DNA of 42,497 nt from a virus. The DNA lies in IMG/VR virus record IMGVR_UViG_3300045996_000560, positions 1 to 42,497 of that record. The stretch is one strand, 5' to 3'. The translations under genes were made by a program, and so were the position numbers. The notes below the pieces were generated by a model, which ran no database searches, had not been told where the DNA came from, and saw only the letters and a program-made list of their open reading frames with translations. Of the stretch, positions 1 through 42,497 are shown one piece after another; the first letter of the stretch is position 1; each line of letters opens with the position of its first letter.

Positions 1-127
1 GGATGATCGGCATACCAGCCAGACGCGCGCCCTTTTGGAAGGGAACGAGGCCAACCAGAACGTCCGAAGCCGCGGCCGCCGTGATAGCGGTTGAGAAGCG
101 GTTTGCACGTACAGCGCCGGAAGTGTC
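1..127. repeat. Terminal direct repeat, left copy
   Basis: These 127 bases are identical to 42371-42497. Reading through the join restores one uninterrupted gene of 158 codons, so the repeat marks a circular or circularly permuted genome of 42,370 bp. A length of exactly 127 is a common k-mer size in short-read assembly, so it is more likely an assembly overlap than a physical terminal repeat. That origin is inference. Confidence 0.95.
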
Positions 128-202
128 GCGCTTTACGGTGCGGAAGTCTGCTGCGGTGCCAGCGAAGCCGGATGCAACATAGGTGGGAAGGGTGAGTGTC
201 AT
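1..202 (-). CDS. Capsid-associated protein, N-terminal part (continues at 42370)
   Basis: This is the start of a 158-residue gene that crosses the circle join. The ATG is at 202, with AGGAG eight bases upstream. The frame stays open to base 1 and continues at 42370 down to the stop at 42096. The protein begins MTLTLPTYVASGF and has no recognisable catalytic motif. It lies 15 bases after the capsid gene and before the adaptor gene, where podoviruses often keep a head decoration or head-completion protein. That role is inferred from position only. Bases 1-127 are also present as 42371-42497, so part of the gene appears twice in this linear window. Confidence 0.85.
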   Translation of the reverse strand, partial: MTLTLPTYVASGFAGTAADFRTVKRDTSGAVRANRFSTAITAAAASDVLVGLVPFQKGARLAGMPII

Positions 203-217
203 TGTGGTTTCTCCTGA

Positions 218-1348
218 TTACGAGTGAGCAGCGGCATAAGCGCCGATGACGTGGCAACCAATATCCAGACCGTTGTTCGGCTGGCATTTTTTCAGGCCGT
301 ACAGGAGTTCAAAGCCGAGGCCTTTGTACTTCTTGTAGTCCTTCATTTGGTCGATGATCTTCATCGGAACGTCGTCATCAGACGGACGGCCGCCGTAGGG
401 CGATGCGAAGGTCAGCGCGTTCTTGCCAACCAGCACGTTACGGCGAACGGTCGTGATGACCGCCGAAGTCGAGCTGTTTGCACCTTGTGCCACGCGAGGA
501 TGGCTCAAGATGTTCACGTTGCCGTATTTACCCACGACGCGGAGCTTGTTGTTGAACTTCGGCGCGTTGTCGAAGTTGTTCTTCAAGCCGGCCTCAAGGC
601 GCGCCAGTTCGATGGCGTTCCATTGAATTGCCGAGGTCGTGTCGATCATCAGGTCGGTGACGCAGTACGGATGGAGGTACAGGTCAAAGGTGCCGTCAGA
701 CAGGGGCTCGATGGGCTGCTCGGAAACTGCGTTCAGTTCCAGAGCGTAGTCGATCAGCTGCAGCGTCATCTTGTCCGCGGAGGTCAGAGCCTCGTCGGTA
801 GCTGCGGCTGCTGCGCGGTTCACACGGCCGGTCGAGGGCGCAACGGGGGTGTTGTGGCCTTGGACGTGGAGTTTACGCGCGGTGCTGTCGTAGGTCGTGC
901 CGTTGATCGTGAACGAGGTGGGGTTCACGCCAGCGAGTTGCTGGAACACACCGGTGTCAACCAGTTCGGCTGCGCGGTTCGGAATGACTTCCTTTGCGGC
1001 CTTTTCCATGTTGACTTTGGTGCGCTGCGGCTCGATGCCCGAGACGGGGATCAGGATCGCATCGCGGCTTTCGTTCATGACGATATCAAAATAGCCCAGG
1101 TCGAGCGACTTCTCGTTGCCGTCAAGCGTACCGCCTTCACCCTGCGGGTGGCCGGTCATCTTGCCGATGTAGTCATAGCGGAGAGAGCCGCCTTTGTTGT
1201 CTTTGCCGAGCAGTTCGTCGGGGAAATAGACGGCGCCCTTGTCGAAGCAGCGACCGAGAGCGGTTTGTTGACCGACGTTCAGCCAGCCGGTTTTTTCCCA
1301 ACGGGCGACTGTTAACGGATCGGTTGAAAGCATGGGGGTAGAGGACAT
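218..1348 (-). CDS. Major capsid protein
   Basis: This 376-residue protein should form the head shell. It follows the scaffold gene in a portal-scaffold-capsid order and has the length and composition of a capsid subunit. The stretch around residues 80-140 (LDLGYFDIVMNESRDAI, then a charged helix) resembles the N4-gp56/DUF4043 capsid family; that match is from memory. The ATG at 1348 has GGAG seven bases upstream. An out-of-frame ATG sits five bases earlier and is not used. Unusually for a late operon, 428 non-coding bases lie between the scaffold stop and this start. The 158-residue gene begins 15 bases after its stop. Confidence 0.88.
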   Translation of the reverse strand: MSSTPMLSTDPLTVARWEKTGWLNVGQQTALGRCFDKGAVYFPDELLGKDNKGGSLRYDYIGKMTGHPQGEGGTLDGNEKSLDLGYFDIVMNESRDAILIPVSGIEPQRTKVNMEKAAKEVIPNRAAELVDTGVFQQLAGVNPTSFTINGTTYDSTARKLHVQGHNTPVAPSTGRVNRAAAAATDEALTSADKMTLQLIDYALELNAVSEQPIEPLSDGTFDLYLHPYCVTDLMIDTTSAIQWNAIELARLEAGLKNNFDNAPKFNNKLRVVGKYGNVNILSHPRVAQGANSSTSAVITTVRRNVLVGKNALTFASPYGGRPSDDDVPMKIIDQMKDYKKYKGLGFELLYGLKKCQPNNGLDIGCHVIGAYAAAHS

Positions 1349-1776
1349 GGCATTACTCCATTTGATTGATTGAAAAGATTGTTCGGATCAATCGTTCGGA
1401 GTTCTGCGCACCGTGAATGGGGTGGAACCATCTGCCTTTTGCGGTAGCGACACCGTTTGAACGAATAGGCATGTATCGGCTTGCCAGCCCTACTCCGTCA
1501 GCGGGAGCGAACGCTATTACATTTAGCGTGGAACAGTTCGTTAAAATTCTGCAAGAAATATTTTTGAGGGCGAGAGATGCGCGGGTTCGAAACCGCGCTT
1601 TAGGGAGGTAATGTGGCCTTTACCCGATCCCAACACCAAGCCCACTGGGCCTGCATAGCCATGTGCGTGTTCTAATCCACGCCGATCTCTCATAACTCAA
1701 TCAGGGTGAGCGGCGCCGGATTTACCCGGCTTTCGTCGTGACAAAACGAAATCCCGTGTGGGAACCGCCCAAAACT
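1349..1776. other. 428-bp non-coding gap between scaffold and capsid genes
   Basis: No credible gene is seen on either strand; the 64-codon plus-strand frame at 1417-1611 has no ribosome binding site and runs against the operon. The gap holds a 120-base element closed by a perfect 7-bp stem (1572-1691). It also holds a small GC hairpin at 1715-1730 (GCCGG, six-base loop, CCGGC) without a following T run on the minus strand. Only the last bases before 1348 serve the capsid gene as its ribosome binding site. I see no clear sigma70 promoter. Confidence 0.6.
1572..1691 (-). ncRNA. Possible structured RNA, cloverleaf-like
   Basis: On the minus strand GAGAGAT (1691-1685) pairs perfectly with ATCTCTC (1578-1572). 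Inside this closing stem are two perfect hairpins. One is GCGTG/CACGC (1682-1665) with an 8-base loop, two bases from the closing stem. The other is GCGCGG/CCGCGC (1598-1579) with an 8-base loop containing TTCGAA, directly against the stem. The layout mimics the acceptor, D and T arms of a tRNA. The total is 120 bases, the loops are 8 rather than 7 bases, the D loop lacks GG, no anticodon arm is clear, and the 3' end is GCCC, not CCA. It is therefore not a normal tRNA. A late-operon RNA, a leader structure or a decayed tRNA are all possible. Confidence 0.4.
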
Positions 1777-2739
1777 TTATCCTTCAAACCCCTTCGACGC
1801 GTTCTCCCATTGCTGGAACTGCTCGGGGCCGAGGGCTGCAATCTCCGAAAACTTCATCTTGGATACCGCGTCTTTCGACAGCGGAGCGGGTGCGCCTTTG
1901 CCGCCGGCCGACAGGGACGAGCCGGACTTCTGCTTGTTTGCGGCGATCTTGGCGATAGAGGGCTTGGCAGCGGGCGTGTCTGCGGGCGGCGCTTCAACGG
2001 GTTTCGGCTGGTAGCCCCATTCGTTCTTGGTCTTGTGGTACATGTATTCGATGGGGTCATAGCCCTGCGTCACCGCGCTGGCCGAGATTTTGAAAATCTG
2101 CATCTGCACGGCTTTACTGAGTGCCTCGCCCTGCAGTTCAGGGTTCACGACTTGCAGGCTGCGGGCGATGGTCGCAAAAGCGTGATCGCGCACGTCTGCA
2201 TAATCCGGCTGCGTGGGGGCGAACTTGCGCTCGTAGTCCTCAAGCTCGCGCGTGGCTTCGGCCTTGTTGCGCTCGAATGCCTTTTCCTGCTCGGTCTTTT
2301 CTTTCCATGCCTTCACGTCTTCGATGTTTTTGGCGAGTTCTTGCGCTTTGCGGTCGGTGTCGCGGCTTTTCCATTCAAGCCATGCCTCAAAGTTCGTGTT
2401 CTTGTCGGGCTCAGCATCCACCGCGGCCGCGGGCTTGGGCGCATCAACAGGCTTCGGCTGGCGGGCTTCGGCAAGCTGGCGTTCGAGGTCGGCTGCGCGT
2501 TTGTCGGCCGCGGCTTTCTCTCGGCGCATACGGGCAAAGTCCGCATCGGTGGGCTTGGCGACCTCTTCAGGGGTAGCTACTTGGGGCTTTTCCGCCTCAA
2601 CAAGTACCTTTTCATCCTCAACTTGTGGCTCTTCGGCCTCAAGTAGCGGCTTTTCCTCGGGTTCGGTCGCTGGCAACGGCGTACCGTCGCGCTCTGCGAT
2701 TTTCTCGTCAATTTCCTTGATTGCGTCGATTAGAGCCAT
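1777..2739 (-). CDS. Scaffolding protein
   Basis: This 320-residue protein should act inside the procapsid to guide shell assembly around the portal. It lies between portal and capsid genes. It is very rich in Glu, Lys, Ala and Gln, has long predicted helices and a coiled-coil-like middle (about residues 60-190), a Pro/Ala-rich N-terminal third and no enzyme motif, as is usual for scaffolds. The start chosen is ATG at 2739, eight bases after AGGAG. A GTG three codons earlier (2748) overlaps that ribosome binding site and is less likely. Confidence 0.8.
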   Translation of the reverse strand: MALIDAIKEIDEKIAERDGTPLPATEPEEKPLLEAEEPQVEDEKVLVEAEKPQVATPEEVAKPTDADFARMRREKAAADKRAADLERQLAEARQPKPVDAPKPAAAVDAEPDKNTNFEAWLEWKSRDTDRKAQELAKNIEDVKAWKEKTEQEKAFERNKAEATRELEDYERKFAPTQPDYADVRDHAFATIARSLQVVNPELQGEALSKAVQMQIFKISASAVTQGYDPIEYMYHKTKNEWGYQPKPVEAPPADTPAAKPSIAKIAANKQKSGSSLSAGGKGAPAPLSKDAVSKMKFSEIAALGPEQFQQWENASKGFEG

Positions 2740-2759
2740 GAGTGTCACTCCTCTGGGGG

Positions 2760-4910
2760 TTATGAATTAGGGGTAGGTGCGGCTTTCGGTTCAGGCTTAC
2801 CAAATGCCTCTTTGGGGTTGGCCTTGGCAAACTGTGTCTCGGTGTCTTTCGCCTGCGCTTGTTCGAGTTTCAGCGTGGCGTCGGCGTTCTTCTGCTGGAC
2901 GGTGGCGCGCTCGGTGGGGATCTTCGCCTGTGTCAGCGCGGTTTCGGCTTCGGCTTTGACGGCCTCTTTGGATAGCTTCTCGGCCTGTTTGACGAGCAAC
3001 TGCACCTGTGCCGCGGTCATGCCGTTGGTGAGTTCCTGCACCTGTGCTTCCAGCTGCTTCACATACGCCGGGTCAACCTGTGCCTCGCCCGTGATGGACG
3101 CAATGAATTTCTGGCGGTCTTCTTGGTTCATGTTCATGTGCTTGGCAGCCATGGCGTAACACGCGTCAGCCTTGGCCATCTGCTGTGCCATGAGGTACTT
3201 GTCGCCCATCTGCGTGAACACAGCGGCCATCTCGGCGCGTTCCTCGGGCGTCTCGGGCGCTTCCTCGATCGACACGTCAAACGACGGCTCAAGATGACGC
3301 GCCTGAATGGCCATGTGCATCTGCTCGCTGTCGTCGCCCGTCAGGCGGAACATCTCGCCCTCGTTGTTCTGTGCATAGACCCTCATCAGGTCAAGCATCA
3401 TCTCGGCGTGTTCTTTCTGGCAGAGGGATATGCTGTCTACGTAACAAGCCAAACTCGATACCACCTGTCTGATGCGTTGGCGTTGAAGCATCGCTGTGTC
3501 GAGCTTGTTTTCGGAGGAGCCCAAGAACGACTTGTCGATACCAGCGACCTCGGAAATTGCCGAACCGGCCAGTTGAATAAGCTGCTCATACCCGGTCGGC
3601 TGGAAGGCCAGACGCTTGGGCATAATTTTGTTGCCCGACACGGCACCGTCTCGAACAACGCACACGCTGTCAGTTCTTGCATATTGCTCCTCGAATTCTT
3701 CAATGTCCTCCACCGCGTCACTCTCAAGGATCACACCGCCCTTGGAGTTTACCGCGATGACGAAGATCAGTTCGGTCAGGAATTTGTTGTAATATTTCTG
3801 CGGCTCCATCATGGGATTGACGAGGCCTGTCCAGATTTTGTTTTTCGCGTCGTATTTGCCGGTCTTTACCTTGCGGGTAAAGCCCTGGTGAATGGATTTG
3901 AACGCCTTGAAGCACTTATCGCCCGAGCATACCGCGGTGTAAAACACCTTCCGGCGGAACTGTTCGGGCTTGATGAAATCACCGAAAATCTCCACCAGTT
4001 TGGTCTTGGTCTTTTCAGAGAACGCGAGAATATCCGCGCGCGGGTCAAAGTCCTCGTCGTCGGCTTCGTTCGCAATAGCCTCAAGCGCCATCTGCGCGCC
4101 CATCTGGCTATCCGGCGAGGTCAGGGTATAGAGGGGATTGTCAGCACGATAGAACGGCTCGATATCGTACCACTGATAGAAGTCCACATAGACCGTGTTC
4201 TCGGCCTTGGAGCACCATTCGTATTTGATGCGGTCGTAGGATCCGCCGAGGTTGTCACTGGCTTGGTAATCCGTGCCGCCCTTGTCGGTTTCGGACTGGA
4301 AATCTTCCTCGGTGCTGTCGGAGAACAGTTCGAGCGCCTCGGTCAGGTCGTATTCCTTGCGGATGTTGTCCCAACGGCGGTCGCGGAGGTTGGTCTGGCG
4401 CGCTGCGGGGTCGTAGGAATACGTATCGAGGTCAACCTGCGCCATGAGGACTTCGCCGTTCGCACTGGTCGAGGCGTATCCCTCGCCGTAGGACAGGTCT
4501 GTTTCCGTCACGCCAAGCCCGCAGGTGATCAAATCACCGTCCTGCTGCGTCTCGACCTGCGGAGCGTTCATTCTCTCGCGGCAGTGGTCAGACAGGACGT
4601 TGCAATACTTCGAGTAAAACTGCTGCGGTTGCAGTTCTTGAACACGTGCAACGTAAATCGGCTTACGGCGGTTCTGGGCGAGAAAGCCCACAACGGCATT
4701 CGTGTACGTGGCAAGCTGGTTGAACTGCACCGTGGCGCGTTTCTTCTGGCCATTCACGTCACGGAACTGAATTTTATCCTGATAGCTTTCGTAATCGCCC
4801 GCATCGAATGCCCGGCACTTGGCGGTGTTCGCCCGTTGTGCGGAAAGTCCCTGATTGGCTTGTTTCAGGTGCTTTTTAAGCTGTTCGGTGATTTGGGCTT
4901 TGGTTTTCAA
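2760..4910 (-). CDS. Portal protein, P22 type
   Basis: This 716-residue protein should form the dodecameric ring through which DNA is packaged and ejected. Its length fits the P22 gp1 family. Its N-terminal region (residues about 40-115, including the VNGQKKRATVQFNQL and FLAQNRRKP stretches) is of the kind seen at the start of P22-like portals. The last 120 residues are rich in Ala, Gln, Lys and Glu and look like the long helical barrel. The start is a TTG at 4910 that shares bases with the TGA of the preceding gene (TTGA), implying translational coupling; no strong separate ribosome binding site is visible. Confidence 0.88.
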   Translation of the reverse strand: MKTKAQITEQLKKHLKQANQGLSAQRANTAKCRAFDAGDYESYQDKIQFRDVNGQKKRATVQFNQLATYTNAVVGFLAQNRRKPIYVARVQELQPQQFYSKYCNVLSDHCRERMNAPQVETQQDGDLITCGLGVTETDLSYGEGYASTSANGEVLMAQVDLDTYSYDPAARQTNLRDRRWDNIRKEYDLTEALELFSDSTEEDFQSETDKGGTDYQASDNLGGSYDRIKYEWCSKAENTVYVDFYQWYDIEPFYRADNPLYTLTSPDSQMGAQMALEAIANEADDEDFDPRADILAFSEKTKTKLVEIFGDFIKPEQFRRKVFYTAVCSGDKCFKAFKSIHQGFTRKVKTGKYDAKNKIWTGLVNPMMEPQKYYNKFLTELIFVIAVNSKGGVILESDAVEDIEEFEEQYARTDSVCVVRDGAVSGNKIMPKRLAFQPTGYEQLIQLAGSAISEVAGIDKSFLGSSENKLDTAMLQRQRIRQVVSSLACYVDSISLCQKEHAEMMLDLMRVYAQNNEGEMFRLTGDDSEQMHMAIQARHLEPSFDVSIEEAPETPEERAEMAAVFTQMGDKYLMAQQMAKADACYAMAAKHMNMNQEDRQKFIASITGEAQVDPAYVKQLEAQVQELTNGMTAAQVQLLVKQAEKLSKEAVKAEAETALTQAKIPTERATVQQKNADATLKLEQAQAKDTETQFAKANPKEAFGKPEPKAAPTPNS

Positions 4911-5497
4911 CGAACCGAACCACGTTTCAGTTCAAGGATTTCCTCGTGTGACAAGTCCTCGGTCGGCATCGACGTGCGCCCCATCAGGAGCATCGCGCAT
5001 TGCTTGAGCGTGGAGAGGGGCATCTTCATATTCCCGCTGTCCTCGCGCTTACCGTTGCGGATGTGCCAGTATTCCGGCGTCAGGGCGACGATCTGCAGGC
5101 CGCGGTCGGTGAACAGGCGCAGGGCTTCGGTGACGTTCTCGGGGGTGCACATGGTGACGGCGGGCTTTGCAGCGATAAGCGCATCAGTATGCACGGCGAG
5201 CATCTCGGGCGGGTAGGTCTTACCTTCGGATGAGGCGATAACCTCGGCTACCGTGGGGGCTTCATCAGCCACCTCAGCCACAGGATCAGCAGCAGGCGCG
5301 TCGTCAAGTTCTTCACGGGGTGCCTCGCGGAGTGCGTATTCCGCGCTCTTGTATTCGTTGTAAACAGCCTGCGCAGCAGGATTTTCCGCATTCGCCGCGT
5401 CAATCTTCTCGCGCAGTTTCGCCGCGCCGATGTTCGGATGATACGCCAAGCCCATATCGTCGGCTTGGGCTTTTAGGTCTTTCAGTTCTTGGGACAT
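4907..5497 (-). CDS. HeH/LEM-like domain protein
   Basis: This 196-residue protein sits between terL and portal. Residues about 4-32 (LKAQADDMGLAYHPNIGAAK, then LREKI) fit the HeH/LEM or SAP-like helix-extended-helix fold often found in phage head-region genes and thought to bind DNA. A Glu/Asp/Ala/Pro linker follows (about 45-85). A compact C-terminal part (about 95-190) contains a VTMCTPENVTEALRLFTDRG segment. The ATG at 5497 has GGAG six bases upstream. Its role in the virion is unknown. Confidence 0.8.
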   Translation of the reverse strand: MSQELKDLKAQADDMGLAYHPNIGAAKLREKIDAANAENPAAQAVYNEYKSAEYALREAPREELDDAPAADPVAEVADEAPTVAEVIASSEGKTYPPEMLAVHTDALIAAKPAVTMCTPENVTEALRLFTDRGLQIVALTPEYWHIRNGKREDSGNMKMPLSTLKQCAMLLMGRTSMPTEDLSHEEILELKRGSVR

Positions 5498-5567
5498 GTC
5501 ACGCTCCGGTAATTGAACCATTTGGGTAATTTTACCCTTGGCCGATTCCGCACGTAAAACAGTTTTA

Positions 5568-7130
5568 TCAGCAATCTTCCCATGACCTCGGTGCGCGCGT
5601 TCCACGTGAAACCGTTTTCTTCCTCGGCCACAGCAAAGGCATGTCGGGTTCAAGCAGCCTCGCAAGCGCATCGAGCATGTCGTCGTGGATAGACACGGGA
5701 AATCCCATGTATTCCTGCTCGATGAACACCTGCACCAAATCCTCGGTTTTGCCGTCGTATCCGGTATAATGGAGCGTCCTCGGCAGGATGATCCGCTTCT
5801 GCTCAAAATACGGTATCAGCCGCTTAATCCGGTCGTTCTTCGCCGTCTGCCCGCCGACTTCCTTGATCTCGAAACGGTAATTCTGCCGAACCTGCTCGGC
5901 CTTGATGTGCTCGATATCCCCGTCCTTGCCGTATTTCTCATATCGGGTTTCAACGGGGTCATACTTGCGGTGCCAGTCCATCAGCCTCTGGGTGCGTTGT
6001 ACGAGGTTGAGCCGGTCGCGCAGAATATCAAGCACATACACCCGATTATCCGACGCCAGCCCCACAACCCACATCGCCGTGTAATCGCTGGTTTTCTTCT
6101 TCGCACTCGCGGGGTCTGCCAGCAGGTACGTGTTCATGCCCTTCCACGACACGCCGCTATGTCGGTCTTCTACCCATTCGCGTTTGAAGCCTTGGGTTTC
6201 GTCGCCTTTGGGATCCATCAGCATTTGGCACGCGAATGTGTAGGGGCCATAGTCTCTCCTTTTCTCGGCTAAAGTTTCAGGTGATAGGAACACCGGCTCC
6301 CCGTCCATAGTCCCATCATGTGTTGCGGGGTGCAGGCGGGGCTTTGCGGTGCCTCGGGCTATCAGGGTGCGGTATGCGTCGTTAAAGTGATAGCGTGTGC
6401 CTACGAAGCGCCTGTAACCGCCATCCGTGCCGAGCGCGAAACTCACCTCGACCATGGAGAGCGTTTTCTTCATCATCTCCGGTGTTCCGACGCTGTCCGG
6501 CACCACAATGTCGTCGTAAACCAAGTCGGTGAAGTGCTTGGAAATAGGCTGGCCTTCCACCACGCCCCACGCCTCGACGGTGCTCTCCTTCGGGTTGCCC
6601 TTGCGCCTCACGACGAGCCCGTCATCCTCTGACCACTTAGGCGCGTCCTTGTGGGGGTTTTCCCAAATGATATCGGGGAATAACTCCTGCAGCACCTCGT
6701 TCTGTTCAAACTCCATTTTGATCTGACGAAGGAACTGCTTGGCCAGCGGGCGGGTGTGACTGAATATCCCGATGGTGCATTCGCGGTCAAATATCGGGTC
6801 ATCACCGTGCGATGCGAGGATGCGCTGAATGGAGTAACCGAATGTGACGATGGTGGATTTATAGTGTTCACGCGCCCATAGGTCGAGGTGTCCGTCCGGG
6901 CTGTCTTGGACTTCTTTGCAGCGGTCGAACAGGAACTGCCGCTCGATATCAGGCCTTCTCAGTACCTTTGTCAGCAGGAAGAACAGGTCCGTCCGTGCCA
7001 GATACCGGCAAAGCGTTCGCTGTTCCTCGGCTGGCAATTCGGGAATTAATTTCTCCCATAAGTGCTGGTAATCCTCGATGCTCTTGCACGATAGCCCCGC
7101 CATCTTTTCCGGTATGCTCGAACTTTCCAT
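5568..7130 (-). CDS. terL: Terminase large subunit
   Basis: This 520-residue motor pumps DNA into the prohead and cuts it. The ATPase domain has a variant Walker A, AREHYKST at residues 86-93, and a Walker B, LVYDDIVV, with acidic D206 and D207. The C-terminal nuclease has a first acidic site at D339 (LLADPASAKK), another near D368, and the HDDMLDAL segment near residue 490. The ATG at 7130 is preceded by AGGA five bases upstream. The gene begins 182 bases inside terS in another frame, and the N-terminal region that precedes Walker A in this family is all present, so the overlap looks genuine. No cos site was recognised. Confidence 0.95.
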   Translation of the reverse strand: MESSSIPEKMAGLSCKSIEDYQHLWEKLIPELPAEEQRTLCRYLARTDLFFLLTKVLRRPDIERQFLFDRCKEVQDSPDGHLDLWAREHYKSTIVTFGYSIQRILASHGDDPIFDRECTIGIFSHTRPLAKQFLRQIKMEFEQNEVLQELFPDIIWENPHKDAPKWSEDDGLVVRRKGNPKESTVEAWGVVEGQPISKHFTDLVYDDIVVPDSVGTPEMMKKTLSMVEVSFALGTDGGYRRFVGTRYHFNDAYRTLIARGTAKPRLHPATHDGTMDGEPVFLSPETLAEKRRDYGPYTFACQMLMDPKGDETQGFKREWVEDRHSGVSWKGMNTYLLADPASAKKKTSDYTAMWVVGLASDNRVYVLDILRDRLNLVQRTQRLMDWHRKYDPVETRYEKYGKDGDIEHIKAEQVRQNYRFEIKEVGGQTAKNDRIKRLIPYFEQKRIILPRTLHYTGYDGKTEDLVQVFIEQEYMGFPVSIHDDMLDALARLLEPDMPLLWPRKKTVSRGTRAPRSWEDC

Positions 7131-7503
7131 CTATCCTGTCACCGTATTTTTTGGGTTTCAGCTTCATGGCAAGCCATTTGCGGGACTCAACCATCAGGCG
7201 GGAACGATCAACCGTGTCACCTGTCACCGTTTCCCTGACACCATCCGCCTTCGTCGTGACCTTCTCCCCAAGGATGGGCGTATCAGCGATATCGCGAATT
7301 TCTTCCGCTAAAACATCGGCTTGGGCTTCGCGCGCACGTGCGTATTTCTCCTGAAACTCTGTGTTGTTGAAGAGCCAACGGTAAATCGTGCCTTGTGCCG
7401 GCATATCCTCATCTTTGGATATACTGAGCAAACTGCGCCCTTCGGCAATGCGGGCGCATATCTCATCGGCCATTTCAGGTGTGTAATCAGACGGTCGTGC
7501 CAT
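6949..7503 (-). CDS. terS: Terminase small subunit
   Basis: This 184-residue protein should recognise the packaging site and load TerL. The N-terminus (residues about 5-60) is a helix-turn-helix of the type seen in Sf6-like small terminases: EICARIAEGRSLLSISKDE, followed by a GTIYRWL recognition helix. A helical oligomerisation region follows (about 62-125). The tail is Gly/Ala/Pro-rich. AAGGAA precedes the ATG at 7503. Its last 182 bases also encode the first 60 residues of TerL in another frame, so the tail is probably free to vary. Confidence 0.88.
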   Translation of the reverse strand: MARPSDYTPEMADEICARIAEGRSLLSISKDEDMPAQGTIYRWLFNNTEFQEKYARAREAQADVLAEEIRDIADTPILGEKVTTKADGVRETVTGDTVDRSRLMVESRKWLAMKLKPKKYGDRIDGKFEHTGKDGGAIVQEHRGLPALMGEINSRIASRGTANALPVSGTDGPVLPADKGTEKA

Positions 7504-7554
7504 TGATTTCCTTCTTGCGATTTTACCAAACAGGCGGGAGGACGGTAAAACAGT

Positions 7555-7704
7555 TTATGCGTCAGGCTGTTCTTCCAGTGCCATTCCTAAATCTGCCAAC
7601 ATAAATCCGAGCGCCTGAAAAAAAATGTGCATCCCGTATTTATCGTTGATCTCATGCAAGGCCTTTTCGCATTCCTCGACGATTTTAACGTTGTCCTTTG
7701 TCAT
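7555..7704 (-). CDS. Small protein of unknown function, 49 aa
   Basis: This is a 49-residue ORF with AAGGAA eight bases before its ATG. The sequence begins MTKDNVKIVEECEKALHEIN and is amphipathic, probably two helices, with an acidic C-terminus. It is just upstream of terS in the same direction. A TTTTACC...GGTAAAA inverted repeat lies in the short space before terS. No family is recognised. Confidence 0.65.
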   Translation of the reverse strand: MTKDNVKIVEECEKALHEINDKYGMHIFFQALGFMLADLGMALEEQPDA

Positions 7705-7721
7705 CGTTTAGTTCCTTTCTG

Positions 7722-7934
7722 TTATGTCCACGGCAGTTCTATTTTGTGATGCCGCGTGGCTTTCATCACAATTTCTTTCAGAAGCGGTGCTGTCACCCAG
7801 TTCTTTTCCCCGAGATGGCGCACCCATGAAAGGATTTTTTCAGGCGTGTCCATCCGCTTAAGACTTATTTCGTAATTCTGACTCATGCTCTGATCTGAAA
7901 TTATCAGGTGGTTGTCTTCAATGTGAACCTTCAT
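7722..7934 (-). CDS. Small protein of unknown function, 70 aa
   Basis: The start chosen is the ATG at 7934 behind GGGGG, giving 70 residues (MKVHIEDNHLIISDQSM...). The first 25 residues look like beta strands, followed by a Trp-rich amphipathic helix (PEKILSWVRHLGEKNW) and a basic end. It overlaps the DnaB-N-like gene by 17 bases, so the two are probably made together. No family is recognised. Confidence 0.7.
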   Translation of the reverse strand: MKVHIEDNHLIISDQSMSQNYEISLKRMDTPEKILSWVRHLGEKNWVTAPLLKEIVMKATRHHKIELPWT

Positions 7935-8286
7935 ACTTACCCCCTTCGTGTTTGATAAAATCTTCCATGCTCTTCTGGTAGAATTTCGAATCTCTGACCG
8001 ATACATCAGCACTGCATACACAGTCATGGGACAGTAATAGCATCTTTCTACCCACCTCCTCTGATATCGACCATGGAGTAACGTCTATACCCTGTGCGCG
8101 CAGTTCTCTAGCTACACAGAAAACAGGGCGCAATTGCGGTGGAAAGTCATCTTTCGTCAGGGTGGTTCGATCAATATATCTGTTATCTATCAACATCATA
8201 CCGAGTAATTTTAACTGGTTGATGGTTTTGGCGTTGCTATCCATGCCGGCCATCCTTAACTCGAATGTATCGCTATCATTGTTCAT
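7918..8286 (-). CDS. Stand-alone DnaB N-terminal-domain-like protein
   Basis: This 122-residue protein resembles only the N-terminal helical domain of the replicative helicase DnaB. Residues about 24-80 hold LLGMMLIDNRYID, then a DDFPPQLRPVFCVARELRAQG segment, then DVTPWSISEEVGR. This order matches the DnaB family's 'first round of cleavage, deposit, next block' pattern of alternating helices. No RecA-type helicase domain follows, and none exists elsewhere in the window. In DnaB this domain forms the trimeric collar and contacts primase. A free copy could bind host helicase or primase; that is inference. GGGG sits just before the ATG, and a perfect hairpin lies upstream. Confidence 0.6.
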   Translation of the reverse strand: MNNDSDTFELRMAGMDSNAKTINQLKLLGMMLIDNRYIDRTTLTKDDFPPQLRPVFCVARELRAQGIDVTPWSISEEVGRKMLLLSHDCVCSADVSVRDSKFYQKSMEDFIKHEGGKYEGSH

Positions 8287-8307
8287 CCCCTACTTCTCCT
8301 CTGTTTG

Positions 8308-8332
8308 AACTACCGAGAAATTCTCGGTAGTT
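8308..8332. repeat. Perfect 25-bp inverted repeat
   Basis: AACTACCGAGAA, one base, TTCTCGGTAGTT: twelve perfectly paired bases per arm. It lies in the 130-bp gap upstream of the DnaB-N-like gene, about 20 bases before its start. No T run follows on either strand, so it is a weak candidate for an intrinsic terminator. An mRNA stability or processing hairpin, or a protein-binding site, fits better. Confidence 0.85.
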
Positions 8333-8357
8333 GCTAAGTGATTGAATTATTTCCGAT

Positions 8358-8371
8358 GTCGGAATTCCGAC
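8358..8371. repeat. 14-bp perfect palindrome
   Basis: GTCGGAATTCCGAC reads the same on both strands. It is in the same 130-bp intergenic gap as the longer inverted repeat at 8308-8332, 25 bases away. A dimeric regulator site is possible, but no second copy was noticed elsewhere. Confidence 0.6.
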
Positions 8372-8416
8372 CACGCTTTTGCCGCCTATCCCATCCTCCC
8401 TTGCTGCTTTGGTGGG

Positions 8417-8830
8417 TTACTTCACATCGGTGGTCAGAGAAACAACAAACCAGAACGGGCTTGCTTTCCTTTGCGCGATACTCACATACGCTTCTGCTTT
8501 TTCTTGTTTGGCTGCTGCCAGTTTCAGCGTGCTGTCTGTAATCGCATCTACAAGGGAAGCTACCGGCGTATCTTGGTTAACCAACGCCACGCCTTTGGGC
8601 TGCAAATTACTCAGGCTGTCGTTCAGTATCTTGATATTTTCTTCATAAACCTTAACAACGCGGTCTTGTTCTGCAATCACGCCGACATCTCGCGCATGAA
8701 ACATGTACGAACCTAGGCAGACACCCAAAATTGCCAACACGCCGAAAATCCCCAGAACGGTAATTTCATGGTCGTTTTTGATGCCTATGGCCGCGATAAC
8801 TAGAAAAAGTACCAAAATTGCAATAATCAT
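8417..8830 (-). CDS. Membrane protein with coiled-coil tail, 137 aa
   Basis: The ATG at 8830 has AGGAGAG just upstream, giving 137 residues. Two hydrophobic segments (about 2-17 and 24-41) form a membrane hairpin. A charged, probably coiled-coil region follows (about 50-120). A final hydrophobic stretch (SPFWFVVSLTT) may touch the membrane again. No family is recognised. It is in the middle of the left-arm small-gene cluster, not in the lysis cassette, so an inner-membrane role in takeover or exclusion is possible but unproven. Confidence 0.75.
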   Translation of the reverse strand: MIIAILVLFLVIAAIGIKNDHEITVLGIFGVLAILGVCLGSYMFHARDVGVIAEQDRVVKVYEENIKILNDSLSNLQPKGVALVNQDTPVASLVDAITDSTLKLAAAKQEKAEAYVSIAQRKASPFWFVVSLTTDVK

Positions 8831-8862
8831 ATCTCTCTCCTTGCTTGTGTTTAGGGTGGGGG

Positions 8863-8961
8863 TTAACTCATCAGCTTTGCAATATTCCATACGAGGCCGC
8901 AGAGGATCAGGTAGCCGACCACGACGAACCCAATAAAACCGAAGAATTCAGTGATGCCTAT
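8863..8961 (-). CDS. Possible 32-aa membrane peptide with non-standard start
   Basis: An open frame of 32 codons encodes ITEFFGFIGFVVVG plus more hydrophobic residues, a single membrane span ending in KLMS. There is no ATG, GTG or TTG in frame near the start. The best-placed codon is ATA at 8961, seven bases after AAGGA. A nearby ATG at 8968 is in another frame and ends after six codons. Either a rare start codon is used, or a one-base sequence error or mutation has broken the gene. Confidence 0.35.
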   Translation of the reverse strand: MGITEFFGFIGFVVVGYLILCGLVWNIAKLMS

Positions 8962-8982
8962 ATTTCATGTTCCTTTTTTTTG

Positions 8983-9117
8983 TTACGCGAGATCAGGCAA
9001 GAGACCAAGTATCACGGCTTTTCTTGCTTGAGACGGAGCGTCGTGCGGTTCAATTTCTCTTAGAAGTTTTTCAATCTTGGCCAATGTCGCTGCACGATTG
9101 TTACTTTCGTGGCTCAT
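8983..9117 (-). CDS. Small helical protein, 44 aa
   Basis: The ATG at 9117 is eight bases after AAGGAA. The 44 residues (MSHESNNRAATLAKIEKLLR...) form one long charged helix, then a short hydrophobic end (ILGLLPDLA). It is not recognised. It lies in a run of tightly packed small left-arm genes. Confidence 0.6.
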   Translation of the reverse strand: MSHESNNRAATLAKIEKLLREIEPHDAPSQARKAVILGLLPDLA

Positions 9118-9120
9118 ATT

Positions 9121-9498
9121 TCACTTTCCTTTCGTTTGTTGTTTAATCTCAGTAAAGAAATATCCCGCGATGTAATCGAAATCAGAACTATACGGCCATT
9201 CTTCGCCCTCTTCGTTGGGGTAGTTTTTTTGCTCGTCCAAAATCTCTTCTCGGACGTTATGGGTACGCAGCGTCTTGAGATATTCCTCGTATTGCTCGCT
9301 GTCTTCCCATTCGATATGGGGTTTGACATTGCCATACCCCGCAAATGCGAAATGCACTTGATCTGACCAGCCGCTATCTCTATCGAGGTAGTTATCACTG
9401 AGGTAATTGAGGCTGTCTTTTTCAAGTGCCTCTTTATCCTCATAGATTTTGATTTCTTGCGCTTCTGGGCAGTACGCAAACCATTTCTCGTCCATCAT
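9121..9498 (-). CDS. Acidic protein of unknown function, 125 aa
   Basis: This 125-residue protein is strongly acidic and rich in Tyr, Trp and Phe (segments IEWEDSEQYEEYL and EEGEEWPYSSDFDY). AAAGGAG precedes two adjacent ATG codons at 9498 and 9495; the second has the better spacing. No cysteine motif or enzyme motif is seen. The surface would be strongly negative, as in DNA-mimic inhibitors, but that is only a composition argument. Confidence 0.75.
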   Translation of the reverse strand: MMDEKWFAYCPEAQEIKIYEDKEALEKDSLNYLSDNYLDRDSGWSDQVHFAFAGYGNVKPHIEWEDSEQYEEYLKTLRTHNVREEILDEQKNYPNEEGEEWPYSSDFDYIAGYFFTEIKQQTKGK

Positions 9499-9513
9499 TT
9501 CGCTCCTTTGTGT

Positions 9514-9687
9514 TTAACCCTGAATCCGCGTTTTCTTAGTCGCCCCGCATTTACATTGCCTAACTCGCAAAATAGCGACAGGCCGACCTGCACGGTTCTC
9601 AGGGTCAAATATTTTGATCTCCTCGCAGAACTCGTATTGGTGGTCGTGCCATGCGCCGGTAATGAGAAATCGAATAAGTTTGATCAT
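9514..9687 (-). CDS. Small basic protein with CxC, 57 aa
   Basis: The ATG at 9687 overlaps the gcrA-like stop (ATGA). The 57 residues start MIKLIRFLITGAWHDHQYEF and end in a basic QCKCGATKKTRIQG tail. Cys21, Cys46 and Cys48 together with His could bind zinc. No family is recognised. It is translationally coupled to the gcrA-like gene. Confidence 0.65.
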   Translation of the reverse strand: MIKLIRFLITGAWHDHQYEFCEEIKIFDPENRAGRPVAILRVRQCKCGATKKTRIQG

Positions 9688-9872
9688 TTTTGTTCCTTTT
9701 GTTTAACCCTGTACAACTTACCGAGGATGGCGTTGCGGGTTAGGTTGGTGCCATACAGGTGGTTCATCAGTACTGTTGTGGCTCTGGCAGAAAAATTCAT
9801 GGAGAAATAAACTAGGTCCCTCTCCATACCCTCAGTCCACACCACGTTCCTGCCTTTACTCGGCTGGCTCAT
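9684..9872 (-). CDS. GcrA-like transcription regulator
   Basis: This 62-residue protein matches the N-terminal DNA-binding part of GcrA, the alphaproteobacterial cell-cycle factor that works with RNA polymerase and methylated GANTC sites. It has a VVWTEGMERDLVYF first helix and the hallmark LTRNAILGKLYR near residues 45-56 (TRNAVIGKVHR in GcrA). The C-terminal sigma-factor-binding region of full GcrA is missing. The ATG at 9872, seven bases after GGAGG, overlaps the upstream stop (ATGA). A phage copy may redirect or block GcrA-dependent transcription; that is inference. Confidence 0.7.
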   Translation of the reverse strand: MSQPSKGRNVVWTEGMERDLVYFSMNFSARATTVLMNHLYGTNLTRNAILGKLYRVKQKEQK

Positions 9873-10090
9873 TCCATCGCCTCCGCTTCCCGTACCGCGT
9901 CCCATACACGCTTGCGCTTGTAGGGCTCACGGCGCTTCACACGCTCCTCGGGCTTGACGGACTGTTTCTCGCTGGTCATGTGCCACTGGTGGCAATACGG
10001 GCAGCGATACGGCCGGAGGGGTGTGTCGTGGCCGAACTTGTACGCGGTGGCCTCGCCTTTGGTGGCGAATGTCTTTTTCCAGCAGGTCAT
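9869..10090 (-). CDS. Zinc-finger-like basic protein, 73 aa
   Basis: The 73 residues contain a compact CPYCHQWH motif (residues 30-37), together with Cys3 a likely zinc site. A very basic second half follows (VKRREPYKRKRVWDAVREAE). Small phage proteins of this form usually bind nucleic acid. It overlaps its neighbours by four bases on both sides, so it belongs to one coupled block with the gcrA-like gene. No specific family is named. Confidence 0.72.
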   Translation of the reverse strand: MTCWKKTFATKGEATAYKFGHDTPLRPYRCPYCHQWHMTSEKQSVKPEERVKRREPYKRKRVWDAVREAEAME

Positions 10091-10749
10091 GGGATAATCT
10101 CGGAAAGCACTTCATCCAAGGTTCCCTCACCGAACGCTAGTGACCTTGGCATCTTTGCACATCCCGCCCATTTCTTCGTCTGGTCGGGTGGCAAATAGCT
10201 TTGTAATTCTTGTCTCACCTTTGTCATGTAGTAGTATTCGCTCGATGCTTTCTTGCAGGCATCACAACGGCATTTGCGATTGTTATAGGCATCGATAGTT
10301 CCGTGTTTATATCCTGCACTATCCTGTTTCTGCCTTACCCACCGTGCCTTGGCTGCCGCCCTCATGCGCTGCTTTCCCTGCTCCGAGGAGCGTTTGTCCA
10401 CCTTGACGGTCTGCGGGGCGCATTGTGCCTTGCGGGTGGCTGAGATGGCTGCTTTGCGCGCTGCCGGCATGGGCGTGTAATCGGCCTCCCTGACGACCTT
10501 CGGCTCGTGCAGCGTCACGGTGATACCACGTGCCATGGCGACTTCCCGCATCCACCGCTTTGCGCGCTCACGGATCAGGTCGTCGGTGATGACGAGGGTT
10601 TCGCTCAGCAGCCCGGGCAGGAACTGGACTTTGGCGAACAGACCACACACCGTCGCGGCGGTGGTCAGGTCGGCCAGTCGGTACTGCCATTCCTCGGGGG
10701 TGAAGTTGTACGTCGGCGCCATCAGGCGGAGTTTGTCGCGGGCGCTCAT
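10087..10749 (-). CDS. Protein with CRCDAC cysteine motif, 220 aa
   Basis: The start chosen is the ATG at 10749, which overlaps the upstream stop and follows GAGGTG. The protein has 220 residues. Residues about 150-175 hold a GTIDAYNNRKCRCDACKKAS segment, a short cysteine motif found in many phage proteins of unknown function, often beside basic helices. The middle (about 90-135) is rich in Lys, Arg and Ala. Probably nucleic-acid binding; more is not justified. Confidence 0.75.
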   Translation of the reverse strand: MSARDKLRLMAPTYNFTPEEWQYRLADLTTAATVCGLFAKVQFLPGLLSETLVITDDLIRERAKRWMREVAMARGITVTLHEPKVVREADYTPMPAARKAAISATRKAQCAPQTVKVDKRSSEQGKQRMRAAAKARWVRQKQDSAGYKHGTIDAYNNRKCRCDACKKASSEYYYMTKVRQELQSYLPPDQTKKWAGCAKMPRSLAFGEGTLDEVLSEIIP

Positions 10750-10952
10750 GGTTGCACCTCGATGTTTCTGTATTCTGTGTCGAACGGGCTCATCATCGCC
10801 GCCATCCTGGCGTGTGCTTGGCCTGACACATCCACCTTGCGCTCGACCGTCTCCAGCCAGACGTATTCGTTTTCGATCTCGACCGGATACCACGCGAACC
10901 ACGGATACCAGTTGCCTAAATTTGAACGGCACTTCGACATTTTGAACCTCAT
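10746..10952 (-). CDS. Trp/Tyr-rich small protein, 68 aa
   Basis: The 68 residues contain an aromatic stretch (GNWYPWFAWYPVEIENEYVW), probably beta strands. The gene overlaps both neighbours by four bases (ATGA at 10746-10749 and 10949-10952). GGGGAG lies just before the ATG. Function is unknown. Confidence 0.65.
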   Translation of the reverse strand: MRFKMSKCRSNLGNWYPWFAWYPVEIENEYVWLETVERKVDVSGQAHARMAAMMSPFDTEYRNIEVQP

Positions 10953-11089
10953 CCCTGTCTCCCCTGTTGAACTTCACGTTTCAGCTGCTCATGTGCCGCG
11001 CGCTGCTTTGCTTTCAGGTCGCGGTGGTGTGCTCTGGTGTCCAGCGGGTGCGGCTTGCGGATACGCTGGATGCGGTGGATGGTGATCAT
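10949..11089 (-). CDS. Very basic small protein, 46 aa
   Basis: The 46 residues (MITIHRIQRIRKPHPLDTRA...) are about one third Arg, Lys and His and form a likely amphipathic helix in the second half. GAGGGA precedes the ATG at 11089. Both ends overlap neighbours by four bases, which supports real translation. Likely binds nucleic acid; no family recognised. Confidence 0.6.
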   Translation of the reverse strand: MITIHRIQRIRKPHPLDTRAHHRDLKAKQRAAHEQLKREVQQGRQG

Positions 11090-11352
11090 GCGTCCCTCGC
11101 TTTCAGCATTTCATCCGCGTACTTGTAGGCTTCCTGCGCTGCCATTCCCGGCCCCCATGCGCTCACAAGACCCTGCAGTGCCATGCCCGCAAACCAGTCC
11201 CGCAATTCCCGCTTACCTCCGTCACCCAATGCGAGGGACGGGACAATCCTTTCCATCTCGGCGCGCGCTGCTTTTTCTAATTCGCTGATCCTTTCCTCGT
11301 TTGCGGATGCCATCATTGCCCTGCCCAAGCTGCCATCGTCGTCGCGCTGCAT
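11086..11352 (-). CDS. Helical protein of unknown function, 88 aa
   Basis: This 88-residue protein has a charged helical first half (EERISELEKAARAEMER) and a Trp/Gly/Ala-rich second half (RELRDWFAGMALQGLVSAWG). The ATG at 11352 shares one base with the preceding stop (TAATG). An internal ATG pair at residues 13-14 could also start it. Unknown function. Confidence 0.7.
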   Translation of the reverse strand: MQRDDDGSLGRAMMASANEERISELEKAARAEMERIVPSLALGDGGKRELRDWFAGMALQGLVSAWGPGMAAQEAYKYADEMLKARDA

Positions 11353-11963
11353 TACGCACCACCATTGCAGGCTTGGCAGAACTCGCGGTCATGCGGGATA
11401 CCTGCGTTGTGCATCAGGGCGGCAACCGCGGCTTTCTTGGCGTCGGTGCGCTTCTCCGTTCCGTTCTCGGCCGGCAGCACGGTTTCCTTGTTCACCACAG
11501 GACGCTCGGCAATCTGCTTGACGCGCATGAGCTCGTTCCACTTGCGCTCACCGAAAAACTCAACGGCGAGTTTCCTGATCTCGGCGGGCTTGGGCTTGCG
11601 TGTCTCGCGGTCGCGCCAGAACTGGATGGCCTTCTCGATTGCACCCTGTGGCAGCGTCTCCAGGCATTCGATCCAGTCAGATGCCACGAGCGTCTTTGTC
11701 AGGGCTTCCGTTCCGTCTACCCAGTAATGCGACAACAGCGTGGAGATGCGCGCCGACAGCCATTCACGGCTTGGCGCCGGGTGTGCTTTGCGGGTGTCCT
11801 GCAGGAACGTGATCGCTGCCTGCCGCTCGGCTAGGTTCACGCTTTCCGGCACGATCCAGAAGCGATCACCAGTCAGTTCGCTTTCCCTGTCCGAGACGAG
11901 CCGCTTGAGCGAAGCCGTCAAAGTGGGCGTCTGTGGCTGATTTTCGAGGGTTGTGAGTTGCAT
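11352..11963 (-). CDS. Possible replication accessory protein, 203 aa
   Basis: The ATG at 11963 lies seven bases after AAAGGA. The 203-residue protein is mainly helical. Its ALTKTLVASDWIECLETLP and IEKAIQFWRDRETRKPKPAE segments resemble phage proteins located downstream of replication initiators and sometimes thought to load helicase. The C-terminus has a CQAC motif. It overlaps the replication-type gene by 98 bases in another frame. The assignment is by position and general look only. Confidence 0.6.
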   Translation of the reverse strand: MQLTTLENQPQTPTLTASLKRLVSDRESELTGDRFWIVPESVNLAERQAAITFLQDTRKAHPAPSREWLSARISTLLSHYWVDGTEALTKTLVASDWIECLETLPQGAIEKAIQFWRDRETRKPKPAEIRKLAVEFFGERKWNELMRVKQIAERPVVNKETVLPAENGTEKRTDAKKAAVAALMHNAGIPHDREFCQACNGGA

Positions 11964-12573
11964 GGGTGGATCCTTTCGGTGCGGTGTAATCGTTTGTCCA
12001 GCGGTCGTCGTTGAGCCAAGCAGCGCAGCCCTTGGCGTATCCCTTGGCAACCTCGTCGCTCTGCGCGTAGGCGATGGTTCCACGGATGATCGTGTCGGGT
12101 GTGGCGCGGGTGATTGCCTTCATCCAAGCGGCTCGGGCTTTGTCTACGGAGCCCGCTCTGGCCTTCGGGTAGATCGACCAGAAATCGGCGAAATCGTCGC
12201 GCGCGCTCTCCTCTACCTTTTCTGTCTTCTCTTGTGTCTCTGTCTCTGTCTTAGTGCTACACACTTCGGGAGGTATGGTTTTGGTTTCTGTATCATTTTG
12301 ATACGGAACCAAATAACCGCTATCAATCAATGCGTTGAGGTCAACTGTTGAAGTGGCTCCGATTTTTTGCGTCAGCCAGCGCGCATCACATGGAAGTTTG
12401 TTGCCCATCTGCGAAGCCAGCAGCCAAATCAGCATCAGGTGCGCCTTTGCAGCGTCCGGCAGGCGCGAAAATTCGTAGTCGTTCAGGAGTTCGCGGTGGA
12501 GTTTAATCCACGTCGGTTCGCGGTCTTTGTACTGCTGGAATTTTTCCCAGTTTTTGATCTGAAGGTATGTCAT
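11866..12573 (-). CDS. Replication initiation-type protein
   Basis: This 235-residue protein has an N-terminal winged-helix look (residues 1-95: MTYLQIKNWEKFQQYKDREP, WIKLHRELL, HLMLIWLLAS) like phage replisome organisers of the DnaD/O type. A low-complexity Thr/Glu linker follows (95-125), then a DFWSIYPKARAGSVDKARAAW domain (about 128-185) that is typical of the C-terminal half of such proteins. Its place next to rusA and the unknown gene that overlaps it fits a replication block. The ATG at 12573 overlaps the rusA stop. A phage origin could lie within it; no iteron cluster was seen. Confidence 0.72.
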   Translation of the reverse strand: MTYLQIKNWEKFQQYKDREPTWIKLHRELLNDYEFSRLPDAAKAHLMLIWLLASQMGNKLPCDARWLTQKIGATSTVDLNALIDSGYLVPYQNDTETKTIPPEVCSTKTETETQEKTEKVEESARDDFADFWSIYPKARAGSVDKARAAWMKAITRATPDTIIRGTIAYAQSDEVAKGYAKGCAAWLNDDRWTNDYTAPKGSTHATHNPRKSATDAHFDGFAQAARLGQGKRTDW

Positions 12574-12929
12574 CCCAACACCACCACAACCTGCCCGCCT
12601 TTGATGGGCTCGTCAGCGACGTTTACTGTGATGGGGCGAAACCGCACGTCGTCTATGCCCAAGGCCTTCGCAACACCGTCCAAGCCGCTTTTCATACGGC
12701 TCAGAAGTCCGTCAGCGTCCATGTGCCGGCGGGAGGGCTTGTGGAACGTGAGCGTCAGCGGAATGTCGCCTGCGGGGAATGTGTCGTGCGTGGCGTGTGG
12801 TGCCAAGCACATGAACCGCCACTCGCATCGCGCCTTGTATTTGGCTTTCGCCTTCGATGTGACGCGCCAATGCTTCCGCCCGTTGGGGGAAAGGTCGCTG
12901 TCAGGCCATGGTAGTGTTATTGTGATCAT
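12570..12929 (-). CDS. rusA: RusA-family Holliday junction resolvase
   Basis: This 119-residue endonuclease should cut four-way DNA junctions made by recombination or replication fork reversal. The N-terminal SPNGRKHWR motif (residues 14-22) and the acidic MDADGLLSRMKSGLDGV region (residues 70-86) with D71, D73 and D84, plus GIDD (D93, D94), are RusA hallmarks. Length matches the family. The ATG at 12929 has only a weak GGGCAAG before it. A strong GC hairpin ends eight bases upstream and could limit access of ribosomes. Confidence 0.88.
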   Translation of the reverse strand: MITITLPWPDSDLSPNGRKHWRVTSKAKAKYKARCEWRFMCLAPHATHDTFPAGDIPLTLTFHKPSRRHMDADGLLSRMKSGLDGVAKALGIDDVRFRPITVNVADEPIKGGQVVVVLG

Positions 12930-12936
12930 CTTGCCC

Positions 12937-12965
12937 GGCAGGGAGCGTTTTCCGCGCCCCCTGCC
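12937..12965 (-). promoter_or_regulatory. GC-rich hairpin just upstream of rusA
   Basis: GGCAGGGAGCG (12937-12947) pairs with CGCCCCCTGCC (12955-12965) at 10 of 11 positions around a 7-base loop. On the minus-strand transcript it lies between gapR and rusA and ends about eight bases before the rusA ATG. No T run follows, so it is not an intrinsic terminator. A role in translation or RNA stability is possible. Confidence 0.55.
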
Positions 12966-12981
12966 CCTTCTGTTCGCTTCG

Positions 12982-13260
12982 TTAAATCAATTCGAGTTGG
13001 ATTGCCGCGCAGTACGTTTGAAGCAGCTGGTTTTTCTCCCGCGCCTTCGCTTCGTCCTTGCGGATTTTGACCATGGCTTTGATCGTGGGAACGTCGAAGC
13101 CCTCTGACGCGGCCTGTTGCGAGAGTTCTTTCACATCAAGCCCGAGTGCCACGCGCTGCTCGTCAAGGCGCTCGAAACGGTCTACGTATTGCTTTAGAGC
13201 CGTTGCCGAGTTGGAACTGGTTTGCGTTTCGTCTTGTTGTTTAGCTGCAGATTTACCCAT
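12982..13260 (-). CDS. gapR: GapR-like DNA-binding protein (DUF2312)
   Basis: This 92-residue form starts at ATG 13260 behind AAGGGG. Residues about 17-92 match GapR: a QYVDRFERLDEQRVALGLD coiled coil, KELSQQAASEGFDVPTIK, then MVKIRKDEAKAREKNQLLQTY. In Caulobacter GapR binds overtwisted AT-rich DNA ahead of forks and polymerases. The frame stays open upstream to a TTG at 13341 with its own strong ribosome binding site, giving a 119-residue longer form. That leader runs through an intrinsic terminator (13274-13309). Confidence 0.85.
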   Translation of the reverse strand: MGKSAAKQQDETQTSSNSATALKQYVDRFERLDEQRVALGLDVKELSQQAASEGFDVPTIKAMVKIRKDEAKAREKNQLLQTYCAAIQLELI

Positions 13261-13341
13261 GTCATTCCCCTTCAAAAAAAAGGGATCACCCGTTACGGCA
13301 GGTGATCCCAGTTGCACAGAAGCTTTTTGAGTGATGGTCAA
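13261..13341 (-). promoter_or_regulatory. In-frame leader of gapR reading through the terminator
   Basis: A TTG at 13341 lies eight bases after GAGGAG. The frame (MTITQKASVQLGSPAVTGDP, then FFLKGND) continues without a stop into gapR, and the two Phe codons are the terminator T run. A ribosome moving through it would melt the hairpin. This could couple translation to read-through, or give a long GapR form. Inference from sequence layout. Confidence 0.5.
13274..13309 (-). terminator. Intrinsic terminator upstream of gapR
   Basis: On the minus strand GGGATCACC (13309-13301) and GGTGATCCC (13290-13282) form a perfect 9-bp stem with a 10-base loop, followed at once by eight T residues (13281-13274). 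This is a textbook rho-independent terminator. It lies after the cro and 42-residue genes and before the gapR ATG, where an early antitermination or attenuation point would be expected. Confidence 0.88.
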
Positions 13342-13356
13342 GGCCGTAACTCCTCG

Positions 13357-13485
13357 TTATGTAATCTCGTTTTGTTTTCCAGATATTCGCGATCTGTTCT
13401 CATAATCGGTTAGCGAATTTCGATACACCCTTGACTTGCCGCATAATTTGATTCTTGGTGGTTTTGTTTCCGGAAAAGGAAACAT
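13357..13485 (-). CDS. Basic 42-aa protein between cro and gapR
   Basis: The ATG at 13485 follows AGAGGTG. The 42 residues (MFPFPETKPPRIKLCGKSRV...) carry about ten Lys or Arg and end at 13357, so the stop nearly touches the ribosome binding site of the gapR leader. It is not recognised. Its position between an early promoter and a terminator, and its basic character, recall short antiterminators such as lambda N, but there is no sequence match to claim. Confidence 0.55.
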   Translation of the reverse strand: MFPFPETKPPRIKLCGKSRVYRNSLTDYENRSRISGKQNEIT

Positions 13486-13491
13486 AGACGC

Positions 13492-13509
13492 GCACCTCTT
13501 AGGGGGTGC
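13492..13509 (-). promoter_or_regulatory. Hairpin covering a ribosome binding site
   Basis: GCACCTC (13492-13498) and GGGGTGC (13503-13509) form a 7-bp stem with one wobble pair and a TTAG loop. In the minus-strand RNA the downstream arm is the GAGGTGC that serves as ribosome binding site of the 42-residue ORF, six bases before its ATG. This could keep that ORF silent until something opens the hairpin. Confidence 0.5.
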
Positions 13510-13513
13510 TTGT

Positions 13514-13771
13514 TTAGACGTGCCCTTGTCGGGATTGCAGTCCCGACTTAGGCGAATTTTTTTGTTTGGGTTGAGAAAGCACTGCCAAGGACTCTAGGCT
13601 TACGTTTTGTATGCCGCGCTGCTTTGCTGAATTTGCAAGATTCAGATGCTGCTTATGCGGGATACGCGAACGTTTACGCCATTGCCAGACCGCGTCCTCT
13701 GTAACTCTACAGTCGGTCGCAATGGTCGCGTAATCAGGCCAGAGCCCTAAGACATTCCGTACTTCTTTCAT
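13514..13771 (-). CDS. cro: Cro-like repressor
   Basis: This 85-residue protein is the first gene of the leftward early transcript, divergent from cI. Residues about 8-40 form a helix-turn-helix (DYATIATDCRVTEDAVWQWR, then SRIPHK), typical of Cro-type proteins. The tail is basic. The ATG at 13771 has no ribosome binding site. The predicted transcription start lies at or one base before the ATG, so the message should be leaderless. It presumably binds the GTAC-N5-GTAC operators; that is inferred from context. Confidence 0.75.
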   Translation of the reverse strand: MKEVRNVLGLWPDYATIATDCRVTEDAVWQWRKRSRIPHKQHLNLANSAKQRGIQNVSLESLAVLSQPKQKNSPKSGLQSRQGHV

Positions 13772-13776
13772 GGCTT

Positions 13777-13797
13777 AAATGTACAAAACGTACATTT
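13777..13797. promoter_or_regulatory. Operator between cro and cI
   Basis: AAATGTAC, five bases, GTACATTT is a perfect 21-bp interrupted palindrome. Its core on the minus strand, GTACGTTTTGTAC, is identical to two sites at 15752-15764 and 15787-15799. It overlaps the spacer and -10 box of the leftward promoter, so a bound dimer would block it. This is the expected CI/Cro site. Confidence 0.85.
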
Positions 13798-13806
13798 CAA
13801 AGTCAA
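13778..13806 (-). promoter_or_regulatory. Leftward early promoter
   Basis: On the minus strand TTGACT (13806-13801), 17 bases, TACATT (13783-13778). The start point should be near 13772-13771, at the cro ATG. The operator core covers the last part of the spacer and the -10 box in exactly the same phase as at the rightward promoter. Confidence 0.8.
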
Positions 13807-13843
13807 GACGATTTGTATTGAATTTTTTTGGTAGGTATTCTCT

Positions 13844-14542
13844 ATGACTGACACACCCGGAAAACGACTAATTAACCTTCGTAAATCAAAAGGCTTTAAA
13901 AAGCCGGAGGACGTCTGCGCGCGCACAGGTTGGAACGTGCATACATATAAGGCTCACGAAACAGGAGCCCGCAATCCAAAACCTGATGTTGCCGAGCAGT
14001 ACGCCAAGTTTTACGGGACAACGCCGGAATATATTATATTCGGCTCAACTGCCTCGTCTGACCATCAAGATGACGACTCAAAACGATCGTTCAACAATAA
14101 AAATACCAACCCTGCCTTGATTAATGTCAAGGACTCGCACGTCCCTGTCGTCTTATCCACTATGAAAATCCCCGTCTATGGCCCCGCAGGTGCAGGATCA
14201 GATGATCGTATTTATCATGCGGAGGATTATATTATAGGATGGGATATTATGCCGGATGCGTTGATTGGTGTTAAAGGTGCTTTTAAAGTTCTAATTCGCG
14301 GCTCCAGCATGGAGGAGCGCTACTTCGACGGCGAGAAAGCCGAAGTACACCCGTATAAACCCTGCATACCCGGCAAGGATTGCGTGATTGTCAGCGAACC
14401 TGATGGGGATATGCTTATCAAGCGATATCTTGGCGAGAATGCGACTGAGTATAAGGTCGCCCAGTTGAACCCACCAAAAACCTTTGCAATCAAGAAATCT
14501 AAAACTCGTGCAATTTATTACGTTATCGGGAGATCTGAATGA
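13844..14542 (+). CDS. CI-like repressor with LexA/S24 peptidase domain
   Basis: This 232-residue protein should keep the lytic promoters off in the lysogen. The N-terminal helix-turn-helix spans about residues 5-62. A linker follows, with AG dipeptides at 115-118 (GPAGAGSD) as candidate self-cleavage sites. The S24 domain has the catalytic serine S155 in IRGSSMEERY and lysine K193 in MLIKRYL, so induction by RecA-driven self-cleavage (SOS) is expected. The ATG at 13844 has a weak TAGG before it. The lipoprotein gene overlaps its end by four bases. Confidence 0.9.
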   Translation: MTDTPGKRLINLRKSKGFKKPEDVCARTGWNVHTYKAHETGARNPKPDVAEQYAKFYGTTPEYIIFGSTASSDHQDDDSKRSFNNKNTNPALINVKDSHVPVVLSTMKIPVYGPAGAGSDDRIYHAEDYIIGWDIMPDALIGVKGAFKVLIRGSSMEERYFDGEKAEVHPYKPCIPGKDCVIVSEPDGDMLIKRYLGENATEYKVAQLNPPKTFAIKKSKTRAIYYVIGRSE

Positions 14543-15027
14543 AATTTATTATCCCAATTTTCGCGTTGCTAAGCCTCTCCGCCTGCGCTGCCGGCAATTC
14601 CGCTAATATCTCACCACAGAAGGTAGCGACTTTTACGCATCATGAATTATGCGTGATGGGCGATTTTCACCCTTTAGATAAAGTGATCAAAGCCGAGAAG
14701 TTGCGCAGGAAAGCCGCCTGCTACCCCATCGAGGCAGAATGTAAAACGCATAAGCACCCAAGCGGGTGTGTAAAACTTCGCAATATTGCTTTGGCCGATG
14801 GCCTCCAAAAGATGGCTGAGCAGAAAGCCCGGCGCCAGAACGCCGCGCGCATATCCTCGCAGCAGAACTGGGGCGTCCAGCCCGGTCAGACAGTTTATGC
14901 GCCGTCCCAATGCGCCGGAACCATCGTTGCCGGCGTCTGCCATGGCGGCATCATCCCCAACCCTGCCCTCCAAAAAACCTGTCACGGCGAGATGTTGAAC
15001 GGCACTTGCACGGGGCCGATGTTTTAA
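14539..15027 (+). CDS. Lipoprotein co-transcribed with cI
   Basis: This 162-residue protein has a lipoprotein signal: MKFIIPIFALLSLSAC, with lipobox LSAC and Cys16 as the lipidated residue. The mature part has at least seven further cysteines, suggesting disulfides in the periplasm, and a Gly/Pro-rich C-terminal half. Its ATG overlaps the cI stop (ATGA), so it should be made in the lysogen, like lysogenic-conversion or superinfection-exclusion genes. No family is recognised. Its stop overlaps that of the opposing membrane-protein gene. Confidence 0.82.
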   Translation: MKFIIPIFALLSLSACAAGNSANISPQKVATFTHHELCVMGDFHPLDKVIKAEKLRRKAACYPIEAECKTHKHPSGCVKLRNIALADGLQKMAEQKARRQNAARISSQQNWGVQPGQTVYAPSQCAGTIVAGVCHGGIIPNPALQKTCHGEMLNGTCTGPMF

Positions 15028-15632
15028 TTGAAAACGATCCTGAATTGCGCGCCGTCGTGCAGATTACTGATCTCGATAATCGCATAACGCTCGTCCATGG
15101 CTGTCGTGTTCTTGATGGGGCTTTCTCCGGCTACAGGCTCAATGCGGCATAAGAAAGACGATGGGTGTATCGGCTTTTCAAACATGACAATGATCCGGGC
15201 GTCAGCTGGATGCCTGGTGATTACAGGCTCATTGCGAGCAGCAAGCGCCCGCTTCTCCTGCCTATTACTTCCATGTACCGTATGCGGAATAGAGACATTG
15301 CTATTCGGCTCTTTGTAGATATTCTTTTTCGAGATGAGGTTCAGACGCCCGTCATGTACCCTGTATTCGATTAAGGTCTGTTCACGGGTCGTATAAATGC
15401 CCGCGAATCGTGACCATATATTTAGGCACATATTGAGTATCCACATCGCAATCGCCATGGATAGCAGCGCGACGACGCCATATGACAGCGGCGCATAGGC
15501 CTGCATCGCCACGCTAAAGAAGCTGAGGCCTGTCATGGTGATTGCCACAAACGCGCCGACAGTCGCAATTCCGCTAGGACTGAAAAGCCATTTGAAAAAT
15601 AGATCTCTGAAGAATTTTGCGAGCCATGCCAT
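15024..15632 (-). CDS. Membrane protein in the immunity region, 202 aa
   Basis: The start taken is ATG 15632 (MAWLAKFFRDLFFKW...); a TTG at 15641 would add three residues. No strong ribosome binding site precedes either. Two membrane segments (about 19-43 and 48-72) are followed by a 130-residue soluble domain with a basic, Ser/Asn-rich part and probable beta strands. It is the only minus-strand gene between cI and the right operon, with its own promoter candidate at 15715-15742, so it may be expressed in the lysogen. Function is unknown. Confidence 0.75.
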   Translation of the reverse strand: MAWLAKFFRDLFFKWLFSPSGIATVGAFVAITMTGLSFFSVAMQAYAPLSYGVVALLSMAIAMWILNMCLNIWSRFAGIYTTREQTLIEYRVHDGRLNLISKKNIYKEPNSNVSIPHTVHGSNRQEKRALAARNEPVITRHPADARIIVMFEKPIHPSSFLCRIEPVAGESPIKNTTAMDERYAIIEISNLHDGAQFRIVFN

Positions 15633-15714
15633 AGAACGCAAGGTGCAACGATTCCGGTCATTGAGTCAAACCCCATTATTACGGTTAATAATCAGCTGTT
15701 TATGTCACGCCCCG

Positions 15715-15742
15715 ATTCTATCACCGTTGATATTTAAGGCAA
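15715..15742 (-). promoter_or_regulatory. Candidate promoter for the membrane-protein gene
   Basis: On the minus strand TTGCCT (15742-15737), 16 bases, TAGAAT (15720-15715). The start would lie near 15708, some 75 bases before the gene. It is divergent from the rightward early promoter and ends ten bases before the operator cluster, so the same repressor might also affect it. Confidence 0.5.
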
Positions 15743-15751
15743 AATAAAATC

Positions 15752-15799
15752 GTACGTTTTGTACATTTTGTACTTGACGTTTTGGTGTACGTTTTGTAC
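15752..15799. promoter_or_regulatory. Right operator cluster, three sites
   Basis: There are three GTAC-N5-GTAC sites: GTACGTTTTGTAC at 15752-15764, GTACATTTTGTAC at 15761-15773 (sharing one GTAC with the first), and GTACGTTTTGTAC at 15787-15799. Two are identical to the operator by cro. The third covers the spacer and -10 box of the rightward promoter; the first two lie upstream of its -35 box. Confidence 0.88.
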
Positions 15800-15802
15800 T
15801 TT
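15774..15802 (+). promoter_or_regulatory. Rightward early promoter
   Basis: TTGACG (15774-15779), 17 bases, TACTTT (15797-15802), with a start near 15809 and a 26-base leader to the first gene. Operator three starts at spacer position eight, exactly as in the leftward promoter, so both should respond to the same repressor in the same way. Confidence 0.8.
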
Positions 15803-15834
15803 TACCTCAGAGACAACAACTGAGGGCCACATAA

Positions 15835-16065
15835 ATGAAATACCAACTCGCCGCACTCCTGCTGCTCAGCGCACCGGCATTTGCCGACCAGCTGCCGAGC
15901 GAACAGGATTTCACCAAAGCAACCGAACAGGCTGTCCAGTCCGTCATGAAAAATGAAGGCTGGTGCGCCCGCGCCGTACCCGCACCGAAGTCCGGTCAGG
16001 TCGTCGTGTATTACGTCCGCGACCGTCATGGCCGTTGCGTGGCAACCTTCACGAAGGGGAAATGA
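15835..16065 (+). CDS. Small secreted protein, 76 aa
   Basis: This is the first gene of the right operon. A Sec signal peptide (MKYQLAALLLLSAPAFA) is predicted to be cut before DQLPS, leaving about 59 residues with two cysteines (GWCARAV, GRCVATF) that could form a disulfide in the periplasm. GAGGG lies eight bases before the ATG. Function is unknown; early export to the periplasm suggests a role at the cell envelope. Confidence 0.75.
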   Translation: MKYQLAALLLLSAPAFADQLPSEQDFTKATEQAVQSVMKNEGWCARAVPAPKSGQVVVYYVRDRHGRCVATFTKGK

Positions 16066-16066
16066 C

Positions 16067-16357
16067 ATGCATAACGTTCTCAACTTCCCCCGCCTGAACT
16101 CCTGCGCGCGCACGAAGCAGATCATCACCCGCGCACAGGAACTCGGCATCCTTGACCTGATCAACCGCGCCGGCCTGTGCATCGGTGACACCGTCCGTCA
16201 CAACACATATGGCTGGTCTGGCAAGATCATCGCGTTTGACCTCAAGAACATCTACGGCAAGCACATTGTCGTTGAAGTTCCCATGGGCGAACAGGTTCCC
16301 GTGGCGATCACCGTCGGCGCGACCATGCTGCGTCTGGTGAAGGAAGGTGTGGCATGA
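16067..16357 (+). CDS. Small protein of unknown function, 96 aa
   Basis: The ATG at 16067 follows AGGGG and lies just after the preceding stop. The 96 residues begin MHNVLNFPRLNSCARTKQII. The second half (GDTVRHNTYGWSGKIIAFDL, then VVEVPMGEQVPVAITV) looks like a small SH3-type beta barrel, as in KOW or SH3-like domains. No specific family is claimed. Confidence 0.7.
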   Translation: MHNVLNFPRLNSCARTKQIITRAQELGILDLINRAGLCIGDTVRHNTYGWSGKIIAFDLKNIYGKHIVVEVPMGEQVPVAITVGATMLRLVKEGVA

Positions 16358-16629
16358 CCGCACAACACACGCCAGAAAAAACACTCATGCAAGGCGCAAA
16401 TGAAACTCTGGATTTGATTACGTCACCATCCACAGTCTACGGGTCTGATTTTGTCGAGATTAGCGGCCATATCGACAGCAGAGTGTTTGGAGACATTAAA
16501 CGCGCCGTGAATAGCCATGAGCCGATGAAGGCCGCTTTGAAACTGGTGCAGGAAGCGCAGCGCGTGGGCGATTACGCCGCAGCCTTTGCCGCAGTAGATG
16601 CCGCCCTCAAACTCGCGGAGGCCGAATAA
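16354..16629 (+). CDS. Small helical protein, 91 aa
   Basis: The ATG overlaps the preceding stop (ATGA), and its own stop shares a base with the next ATG (TAATG). The 91 residues end in a long Ala-rich helix (ALKLVQEAQRVGDYAAAFAA...). Function is unknown. Confidence 0.7.
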   Translation: MTAQHTPEKTLMQGANETLDLITSPSTVYGSDFVEISGHIDSRVFGDIKRAVNSHEPMKAALKLVQEAQRVGDYAAAFAAVDAALKLAEAE

Positions 16630-16775
16630 TGACCGACCTCATCTCCACCGACTTCTCCGCCTACCTGTTCGACACCGCAAAGGCTCAGGCCATGGCGCAG
16701 TTTTCACAGACACCCACGGGCGCGGCTATGCCGACCCTCACCCCCAAAAACGACAACTCAAGGAGCCAGAAATGA
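16629..16775 (+). CDS. Small protein upstream of recT, 48 aa
   Basis: This 48-codon ORF (MTDLISTDFSAYLFDTAKAQ...) is linked by overlaps at both ends: TAATG with the 91-residue gene and ATGA with recT. The recT ribosome binding site (AGGAG) lies inside its last codons. No motif is seen; it may mainly couple translation of recT. Confidence 0.6.
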   Translation: MTDLISTDFSAYLFDTAKAQAMAQFSQTPTGAAMPTLTPKNDNSRSQK

Positions 16776-17623
16776 CCAATAACCTCCCCGCACTCACCCC
16801 AGTAGGCGACCTCACCAAAATGGCCGAGGCTATCGCCAAATCCAAACTGTTCGGCATGAAAAGCACCGAGGAAGCCCTCGCGCTGATGCTCATTGCACAG
16901 GCCGAGGGGCTGCATCCCGCAATCGCTGCACGTGACTACCACGTGATCAGCGGTCGCCCTTCACTCAAGGCCGACGCGATGATGGCGCGGTTTCAGGCGG
17001 CGGGCGGCTCTGTAAGCTGGTCTGTCCTCACCGACACCAACGCTGCAGCGACGTTCTCCCATCCCCAAGGCGGGACTGTTGAAATCACGTGGGACTTGGC
17101 GCGGGCTGCGCAGGCACAGGTGCTCGGCAATGCGATGTGGAAGAAATACCCCCGCCAGATGCTCCGCGCTCGTGTGTTGAGCGAAGGCATCCGCACGGTG
17201 TTTCCGGGTGTCGCGGTGGGCATCTACACTCCCGAGGAAACCGATGACTTCATCACGGCAGATAAGCCGACTGGCAAGCCCGCTGCGGAGAATGTCAAAG
17301 CAGCGAGGCCCGCCAGCCAGCAGAAGCCGAATGCGGTCGATGCTCAGGCTGTGGAAGTCGTTCCCGCTACCGAAGCGGAGATCAACATGGTTCTGGACGC
17401 GCTCAAGGAAGCAAAGTCCATGGAGGAACTGTCGGAAATCAAAGAAACGAAAATGCGCCCCATCGCTGACCGCGCACCGCCCGAGGAATGGCAGAAGATT
17501 GTGAAGGAGTCGCACAACTCCGTCGCCCGCATCACTCTCGCGCCGCATAAGAAGGCGCAGGACGAGGCAAAGGTCAACGGTACGCACATCAAGCCCGATG
17601 TTGTGGACGCGGTGACGGCATGA
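16772..17623 (+). CDS. recT: RecT-like single-strand annealing protein
   Basis: This 283-residue protein should anneal complementary single strands for phage recombination. Residues about 20-165 match the RecT-type core: EALALMLIAQAEGLHPAIAA, then HVISGRPSLKADAMMARFQ, and the KYPRQMLRARVLSEGIRTVF end. A Pro/Ala/Lys linker and a charged C-terminal helix follow (about 205-283), which may bind SSB. No RecE or lambda Exo-type exonuclease is seen beside it. SSB and NinB genes lie downstream in the same operon, which supports the assignment. Confidence 0.75.
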   Translation: MTNNLPALTPVGDLTKMAEAIAKSKLFGMKSTEEALALMLIAQAEGLHPAIAARDYHVISGRPSLKADAMMARFQAAGGSVSWSVLTDTNAAATFSHPQGGTVEITWDLARAAQAQVLGNAMWKKYPRQMLRARVLSEGIRTVFPGVAVGIYTPEETDDFITADKPTGKPAAENVKAARPASQQKPNAVDAQAVEVVPATEAEINMVLDALKEAKSMEELSEIKETKMRPIADRAPPEEWQKIVKESHNSVARITLAPHKKAQDEAKVNGTHIKPDVVDAVTA

Positions 17624-17874
17624 CGTGGGACGACCCCTACCGCACCGGATGGACGCAAGCCCCGCCTGTGATGGTAGCGGGTCAGTCCGAACGTGACTTC
17701 GAGATCGTTCTCCACACCTTTTTCCGTGAGCAGAACGAGATACGCCGCCAGAGAGCGACAACCGAATACTTCGCCGGAACGCCATTAGAGCGCATCAAGG
17801 ACGACGAACGCGGCACGAAACTCGACAAGCGCGGCAGAGCAGAACTTACAACCGAATACAACACAGGAGCGTAA
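17620..17874 (+). CDS. Small charged protein, 84 aa
   Basis: This 84-residue protein lies between recT and ssb and overlaps recT by four bases. It has an FEIVLHTFFREQNEIRRQRA helix in the middle and a charged C-terminal half (LERIKDDERGTKLDKRGRAE). A partner of the recombination proteins is plausible from position. No family is recognised. Confidence 0.7.
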   Translation: MTWDDPYRTGWTQAPPVMVAGQSERDFEIVLHTFFREQNEIRRQRATTEYFAGTPLERIKDDERGTKLDKRGRAELTTEYNTGA

Positions 17875-17876
17875 AT

Positions 17877-18317
17877 ATGGCCGGTTCAGTAAATCGTGTA
17901 ATCCTCGTAGGCAATTTGGGCAAAGATCCCGAAATCCGCAGCTTCGCCAATGGTGGCCGCGTGGCATCGTTCAGCATCGCAACTTCTGAAAGCTGGAAAA
18001 AAGACGGCGAGAAGAAGGAGCGCACGGAATGGCATAGGATCAGCGTCCTCAACGATAAGCTGGTCGATATCGTGGCGAAATACATCAAGAAGGGCGCGAA
18101 AGTTTACATCGAGGGTCAACTGGAAACCCGCAAATGGACCGATAAGGACGGCGCGGAGAAATACACCACCGAAGTCGTGCTGCGCCCCTTCAAAGGCGAA
18201 ATCACGATGCTGGACAGCAAAGGCGGCAAGGTCGAACACGACGAAGCGCCGGAAGCGGAAAGCACGGAGTGGGTCAACAAGCCTGACGACAAGATGGATC
18301 AAGAAATTCCCTTCTAG
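17877..18317 (+). CDS. ssb: Single-stranded DNA-binding protein
   Basis: This 146-residue SSB coats single-stranded DNA in replication and recombination. The OB fold covers residues about 1-110: the SVNRVILVGNLGKDPEIRSF start, FSIATSESWKKDGEKKERTE, and KGAKVYIEGQLETRKW are family hallmarks. The acidic tail ends DQEIPF, the usual site for partner proteins. Length is normal, though the linker is short. ACAGGAG precedes the ATG. Confidence 0.95.
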   Translation: MAGSVNRVILVGNLGKDPEIRSFANGGRVASFSIATSESWKKDGEKKERTEWHRISVLNDKLVDIVAKYIKKGAKVYIEGQLETRKWTDKDGAEKYTTEVVLRPFKGEITMLDSKGGKVEHDEAPEAESTEWVNKPDDKMDQEIPF

Positions 18318-18543
18318 GGATCGAGAAGGCCGGCGGCATGACACGGTAACAGCCTTATCTGGTGCGTCTGCGTGTTGGGGCTTTATTGGTTTTCCCGTCT
18401 AAACCAAGCTTTGTGGGGACTAAGGCATGATAGCCACATCGTAACACCTTGCCGGCTAGGGAGAACGACAACGCCCCGACCTACGAGCAAAAAAGAAAGT
18501 CGTGACAGCCGGAGAGACGGCAACAAATTTAAAGGTTTTTAAA
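18318..18543 (+). other. 226-bp gap between ssb and the HNH gene
   Basis: No convincing gene is visible. A 22-codon frame near 18360 has only a poor start. A GTG at 18502 is in frame with the HNH gene and would add 14 residues, but the ATG at 18544 has the better ribosome binding site. GCCGGC occurs at both ends of the gap's first 140 bases. It is the longest gap inside the right operon and could hold a promoter or small RNA; I cannot show either. Confidence 0.4.
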
Positions 18544-18915
18544 ATGTCCCCGCAACCAAAACTTCCCCGCATTGAAGACCCACAGCATCTTGCATTTATC
18601 CGCACGTTGCCCTGTGTGAAATGCAATGCAAAGCCTTGTGAAGCAGCCCATATCAGGCGCGGCACGGATGGCGGCACCGGACGTAAACCGAGTGACAAAT
18701 GGGCGGTTCCTCTTTGCCATGCTTGCCACGCTCTACAGCATCAGAAAGGCGAGAAATTTTTCTGGGGAGATATAGAGTCGGCGCGCCAACTCGCCCACAA
18801 CCTCCACCTGCTGAGCGGCTTTGCACGTGACGGAAAGAAATACCACGACACAATGACCGCAGCCGGCGCAATTGCTGCAGCGCGTCCGAAGTTTGCGTTT
18901 TACGGGAGGGCATAA
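18544..18915 (+). CDS. HNH-type nuclease-like protein (DUF968/Ref-like)
   Basis: The 123 residues carry paired zinc cysteines C24 and C27 (LPCVKCNAKP), then EAAHIRRG (H36), a GTGRKPSDKW stretch, and PLCHACHALQH with C58, C61, H62 and H66. This is the DUF968/Ref-type HNH arrangement, as in RecA-dependent nuclease Ref of phage P1. In a recT-ssb-ninB setting it probably works in recombination. The ATG at 18544 is eight bases after AAAGG. Confidence 0.75.
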   Translation: MSPQPKLPRIEDPQHLAFIRTLPCVKCNAKPCEAAHIRRGTDGGTGRKPSDKWAVPLCHACHALQHQKGEKFFWGDIESARQLAHNLHLLSGFARDGKKYHDTMTAAGAIAAARPKFAFYGRA

Positions 18916-19103
18916 TGGCACGGAAAAACAGATTGTACGGCGGGATGCTGGTTGACGAGAATGAAACCGTCGAGACGCTTCAAGCAAAGATCGACGCCAA
19001 GCAACAGGAAATCTGGGCTTTGGCTTGCTGCCGAGATGCGATGCGGGAAGAGCGTTCGAGGGAATTTCAAGCGCAGATCGATAAGGTGCGGGGGAAAGTA
19101 TAA
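18915..19103 (+). CDS. Small coiled-coil protein, 62 aa
   Basis: The start overlaps the preceding stop (TAATG), and the stop overlaps the ninB start. The 62 residues include a long charged helix (ETVETLQAKIDAKQQEIWAL, then REERSREFQAQIDKVR), probably a coiled coil. It is set between the HNH gene and ninB; function unknown. Confidence 0.7.
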   Translation: MARKNRLYGGMLVDENETVETLQAKIDAKQQEIWALACCRDAMREERSREFQAQIDKVRGKV

Positions 19104-19609
19104 TGCAGTTTTTCATTCTCCGTGACGCTGAGCGCCGTGACCGTTGTTTGTCGTTCCTGCGCGCGCTGAACCTGAGCAGCCTGTGGTCGGTGAAGATCGA
19201 GCCGTACAAGCCGAAGCGCTCTGACGCGCAGAACCGGCTTTACTGGGCGTACATCAACGCCATCGCTGACCAGCTAGATTACGACGCCGAAGCTCTGCAC
19301 TGGCTGCTTAAAAAGAACTTCCTCGGCTTTGAAGTGATCGAAGTGCTTGGCGAGAAGGTGATTATGCCGCGCAGCTCGACCGGTTTGAAGGTGAAGGAAT
19401 TCGCGGATTACCTCCGCAAGATCGAGATATTCGCCGGGGAGAAAGGGCTGATGTTGCCGAACCCGGATGATAGACGCTACGCCCTCAACGAGCCCCAGTC
19501 TGCCCCCGTTGTGCCCTCAACGGTTGTACAACCCCCAAAGAACCCCGCGCTGGCAGACCGCGGGACTTCTTACACAGAGCAAGCAAAGCAGATGGAGAGC
19601 GTGAGATGA
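19103..19609 (+). CDS. ninB: NinB-family recombination protein
   Basis: The 168 residues contain the NinB signature KRSDAQNRLYWAYI near residues 38-51, then a helical DALHWLLKK-type region and an EFADYLRKIEIFAGEKG segment. NinB (lambda Orf) binds single-stranded DNA and SSB and helps RecA or annealing proteins load. The last 40 residues are Pro/Val-rich and poorly conserved. It fits with ssb and recT upstream. Confidence 0.85.
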   Translation: MQFFILRDAERRDRCLSFLRALNLSSLWSVKIEPYKPKRSDAQNRLYWAYINAIADQLDYDAEALHWLLKKNFLGFEVIEVLGEKVIMPRSSTGLKVKEFADYLRKIEIFAGEKGLMLPNPDDRRYALNEPQSAPVVPSTVVQPPKNPALADRGTSYTEQAKQMESVR

Positions 19610-19893
19610 TGCCAGATGAAATTTACTTACGCGGTCGATATATCGGAAAAATGCAAGATGCAAATGGCGTTGATGCTGGATGCACCAGATACACGCGCTT
19701 TGCACCGGAGGTTGTGATCGTTGAAAACGTGCCTGACAATGAAAGCTCTAAACTGGCCTATATCATGGCCGATTGCATGACAAACTTCGACACGACGACA
19801 ATTTCAGGCGGTCTATTTGCGGCACATCAGGCTATGCAAATCATAGCAGAAAAATATCCTAACGGATTACTAATCAAGCAGGTGAAATCATGA
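19606..19893 (+). CDS. Protein of unknown function, 95 aa
   Basis: Two adjacent ATG codons (19606, 19609) start this 95-residue protein, overlapping the ninB stop. It opens MMPDEIYLRGRYIGK; the MPDEIY phrase recurs near the start of the protein at 22750. It has alternating strands and helices and no enzyme motif. Confidence 0.72.
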   Translation: MMPDEIYLRGRYIGKMQDANGVDAGCTRYTRFAPEVVIVENVPDNESSKLAYIMADCMTNFDTTTISGGLFAAHQAMQIIAEKYPNGLLIKQVKS

Positions 19894-20105
19894 AAGACGC
19901 AGCAACCGGCTTCAGCTTCCTCGCAATGTGCGGACTGGTGAGCATTGGTCTGTTCGCTATCTACATCGTCTATCCGTATGGATATGCCGTGTACGAGTAC
20001 GCTCTAGACGTTCAGGCCAAGGCAGACGCACACGACGAGTGGAAAGCCCAGGAGCCTGTGTTTGAGGAAATGGCGGGGATGATGCTGCCGGTGGGGAGGA
20101 AATGA
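19890..20105 (+). CDS. Single-span membrane protein, 71 aa
   Basis: The 71 residues have one membrane segment (about 8-30, FSFLAMCGLVSIGLFAIYIV) and a charged cytoplasmic or periplasmic tail. Starts and stops overlap the neighbours by four bases. Function is unknown. Confidence 0.72.
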   Translation: MKDAATGFSFLAMCGLVSIGLFAIYIVYPYGYAVYEYALDVQAKADAHDEWKAQEPVFEEMAGMMLPVGRK

Positions 20106-20224
20106 TGGGTAAACGCTTCGATAAATGCCCTAACTGCCGAGCGAAGGATTTTGACACATGCAAATGCAGTTATTGGGAAGCCTTTCACGCGCAGCAAAAG
20201 AACAACCAGAAGAAAAAGAAATAA
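20102..20224 (+). CDS. Zinc-ribbon-like small protein, 40 aa
   Basis: The ATG overlaps the upstream stop (ATGA). The 40 residues hold CPNC and CKC (MMGKRFDKCPNCRAKDFDTC...), a four-cysteine zinc-knuckle pattern, and a Lys-rich tail (NNQKKKKK). Likely a nucleic-acid-binding peptide. Confidence 0.65.
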   Translation: MMGKRFDKCPNCRAKDFDTCKCSYWEAFHAQQKNNQKKKK

Positions 20225-20248
20225 CCAACCCCGCGCAAGGAGAATGAA

Positions 20249-20560
20249 ATGACCCCGCAACCCCACGATTTCAAATCAGTCGCTGAAGAAGTTGAAAAGG
20301 TTATCGATAAAACCGGCTGGCCGTACAAGGGTGCCATTTGCGGTGATAGTGGAATGATCTTCAACCCGCAAGAGACGGAAACCATCCGCTTTGCTTTGCG
20401 TCTAGCCGAGCGCGTGTGCGGAGAAACGACATACGAAATGCGCCAAGCTGGCTCTCAAAAGGTGGGCAGCGATTTTGAAGTACGCGGAACATTTGGCATT
20501 GCAGAGGACGTTTTCAAAGCCATGATCTCAGAGGCATTAAAGGAGATTGAAAATGGTTGA
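20249..20560 (+). CDS. Protein of unknown function, 103 aa
   Basis: AAGGAG precedes the ATG at 20249. The 103 residues begin MTPQPHDFKSVAEEVEKVID and contain an RFALRLAERVCGETTYEMRQ helix. The next gene starts inside its last codons. No family is recognised. Confidence 0.7.
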   Translation: MTPQPHDFKSVAEEVEKVIDKTGWPYKGAICGDSGMIFNPQETETIRFALRLAERVCGETTYEMRQAGSQKVGSDFEVRGTFGIAEDVFKAMISEALKEIENG

Positions 20561-20873
20561 TACCCCGCAAAAAGCAGCGATTGAGGATGCCCTAAAAGCT
20601 GTCGATAAATGGTCTGCAGACTGGAACAGCCACAACACCAGAACGCTAGGCGATGACGTTATGCTCGACCATGAGGACACCATCCGCCAAGCCCTCACCA
20701 CCCTCCGCGACAATCAGGGCTGCGCGGTTGTGACGGTGGAGGAATTACGCAAGCTATTTGAAACAGAATTTAACAGCATGGATGGCGCTCACCCGCTCGG
20801 ATTGGTCGAATTATTACAAGGACTGTTCCGAAACGGCCTCCGCATAATCGCGCCAGAGAAGAAGGAAACGTGA
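20553..20873 (+). CDS. Protein of unknown function, 106 aa
   Basis: The ATG at 20553, seven bases after AAGGAG, gives 106 residues; a TTG two codons earlier is less likely. It is acidic and helical (EDALKAVDKWSADWNSHN, EELRKLFETEFNSMDG). Function is unknown. Confidence 0.68.
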   Translation: MVDTPQKAAIEDALKAVDKWSADWNSHNTRTLGDDVMLDHEDTIRQALTTLRDNQGCAVVTVEELRKLFETEFNSMDGAHPLGLVELLQGLFRNGLRIIAPEKKET

Positions 20874-21499
20874 TGATCGCGGCCCTGTACGTTGAAACTG
20901 GCGGCAGCTATTGGAATCTGGAGGGGGTAGATCCATGGGATGAAGTCAGAGATGCACGGCAGTATCCGGGGCCTTATCCGGTTGTGGCTCATCCACCCTG
21001 CCAGCGTTGGGGCAAAATGTGGGCTGGTTCACCATCAGTAATTGCCAAAACCGGTGTGCGTAAGGTTAAGGGGGATGATGGAGGGTGTTACAAGTCCGCT
21101 CTCCGGGATGTGCGTAAATATGGCGGTGTGATCGAACATCCTTGGGGCAGCCATGCATGGAAACACTTCTGCCTGGCTATCCCGCCGCGTAAAGGTGGAT
21201 GGGTTAAAGCTGATGATGTCGGTGGCTATACATGCTGCGTTGAACAAGGCCGCTATGGTCACTATGCCCGTAAGCCGACCATGCTTTATGCCGTTGGATG
21301 CACTCTGCCAGAACTTGACTGGGGCATCGGAGAACACCGGATACCGCAATGGGCTATCGAGAAGTACGGGGAAAAACGCGCCCGGAGGATTGGTGAATTG
21401 AGCTTCAAAGGTGGTGGAGTTGACAGTTCACCCCGCATAGGCACACCGGAGAAGTTCCGGGACATTTTAATCAACATGGCAAGGAGCGCGATACAATGA
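20873..21499 (+). CDS. Protein with PPCQ motif, 208 aa
   Basis: The 208 residues include VVAHPPCQRWGKMW (about residues 37-50) and GGVIEHPWGSHAWKHF (about 84-99). The PPCQ turn resembles motif IV of cytosine-C5 methyltransferases, but the N-terminal FxGxG SAM-binding motif and the C-terminal recognition domain are absent, and the protein is half the usual length. Relatives in phages are generally of unknown function. The ATG at 20873 is preferred over the GTG at 20870 by spacing from AAGGA. Confidence 0.72.
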   Translation: MIAALYVETGGSYWNLEGVDPWDEVRDARQYPGPYPVVAHPPCQRWGKMWAGSPSVIAKTGVRKVKGDDGGCYKSALRDVRKYGGVIEHPWGSHAWKHFCLAIPPRKGGWVKADDVGGYTCCVEQGRYGHYARKPTMLYAVGCTLPELDWGIGEHRIPQWAIEKYGEKRARRIGELSFKGGGVDSSPRIGTPEKFRDILINMARSAIQ

Positions 21500-21732
21500 C
21501 CGCCAACCACGAACAGCGACCAATTACGGATGCCGAACGAGAGGCGTTCAAAAAGCTTCCATGCAATCTTACCAACGGAGAAATGTGGAATGTTGTTGCT
21601 AATGCCATACTGCTGACCGAACAGAAAAATATCGAGTTAGCAAGGCATACAGCTAAGCTCGCAAAAAACTGGAACGGCGAAAAAGCACTAAATGACTTTG
21701 CTATGATACTAGAGAAGGAAGCAAGCAAATGA
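21496..21732 (+). CDS. Protein of unknown function, 78 aa (first of a pair)
   Basis: The 78 residues begin MTANHEQRPITDAEREAFKK and are helical. The first 18 bases of the gene are identical to those of the next gene at 21729, while the rest differs. The start overlaps the preceding stop. Function is unknown. Confidence 0.68.
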   Translation: MTANHEQRPITDAEREAFKKLPCNLTNGEMWNVVANAILLTEQKNIELARHTAKLAKNWNGEKALNDFAMILEKEASK

Positions 21733-21965
21733 CCGCCAACCACGAAGCGAAGCTGACGCCCACAACCGCGAGACTGCTGGTGGAGGCAAAAGACCAACTG
21801 TGGCAGATGGCTCACATTCAGGACAAACAAGAAGATGAGTCCGCATTCATGGTTAACTGGCTACGTGGCACCATCAAAATTCCGCAATGCGTTAAAGATC
21901 GTATTTATTGGTCTGAAAAACAACGGCGCGAAGCCCTATCCGCAGCCGAGCGCGAATTGGAGTGA
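21729..21965 (+). CDS. Protein of unknown function, 78 aa (second of a pair)
   Basis: This gene has the same length and the same first six residues (MTANHE) as its neighbour, but little else in common. It holds an ARLLVEAKDQLWQMAHIQDK helix and a Trp/Arg-rich end. ATGA overlap with the previous gene. Function is unknown. Confidence 0.68.
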   Translation: MTANHEAKLTPTTARLLVEAKDQLWQMAHIQDKQEDESAFMVNWLRGTIKIPQCVKDRIYWSEKQRREALSAAERELE

Positions 21966-21970
21966 CAGAA

Positions 21971-22087
21971 ATGATTTGCATTAACTGGATTTTGGCAATT
22001 GGTGTAACCGCTCTGGCGTTGTTCGGCTTGGCGATAATCTGTGCATTTCTGTGGGCAAATTTCGGCAACTGGGAGCATCAACCATGA
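21971..22087 (+). CDS. Single-span membrane peptide, 38 aa
   Basis: The 38 residues are almost all one membrane span (NWILAIGVTALALFGLAI plus ICAFLW). The stop overlaps the next start (ATGA). Too small to name. Confidence 0.55.
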   Translation: MICINWILAIGVTALALFGLAIICAFLWANFGNWEHQP

Positions 22088-22179
22088 AACATCTATTCTG
22101 CTATTTCTTCGGCCACAAATACGAAACCAAAATGGAGAACTACGTGATTATGCGCGTATGTTCAGTGTGCGGCAAATGA
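22084..22179 (+). CDS. CxxC mini-protein, 31 aa
   Basis: The 31 residues (MKHLFCYFFGHKYETKMENY...) end in RVCSVCGK. The early Cys and His with the late CxxC could bind one zinc. Short phage proteins of this H...CxxCG form are common. It overlaps both neighbours by four bases. Confidence 0.55.
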   Translation: MKHLFCYFFGHKYETKMENYVIMRVCSVCGK

Positions 22180-22580
22180 AAGACCTCCTAACCGCAATCT
22201 CAAGCGCGAAGGTTGATGATGAACGGGGGTTGGATGAGATCGATGCCCTCGTTCATTCATTTTTAGTCAACAGAGAATTTAAACAGATTGGTGATGGCCG
22301 ATGCTATTACCACGATAAGGGATATACAAATTCTGACCATGTTTCGGCCTATTCTCGAAGCCGTGACGCGCTTAAGGGTATTCGACCTAAAGGCTGGTAC
22401 TTCAATGGAGTACGTTTCAATGTATTTGGTGCAAGCGCTGTGTTTCACAAACTTGACGAAAAAATGCTTCGAACAGAGGTTTTCAGTTCAGGCTTGCCAT
22501 CCGAAGAACTAGCCGAACTCTATTGCATTATCGCAGCCATCCAACACGACCGCGCCAACACAGAGGGAGGGGACGAATGA
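22176..22580 (+). CDS. Protein of unknown function, 134 aa
   Basis: The start chosen is ATG 22176, overlapping the previous stop, giving 134 residues. The frame is open further upstream but runs over two small genes there. It contains a GDGRCYYHDKGYTNSDHVSA stretch and a RDALKGIRPKGWYFNGVRF segment. No known motif. Confidence 0.68.
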   Translation: MKDLLTAISSAKVDDERGLDEIDALVHSFLVNREFKQIGDGRCYYHDKGYTNSDHVSAYSRSRDALKGIRPKGWYFNGVRFNVFGASAVFHKLDEKMLRTEVFSSGLPSEELAELYCIIAAIQHDRANTEGGDE

Positions 22581-22750
22581 GCCGAACTACTGTGAAAAAC
22601 TGCCCGATTAATGAGCGCACTGGTGACGGTCATTTAGTTGGACGCTGCTGGCATACGCTGAAAGATAATGTCTGCCCTCGTCATGGTGACGTTGAGCCAG
22701 CTATTCAGCATTTTGAACGAACAGGCGAACTTACAAAGGAGCGCATTTGA
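22577..22750 (+). CDS. Cys/His-rich small protein, 57 aa
   Basis: The 57 residues hold C9, H19, C24, H26, C33 and H36 (GRCWHTLKDNVCPRHGDVEP), a probable zinc-binding fold. GGGA precedes the ATG, which overlaps the preceding stop. Function is unknown. Confidence 0.65.
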   Translation: MSRTTVKNCPINERTGDGHLVGRCWHTLKDNVCPRHGDVEPAIQHFERTGELTKERI

Positions 22751-23115
22751 TGACCACCCACACCGAGCATAAGGCGGGGGATATGCCTGACGAGATTTAC
22801 ATTGCAGAGAATACCTTAAATTCATATGAGGTAGACCCCGCAACAAACCAAAAATTAGCCGTAACTGGTGGATATGGGATTGAGAAAACCCATCGTTATA
22901 TCCGCGCCGCCCTTTCGCCACCTGTGGACGGTTGGCGGGATATTGGGACGGCACCGAGGGATGGGACTTGGTGCCTTTACTGGGATGCCAGATATGAAGA
23001 TGTAAAGATTGCCCGCCGTGGTCAGGGCGATATGCCTCAGACTGGTGACTGGGAATATGAATTACAGGCAACCCACTGGATGCCATTGCCGCAGCCCCCG
23101 AAGGAGGGAGTGTAA
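22750..23115 (+). CDS. DUF551-like protein, 121 aa
   Basis: The 121 residues have two parts. The first carries the MPDEIYIAENTLNSYEV phrase also hinted at in the protein at 19606. The second (about 61-118: GWRDIGTAPRDGTWCLYWD ... ATHWMPLPQPPKE) fits the DUF551 pattern found in many phage accessory proteins. No function is known. The ATG shares one base with the previous stop. Confidence 0.72.
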   Translation: MTTHTEHKAGDMPDEIYIAENTLNSYEVDPATNQKLAVTGGYGIEKTHRYIRAALSPPVDGWRDIGTAPRDGTWCLYWDARYEDVKIARRGQGDMPQTGDWEYELQATHWMPLPQPPKEGV

Positions 23116-23561
23116 TGGCTTATTACAACAAGGATTACCATACTCTGGAACAGGTTGCCGACAGGTTGAACATCCAAGGCACTCCGATGGTAAAGAGGCG
23201 CGATGTACGCCGCTTGATTGAGAAATATAACATATCGTTTGTCCGCGTCACCGATAGAACGTGGTGGGTAGAGGAACAAGACCTTTATGAACTGGAGAAG
23301 GCTTGTAAGGCAGACCCAGGTGACGGGAAGGAAACGCACCTTTACCGCCACTACGACAAGGACGAAAAACTGCTGTATGTGGGGATTTCGGCACACGCAT
23401 TTGTCAGGCTATGCGGCCATAAGAAGTCTAAATGGTATAAGAAAATCGCTACCGTAAAGATTGAGACTTTTCCCAGTCGGACGCTTGCTCTCCGCGCCGA
23501 GAAATCAATCATCCAGAACGAAAAGCCTCGATACAACAAGGCTCACAAGGTGAAAGTATGA
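23115..23561 (+). CDS. GIY-YIG nuclease-like protein
   Basis: Residues about 75-141 show the GIY-YIG layout: HLYRHYDKDEKLLYVGISAH, then a basic KKSKWYKK region, the catalytic-type glutamate in LRAEKSIIQNE, and the NEKPRYN end. The first 70 residues look like a helix-turn-helix of the excisionase or MerR type (YHTLEQVADRLNIQG). It lies directly before xis. It may be a site-specific nuclease or a regulator; the intact motif argues for nuclease. Confidence 0.75.
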   Translation: MAYYNKDYHTLEQVADRLNIQGTPMVKRRDVRRLIEKYNISFVRVTDRTWWVEEQDLYELEKACKADPGDGKETHLYRHYDKDEKLLYVGISAHAFVRLCGHKKSKWYKKIATVKIETFPSRTLALRAEKSIIQNEKPRYNKAHKVKV

Positions 23562-23806
23562 CAGCACTTAGCCCCGCAAAAGCTGCAGAGATGCTAAGTT
23601 GCCACCCTTGCACAGTTTACCGGCTTGTACAGAATGGTGAGCTGGAGGCCTTCAAACTAGGTGGGCATCGGCTCCGGATCAGAAAAGACGCAATCGAACG
23701 ATACATGGAAGCAAACAAATGTACCTCGTCAAATACCGAAAAAACTGGGCAGAGTACGATCCGCGCACTCGCACTCGACGGTCGCTACATACCCCTGACC
23801 GAGTAA
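23558..23806 (+). CDS. xis: Excisionase-like protein
   Basis: The 82 residues match the helix-turn-helix excisionase family: LSPAKAAEMLSCHPCTVYRL, then NGELEAFKLGGHRLRIRKDA. It should bend DNA at the att site and set the direction of recombination. Its last 88 bases overlap the integrase gene in another frame. The start overlaps the GIY-YIG stop. A plain regulatory role cannot be excluded. Confidence 0.78.
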   Translation: MTALSPAKAAEMLSCHPCTVYRLVQNGELEAFKLGGHRLRIRKDAIERYMEANKCTSSNTEKTGQSTIRALALDGRYIPLTE

Positions 23807-24723
23807 AGGCCGAGGCTATCTTTGCGGAACGGCAGGAACTCAGGAAAAGGAGTAATGAGAATGTCGGGCAGATCGTTGACGAATATCTCGCGGCAAAAGG
23901 AGACAAGCCTTCTATCCGTAGAATGCGTGAGGCTTGGGCGACAGCTAAGCCGTACTTCCAATCCAAAAGAACGCCAGAAATTACAGAGAAGGCTATCAAG
24001 GAATTTATCTCGGCTCGTCGAGCTGATGAAGTCTCAGATGGCACTATTAGGAAGGAACTCGGCATCGTCAGACAAGCCCTCAGATGGCACGACCCCAAGA
24101 ATGCCCCCAAGATCGAGTTACCGCCACCGCCGCACCCAAAGGAACGCCACCTGACCCGTGATGAGGTCAAGAAGCTGCTGGCATCCTGCGACACACCACA
24201 CCTGAAACTGTTCATACGCCTCGCCCTCAGCACAGGTGCGCGTAAAGGCGCATTGCTGCAATTGACCTGGGACAGGGTGGATTTGGAACGTGGCCTTATA
24301 ACGCTCGCTGACGGGGTGCAGACAAATAAACGCCGTGCGACCGTGCCAATCAACGAAACGCTTAGAACAGCCCTCCTTGAGTCTAAAAAGGGCAATGTAA
24401 GCGGCTATGTGATCGAGTACCGAGGAAAACAGGTGGGGGATATCAAAGTCGGCTTTGCCAAGGCTTGCCAGAGAGCATCAGGCGCAACGATTAAACGGGG
24501 GGAACGGGGCAGCTGGTACGCCGAGGGGGGAGATGACAGCTTTGATGATGTGACACCGCACACCTTGAGACACACGGCTGCGGTCTGGATGGCTGAGGGT
24601 GGGATACCCTTATCTGAGGTTGCCCAATACTTAGGGCATACAAACACGAACATCACCTACAAGGTTTATGCCCGATTCACCCCAAATTATCTTAAAAAGG
24701 CTGCGGCTGTTTTGGATATATAA
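23719..24723 (+). CDS. int: Tyrosine-recombinase integrase
   Basis: This 334-residue enzyme should insert and excise the prophage. Catalytic residues can be placed: R175 (STGARKGALL), K204 (QTNKRRATVP), H281 and R284 (HTLRHTAAVW), H307 (YLGHTNT) and the nucleophile Y317 (ITYKVYARF). The N-terminal arm-binding part is short; the SAM-like core-binding domain spans about 45-130. GGAAG precedes the ATG. The attachment site lies about 30 bases after its stop. Confidence 0.95.
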   Translation: MYLVKYRKNWAEYDPRTRTRRSLHTPDRVKAEAIFAERQELRKRSNENVGQIVDEYLAAKGDKPSIRRMREAWATAKPYFQSKRTPEITEKAIKEFISARRADEVSDGTIRKELGIVRQALRWHDPKNAPKIELPPPPHPKERHLTRDEVKKLLASCDTPHLKLFIRLALSTGARKGALLQLTWDRVDLERGLITLADGVQTNKRRATVPINETLRTALLESKKGNVSGYVIEYRGKQVGDIKVGFAKACQRASGATIKRGERGSWYAEGGDDSFDDVTPHTLRHTAAVWMAEGGIPLSEVAQYLGHTNTNITYKVYARFTPNYLKKAAAVLDI

Positions 24724-24753
24724 TGTTCACTTGCACACAAGGAACGCGGGAAA

Positions 24754-24801
24754 TGGTGCTGTTGAGTGGGATTGAACCGCCGACCTCCCCCTTACCAAGG
24801 C
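24754..24801 (-). other. Attachment site attP: 3' part of a tRNA-Thr(GGT)-like sequence
   Basis: On the minus strand GCCTTGGTAAGG (24801-24790) is an anticodon loop with GGT (24796-24794), followed by GGAGGTCGGCGGTTCAATCC and an end in CAGCACCA (24754). This matches the 3' half of bacterial tRNA-Thr(GGT). There is no 5' half, and one T-stem pair is mismatched, so it is not a tRNA gene. Its position right after int fits integration that restores a host tRNA gene. The exact core length is unknown. Confidence 0.82.
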
Positions 24802-24962
24802 ACATATCTACCTGTAACCTATTGATATTGCTACTGCGCGGTATTAATTCTTTTGCCGGAATCTAGGAACAAACGCAGAAAACTACCCCCTCTGTGTTCA
24901 GGTGCACACTAGACTCCCGACCCCGAATCCCCCTATTGTTTCCCGTGGAACAAAGAGGGAAC

Positions 24963-25157
24963 ATGCAGTACGGCAACAAAGACCTACGCACCGAACGCGC
25001 CCAGAGCAAGCGAGGCCGCGCAAAGCTGTATGTGCAAACATGGCTCCAGAACCGGCCATACCTCGACAAGATGTTTCTCGCTGCGCTTTATGAACTGCTG
25101 CCGGAATTAAAACAGGGTGAGGTGGATGAGTTTGAGCATCATCCTGACCATGATTAA
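24963..25157 (+). CDS. Small helical protein beyond attP, 64 aa
   Basis: The ATG at 24963 follows GAGGGA. The 64 residues (MQYGNKDLRTERAQSKRGRA...) are basic then acidic, mainly helical, and end EHHPDHD. It is the only plus-strand gene on this side of attP, so in the prophage it is separated from int and lies at the opposite end. Its stop shares TTAA (25154-25157) with the opposing gene's stop. A weak TTGATA-type promoter candidate is near 24822. Function is unknown. Confidence 0.65.
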   Translation: MQYGNKDLRTERAQSKRGRAKLYVQTWLQNRPYLDKMFLAALYELLPELKQGEVDEFEHHPDHD

Positions 25158-25462
25158 AGTAACCCCATCAGCTTATCTCGATACTCCGGATTGTCCCTCA
25201 GAAACCGCGTCAGGCCGTTGGCGAGTGCGGAGACGATGCGCTCCTCCTCCTCATGGGCGAGGTTCAGCTTTTGGTCGTCGCAGATCGCGTGGAGAACTTC
25301 GTGGATGATGGTGTCGGCAATGTCACCTTGGCGGGCTTTGATCTCGATCCTTCCGGTGTCGTTTTTCCCTGCGTAGATGCACCAGCCGAGCGCGTTTTCC
25401 TTCAACCGGCCTTTGAGGTGGATGGTGTAGGTCTTACGGCCGATTTTCACCTTGTCGGTCAT
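25154..25462 (-). CDS. HExxH metallopeptidase-like protein, 102 aa
   Basis: The ATG at 25462 overlaps the upstream stop (ATGA), giving 102 residues. A zinc-protease motif, IIHEVLHAI, gives H54, E55 and H58; a third ligand could come from HEEEERIV about 12 residues later. The small size resembles phage SprT- or ImmA-like mini-peptidases. It is the last gene of the late leftward strand. The substrate is unknown. Confidence 0.72.
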   Translation of the reverse strand: MTDKVKIGRKTYTIHLKGRLKENALGWCIYAGKNDTGRIEIKARQGDIADTIIHEVLHAICDDQKLNLAHEEEERIVSALANGLTRFLRDNPEYRDKLMGLL

Positions 25463-25560
25463 ACCGACACCCAGAACACCGTGGCGAGGATGGCGCCGGC
25501 GAAGAAACCAGAGAGCAGGCACCACAGAGCGATGAGGATGCTGCTGGCGGGGTGTGTCAC
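25459..25560 (-). CDS. Single-span membrane peptide, 33 aa
   Basis: A GTG at 25560, eight bases after GGAG, overlaps the phosphoesterase stop (GTGA). The 33 residues (MTHPASSILIALWCLLSGFF...) form one membrane span. The stop overlaps the next ATG. The tight linkage on both sides supports it. Function unknown. Confidence 0.6.
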   Translation of the reverse strand: MTHPASSILIALWCLLSGFFAGAILATVFWVSV

Positions 25561-26690
25561 TGAACCATCTCCGGCGTGATCGTGATCTCGCCAACGTGGC
25601 CGTATTTGCGGCTGTATGTGATGACGCTGGCCGAGCGGTCGGACAGATACCCGCCGCGGGCGCTGTGGGCATCTTTCACGGCCATAGTCCTGTGCTGACG
25701 GACGACCATATTGCCGTCCTCTTTCGCGGCGATGTGGTGATAATGCCCCATGTGGGCGTAGCTGAATTTTGTCCGTCCGAACATCTCGCGGTACATTCCG
25801 GTGAACATGCCGGAGACTTGATCCATTTTTTTCTTATGGCCATGTGTAAAGAAGAGCGAGGTCGCGCCCCATTCGTAGGCGTAGAACGGTAAATGAGTGT
25901 TGTCCACGGTGATGCGCGGCTCGTCTTCGTACAGCGTGGCGAACAGCGCGCGCAGCCAGACGGAGGACGCCAGATCGTGGTTTCCTTCGGCCATGATGAT
26001 ATGCACCTTCTTGTGCTTGGTGAGCATCATGGCAACGATGGCGCGAATGGCCTTGATCGCTGCGCCCACGACGTTCGCATACCGTGTGTCGGCGTCCAGA
26101 ACGTGCTTTGATGTGGGGGTGACGGCTTCGAGCCCGTCGAAGTGCAGGAAGTCGCCAAGCTGGCATAAAACACCGACTTCCGAGGCGGGCGCGGCCGCGA
26201 TAGCCCGGGCGAACCAGTCCACCAGAAACTTGCAGGATTTATCGGTGTTCCAGTCCTCGCCCGTCTCGCCAGCCCATGACATTTGGCCGATGTGGTAATC
26301 GGTCAGGATATAGACGCTCAGCAGGTCGGTTTCCGGTTGTCCGGTGAATGCCGTGGGGAGTTCGCGGGGAATGTCCGCTTTGAGGGCTTCGGCGGTTTCG
26401 CGGATAATCTCGATCTGGCGGTCGAAGTCTGCATTGGTCTTGACCCATTGCCCGACGACTTCTTTTTTTGAATTGTAGAACGTCGAAACGCCGCGGAGTT
26501 TCTGCCCGTCTGGGATAAACGGATCAAGGTTCGCCACAGACGCATGAAGCGTTGCGGTCCTGTACCTGTCCTTGAACGTCGCCACGGGGATGCCTAGGTC
26601 ACGCGCGGCCTGAGCCTTGTTCCCTCCCGCCTTCTCGTAGGCTGCGATCGCTTGCTGTTTCAGTTCCTCAGAAAGCGGCGGGAGGCTCAT
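25557..26690 (-). CDS. Calcineurin-like phosphoesterase with N-terminal HTH
   Basis: The 377-residue protein has a helix-turn-helix at about residues 8-45 (GGNKAQAARDLGIPVATFKD). A metallophosphoesterase domain carries all metal motifs: D131 and H133 (LTDYHIG), D180 (LGDFLHFDG), N237-H238-D239 (AEGNHD), H283 and H285 (FTHGHKKK), and H316 and H318 (GHYHH). It probably cleaves a nucleotide or nucleic-acid phosphodiester. It is found at the end of the late operon, after lysis genes. The ATG follows AAGGGG. Confidence 0.85.
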   Translation of the reverse strand: MSLPPLSEELKQQAIAAYEKAGGNKAQAARDLGIPVATFKDRYRTATLHASVANLDPFIPDGQKLRGVSTFYNSKKEVVGQWVKTNADFDRQIEIIRETAEALKADIPRELPTAFTGQPETDLLSVYILTDYHIGQMSWAGETGEDWNTDKSCKFLVDWFARAIAAAPASEVGVLCQLGDFLHFDGLEAVTPTSKHVLDADTRYANVVGAAIKAIRAIVAMMLTKHKKVHIIMAEGNHDLASSVWLRALFATLYEDEPRITVDNTHLPFYAYEWGATSLFFTHGHKKKMDQVSGMFTGMYREMFGRTKFSYAHMGHYHHIAAKEDGNMVVRQHRTMAVKDAHSARGGYLSDRSASVITYSRKYGHVGEITITPEMVQ

Positions 26691-26866
26691 TATATCCCCT
26701 TACACTTGGTTAGATCGACTTCCGGCGCTTCTTCCTGCGTGTGATCCACACAGAAATCCCGCAAATTCGCATCACGGATGCCGAGCATGGGAACGAGACA
26801 ATCACGGCAGACGGCGAAAACATCAGGGTTCACCACGATTGGAATGCGGTTTTTGATCGGTGTCAT
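26690..26866 (-). CDS. Cys-containing small protein, 58 aa
   Basis: The ATG at 26866 follows GGAGAAGG, and the stop shares one base with the phosphoesterase start. The 58 residues contain CRDC (about 20-23), CVDH (about 38-41) and a late Cys, a possible zinc site (segment NPDVFAVCRDCLVPMLGIRD). Function unknown. Confidence 0.65.
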   Translation of the reverse strand: MTPIKNRIPIVVNPDVFAVCRDCLVPMLGIRDANLRDFCVDHTQEEAPEVDLTKCKGI

Positions 26867-26882
26867 TCGACCTTCTCCTCCG

Positions 26883-27065
26883 TTATTTCAGCAACTCCAG
26901 CAGGGCAGCGCGCGCGGCTGCTTGTTTCTCGTTTTGGGTGTCGATGATGGCTTGGATCTCTTCATCAGTCAGGCTCTCCTTGCCTTTCAGGAGCATGAAA
27001 ATCTCCGTGCCGGCGGTGATGAGGCCGATGGCCGCTTGAATGGCTGCGAGCATGTTCTTTTCCAT
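26883..27065 (-). CDS. Small helical protein, 60 aa
   Basis: The ATG at 27065 lies seven bases after GGAGG and overlaps the lipoprotein stop (TAATG). Residues about 5-27 (MLAAIQAAIGLITAGTEIFM) form a mildly hydrophobic helix, followed by a charged LTDEEIQAIIDTQNEKQAAA helix. It sits in the lysis region, where small membrane proteins are common; no role is assigned. Confidence 0.7.
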   Translation of the reverse strand: MEKNMLAAIQAAIGLITAGTEIFMLLKGKESLTDEEIQAIIDTQNEKQAAARAALLELLK

Positions 27066-27379
27066 TATTTGCCTCCGGTGATGGTGTTGAATTCCGTGAT
27101 GGCTTTGGCTGCTTGGTACAGGTAATCGCTTGCCGTGGGGTCTTTCAGACGGCACAGCGCGCCCGCGTTATCAACGGCGGCGTTGGCTGCATCAAGGGCT
27201 TTCATGGCCCTCTTGGCCTTTGCTTTGTCGATCATGCCCGTGGTGAGCAGGTCGGTGACGGTCACATAACCCTGTGTCACGGCGATTTCCGTGGCAGCAA
27301 CTTGTCGGCTGCAGTCTGGGCTTGTCGCGCAGGAAGCGATAGAGATTGCGAGGATGATGGCGAGAAATGCGTTTTTCAT
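27065..27379 (-). CDS. Lysis-region lipoprotein, 104 aa
   Basis: The ATG at 27379 follows AAGGAAA. A lipoprotein signal (MKNAFLAIILAISIASC) has lipobox IASC with Cys17 lipidated. The mature part is helical, Ala-rich and has two more cysteines. Its place among holin-like genes suggests an outer-membrane spanin partner, but it lacks the Pro-rich sequence usual for Rz1, so this is tentative. Confidence 0.7.
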   Translation of the reverse strand: MKNAFLAIILAISIASCATSPDCSRQVAATEIAVTQGYVTVTDLLTTGMIDKAKAKRAMKALDAANAAVDNAGALCRLKDPTASDYLYQAAKAITEFNTITGGK

Positions 27380-27480
27380 GGTTTCCTTCTTTCTTTTCTT
27401 CCGGAAATTCTCAGGGCGAAAAATCCGGCCATACCAGAGATTGAAACAACCAGCCCCAGAATTGGAGCCAGCCAGTCCAT
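27376..27480 (-). CDS. Single-span membrane peptide, 34 aa
   Basis: The 34 residues (MDWLAPILGLVVSISGMAGF...) form one membrane span with a basic end (RISGRKERRKP). The ATG overlaps the holin stop and the stop overlaps the lipoprotein start. It might be an antiholin or the inner partner of the lipoprotein; unproven. Confidence 0.6.
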   Translation of the reverse strand: MDWLAPILGLVVSISGMAGFFALRISGRKERRKP

Positions 27481-27644
27481 TACTTAGCCGATTTCTTTTT
27501 CTGCCAGATCGACCATGCGAGTGTGCCGAGTGCGACAGCGCCCGCAGCGATTTGGTATGCGGAGTCGTCAGCGAGGACAACGCCCGCGCCGGATGCGATT
27601 TGGAGAATGGCGCGGACAAGAGCGCCTGCAATCAATTCTTTCAT
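27480..27644 (-). CDS. Putative holin (Pam3-gp28-like)
   Basis: The ATG at 27644 follows AGGTG. The 54 residues have a pattern like the Pam3-gp28 holin family: a KELIAGALVRAILQIASGAG first helix, a short acidic turn (LADDSAYQ), a second span (AAGAVALGTLAWSIWQ) and a Lys-rich end. It should let the lysis enzyme reach the cell wall. It is adjacent to the DUF5675-like gene. Confidence 0.72.
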   Translation of the reverse strand: MKELIAGALVRAILQIASGAGVVLADDSAYQIAAGAVALGTLAWSIWQKKKSAK

Positions 27645-27645
27645 G

Positions 27646-28047
27646 TTATTCACCTTTTCTGATTGTGATGGGTGCAAGGACTTCAAGCGTAAAATGGTCG
27701 GGCAGAATATCGCGGAGGATCTTTATCGCGTCCCGTGACTGTGCAATCCCGCCTTTGATTGATTTCAGGCCTACGAGGATACAGCCTTCGGTGTCGTCCA
27801 GCGTGTTGCCGGCGTGGATGAGGATAGCGCTCCGGCCGGGTACGCCTTCCAGCTTCCACACGTCCTGAAACTTGAAACCGGAGTGCGGTGAGCATTGATA
27901 ACGCCCGGGCGGGATGCAGGAGATTTTCGGTGCGTTCTCGCGCCATGGTTCCTCAAGGGTGTAGCAAATCTGCTTGCCGTCCATATGCAGCGCGCCGTGC
28001 ATCCCGTAGGTGTCCTGTTCGATGCGTTGGAGGGTTACGGTGGTCAT
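27646..28047 (-). CDS. DUF5675-family protein, probable lysis enzyme
   Basis: The 133 residues show the DUF5675 pattern: CYTLEEPWRENAPKISCIPP, GRYQCSPH, VPGRSAILIHAGNTLDDTEG, CILVG. Conserved Cys, His (IHAGN) and a second Cys recall L,D-transpeptidase-like active sites. Genes of this family often lie beside holins, and no other endolysin is seen here, so it is the best candidate for the cell-wall enzyme. Biochemical activity is not established to my knowledge. Confidence 0.75.
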   Translation of the reverse strand: MTTVTLQRIEQDTYGMHGALHMDGKQICYTLEEPWRENAPKISCIPPGRYQCSPHSGFKFQDVWKLEGVPGRSAILIHAGNTLDDTEGCILVGLKSIKGGIAQSRDAIKILRDILPDHFTLEVLAPITIRKGE

Positions 28048-28238
28048 CGCGCATTACCCTTTTTCCAGTCGTAATGCAGGCGCCAACACACAAGGACAAA
28101 ACCGCCAACAGCCGTAAGGAAGGTGAAAAGGCTTGTGCCAATATCTAGCCATTCTTTGATATTGGGAGCGAGCATCGCAAAGCCGCCGATGGTATAGGTA
28201 ATTACACGTTCTGCAGCTTCTTGTGGTTGTGAACTCAT
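28044..28238 (-). CDS. Second small membrane protein of the lysis cassette, 64 aa
   Basis: AGGAG precedes the ATG. The 64 residues have two hydrophobic segments (about 14-26 and 34-52, SLFTFLTAVGGFVLVCW) and a basic C-terminus (RLHYDWKKGNAR). It overlaps the DUF5675-like gene by four bases. A holin or antiholin is likely. Confidence 0.65.
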   Translation of the reverse strand: MSSQPQEAAERVITYTIGGFAMLAPNIKEWLDIGTSLFTFLTAVGGFVLVCWRLHYDWKKGNAR

Positions 28239-28290
28239 GCCAAACTCCTACCATTATTGGGTAACAGTTGGAGCCCGTTCGTCTATCTTT

Positions 28291-28425
28291 TTATGAACGC
28301 CTGCGCCGACGGAAGATGATGAAGAAATCCGCGCCGGTTTCTGGAACAGGTGGTTCGTCTCCACCGCCCTCGGGGAAGTACCGCGGCGCGAAGTACGTTC
28401 CAGCGAAATACCGACGTGCAAACAT
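28291..28425 (-). CDS. Small aromatic/Arg-rich protein, 44 aa
   Basis: The ATG shares one base with the stop of the fibre-like gene (TGATG). The 44 residues (MFARRYFAGTYFAPRYFPEG...) show the repeated Y-F-P/R-Y-F pattern common in small phage proteins just after tail genes, and end in a run of Arg. Function unknown. Confidence 0.65.
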   Translation of the reverse strand: MFARRYFAGTYFAPRYFPEGGGDEPPVPETGADFFIIFRRRRRS

Positions 28426-29822
28426 CAGGTTGCGTCCAGCGTGACAGCCGTGCGGTTGCCGTCAGCGTCCACCGTTGCCGTGATGCGGGCTTTGGCGTCG
28501 TTTGCATCGCGGATGGTGACGGTCGTTGTTGCCGCGCCGGAGAGCTTGCCCGCAAGGGCAGCAAGTGCCAGCCGGAGCGACTGACGGAGGGTAATACCGG
28601 TTTCAACACCGTTCGCGCGGTCGAGCAGAGCATCGGCGTTCGCGTCTGCGGTCGGAATATCACCCACGGCGGCGGGCGCTGCGGGGATAAGGTCGGTTTT
28701 TGCCTTCACAAGAGCAACTTGAGCAAGTACCGCGTCATCCGCCGTACCGAGCGCGGTGGCAAGTTCTGCGTTTGTCGGGAGGTCGTTGACGCTTGACTGA
28801 GAGGCCAGAGCCGTCAGGCCGGCACCTGCAGCGCCGATTTCTGCCGTATCCACCAGAATATCGTCCACGATGCCGTCAATGGTGTTCACGCTTGACTGGC
28901 TTGCCAATGCGGTGAGCCCCGCCCCGGCTGCGCCGATCTCTGCGGTGTCTACGAGGATCGCGTCAACGTTACTGTCAACCGTCGCCAGAGCGGATGCTGT
29001 CGCCAGAGAGGTCAAGGCTCCAGCGTCAGGGAGAGCATCAGTCACAGCCTTAATTGCTGCGATTTCCGTGTCGATATACCCCGCGACGGTGGCAAGGTTG
29101 GCGGCGGTTGCGAGTGTCCCGATTTGCGTGTCTAGGTTCGCAGACGCCAGCCCAACAGCCGAGCGGATACCGGCAGCGTTCAAGTCGTTCAGGTTTGTGT
29201 TTGCCGTGAGGGTGCGCGTGACAGCAGCCCATACCGCCGTGACAATCTCCGTCACCGCGTCGGTTGCCAGTTCGCTCGCGCCGATTGCGTCTGCAGCGAT
29301 CTTCGCGGCCGTAATCGCGTCGGTGGCAATCTGCGATGCCCCGATAGCGTTTGCTGCAATGCCTGTTGATGTAATGGCACCGGAGGCGATTTTAGCCGAT
29401 GTGATGGCGCTTGAGGCAATTGAAGCAGCCGTGATAGCCCCCGAACCCCACGCGGTTCCAGCAGCTTGCAGAATATCCACTTGCAGGTTGTCGGTACCGG
29501 CGATGAGGCTGTCATAAACCAACGCCGTTAGAACGCAGGTTTCCACCCGCACCGTCAGCGCGCCGGAGACGTGAACGAAAATCACCATCGGGCCGAGCGT
29601 GTTGGTGTCGGTAGCGTCGAGAACGGCATAATAAATACCGTTCGAGATATGCGTCCCGCCGCCGGAGTTTTTGTTCGCAAGCGTCGTCGCGCCGGTTTTC
29701 CACAGCTTTATATCGGTGTTCGCAATCGTCAGTCCGGTTTCTTCCGTGTTCCCGTCGGTCGAGTCAACGAAGTAACCGAGGGGAATTTCCTGCGATGCGG
29801 TGGACTGGCGAAGGTAGATCAT
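28425..29822 (-). CDS. Fibre-like structural protein, 465 aa
   Basis: An N-terminal beta-rich part (about 1-105) is followed by a long Ala/Ile/Thr-rich region with repeating ITSAKIASGAI- and ATDAITAAKIAADAIG-type units (about 125-200), as in trimeric tail fibres. Two identical 25-residue copies of ILVDTAEIGAAGAGLTALAS plus QSSVN lie in the second half. The C-terminal domain (about 425-465) is beta-rich. It probably contacts the host or links other fibres. The start overlaps the preceding stop. Confidence 0.75.
   Translation of the reverse strand: MIYLRQSTASQEIPLGYFVDSTDGNTEETGLTIANTDIKLWKTGATTLANKNSGGGTHISNGIYYAVLDATDTNTLGPMVIFVHVSGALTVRVETCVLTALVYDSLIAGTDNLQVDILQAAGTAWGSGAITAASIASSAITSAKIASGAITSTGIAANAIGASQIATDAITAAKIAADAIGASELATDAVTEIVTAVWAAVTRTLTANTNLNDLNAAGIRSAVGLASANLDTQIGTLATAANLATVAGYIDTEIAAIKAVTDALPDAGALTSLATASALATVDSNVDAILVDTAEIGAAGAGLTALASQSSVNTIDGIVDDILVDTAEIGAAGAGLTALASQSSVNDLPTNAELATALGTADDAVLAQVALVKAKTDLIPAAPAAVGDIPTADANADALLDRANGVETGITLRQSLRLALAALAGKLSGAATTTVTIRDANDAKARITATVDADGNRTAVTLDAT
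28785..28859 (-). repeat. Coding repeat copy in the fibre-like gene
   Basis: These 75 bases encode the same 25 residues as 28884-28958, with many synonymous base differences. The protein repeat is exact and the DNA repeat is not. Confidence 0.85.
28884..28958 (-). repeat. Coding repeat copy in the fibre-like gene
   Basis: This is the partner of 28785-28859: 25 identical residues with different codon choices at many third positions. Confidence 0.85.
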
Positions 29823-30427
29823 GAGATACCCTGTGTTTTTAAGTGATGGGCGAATACGGCTTTAGATGTGCCACCGCCTGCGGTGTAATCGACCTGTAAA
29901 AGTGCCGGTGTTCCACCTGCAGAGTCGAAACCCTCGTATGCGTCAATGCAACCGTCGGGTGAGCCGTTTTCAAAGGCAATAAAATTCACGTCATTGCCTG
30001 AAACCCACCCGCCGCGATTGACGATCTCTTGAAGGATAGAGGCGACGTTATGCGCAATATTTGCGGGTGTTGCTGTTCCCTGCGTAAATGCCGTGAACGC
30101 TGTTGTTTTACTCACAGTCGAAGGTAGGTTTCCGCCACTGGTGAATTGACCGGCATCATCAGCCGCCCAAGCGTACCATCTCGCGCTTAACGTCAAAGAG
30201 TCGTCCTGCGTAACCTGATTATAGACCGTAACAGTTGCAGTATTTATCGTCGCGCCCTGCGGTATCGTTACGTTTAGAAATCTCAAGCCTGAGTGAACAT
30301 CTAGAGGATCTATTGATCGACCAACTGCTAATAGGCCGAAAATAGATTCAGCATCATCGAACAGCGCGCCGACGAATTCCATGCAGTCGTCGGCGGTGGC
30401 TGATACTGATGTGCTGAATGTAGCCAT
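29819..30427 (-). CDS. Beta-sandwich structural protein, 202 aa
   Basis: The 202 residues resemble DNRLRE-type or carbohydrate-binding beta-sandwich modules: GLRFLNVTIPQGATINTATV near residues 47-66, a WYAWAADDAGQF strand pair, ILQEIVNRGGWVSGNDVNFI near 130-149, and LLQVDYT at the end. Such domains occur in virion appendages and secreted binding proteins. It is grouped with the two fibre-like genes. Confidence 0.7.
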   Translation of the reverse strand: MATFSTSVSATADDCMEFVGALFDDAESIFGLLAVGRSIDPLDVHSGLRFLNVTIPQGATINTATVTVYNQVTQDDSLTLSARWYAWAADDAGQFTSGGNLPSTVSKTTAFTAFTQGTATPANIAHNVASILQEIVNRGGWVSGNDVNFIAFENGSPDGCIDAYEGFDSAGGTPALLQVDYTAGGGTSKAVFAHHLKTQGIS

Positions 30428-30895
30428 TTACCCAAACGCCTTGAGGATTTCAGCTTTCTTGTCTTGAAGTTCACGCAGAGCAGCCGCAGCCTCCGCAATG
30501 CCGTCCTCGATCTCATTGAGGGCTTTCGCCGCGGCCTGTGCTTTGCTCATCACCTCAGCGAGTTCGTTGTCAGCATCCGCGCGCTCTTTCGCCATCGTCT
30601 CGCGCTTGGCGTCGAGTTTCGCAATGCCCTCCGCAACGATCTTTGCGGCTTCCTCGTTCGCGGCTTTCAGGATACCCTGCGCCTCGATGCGGTTTGCGTC
30701 GATGATCGCCAGCCCGTCGCGGTGTTTCGCGGCGAGTTCTTCTTCACCGGCGCGGTATTCTGCCATGCGCTTTTCAGTTTCGCGGATGGTTTGTTCGATG
30801 CCTTCCAGCTTCGCAAGGGCTTCTTCGGCTTCCTTGAAAATCTTGAACTGGCGACCACCGGCTGCGATGAAATCTTTAAGCTGTTTCGTGTCCAT
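30428..30895 (-). CDS. Coiled-coil protein, 155 aa
   Basis: From ATG 30895 (sharing one base with the previous stop) the 155 residues are nearly all long charged helices (EEALAKLEGIEQTIRETEKR, AKERADADNELAEVMSKAQA), rich in Ala, Glu and Lys. It lies in the appendage gene group. A chaperone or structural stalk is possible. Confidence 0.7.
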   Translation of the reverse strand: MDTKQLKDFIAAGGRQFKIFKEAEEALAKLEGIEQTIRETEKRMAEYRAGEEELAAKHRDGLAIIDANRIEAQGILKAANEEAAKIVAEGIAKLDAKRETMAKERADADNELAEVMSKAQAAAKALNEIEDGIAEAAAALRELQDKKAEILKAFG

Positions 30896-31302
30896 TAGAT
30901 TTTGTTCCTTCTTGCTGTGATGGTGACGTTCAGGAGGCATGAGCCGGCGCCGGATGCGACACGGGGCTGAAACCAGTGACCAGCTTCGAGGATCTGATCG
31001 CCGCCTGCTGCGGATTTGGCGATGTTGTTGCCAAGGCTGTCCTGAGCAATGACCCATGCCGCGGTGTATGAACCGGAAGCCGTGCCAGCAGCGCGATCGG
31101 CTTTTACAGCATCGCTGTCGTTCGACCAGTACAGCGTGGCGATGCCGCTATCGAACACGCCAGAAACCTGCACGGATTTGTCAGGATATTGTGAAAGGTC
31201 AACTGCCTCGCCAACATCATCACCGTCTAGGCCGGTCCACTTGACCTCCACCACGTCGCGGCTGATTTGTTTATGTGTGAAAGTTCTCGTTGTTTCGGCC
31301 AT
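30895..31302 (-). CDS. Structural-region protein, 135 aa
   Basis: AAGGAG precedes the ATG. The 135 residues are beta-rich (RDVVEVKWTGLDGDDVGEAV, SVQVSGVFDSGIATLYWSND) with a C-terminal VTITARRNKI. It lies between the ejection proteins and the fibre group. Possibly a small virion surface protein; no family recognised. Confidence 0.68.
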   Translation of the reverse strand: MAETTRTFTHKQISRDVVEVKWTGLDGDDVGEAVDLSQYPDKSVQVSGVFDSGIATLYWSNDSDAVKADRAAGTASGSYTAAWVIAQDSLGNNIAKSAAGGDQILEAGHWFQPRVASGAGSCLLNVTITARRNKI

Positions 31303-31304
31303 GG

Positions 31305-33404
31305 TTAAGGCTCCTTGCTGTTGACGTTGACGACTGCGCCGCCTGAAACACCGCCACCCAGTCCACCAGCGGCGGAAAAGAGAGCAGATTTAGGAGCGTT
31401 ATTGTTGATGAAATCTTGAAGCGATTTTTCCACCGCTGCCTGACCTTTGGAACGTCCTGCAGAGTTTGCCGCGTCGTTGAGGAACGACAGTACGGGAATT
31501 TTCGTGATGCCCGTATCGCGGAGGACGCGGGCGATCATGTAACCCGAACCGGATGGGTTTTGCGTCGAGGGTTGTTTCGAGGCGATGAGTTTCAGTTCGC
31601 TGATTGCTTTTCCTGCGGCTTTCGCTGCGTCTTCGCCGAACAGGAATTTGCCGAGTTCTTTGTTGGAAACGAACATTTCCTCAAGCCCGCTTGCCATCTT
31701 CGCCGGACTGATAAACGCAACGTCCGGTTTGCCTTCTTCAAAGCCATTCGCGGCCTTTGTGAAAAGTCGCTTGGCGAAGGCTGCAGACATATCTGCTTTC
31801 ACCGCATCAGCTTCCGCGCCGCCCGCGTTAATCAGGGCTTGCACGTTGTCCATCATGCCCTTCTTGCCGTTGATCGCGCCGGAACCGATGAGGCTCTTGG
31901 CGAAGTCGTCAGGGCTGGCACCGTTGGCTACGGCTTCGGTAATGGCGTTCTTTTCAAACATCGAGCCGTATTGCGCGCGCAGGGAAACAGCATTGCGGAA
32001 TGCCTTGATCGCTTCTGCGTCACCGAGGTCAGCCGCTTCGTTCGCGGTTTTGATCATGAAGCTGTCATATGCGTTTTTGACTTTGCCGAGGAATGCCTTT
32101 TCGGTGCCGGTCGCGTCGTTCTGATAACCCGAAAGGGTTTTGCGCCAGTCTTCCAGATCACCGAGTTTCACGGCGGTTACTTTGCTCAGCGACGTGCCTT
32201 GCATCTTTTCCGCAAGAGCGTCGAGAACCGCGTTGGCTTTGGAATAGTTCACCTTATCCGATAGGTTCACGGCCGTCTCTGCACGAACGCGGCCGATCTC
32301 GCTCATCAGGCCGGTGTTGACGTCATCCGCGCGGATTTTCACGCCGTTGCCTTGGCGGGCAATGTCGTATGCATTTGTCACTTGTTTCTTGAGGGTGTCA
32401 GCCTGACCCTTGACGCGGGAATATACACCATCCAGCACATCGTTCACGCTTGAGCCGTCTGTAGCCTTGGGGTCGAGGGCTTTGATGAATGCGGTGCGTT
32501 CTTGGTTCTGGATAGAACGTGCGTTCGCCATCATCGCGCGGGGCTCATCACCGAACCGCCCGCCAACTGCGTCAGCCTCTAGAGTTTGCAGTTTCGCTTT
32601 CTGGGTGCGCTCGCCCGCGGTCTTGGAGAAGAATTCGCCGGAGGGTTTTTGAATGGATGCAATATCGGCGGGCGCGGTTTCAGCTACGGATGTAACCGCA
32701 TCATCTGCACCGCCGAACATTTTTTGAAGTGCCGAGCCTTGGTAGGCTTCGTCTACCTTTGAAGCCAGCGGAGCAGCAATATTTCTGCCCACAAAAGTCC
32801 CGGCCATACCACCAAGAGCACCACCCACGCCGCCAGCCGCCGCAGAAGACCCTCTCTCCGAAAGAGAACCCTCGCCTGCTCCGGCACCATAAATCGCCCC
32901 CGTACCTCCACCAATTCCAGCGGAGGCGAGGTATGGGTGTGCTTTTGCGAATGCTGCGAGTGCACTTGTGGCTCCTTCCGGCAATGCTGCCCCGGCCAGT
33001 TTACCGAATCCTACGCCGGATGCAATACCGCCGACAGCTTGGAGAGCGCCGCCCGTAATGGGGTTTTCGGCGTTGAAGTCATTCATGGGAGCCATGACGT
33101 TGGCTTTGTTTTTGTCCATAAAGTCAGATACTTGGCTGTATGACACGTCTTCGCCGCCCATAGACGCGGGGAGCATGTTTTTCAGGCCGTAAGTGATGGG
33201 CTTGGCAATCGCGTTCCCGATATCGTCGCCCCAAGCGAATGTTGCGCCTTGGCCGAGGTTTTGCGCCACGCCAGCCAGCGCGGAGCCGGTGGACTGTTTC
33301 GGGCGCGGGATTTCCGCTTTCGGCGCTGCGGATGCTTCCGGTTTCAGGCCGGATTTCTGCATCAGCGCATCGAGTTCCGCTTGCTCGTCAGGAGTGAGTG
33401 CCAT
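31305..33404 (-). CDS. Ejection (internal virion) protein, 699 aa
   Basis: The 699 residues include a Pro/Ala-rich N-terminus, Gly/Ala-rich hydrophobic stretches at about 120-210 (GGIASGVGFGKLAGAALPEG, GGVGGALGGMAGTFVG) able to enter membranes, and a long helical remainder. Large proteins of this type follow the smaller ejection proteins in podoviruses and are delivered into the cell envelope with the DNA. GGAGGG precedes the ATG. Its exact counterpart in P22 (gp16 or gp20) is not settled. Confidence 0.75.
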   Translation of the reverse strand: MALTPDEQAELDALMQKSGLKPEASAAPKAEIPRPKQSTGSALAGVAQNLGQGATFAWGDDIGNAIAKPITYGLKNMLPASMGGEDVSYSQVSDFMDKNKANVMAPMNDFNAENPITGGALQAVGGIASGVGFGKLAGAALPEGATSALAAFAKAHPYLASAGIGGGTGAIYGAGAGEGSLSERGSSAAAGGVGGALGGMAGTFVGRNIAAPLASKVDEAYQGSALQKMFGGADDAVTSVAETAPADIASIQKPSGEFFSKTAGERTQKAKLQTLEADAVGGRFGDEPRAMMANARSIQNQERTAFIKALDPKATDGSSVNDVLDGVYSRVKGQADTLKKQVTNAYDIARQGNGVKIRADDVNTGLMSEIGRVRAETAVNLSDKVNYSKANAVLDALAEKMQGTSLSKVTAVKLGDLEDWRKTLSGYQNDATGTEKAFLGKVKNAYDSFMIKTANEAADLGDAEAIKAFRNAVSLRAQYGSMFEKNAITEAVANGASPDDFAKSLIGSGAINGKKGMMDNVQALINAGGAEADAVKADMSAAFAKRLFTKAANGFEEGKPDVAFISPAKMASGLEEMFVSNKELGKFLFGEDAAKAAGKAISELKLIASKQPSTQNPSGSGYMIARVLRDTGITKIPVLSFLNDAANSAGRSKGQAAVEKSLQDFINNNAPKSALFSAAGGLGGGVSGGAVVNVNSKEP

Positions 33405-34966
33405 TACTGACCCTCCTGCTGCTTTTTGAGGAGTTCTTGCATACGCAAGCTTTCAATGGGAGAAAGCTTTTTTGTCTCACCATAAAGTGCCTCATATGCG
33501 CCATTCGAGGATTTGATAATTACATCTGTCGCCTTTTTACGCAGTCCGGCCTTTTGTTCGATGACCGCTTGTGAATCTCCGGGCTGCGGGAAATATGTAC
33601 GGTACTCCTGTTTCATCTCGTCCACGCCAATCGCAGCGCCGGATTCGAGGCGAAGCTTTGATCTAATCCACTCATCAGCAGCGTTTTTGTATTTCTGTTG
33701 GTCGTCCGTACGCAGCAGGCTTTGCGCGGCGTATTCCCCAACAAGAGGAACACTCGCCACGCCGCTGGCCAACTCGTTTACAGCAGCCCCACTACCGATT
33801 TCGCCGATACGCTTCTCGGCATCAATCATTCGTGCCGCGAAGCCCGCAGGTTTGATCTGGTACTCTTTGAAGTCACCCTTCGGTTGCTGGACGCCAGGAA
33901 TGGGAACGGCTTTTGTCCCTGTTTCGTCCCACATCTGGCCAGTTGGTAATCCGGCCGTGGCGCGCGGTTTTGCCTCCTGCGGTGCCATAGCTGCTAGGCC
34001 AGCAGCGCCATATTGCGATGGATTGGCTGCGGCGAGTTCCAAAGCCATACGTTGAACGCTTGTCATCGCCGGTTTCTGCCCTTGAGGCTGAGTACCAGCA
34101 AATCGGCTTGTCCATTTATTTGCGAACTGCCCTGCGGTCATGTTTTCGTCACCGCCATTGTTCAGCACAGCAGCGCGCCCAACTACATCTACGGCGCGCG
34201 CGTCAGGGTTTGAAAGCAGTTTAATCGCTCCACCTGCGCCCTGTTGGTGTGCAAGGTAAAGTTCACCGTCCGTCGGCTCACGGCCCAGTGTGGACGCAAG
34301 CTGCTGTCGATTGCCTTGCGTGAAGGCTTGATACATCTGGTCTTTGAACGGGCCATTCTGTTTTTTTAGCGCAAGAATATCCGCATCCGAGAAATTAGCC
34401 ATTTGTGGAGCGTTTTTGCGCACGGTGTCGATCCAAGTGCCATCAAGGAATTGGTAATCACCAGAGGCCGTGGAATTCGGGTTATCTCCCGTACCTTCGA
34501 TGCCTTTCAGGGTGCTGTCGTATGACGAACCGGCGAGAGCGCGTTGGAAAATATTCTGCGTTGCACGCGCGCCTTGGCGGGTTTCCTGCATTGCTTCCAT
34601 CTGCATCTGGCGCATGGGATCAGCATTGTTCAGGAACATCGGCAAGAACTTGTCAGGCTTAGTCTGCGCGAGGTATTGCAAAGCATCGTCATGAGGGAGG
34701 CTCATGGCGTACTTGGTTATATCGCTCTCATATTTCTTATTCATGGCAGGACCCACGAAAGGCAAGAAAGAAGCGATTGCGGAAGGCGGCGTCGGCGGCT
34801 GCATAGATGTAAAACTGCCCGGCTCATGAGCTTCCATATTCATCGCTGCAAACTTGCCAATTGGAGATTGGCTTTCAACCCGCTGAACAGTTGACGAAAA
34901 CGGGTCGGTGAAGCTGCGAAGCCCCGCCGAACGCTCCATTTGATTTTCGTCAAAGTTGTTTCTCAT
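33404..34966 (-). CDS. Ejection protein with lytic transglycosylase-like domain
   Basis: The 520 residues include an SLT-type segment at about 150-260: GIEGTGDNPNSTASGDYQFL with a candidate catalytic glutamate, then DGTWIDTVRKNAP and ELYLAHQQGAGGAIKLL. Such domains open the peptidoglycan for DNA entry. The rest is Gln/Met/Ala-rich and helical. It overlaps the 267-residue ejection gene by four bases and the 699-residue one by one base, consistent with one ejection set. Confidence 0.78.
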   Translation of the reverse strand: MRNNFDENQMERSAGLRSFTDPFSSTVQRVESQSPIGKFAAMNMEAHEPGSFTSMQPPTPPSAIASFLPFVGPAMNKKYESDITKYAMSLPHDDALQYLAQTKPDKFLPMFLNNADPMRQMQMEAMQETRQGARATQNIFQRALAGSSYDSTLKGIEGTGDNPNSTASGDYQFLDGTWIDTVRKNAPQMANFSDADILALKKQNGPFKDQMYQAFTQGNRQQLASTLGREPTDGELYLAHQQGAGGAIKLLSNPDARAVDVVGRAAVLNNGGDENMTAGQFANKWTSRFAGTQPQGQKPAMTSVQRMALELAAANPSQYGAAGLAAMAPQEAKPRATAGLPTGQMWDETGTKAVPIPGVQQPKGDFKEYQIKPAGFAARMIDAEKRIGEIGSGAAVNELASGVASVPLVGEYAAQSLLRTDDQQKYKNAADEWIRSKLRLESGAAIGVDEMKQEYRTYFPQPGDSQAVIEQKAGLRKKATDVIIKSSNGAYEALYGETKKLSPIESLRMQELLKKQQEGQ

Positions 34967-35766
34967 GCGCGCGTACCTGCATACTGCATCAGCATGGGAA
35001 GAACGCCCGGTGTAGTTGTTGAAGTGCTCTGCCCGTTGCCAGAAATAAACGGGCTCATCAGGCTCGTACCTGTTTTAATAGCGTTGATCGGAGCCTGTTT
35101 GGTCTGCGTATCCATCGAACGCATAAACTCACCAATGCCAAGCAAGCCCGCTGCATCGTTCTGTCGCATACCCGGCAGCACGTTCATCGCGTTGTTCAGC
35201 GAATTGTTGTACTGGGTGCCGAGCAGCTGGCCGATGGTCATCTGACGCGTCTGATCAATGTCGTTCGCGCCGAGAATGGAGCGGTTGGAACCGGACTGAC
35301 CGGCATTGGCCATTTCTTGGTTCATCATGCTGTACTGGCCTTGACCCTGACGGTTAACCGCGGCGATGACGCTGTCCATATACGGGTTCATCTGCATGGC
35401 CGTGTCTCGGCGAATGCTTTCTTCTGTCGGAGTGAAGCCTTGGCGCATCATCTCGAAGGCGCGGGTTTCATCGTCCGTCTGAGCAAGAGGCGTGAACATA
35501 TCCGTTACGCCCGCGCGGCCGCCGGTCGTGGGGTCTGCCACGGGGTTGCCGTTCTGGTCGATGGTGATGCCGTTTTTGCCGTTCTTGCCGGTCTTCGGGT
35601 ACGTGTTCGCCTGCCCGGGAATGACGTTGTTCGGTGCGCCAAATTCGGGGAGCGTGAAATAGTTGATCGCCGCGCCGAACGGGTCGAAGGATTTCTTTAA
35701 CGCGGGTGAGAGTGCGGAATAACCGGATTTTGACGACGACGACGAGCCGCCCATTAAACTGCCCAT
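34963..35766 (-). CDS. Ejection/DNA-transfer protein, 267 aa
   Basis: This 267-residue protein has a Ser-run N-terminus, an Asn/Gly-rich linker (about 45-85) and a Met/Gln/Asn-rich helical part (FEMMRQGFTPTEESIRRDTA, GQSGSNRSILGANDIDQTRQ). This is typical of the small ejection proteins at the start of such gene sets (P22 gp7-like position). GGAGG precedes the ATG. Confidence 0.72.
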   Translation of the reverse strand: MGSLMGGSSSSSKSGYSALSPALKKSFDPFGAAINYFTLPEFGAPNNVIPGQANTYPKTGKNGKNGITIDQNGNPVADPTTGGRAGVTDMFTPLAQTDDETRAFEMMRQGFTPTEESIRRDTAMQMNPYMDSVIAAVNRQGQGQYSMMNQEMANAGQSGSNRSILGANDIDQTRQMTIGQLLGTQYNNSLNNAMNVLPGMRQNDAAGLLGIGEFMRSMDTQTKQAPINAIKTGTSLMSPFISGNGQSTSTTTPGVLPMLMQYAGTRA

Positions 35767-36173
35767 TTAGTAACCTCCTTGAAGAAAACCTGTTTGCCCT
35801 GCGTATAGTCGCGGGTGAGCCTTTGCCATGCGCGTGAGCCGAGGAAAATCAGGTGGCTGCAGTCGATGTGGCTTGCGTATTTCTGCAAGGCTTCATCGAG
35901 CGCGGGATACCAGATTTTAAATCCTTTTCCGCCGATGGCCGTGACCCATGCGGTTTTGTGGCTCATATCCTGCACCTGAACCACCGCAGCGCCCTTGATC
36001 GCTCCGTCAACCGTTGCGATAAAAAGCAGGGATTTGTCCTCAATCAGGCCGTTTTTGAGGATTTCCTCATTCAGCATGAGGTCGTCCTTCAAAGCGGGCT
36101 TGAGCATAGGAAACACAACATCCCAAATGTCTGGGATCAGGTCAGGGCGCGCTACTGTGATGTTGACCTTCAT
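35754..36173 (-). CDS. GNAT-like protein in the virion operon, 139 aa
   Basis: From ATG 36173, seven bases after GAGGAG, the 139 residues resemble small acetyltransferase-fold proteins of podovirus virions: SLLFIATVDGAIKGAAVVQV as core strands, then TAIGGKGFKIWYPALDEALQ. The acetyl-CoA loop is not clear, so activity is doubtful. The frame is open to an ATG at 36233 that overlaps the upstream stop and would add a hydrophobic 20-residue N-terminus. Confidence 0.65.
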   Translation of the reverse strand: MKVNITVARPDLIPDIWDVVFPMLKPALKDDLMLNEEILKNGLIEDKSLLFIATVDGAIKGAAVVQVQDMSHKTAWVTAIGGKGFKIWYPALDEALQKYASHIDCSHLIFLGSRAWQRLTRDYTQGKQVFFKEVTKWAV

Positions 36174-36229
36174 GAATATGCTCCTCATAAAAGCATGGAA
36201 CACATTCACGATAAAACGCCAGAAATTCG

Positions 36230-36988
36230 TCATGGTATTGGCCGGAGTTCGATTGCGAAGATGCTGGATGTTCCACGTGAAAACCCCGCGCTGTCCGTGT
36301 CCGTTCCGGAGCGGTTGATATACCCCGTGCCGGCGTCAACGGAATTTCTCACGTTGTACGTCTGGGCAGCAACCGACGCAGGGCTGTTCAGCGCCATCAT
36401 GCTCCACCCCATGACGTCGTTGGCCGTGATGCTTGAGATTGCCGCCATTGACGGCTTGCGGTTGCTCGGAGATGTCGGGGCTTCCAGAGGCGTCGTGCCG
36501 TTGGCAAGTTCGAGCCATTGCTGAACCGTACCCGCAGAACACCCGCCGATGCCCCTTGCGAATACGAGGATCACGCTTGATGTGGAGCCGGGCGTAATCG
36601 TCACCGAAAGGCCGGATACGTTCGTCATGGTCGTTCCGGTGACGGAGGCGGTGTCTGATTTTACCGCCGTGACAATCTGGCCGATGCAGTATTTCCCTGA
36701 AATGACTGAGGTAATCGCCTGAATTGCGGTGATGGCGATGCCTTGGCTGTCGGTCGTACCTTCGATTTCATCGAGAGCATCCTGCACGTTGTCAGCCGTC
36801 AATCCCGATGTGGCGTTGTCGTAGGTTACGTCTTCCGCAGCATTGCTCTGTCCGGCGAGGCTCTCTATGTCCTTCACCAGCTTGTCGTAATTGCCAATGT
36901 CCTCATCCCTTGAGCGGGTGACTTCGCGGATCCATTTGCTGGCTTCCTCGATGGTGTCAGCGATGAGGTCAGGGAAACGCTTTGTCAA
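36230..36988 (-). CDS. Fibre/tail-spike-like structural protein, 252 aa
   Basis: A TTG at 36988 follows GAGGGGG and overlaps the hub gene's stop (TTGA). Residues about 50-75 hold VTYDNATSGLTADNVQDALD, a phrase typical just before the shaft of tail fibres. The C-terminal 150 residues are Thr/Ser/Gly-rich beta sequence. It follows the hub gene, so a tail-tip or fibre role is likely. Confidence 0.7.
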   Translation of the reverse strand: MTKRFPDLIADTIEEASKWIREVTRSRDEDIGNYDKLVKDIESLAGQSNAAEDVTYDNATSGLTADNVQDALDEIEGTTDSQGIAITAIQAITSVISGKYCIGQIVTAVKSDTASVTGTTMTNVSGLSVTITPGSTSSVILVFARGIGGCSAGTVQQWLELANGTTPLEAPTSPSNRKPSMAAISSITANDVMGWSMMALNSPASVAAQTYNVRNSVDAGTGYINRSGTDTDSAGFSRGTSSIFAIELRPIP

Positions 36989-39045
36989 TTCTGCGCCCCC
37001 TCTTGAAGGTCTTCAAACCACATGCCCATCGTCCAGTTCTGCCCCTCTTCCTCACCCGAGAACGTGTAACGCCACAACCGTGCGGAGGATGTGTACGGCA
37101 CGTGTTCGGTGTCGGGCTCGAACTCAAGCGTTTTGGTCGCGGTGGGTTGTGTCGATTGCGGGTAGCGCCTGCCGGCAACGTTCACCGTCACAGTTCCAGT
37201 TTGTACGCTGTCGGGAATGAGCCCCACGAGGGTGGCGTTGTTCTTTCCGGAAACCATATCCGGTGAGGTGAGGCTCCATACCATCGCCGCGCCGTCATCA
37301 TCCACGCCGCGCTCGTGATAATAGAGCATCCCTGTGGAATTGATAAGGCGGGGATATGTCAGGGAAATGTTGGGGTATTCCGCAGCCGTGCGGTTCATCG
37401 TGTCAGGCGTCCACGAAAAATCATGCAGGTTTACGCGCGCGATACGGTCGGGCTCGTTTGACCCTTCCGAGGGGTAATGGAACCAGATTTCATTGAATTT
37501 CGGGTTATGCCATGCGAAGCACTTGGAAAGCTGCGAACGGTTGATGTTCTCGAACACGTATTTCAGGAGGGTGCTTTGCGCTTGCGAATTGGCGGGCATG
37601 ATTTCGATATTCCCGCCGCGCCACATGTAGAAGTTATTTTCCCCCATCCAGAAGGCTATACCGTTCACGACGACACGAGCCATGGGGGAGATGATGCCAA
37701 TGTTCAGGTCTTTGGGTTTGATCTCGAACACCGCAAGCCCGCCGATCCAACGGAAGGTGTATGACTGTGAGCGGGTGAAGATCAGGTTTACGCCCGAGAC
37801 GTTCACGTGCGACAGGAGACGGCCGGCGCCTTCAATGTCGTCCACGAACACCTGATTAGTTGACGAGCTTGTCCAGTTTGTGCGGTCGCCCTGATCTGAC
37901 GTCTTAATCCGGTTTTCCACTCCACCGGCGCCAAAGGTCACGGCGATGTTGTTTGTCACAAATGCGTAATTGATCGCGGTTGGCGCGTTGGTCACGAGGA
38001 CAGGCGCTGCAGTGGTCACGCCGTTCCATTCATAAAGACCGGTCTGGTTCCCCGCGGTCATCAGGATCACATCGCCAAATCTCTCCGCAGCGGTGTGCCA
38101 TGCCCTCACGAGCGAGATTGCCGTGGATGACGTCAGAGCCGTACCGTACAGGCCGACACCGTATTTACCCGCACCGTACCCGCTCGCGCCGGTTTCGTCT
38201 GCCAAGCCTGCGGCGATCTGGGGGTAATATACAGTCGAAGCCCCGCCCGCCGAGGAAACCGATGAAGTCGCAGCCGTGGCCGTCATGACGTCAAACGTCC
38301 CTGAGCTGGTCACGCGGATGATGAATTCAAGATTGATCGCCGCCGCGAGGATACCCCCCGTGTCGGCCGCGCCCGAGAGTTTCACACGGTCGCCGTCAGG
38401 AAGGCCATGTGATGCCTTGGTGACTTGGATAATCCCCGTTCTACGGACAACCGACGCACCCCCGCCGGAACCGGAGGAGGTCGCAGCCGTGGCAACGATG
38501 ATGGTAAATGAAAGCCCATCAGCGGCGACAGACCGGACGATCTGTGCCGCGTTCAGGTCGGTGTTCGGGACGCCGTTGGTGGTGTTTGCACCGGAGAGCG
38601 TGGCTGTGTCACCTGCTCTCAGTCTGCCAGCGTTGGCGTCGGCAATCGTGACGACTTTCGAGCCGTTCACGGTTGTAATTGGGTTGTTTGCCAGCGTCCC
38701 GTAAAGCGTGGCTAGACTGTTTGCCACCGCGACAGATGACGTTGAAAGCGGCGTGATGTTCAGAAGTGTCGTTCCGTAGAGGGAATACAGGCGCTTATCC
38801 GTGCCGATAGTGGTCACGACCACGCTGTTTAGGATGGTTGAGAATATCGAACGGGCTTTGCCGACAATTGAATTTGCATTGTCGAAATCAATCCCGAGCC
38901 AGCCGCCGATTTTCTCGAAAAACCCGTTTACCGTGCGGATTTTGTCCGAAGCGATCGCGTGGCGTGTCGTCAGCGCCGTGCCTTCCGTCAGGGGGCGAAC
39001 CCCTGCGAGAATTTCAAGAGGCCGTGGGATTGATGCTTTGGTCAT
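36985..39045 (-). CDS. Tail hub / DNA stabilisation protein, P22 gp10-like
   Basis: This 686-residue protein probably forms the ring that plugs the portal-adaptor channel and holds fibres. The overall order matches P22 gp10 relatives: a FEKIGGWLG N-terminus, beta-propeller-like repeats (KRLYSLYGTT, SDQGDRTNWTSS), the SYTFRWIGGLAVFEIKPKDL segment near residue 430, and WFHYPSEGSNEPDRIARVNL. Two Ser/Gly/Ala-rich repeat units (about 125-205 and 210-280) are inserted in the first half. Confidence 0.75.
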   Translation of the reverse strand: MTKASIPRPLEILAGVRPLTEGTALTTRHAIASDKIRTVNGFFEKIGGWLGIDFDNANSIVGKARSIFSTILNSVVVTTIGTDKRLYSLYGTTLLNITPLSTSSVAVANSLATLYGTLANNPITTVNGSKVVTIADANAGRLRAGDTATLSGANTTNGVPNTDLNAAQIVRSVAADGLSFTIIVATAATSSGSGGGASVVRRTGIIQVTKASHGLPDGDRVKLSGAADTGGILAAAINLEFIIRVTSSGTFDVMTATAATSSVSSAGGASTVYYPQIAAGLADETGASGYGAGKYGVGLYGTALTSSTAISLVRAWHTAAERFGDVILMTAGNQTGLYEWNGVTTAAPVLVTNAPTAINYAFVTNNIAVTFGAGGVENRIKTSDQGDRTNWTSSSTNQVFVDDIEGAGRLLSHVNVSGVNLIFTRSQSYTFRWIGGLAVFEIKPKDLNIGIISPMARVVVNGIAFWMGENNFYMWRGGNIEIMPANSQAQSTLLKYVFENINRSQLSKCFAWHNPKFNEIWFHYPSEGSNEPDRIARVNLHDFSWTPDTMNRTAAEYPNISLTYPRLINSTGMLYYHERGVDDDGAAMVWSLTSPDMVSGKNNATLVGLIPDSVQTGTVTVNVAGRRYPQSTQPTATKTLEFEPDTEHVPYTSSARLWRYTFSGEEEGQNWTMGMWFEDLQEGAQN

Positions 39046-39048
39046 GGG

Positions 39049-39930
39049 TTACGCCCATGCACGAACAACGGCGCGCCAGTTGGCATAGGTGATAGTCGCC
39101 TGCACACCCGTATCCTTGCGGATAATGGTCATGTTCGTGCCGACGATCAGCCCGGCCTGTGTAGCGTTGAAGAACGAGGAAATCCCCGAGTTAGACCCGA
39201 GGTTGTACGTGGCGAACGTCACGCGGTCGTTCACGGCATAGCCGATATCGGTGGTTTTGCAGACGAATTCGACCTGCATCAGCTTTGGGATGCTGCCGAG
39301 GCCATGCGTGAGGGTAACGGCGGTGTTCGCTGTCAGGGACTGCTCGGCGCTTTCGTAATACGTCTTGAAACCCAGAGCCGCAGCCATGCCGGCAGGCGTG
39401 ACCGCAAGAGCGCTTGAAGCGCCGGCCTGCGTCTCTGCGGTGGTGGCGAGTTCAACGATGCCCTGAACGCTGTCCGAGGCCGAGGCGACGGCTTGGGGGG
39501 TCGTTTTGTACGCCTTGACGTACCAGTTCGTCCCGTCAGCGACAAAACATACGCTGTCGTTCTGGCCGGATAGGACATACGTGGTCGAGCCGTCGATAGT
39601 TTCCGCACCGGCGCGGGTCACGGTCACGGCGTTGCCGGAACTGTCAGTTTTCTTGTAGGCGATCTGGAAGCCCGCGCCGACCGTGGCCGAGGACGGGAGA
39701 ACCGGTGCAATCACGCCACCGGACGCGTTGACGAGGATGAACTTGTTCCGGTCAGCGGAGGTCGCCGTGTCTGCGCCCGAGATCGAACGCGTCAGGAAAT
39801 CACGTGCGGTTTTTAGGGTGCTGTCGATGGTGTCAAAGTTGTCGTTGAGATACCCGCCCCATAAATCTTGATCGGTCGCGTTGTTCACCAGCGGCTTGTT
39901 CAGCGTGAAGTTAGTTGTCGAGGTGGGCAC
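39049..39930 (-). CDS. Tail fibre protein, 293 aa
   Basis: The start taken is GTG 39930, seven bases after GGAG; a TTG at 39951 would add seven residues. The 293-residue protein has an N-terminal attachment part (FTLNKPLVNNATDQDLWGGY), a central VQGIVELATTAETQAGASSA segment common in fibres, and a C-terminal H-type beta domain ending TYANWRAVVRAWA. It should mediate host contact. Confidence 0.78.
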   Translation of the reverse strand: MPTSTTNFTLNKPLVNNATDQDLWGGYLNDNFDTIDSTLKTARDFLTRSISGADTATSADRNKFILVNASGGVIAPVLPSSATVGAGFQIAYKKTDSSGNAVTVTRAGAETIDGSTTYVLSGQNDSVCFVADGTNWYVKAYKTTPQAVASASDSVQGIVELATTAETQAGASSALAVTPAGMAAALGFKTYYESAEQSLTANTAVTLTHGLGSIPKLMQVEFVCKTTDIGYAVNDRVTFATYNLGSNSGISSFFNATQAGLIVGTNMTIIRKDTGVQATITYANWRAVVRAWA

Positions 39931-40207
39931 GGGCGTTCTCCCAATGTTCAAAAATCTTGAAAGCGGCTTCGGTTGGTTTTAGGCGGATGTGTTCTCCGGT
40001 GGTCGGGTGGGAAATCGCGTCCATTGGATAGGTTGCTCCAAAGGCTTCGCAGCGGGCTTTCCACGTTTCGTTCGGGTTCGGGATGTTCTGCCCCGTAATA
40101 CGCCCCTTGATTGCGCCCTTTTGGTCATGCCGGATGTATGCCCCTTCTGTGAAAAACCACATGGACTTGGTGCCGTCCTGCTCTGTGTCTTTGCAAACGG
40201 GGATCAC
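39911..40207 (-). CDS. Small protein between fibre and glycosyltransferase, 98 aa
   Basis: A GTG at 40207 overlaps the glycosyltransferase stop (GTGA). The 98 residues hold two cysteines and a WKARCEAFGATYPMDAISHP segment. It overlaps the fibre gene by 20 bases. Fibre chaperone or unrelated; unknown. Confidence 0.65.
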   Translation of the reverse strand: MIPVCKDTEQDGTKSMWFFTEGAYIRHDQKGAIKGRITGQNIPNPNETWKARCEAFGATYPMDAISHPTTGEHIRLKPTEAAFKIFEHWENARAHLDN

Positions 40208-40863
40208 GCAGCGTCCTCCGCTTTAAACTGGATGAAATCCTGCGCGCCAAATCCGTAGTCACCGACGTGGCTCACGCGGTTGGACACGTCGTGATCTACC
40301 CAGATATCAATTCCGGCCTCTTTGCGGCATTTCAGGAGGAAATACAGATCCTCACCGAGATAACCCGCGCGCTCGTTTACCCACACCATTTCAAAATGCG
40401 GCGCAGGAATGTGACGGATCGGATCGAGTTCGATCAACGCCATCCCAAGACCCATCGTGCCGACTTTCTCGATGCCGGTTCTGCCGAAGCTGTCCACCAC
40501 GCCACCGCCCTTGTCGGCGTCGTAACGGGCAATCCAGCCCGCGCCGAGCACCTTGCGGCAGATGTTCACCGTGACCCACGGTTTACCGCGCGAGAGCATG
40601 GTTTCAACCGCGTCAGCAGGAAATTCCGTGTCATCGTCGATGAACAGAATATGGGTGCAGCCGCTTTTCAGGGCGTTGTCGAGCAGGCTTTGTCTCAGTT
40701 TGGGGAGATTTGACGTTTGCTGTGTGTCGAAGCGAAAGCCTTTAATCGTGCCTTTGCTGACCATCTTCGTCAGGTGCATGATCAGTCCGACCATAGAAAT
40801 CCCGAAGGCGCGCTTCCAGTCGCGGCCATTCGGGATTGCAATGTAAATGTCAGGCTTTGTCAC
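40204..40863 (-). CDS. GT-A-type glycosyltransferase-like protein, 219 aa
   Basis: The 219 residues resemble family-2-like glycosyltransferases: PNGRDWKRAF start, an ARQ-type NLPKLRQSLLDNALKSGC helix (about 53-70), the metal-binding HILFIDDDTEFPADAVETML (about 72-91) with its DDD, and YLGEDLYFLLKCRKEAG (about 168-184) as the acceptor-side ED motif. It could decorate virion proteins or host surface sugars. Its position between adaptor and fibre genes makes a virion target plausible. Confidence 0.75.
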   Translation of the reverse strand: MTKPDIYIAIPNGRDWKRAFGISMVGLIMHLTKMVSKGTIKGFRFDTQQTSNLPKLRQSLLDNALKSGCTHILFIDDDTEFPADAVETMLSRGKPWVTVNICRKVLGAGWIARYDADKGGGVVDSFGRTGIEKVGTMGLGMALIELDPIRHIPAPHFEMVWVNERAGYLGEDLYFLLKCRKEAGIDIWVDHDVSNRVSHVGDYGFGAQDFIQFKAEDAA

Positions 40864-40875
40864 TAGCCGCGCTCC

Positions 40876-41445
40876 TTAGTTAACGTCTGTCCAGATGCCG
40901 TTGCCGCCAGCTACCTGAGCCCATGCGTTTGCGCCGGTTGCCTCAAGCGTGATGGAGCCGCCAATATCCGTGCAGCGGATCGCGTCACCAGCCGAGGGAG
41001 CAAGCGTCACGACGCCCGTGGTGCCGTTGGTGGTCGATACGGACAGGATTTGGTCGGATGCGTCAGCCGGGTTAATGTCGAAGTCGTCAGCCGTACCGCA
41101 CACAAAAGACAGGCGGCAACCGAGAACCGTGGAGGCTTCGGGCAGCGTCATCACGTCGGCGCTGTTGGAGATGAAGGTCTTACCGCATTGTGCTGCGGAA
41201 ATTGCAACCGTGGTGGATGCGACTTGATCCTGGAGGAAGCCATAGAACTGGTCGCCGCCGTCACCCGAGAGGTCGCCCGTGAAGGTGCCGGTCACTGCGG
41301 TGATGGAGGTCGTCACGACCGAGGTGGCGCGCAGCATCAGACCGGACAGGCGGTTGATATCGCCCGGGGTGACATATGCCACAGCAGCAGTCGAGAGGGT
41401 CAGCGCAACCAGAACGGTCGCAAGAATTTTCTTAAGGTTTTTCAT
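40876..41445 (-). CDS. Secreted protein in the structural operon, 189 aa
   Basis: AGGAG precedes the ATG. A clear Sec signal peptide (MKNLKKILATVLVALTLSTA, cut after AVA) is followed by 165 residues of Thr/Ser/Gly-rich beta sequence with four cysteines. This is unusual, because virion proteins assemble in the cytoplasm. The protein may be a late secreted or surface protein, or a virion protein that keeps a leader-like N-terminus. Confidence 0.78.
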   Translation of the reverse strand: MKNLKKILATVLVALTLSTAAVAYVTPGDINRLSGLMLRATSVVTTSITAVTGTFTGDLSGDGGDQFYGFLQDQVASTTVAISAAQCGKTFISNSADVMTLPEASTVLGCRLSFVCGTADDFDINPADASDQILSVSTTNGTTGVVTLAPSAGDAIRCTDIGGSITLEATGANAWAQVAGGNGIWTDVN

Positions 41446-41454
41446 TAGTATCTC

Positions 41455-42093
41455 CTATGTTTCGATTGAGAGTGTTCCGGTTTTCAGCAGTGCGTTTGTC
41501 CGGCTGAGAAGTTTGCTGTATTCCTTCGCAACCTTAATCGTGTAGCGGTCTTCCCTTGCGTCGTCGTTCCTGATATCGCCCGAGAGGTTCATCAGGGCTT
41601 CGTACATAATCAGGCTCGGCGCTTCGGTCAGAAAATCGTTGGTCGTGTCATCTGCGGTGTCGTCAGTCGGGAAATCCGCATAGTCCTTGAGGTAATACAA
41701 TTTCCCTGAGTAAGCGCGGTCAGGATACGGCGCGAATGCCAGCGTCCCGTCGCGGTAGCAGTAAATCTGAGGCCGTCCGGTCGCCGCGGTGTTCAGGCTG
41801 TTGTCGTAGTCTGTCGGCTTCACTTTGTTCACGGGATAACGAAAGCTGTCCTGTGTGATGGTGAAGGCGTTCCGAGGAATGTCGATCAGGAAGTCATCCG
41901 GCAACGTCACGGCTGTGTCACCTACTGCGATAGAAAGGTCGGCGGTGGCTGTGTTGAACCAAAAGCGTTTATGCTTATGAGTGCTCACAGCTTCGTTAAC
42001 CGCCGACCGTATCTCCACAAGCGTCACCGCCGTGTTGTTGTCGTCAATCAGCCTTCGGGCAATTGAAGTAACTGTTTGTCCGAAGGTTGCCAC
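41455..42093 (-). CDS. Head-tail adaptor (tail accessory factor), gp4-like
   Basis: This 212-residue protein probably binds below the portal. The helical start (IARRLIDDNNTAVTLVEIRS), VGDTAVTLPDDFLIDIPRNA, FAPYPDRAYSGKLYYLKDYA and the LIMYEALMNLSGDIRNDDAR helix are typical of podovirus adaptor proteins. The start is a GTG at 42093 two bases after the preceding stop, with a weak ribosome binding site, so coupling is likely. Confidence 0.75.
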   Translation of the reverse strand: MATFGQTVTSIARRLIDDNNTAVTLVEIRSAVNEAVSTHKHKRFWFNTATADLSIAVGDTAVTLPDDFLIDIPRNAFTITQDSFRYPVNKVKPTDYDNSLNTAATGRPQIYCYRDGTLAFAPYPDRAYSGKLYYLKDYADFPTDDTADDTTNDFLTEAPSLIMYEALMNLSGDIRNDDAREDRYTIKVAKEYSKLLSRTNALLKTGTLSIET

Positions 42094-42095
42094 GG

Positions 42096-42497
42096 TTAGA
42101 CCGTGCCGTCATAGGCCAGAGGGATGATGCCCTTCACCACGCCGGTGGTGTAGGACGAACCGCCCACACCAACTGTCATGGTGATCCAGCCATCAGCCTC
42201 GGCAACCCAGTCGATCATTGCGTGTTCGTCGGGCGCAACCAGACCGCCAGCTTGGCCGGTGGTCGCTTGCGAGACGAGCGCGTTCGGATCGGAAGTGCCG
42301 AGGGTGCTGTCGTAGTACGTGAAGCCGAAATCCAGCGTCAGGTCAGCATCGGTGTCGAGGTCGGTAACGTGGATGATCGGCATACCAGCCAGACGCGCGC
42401 CCTTTTGGAAGGGAACGAGGCCAACCAGAACGTCCGAAGCCGCGGCCGCCGTGATAGCGGTTGAGAAGCGGTTTGCACGTACAGCGCCGGAAGTGTC
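42096..42497 (-). CDS. Capsid-associated protein, C-terminal part (starts at 202)
   Basis: These bases encode the last 133 of 158 residues of the gene that begins at 202 on the other side of the circle join. The beta-rich sequence (MPIIHVTDLDTDADLTLDFG, then ITMTVGVGGSSYTTGVVKGI) and an HAMIDWVAEADGW segment suggest a compact virion protein. A shorter frame starting at the internal ATG 42383 is an artefact of cutting the circle here. Confidence 0.85.
   Translation of the reverse strand, partial: DTSGAVRANRFSTAITAAAASDVLVGLVPFQKGARLAGMPIIHVTDLDTDADLTLDFGFTYYDSTLGTSDPNALVSQATTGQAGGLVAPDEHAMIDWVAEADGWITMTVGVGGSSYTTGVVKGIIPLAYDGTV
42371..42497. repeat. Terminal direct repeat, right copy
   Basis: Identical to bases 1-127. 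When the two are merged the sequence is circular, and the gene across the join is intact. Confidence 0.95.

Follow-up and report, generated by a model that had tools for sequence, protein, structure and literature searches.

A strong predicted intrinsic terminator between cro and gapR in a temperate phage, a probable early gate at the lambda tR1 position

The window analysed here, the whole stretch of 42,497 nucleotides, is a complete temperate phage genome of 42.5 kb. It is called complete because a perfect direct repeat of 127 bp occurs at both ends (1-127 and 42371-42497), which reflects either the assembly of a circle or terminal repeats. The plus strand carries the genes for a cI-type repressor, integrase, RecT, SSB and NinB, while a cro-like gene, gapR, rusA, rep, terminase, portal and the head genes are found on the minus strand. 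RecT, SSB, NinB and integrase (16598-24723, plus strand) lie downstream of cI in the same direction, with the replication and structural genes on the opposite strand. An additional plus-strand frame at 20870-21499 is strongly matched by phrog_12600 (3.8e-67), the function of which is unknown. Beyond the integrase, on the opposite strand to it, a frame at 25557-26690 (minus strand) very strongly matches a DNA repair exonuclease (phrog_704, 3.8e-119). The early region has the order cI and, divergent from it, cro, orf42, the terminator, gapR, rusA and rep. The local GC content is 45%, compared to 55% genome-wide. The coordinates of the features are collected in Table 1.

Table 1. Features of the early region (positions in the window; SD, Shine-Dalgarno sequence)
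Feature	Position	Strand	Details
cI-type repressor	13844..14542	+	HTH and S24 peptidase-like; divergent from cro
Early leftward promoter, probable	13778..13806	-	TTGACT-17-TACATT; overlaps the AAATGTAC/GTACATTT palindrome
cro-like regulator, 85 aa	13514..13771	-	carph-isopro HTH NF046037, 3.7e-07, below the curated cut-off; position as for the cro-like genes of relatives
orf42, possible second early gene, 42 aa	13357..13485	-	SD AAGAGGTG; same frame as TTG-gapR; uncertain
SD AGGAG for TTG 13341	13350..13354	-	anti-SD duplex -8.2 kcal/mol
GTTACGGC, SD/start spacer segment	13343..13350	-	could pair without mismatch over 8 nt with GCCGTAAC of the terminator loop (13299-13292), as a putative competing helix
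TTG leader, 27 in-frame codons through the hairpin to the gapR ATG	13261..13341	-	open frame; SD-led start
Terminator hairpin	13282..13309	-	9 Watson-Crick pairs and 2 inner pairs; loop CCGTAA
T8 tract of the terminator	13274..13281	-	directly 3' of the hairpin
gapR, 92 aa	12982..13260	-	PF10073, 2.6e-17; own ATG; SD AAGGGG just upstream, anti-SD duplex -8.3 kcal/mol
rusA-like resolvase	12570..12929	-	next gene after gapR; adjoins cro in relatives

The minus-strand sequence of the hairpin, GGGATCACC TG CCGTAA CG GGTGATCCC, confirms the 9-bp terminator stem with eight T's that had been described in the first-pass annotation, and extends it by an inner T.G and an inner G-C pair to 11 pairs in total. 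Folded alone, the hairpin has a free energy of -19.3 kcal/mol. Hairpin and T8 tract together ranked first in terminator scans of positions 10000-18000 and 1-13400, and they formed the only minus-strand site that passed a stricter scan of the whole window; the structure is thus clearly above chance. With a stable GC-rich hairpin followed by a run of T's it has the form of an intrinsic (Rho-independent) terminator, and termination in vivo is predicted to occur at the T8 tract. A search of Rfam gave no RNA family match.

Transcription of the leftward early genes most likely begins at the TTGACT-17-TACATT site. At this promoter and within cro, a palindrome (AAATGTAC-N5-GTACATTT) and ACGTTTTGTA repeats were found (13777-13797, 13808-13818 and 13601-13612), which look like repressor operators and are annotated as putative. 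No Shine-Dalgarno sequence is apparent in front of cro (13771-13806, minus strand), the ATG of which follows the -10 element by about 7 nt, and the cro mRNA may thus be leaderless. Just past the cro stop, the SD of orf42 is contained in a small hairpin, GCACC/GGTGC (13485-13516, minus strand), which could couple the translation of orf42 to that of cro. The stop codon of orf42 (TAA, 13359-13357) lies 15 nt upstream of TTG 13341 and 47 nt upstream of the terminator hairpin. Whether orf42 is a gene is uncertain because its codon usage is not gene-like (p = 0.69). Protein searches found no homologue, and on these two grounds a role of its product as an N-like antiterminator appears unsupported. 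TTGACC 13341 was considered as another promoter and dismissed, as no -10 element could be seen by eye.

The product of gapR carries a GapR domain that scores 62.6 bits against a gathering cut-off of 22.6 for PF10073; the NCBIfam cut-off for an equivalog of Caulobacter GapR was missed (49.3 vs 140). Its similarity to other phage proteins starts just after ATG 13260. The ribosome sites of this ATG and of the upstream TTG 13341 are about equally strong (-8.3 vs -8.2 kcal/mol), and we infer that ATG 13260 is the start normally in use. A promoter scan revealed no separate promoter for gapR.

Upstream of gapR, a strong ribosome site, a TTG start at 13341 and 27 codons running through the hairpin into the gene had been proposed, and all of these elements were found. 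The TTG (13341-13339, minus strand) is separated from AGGAG (13354-13350) by an 8-nt spacer, the hairpin begins 32 nt downstream of it, and both other frames contain stops. The proposed 119-residue GapR is accommodated insofar as the leader frame joins gapR, but the extension of 27 residues is not needed, since gapR has a strong start of its own. The terminator therefore lies within an open frame that has its own ribosome site, which is the arrangement of a pyrBI-type attenuator.

As a control for the open frame, 37 strong terminators from this phage and related phage DNA (about 0.84 Mb, or 1.69 Mb for both strands) were inspected. For seven of them a gene starts no more than 100 nt downstream, and the frame was open across the hairpin in six of these seven, the window's own terminator included. 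The openness of the frame is thus uninformative by itself. When the leader was shuffled upstream of the fixed hairpin, an SD-led in-frame start arose in 7% of the shuffles with a 4-base SD and in only 1% with a 5-base SD. The SD-led start at TTG 13341 is mildly unusual, and given the latter value it may be genuine. In codon usage, the leader's 26 codons did not differ from shuffles without stops (p = 0.15), in a comparison of low power in which cro also scored weakly (p = 0.11) and gapR gave 0/1000.

Viral and genome collections were searched for the cro-terminator-gapR junction, at the DNA level in phage records and at the protein level with patterns for gapR, cI, cro, rep, terminase and portal, and no contig with the junction was found. 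The hairpin, with or without the open frame, was present in none of the relatives found. Among the RusA relatives, a cro-like gene adjoins or overlaps rusA with no terminator in between in about 40 contigs, of which many are nearly identical. The closest syntenic relatives, L003 and L010, likewise have cro directly followed by rusA, with no terminator, gapR or 42-codon ORF at this place; both also have recT, ssb and terS in common with this phage, and L003 has rep too. Compared to these rusA relatives, the stretch from orf42 to gapR is extra. Because in the nearest relatives cro abuts rusA with nothing between, terminator and gapR seem to have arrived, or to have been retained, together as a single cassette. 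The same layout was not found elsewhere: among 86 other phage gapR loci there is not one whose in-frame extension upstream harbours a strong terminator.

The early operon of lambda has the layout cro - nutR - tR1 - cII - O - P. The terminator described here occupies the position of tR1: it lies on the early transcript that runs away from cI, just past cro and ahead of the genes for DNA replication. It differs from tR1 in that it is an intrinsic terminator of hairpin and T8 tract, that gapR is the next gene, and that searches revealed neither cII nor an N-like gene or a nut-like site. We consider the locus to be probably an ordinary early gate of the lambda tR1 kind, with a strong factor-independent terminator, read-through by leakage or antitermination, and at most a minor contribution of translation. 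Transcripts initiated at the promoter near 13806 would carry cro and perhaps orf42 and would mostly stop at 13281-13274. The genes gapR, rusA and rep would be expressed from the share that reads through, due either to leakiness of the terminator or to an antitermination factor, and read-through is the presumed route to gapR. GapR would usually begin at ATG 13260 via its own ribosome site, and the TTG-led frame would be incidental or would lower termination slightly at most. No antiterminator gene or family was recognized among the scanned proteins, nor was a nut-like site, and no boxA was seen in the leader by eye. The first-pass annotation had regarded the terminator as a gate for the whole left arm. 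Its position as a gate after the first early genes is supported, and its control may or may not reach over the whole left arm: a scan gave no sigma70-like sites between 13274 and 8853, and the weaker matches left of 8853, which are at or below chance level, could still be promoters.

Translational control of the terminator, in one direction or the other, is possible. In the version put forward in the first-pass annotation, a ribosome starting at TTG 13341, or restarting there after orf42, would prevent termination and make the 119-residue GapR, and an untranslated RNA would yield only cro and orf42, similar to the pyrBI leader of E. coli. This has a precedent in the pyrL terminator, which is blocked by a translating ribosome (PMC5021804; PMC10135430). 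As in pyrBI, a ribosome could open the terminator hairpin, because the frame is open across it. The scarcity of such SD-led starts among the shuffles, the strong anti-SD pairing at the TTG and the short distance from the orf42 stop, which permits a restart, all speak for this version. A moderate effect of translation on termination is also possible according to a race model of ribosome and polymerase with assumed rates, because 35-56% of the ribosomes would reach the hairpin in time if initiation takes 1-2 s, and more if it is faster.

Measurements of such spacings in E. coli point the other way. With lambda tR2 at 30 bp from an AUG, translation reduced the efficiency of termination by only about 10%. 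Terminators located in the initial 100 bp of coding regions functioned well, and termination was no longer repressed when the stop codon preceded the hairpin by more than 27 nt (PMC4824070). By this E. coli measure, from which the host polymerase may differ, the 32-nt spacing between TTG and hairpin falls into the regime of an effect of about 10%, and the orf42 stop at 47 nt lies outside the repressing range. A strong translation-driven switch at the hairpin is thus less likely, although pausing could alter this, as in pyrBI. The construct closest in geometry is plasmid W48 of Li et al. (PMC4824070), in which lambda tR2 after the ninA start is also a phage intrinsic terminator about 30 bp past a start in a short open frame; that frame ends 16 bp past the terminator, whereas the frame here runs on into gapR. 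Unlike pyrL, which is a 135-bp gene of its own for a leader peptide and is coupled through UTP-sensitive pausing, the frame here is fused to gapR; the stretch before the hairpin is also shorter than in pyrBI, with no U-rich pause region ahead and no pause site found. Further points against the proposal are that the leader's codon usage is not distinct from shuffles, that gapR has its own start, and that an RNA ending at the terminator would offer no stop codon to ribosomes from the TTG. Of the first-pass proposal we therefore retain the gating by a terminator after the first early genes, and regard the translation-coupled switch as unlikely.

Control in the reverse direction is less likely still. 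Here, GTTACGGC (13350-13343) or TTATGCGGCA near 13445 would pair with the loop and the 5' side of the terminator and delay the hairpin, leading to read-through, and a ribosome on orf42 or at the TTG would remove the competitor and favour termination. The perfect 8-nt complementarity between GTTACGGC and GCCGTAAC has a p of 0.005-0.015 in local shuffles, as a match chosen after the fact. In folds of successive RNA prefixes, the GTTACGGC helix outcompetes the hairpin until the RNA reaches about 13287, and the delay is gone without the half at the ribosome binding site; these are equilibrium folds only. With a leader from 13486, the hairpin at 13286 was less formed than in all 150 of 150 shuffles, but with another leader start the value was unremarkable. 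Depending on leader length and end point, both picked after the match had been seen, p ranged from 0 to 0.35, and the completed terminator is far more stable than the competing helix. A delay of the hairpin by the GTTACGGC helix is thus weakly and post hoc suggested. If real, it would mean that translation favours termination, the reverse of the first-pass model. A full pseudoknot between GTTACGGC and the loop of the closed hairpin was dismissed, as only about one free base remains on each side of the 8-nt loop segment. A gate in which the leader ribosome site and the terminator loop are mutually exclusive RNA partners is similarly improbable; the ribosome supply at TTG 13341 or on orf42 would then set the share of transcripts that reach gapR and the replication genes, and entry into replication would be coupled to the translation state of the host.

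Finally, the terminator might belong to an inserted moron-like gapR cassette and limit read-through without regulatory meaning, in line with the direct contact of cro and rusA in relatives and with the low local GC content, but we consider this very unlikely, since a terminator upstream of gapR, with no separate gapR promoter seen, would as insulation silence its own cargo.

If the locus is a plain gate, the reading that we favour, it would be a case of an intrinsic terminator at the tR1 position, in a group of phages about which little is known, with gapR entering the early operon together with a terminator. If translation controls the gate, in either direction, it would provide the phage with a compact means to gauge the ribosome supply of its host before committing to replication.
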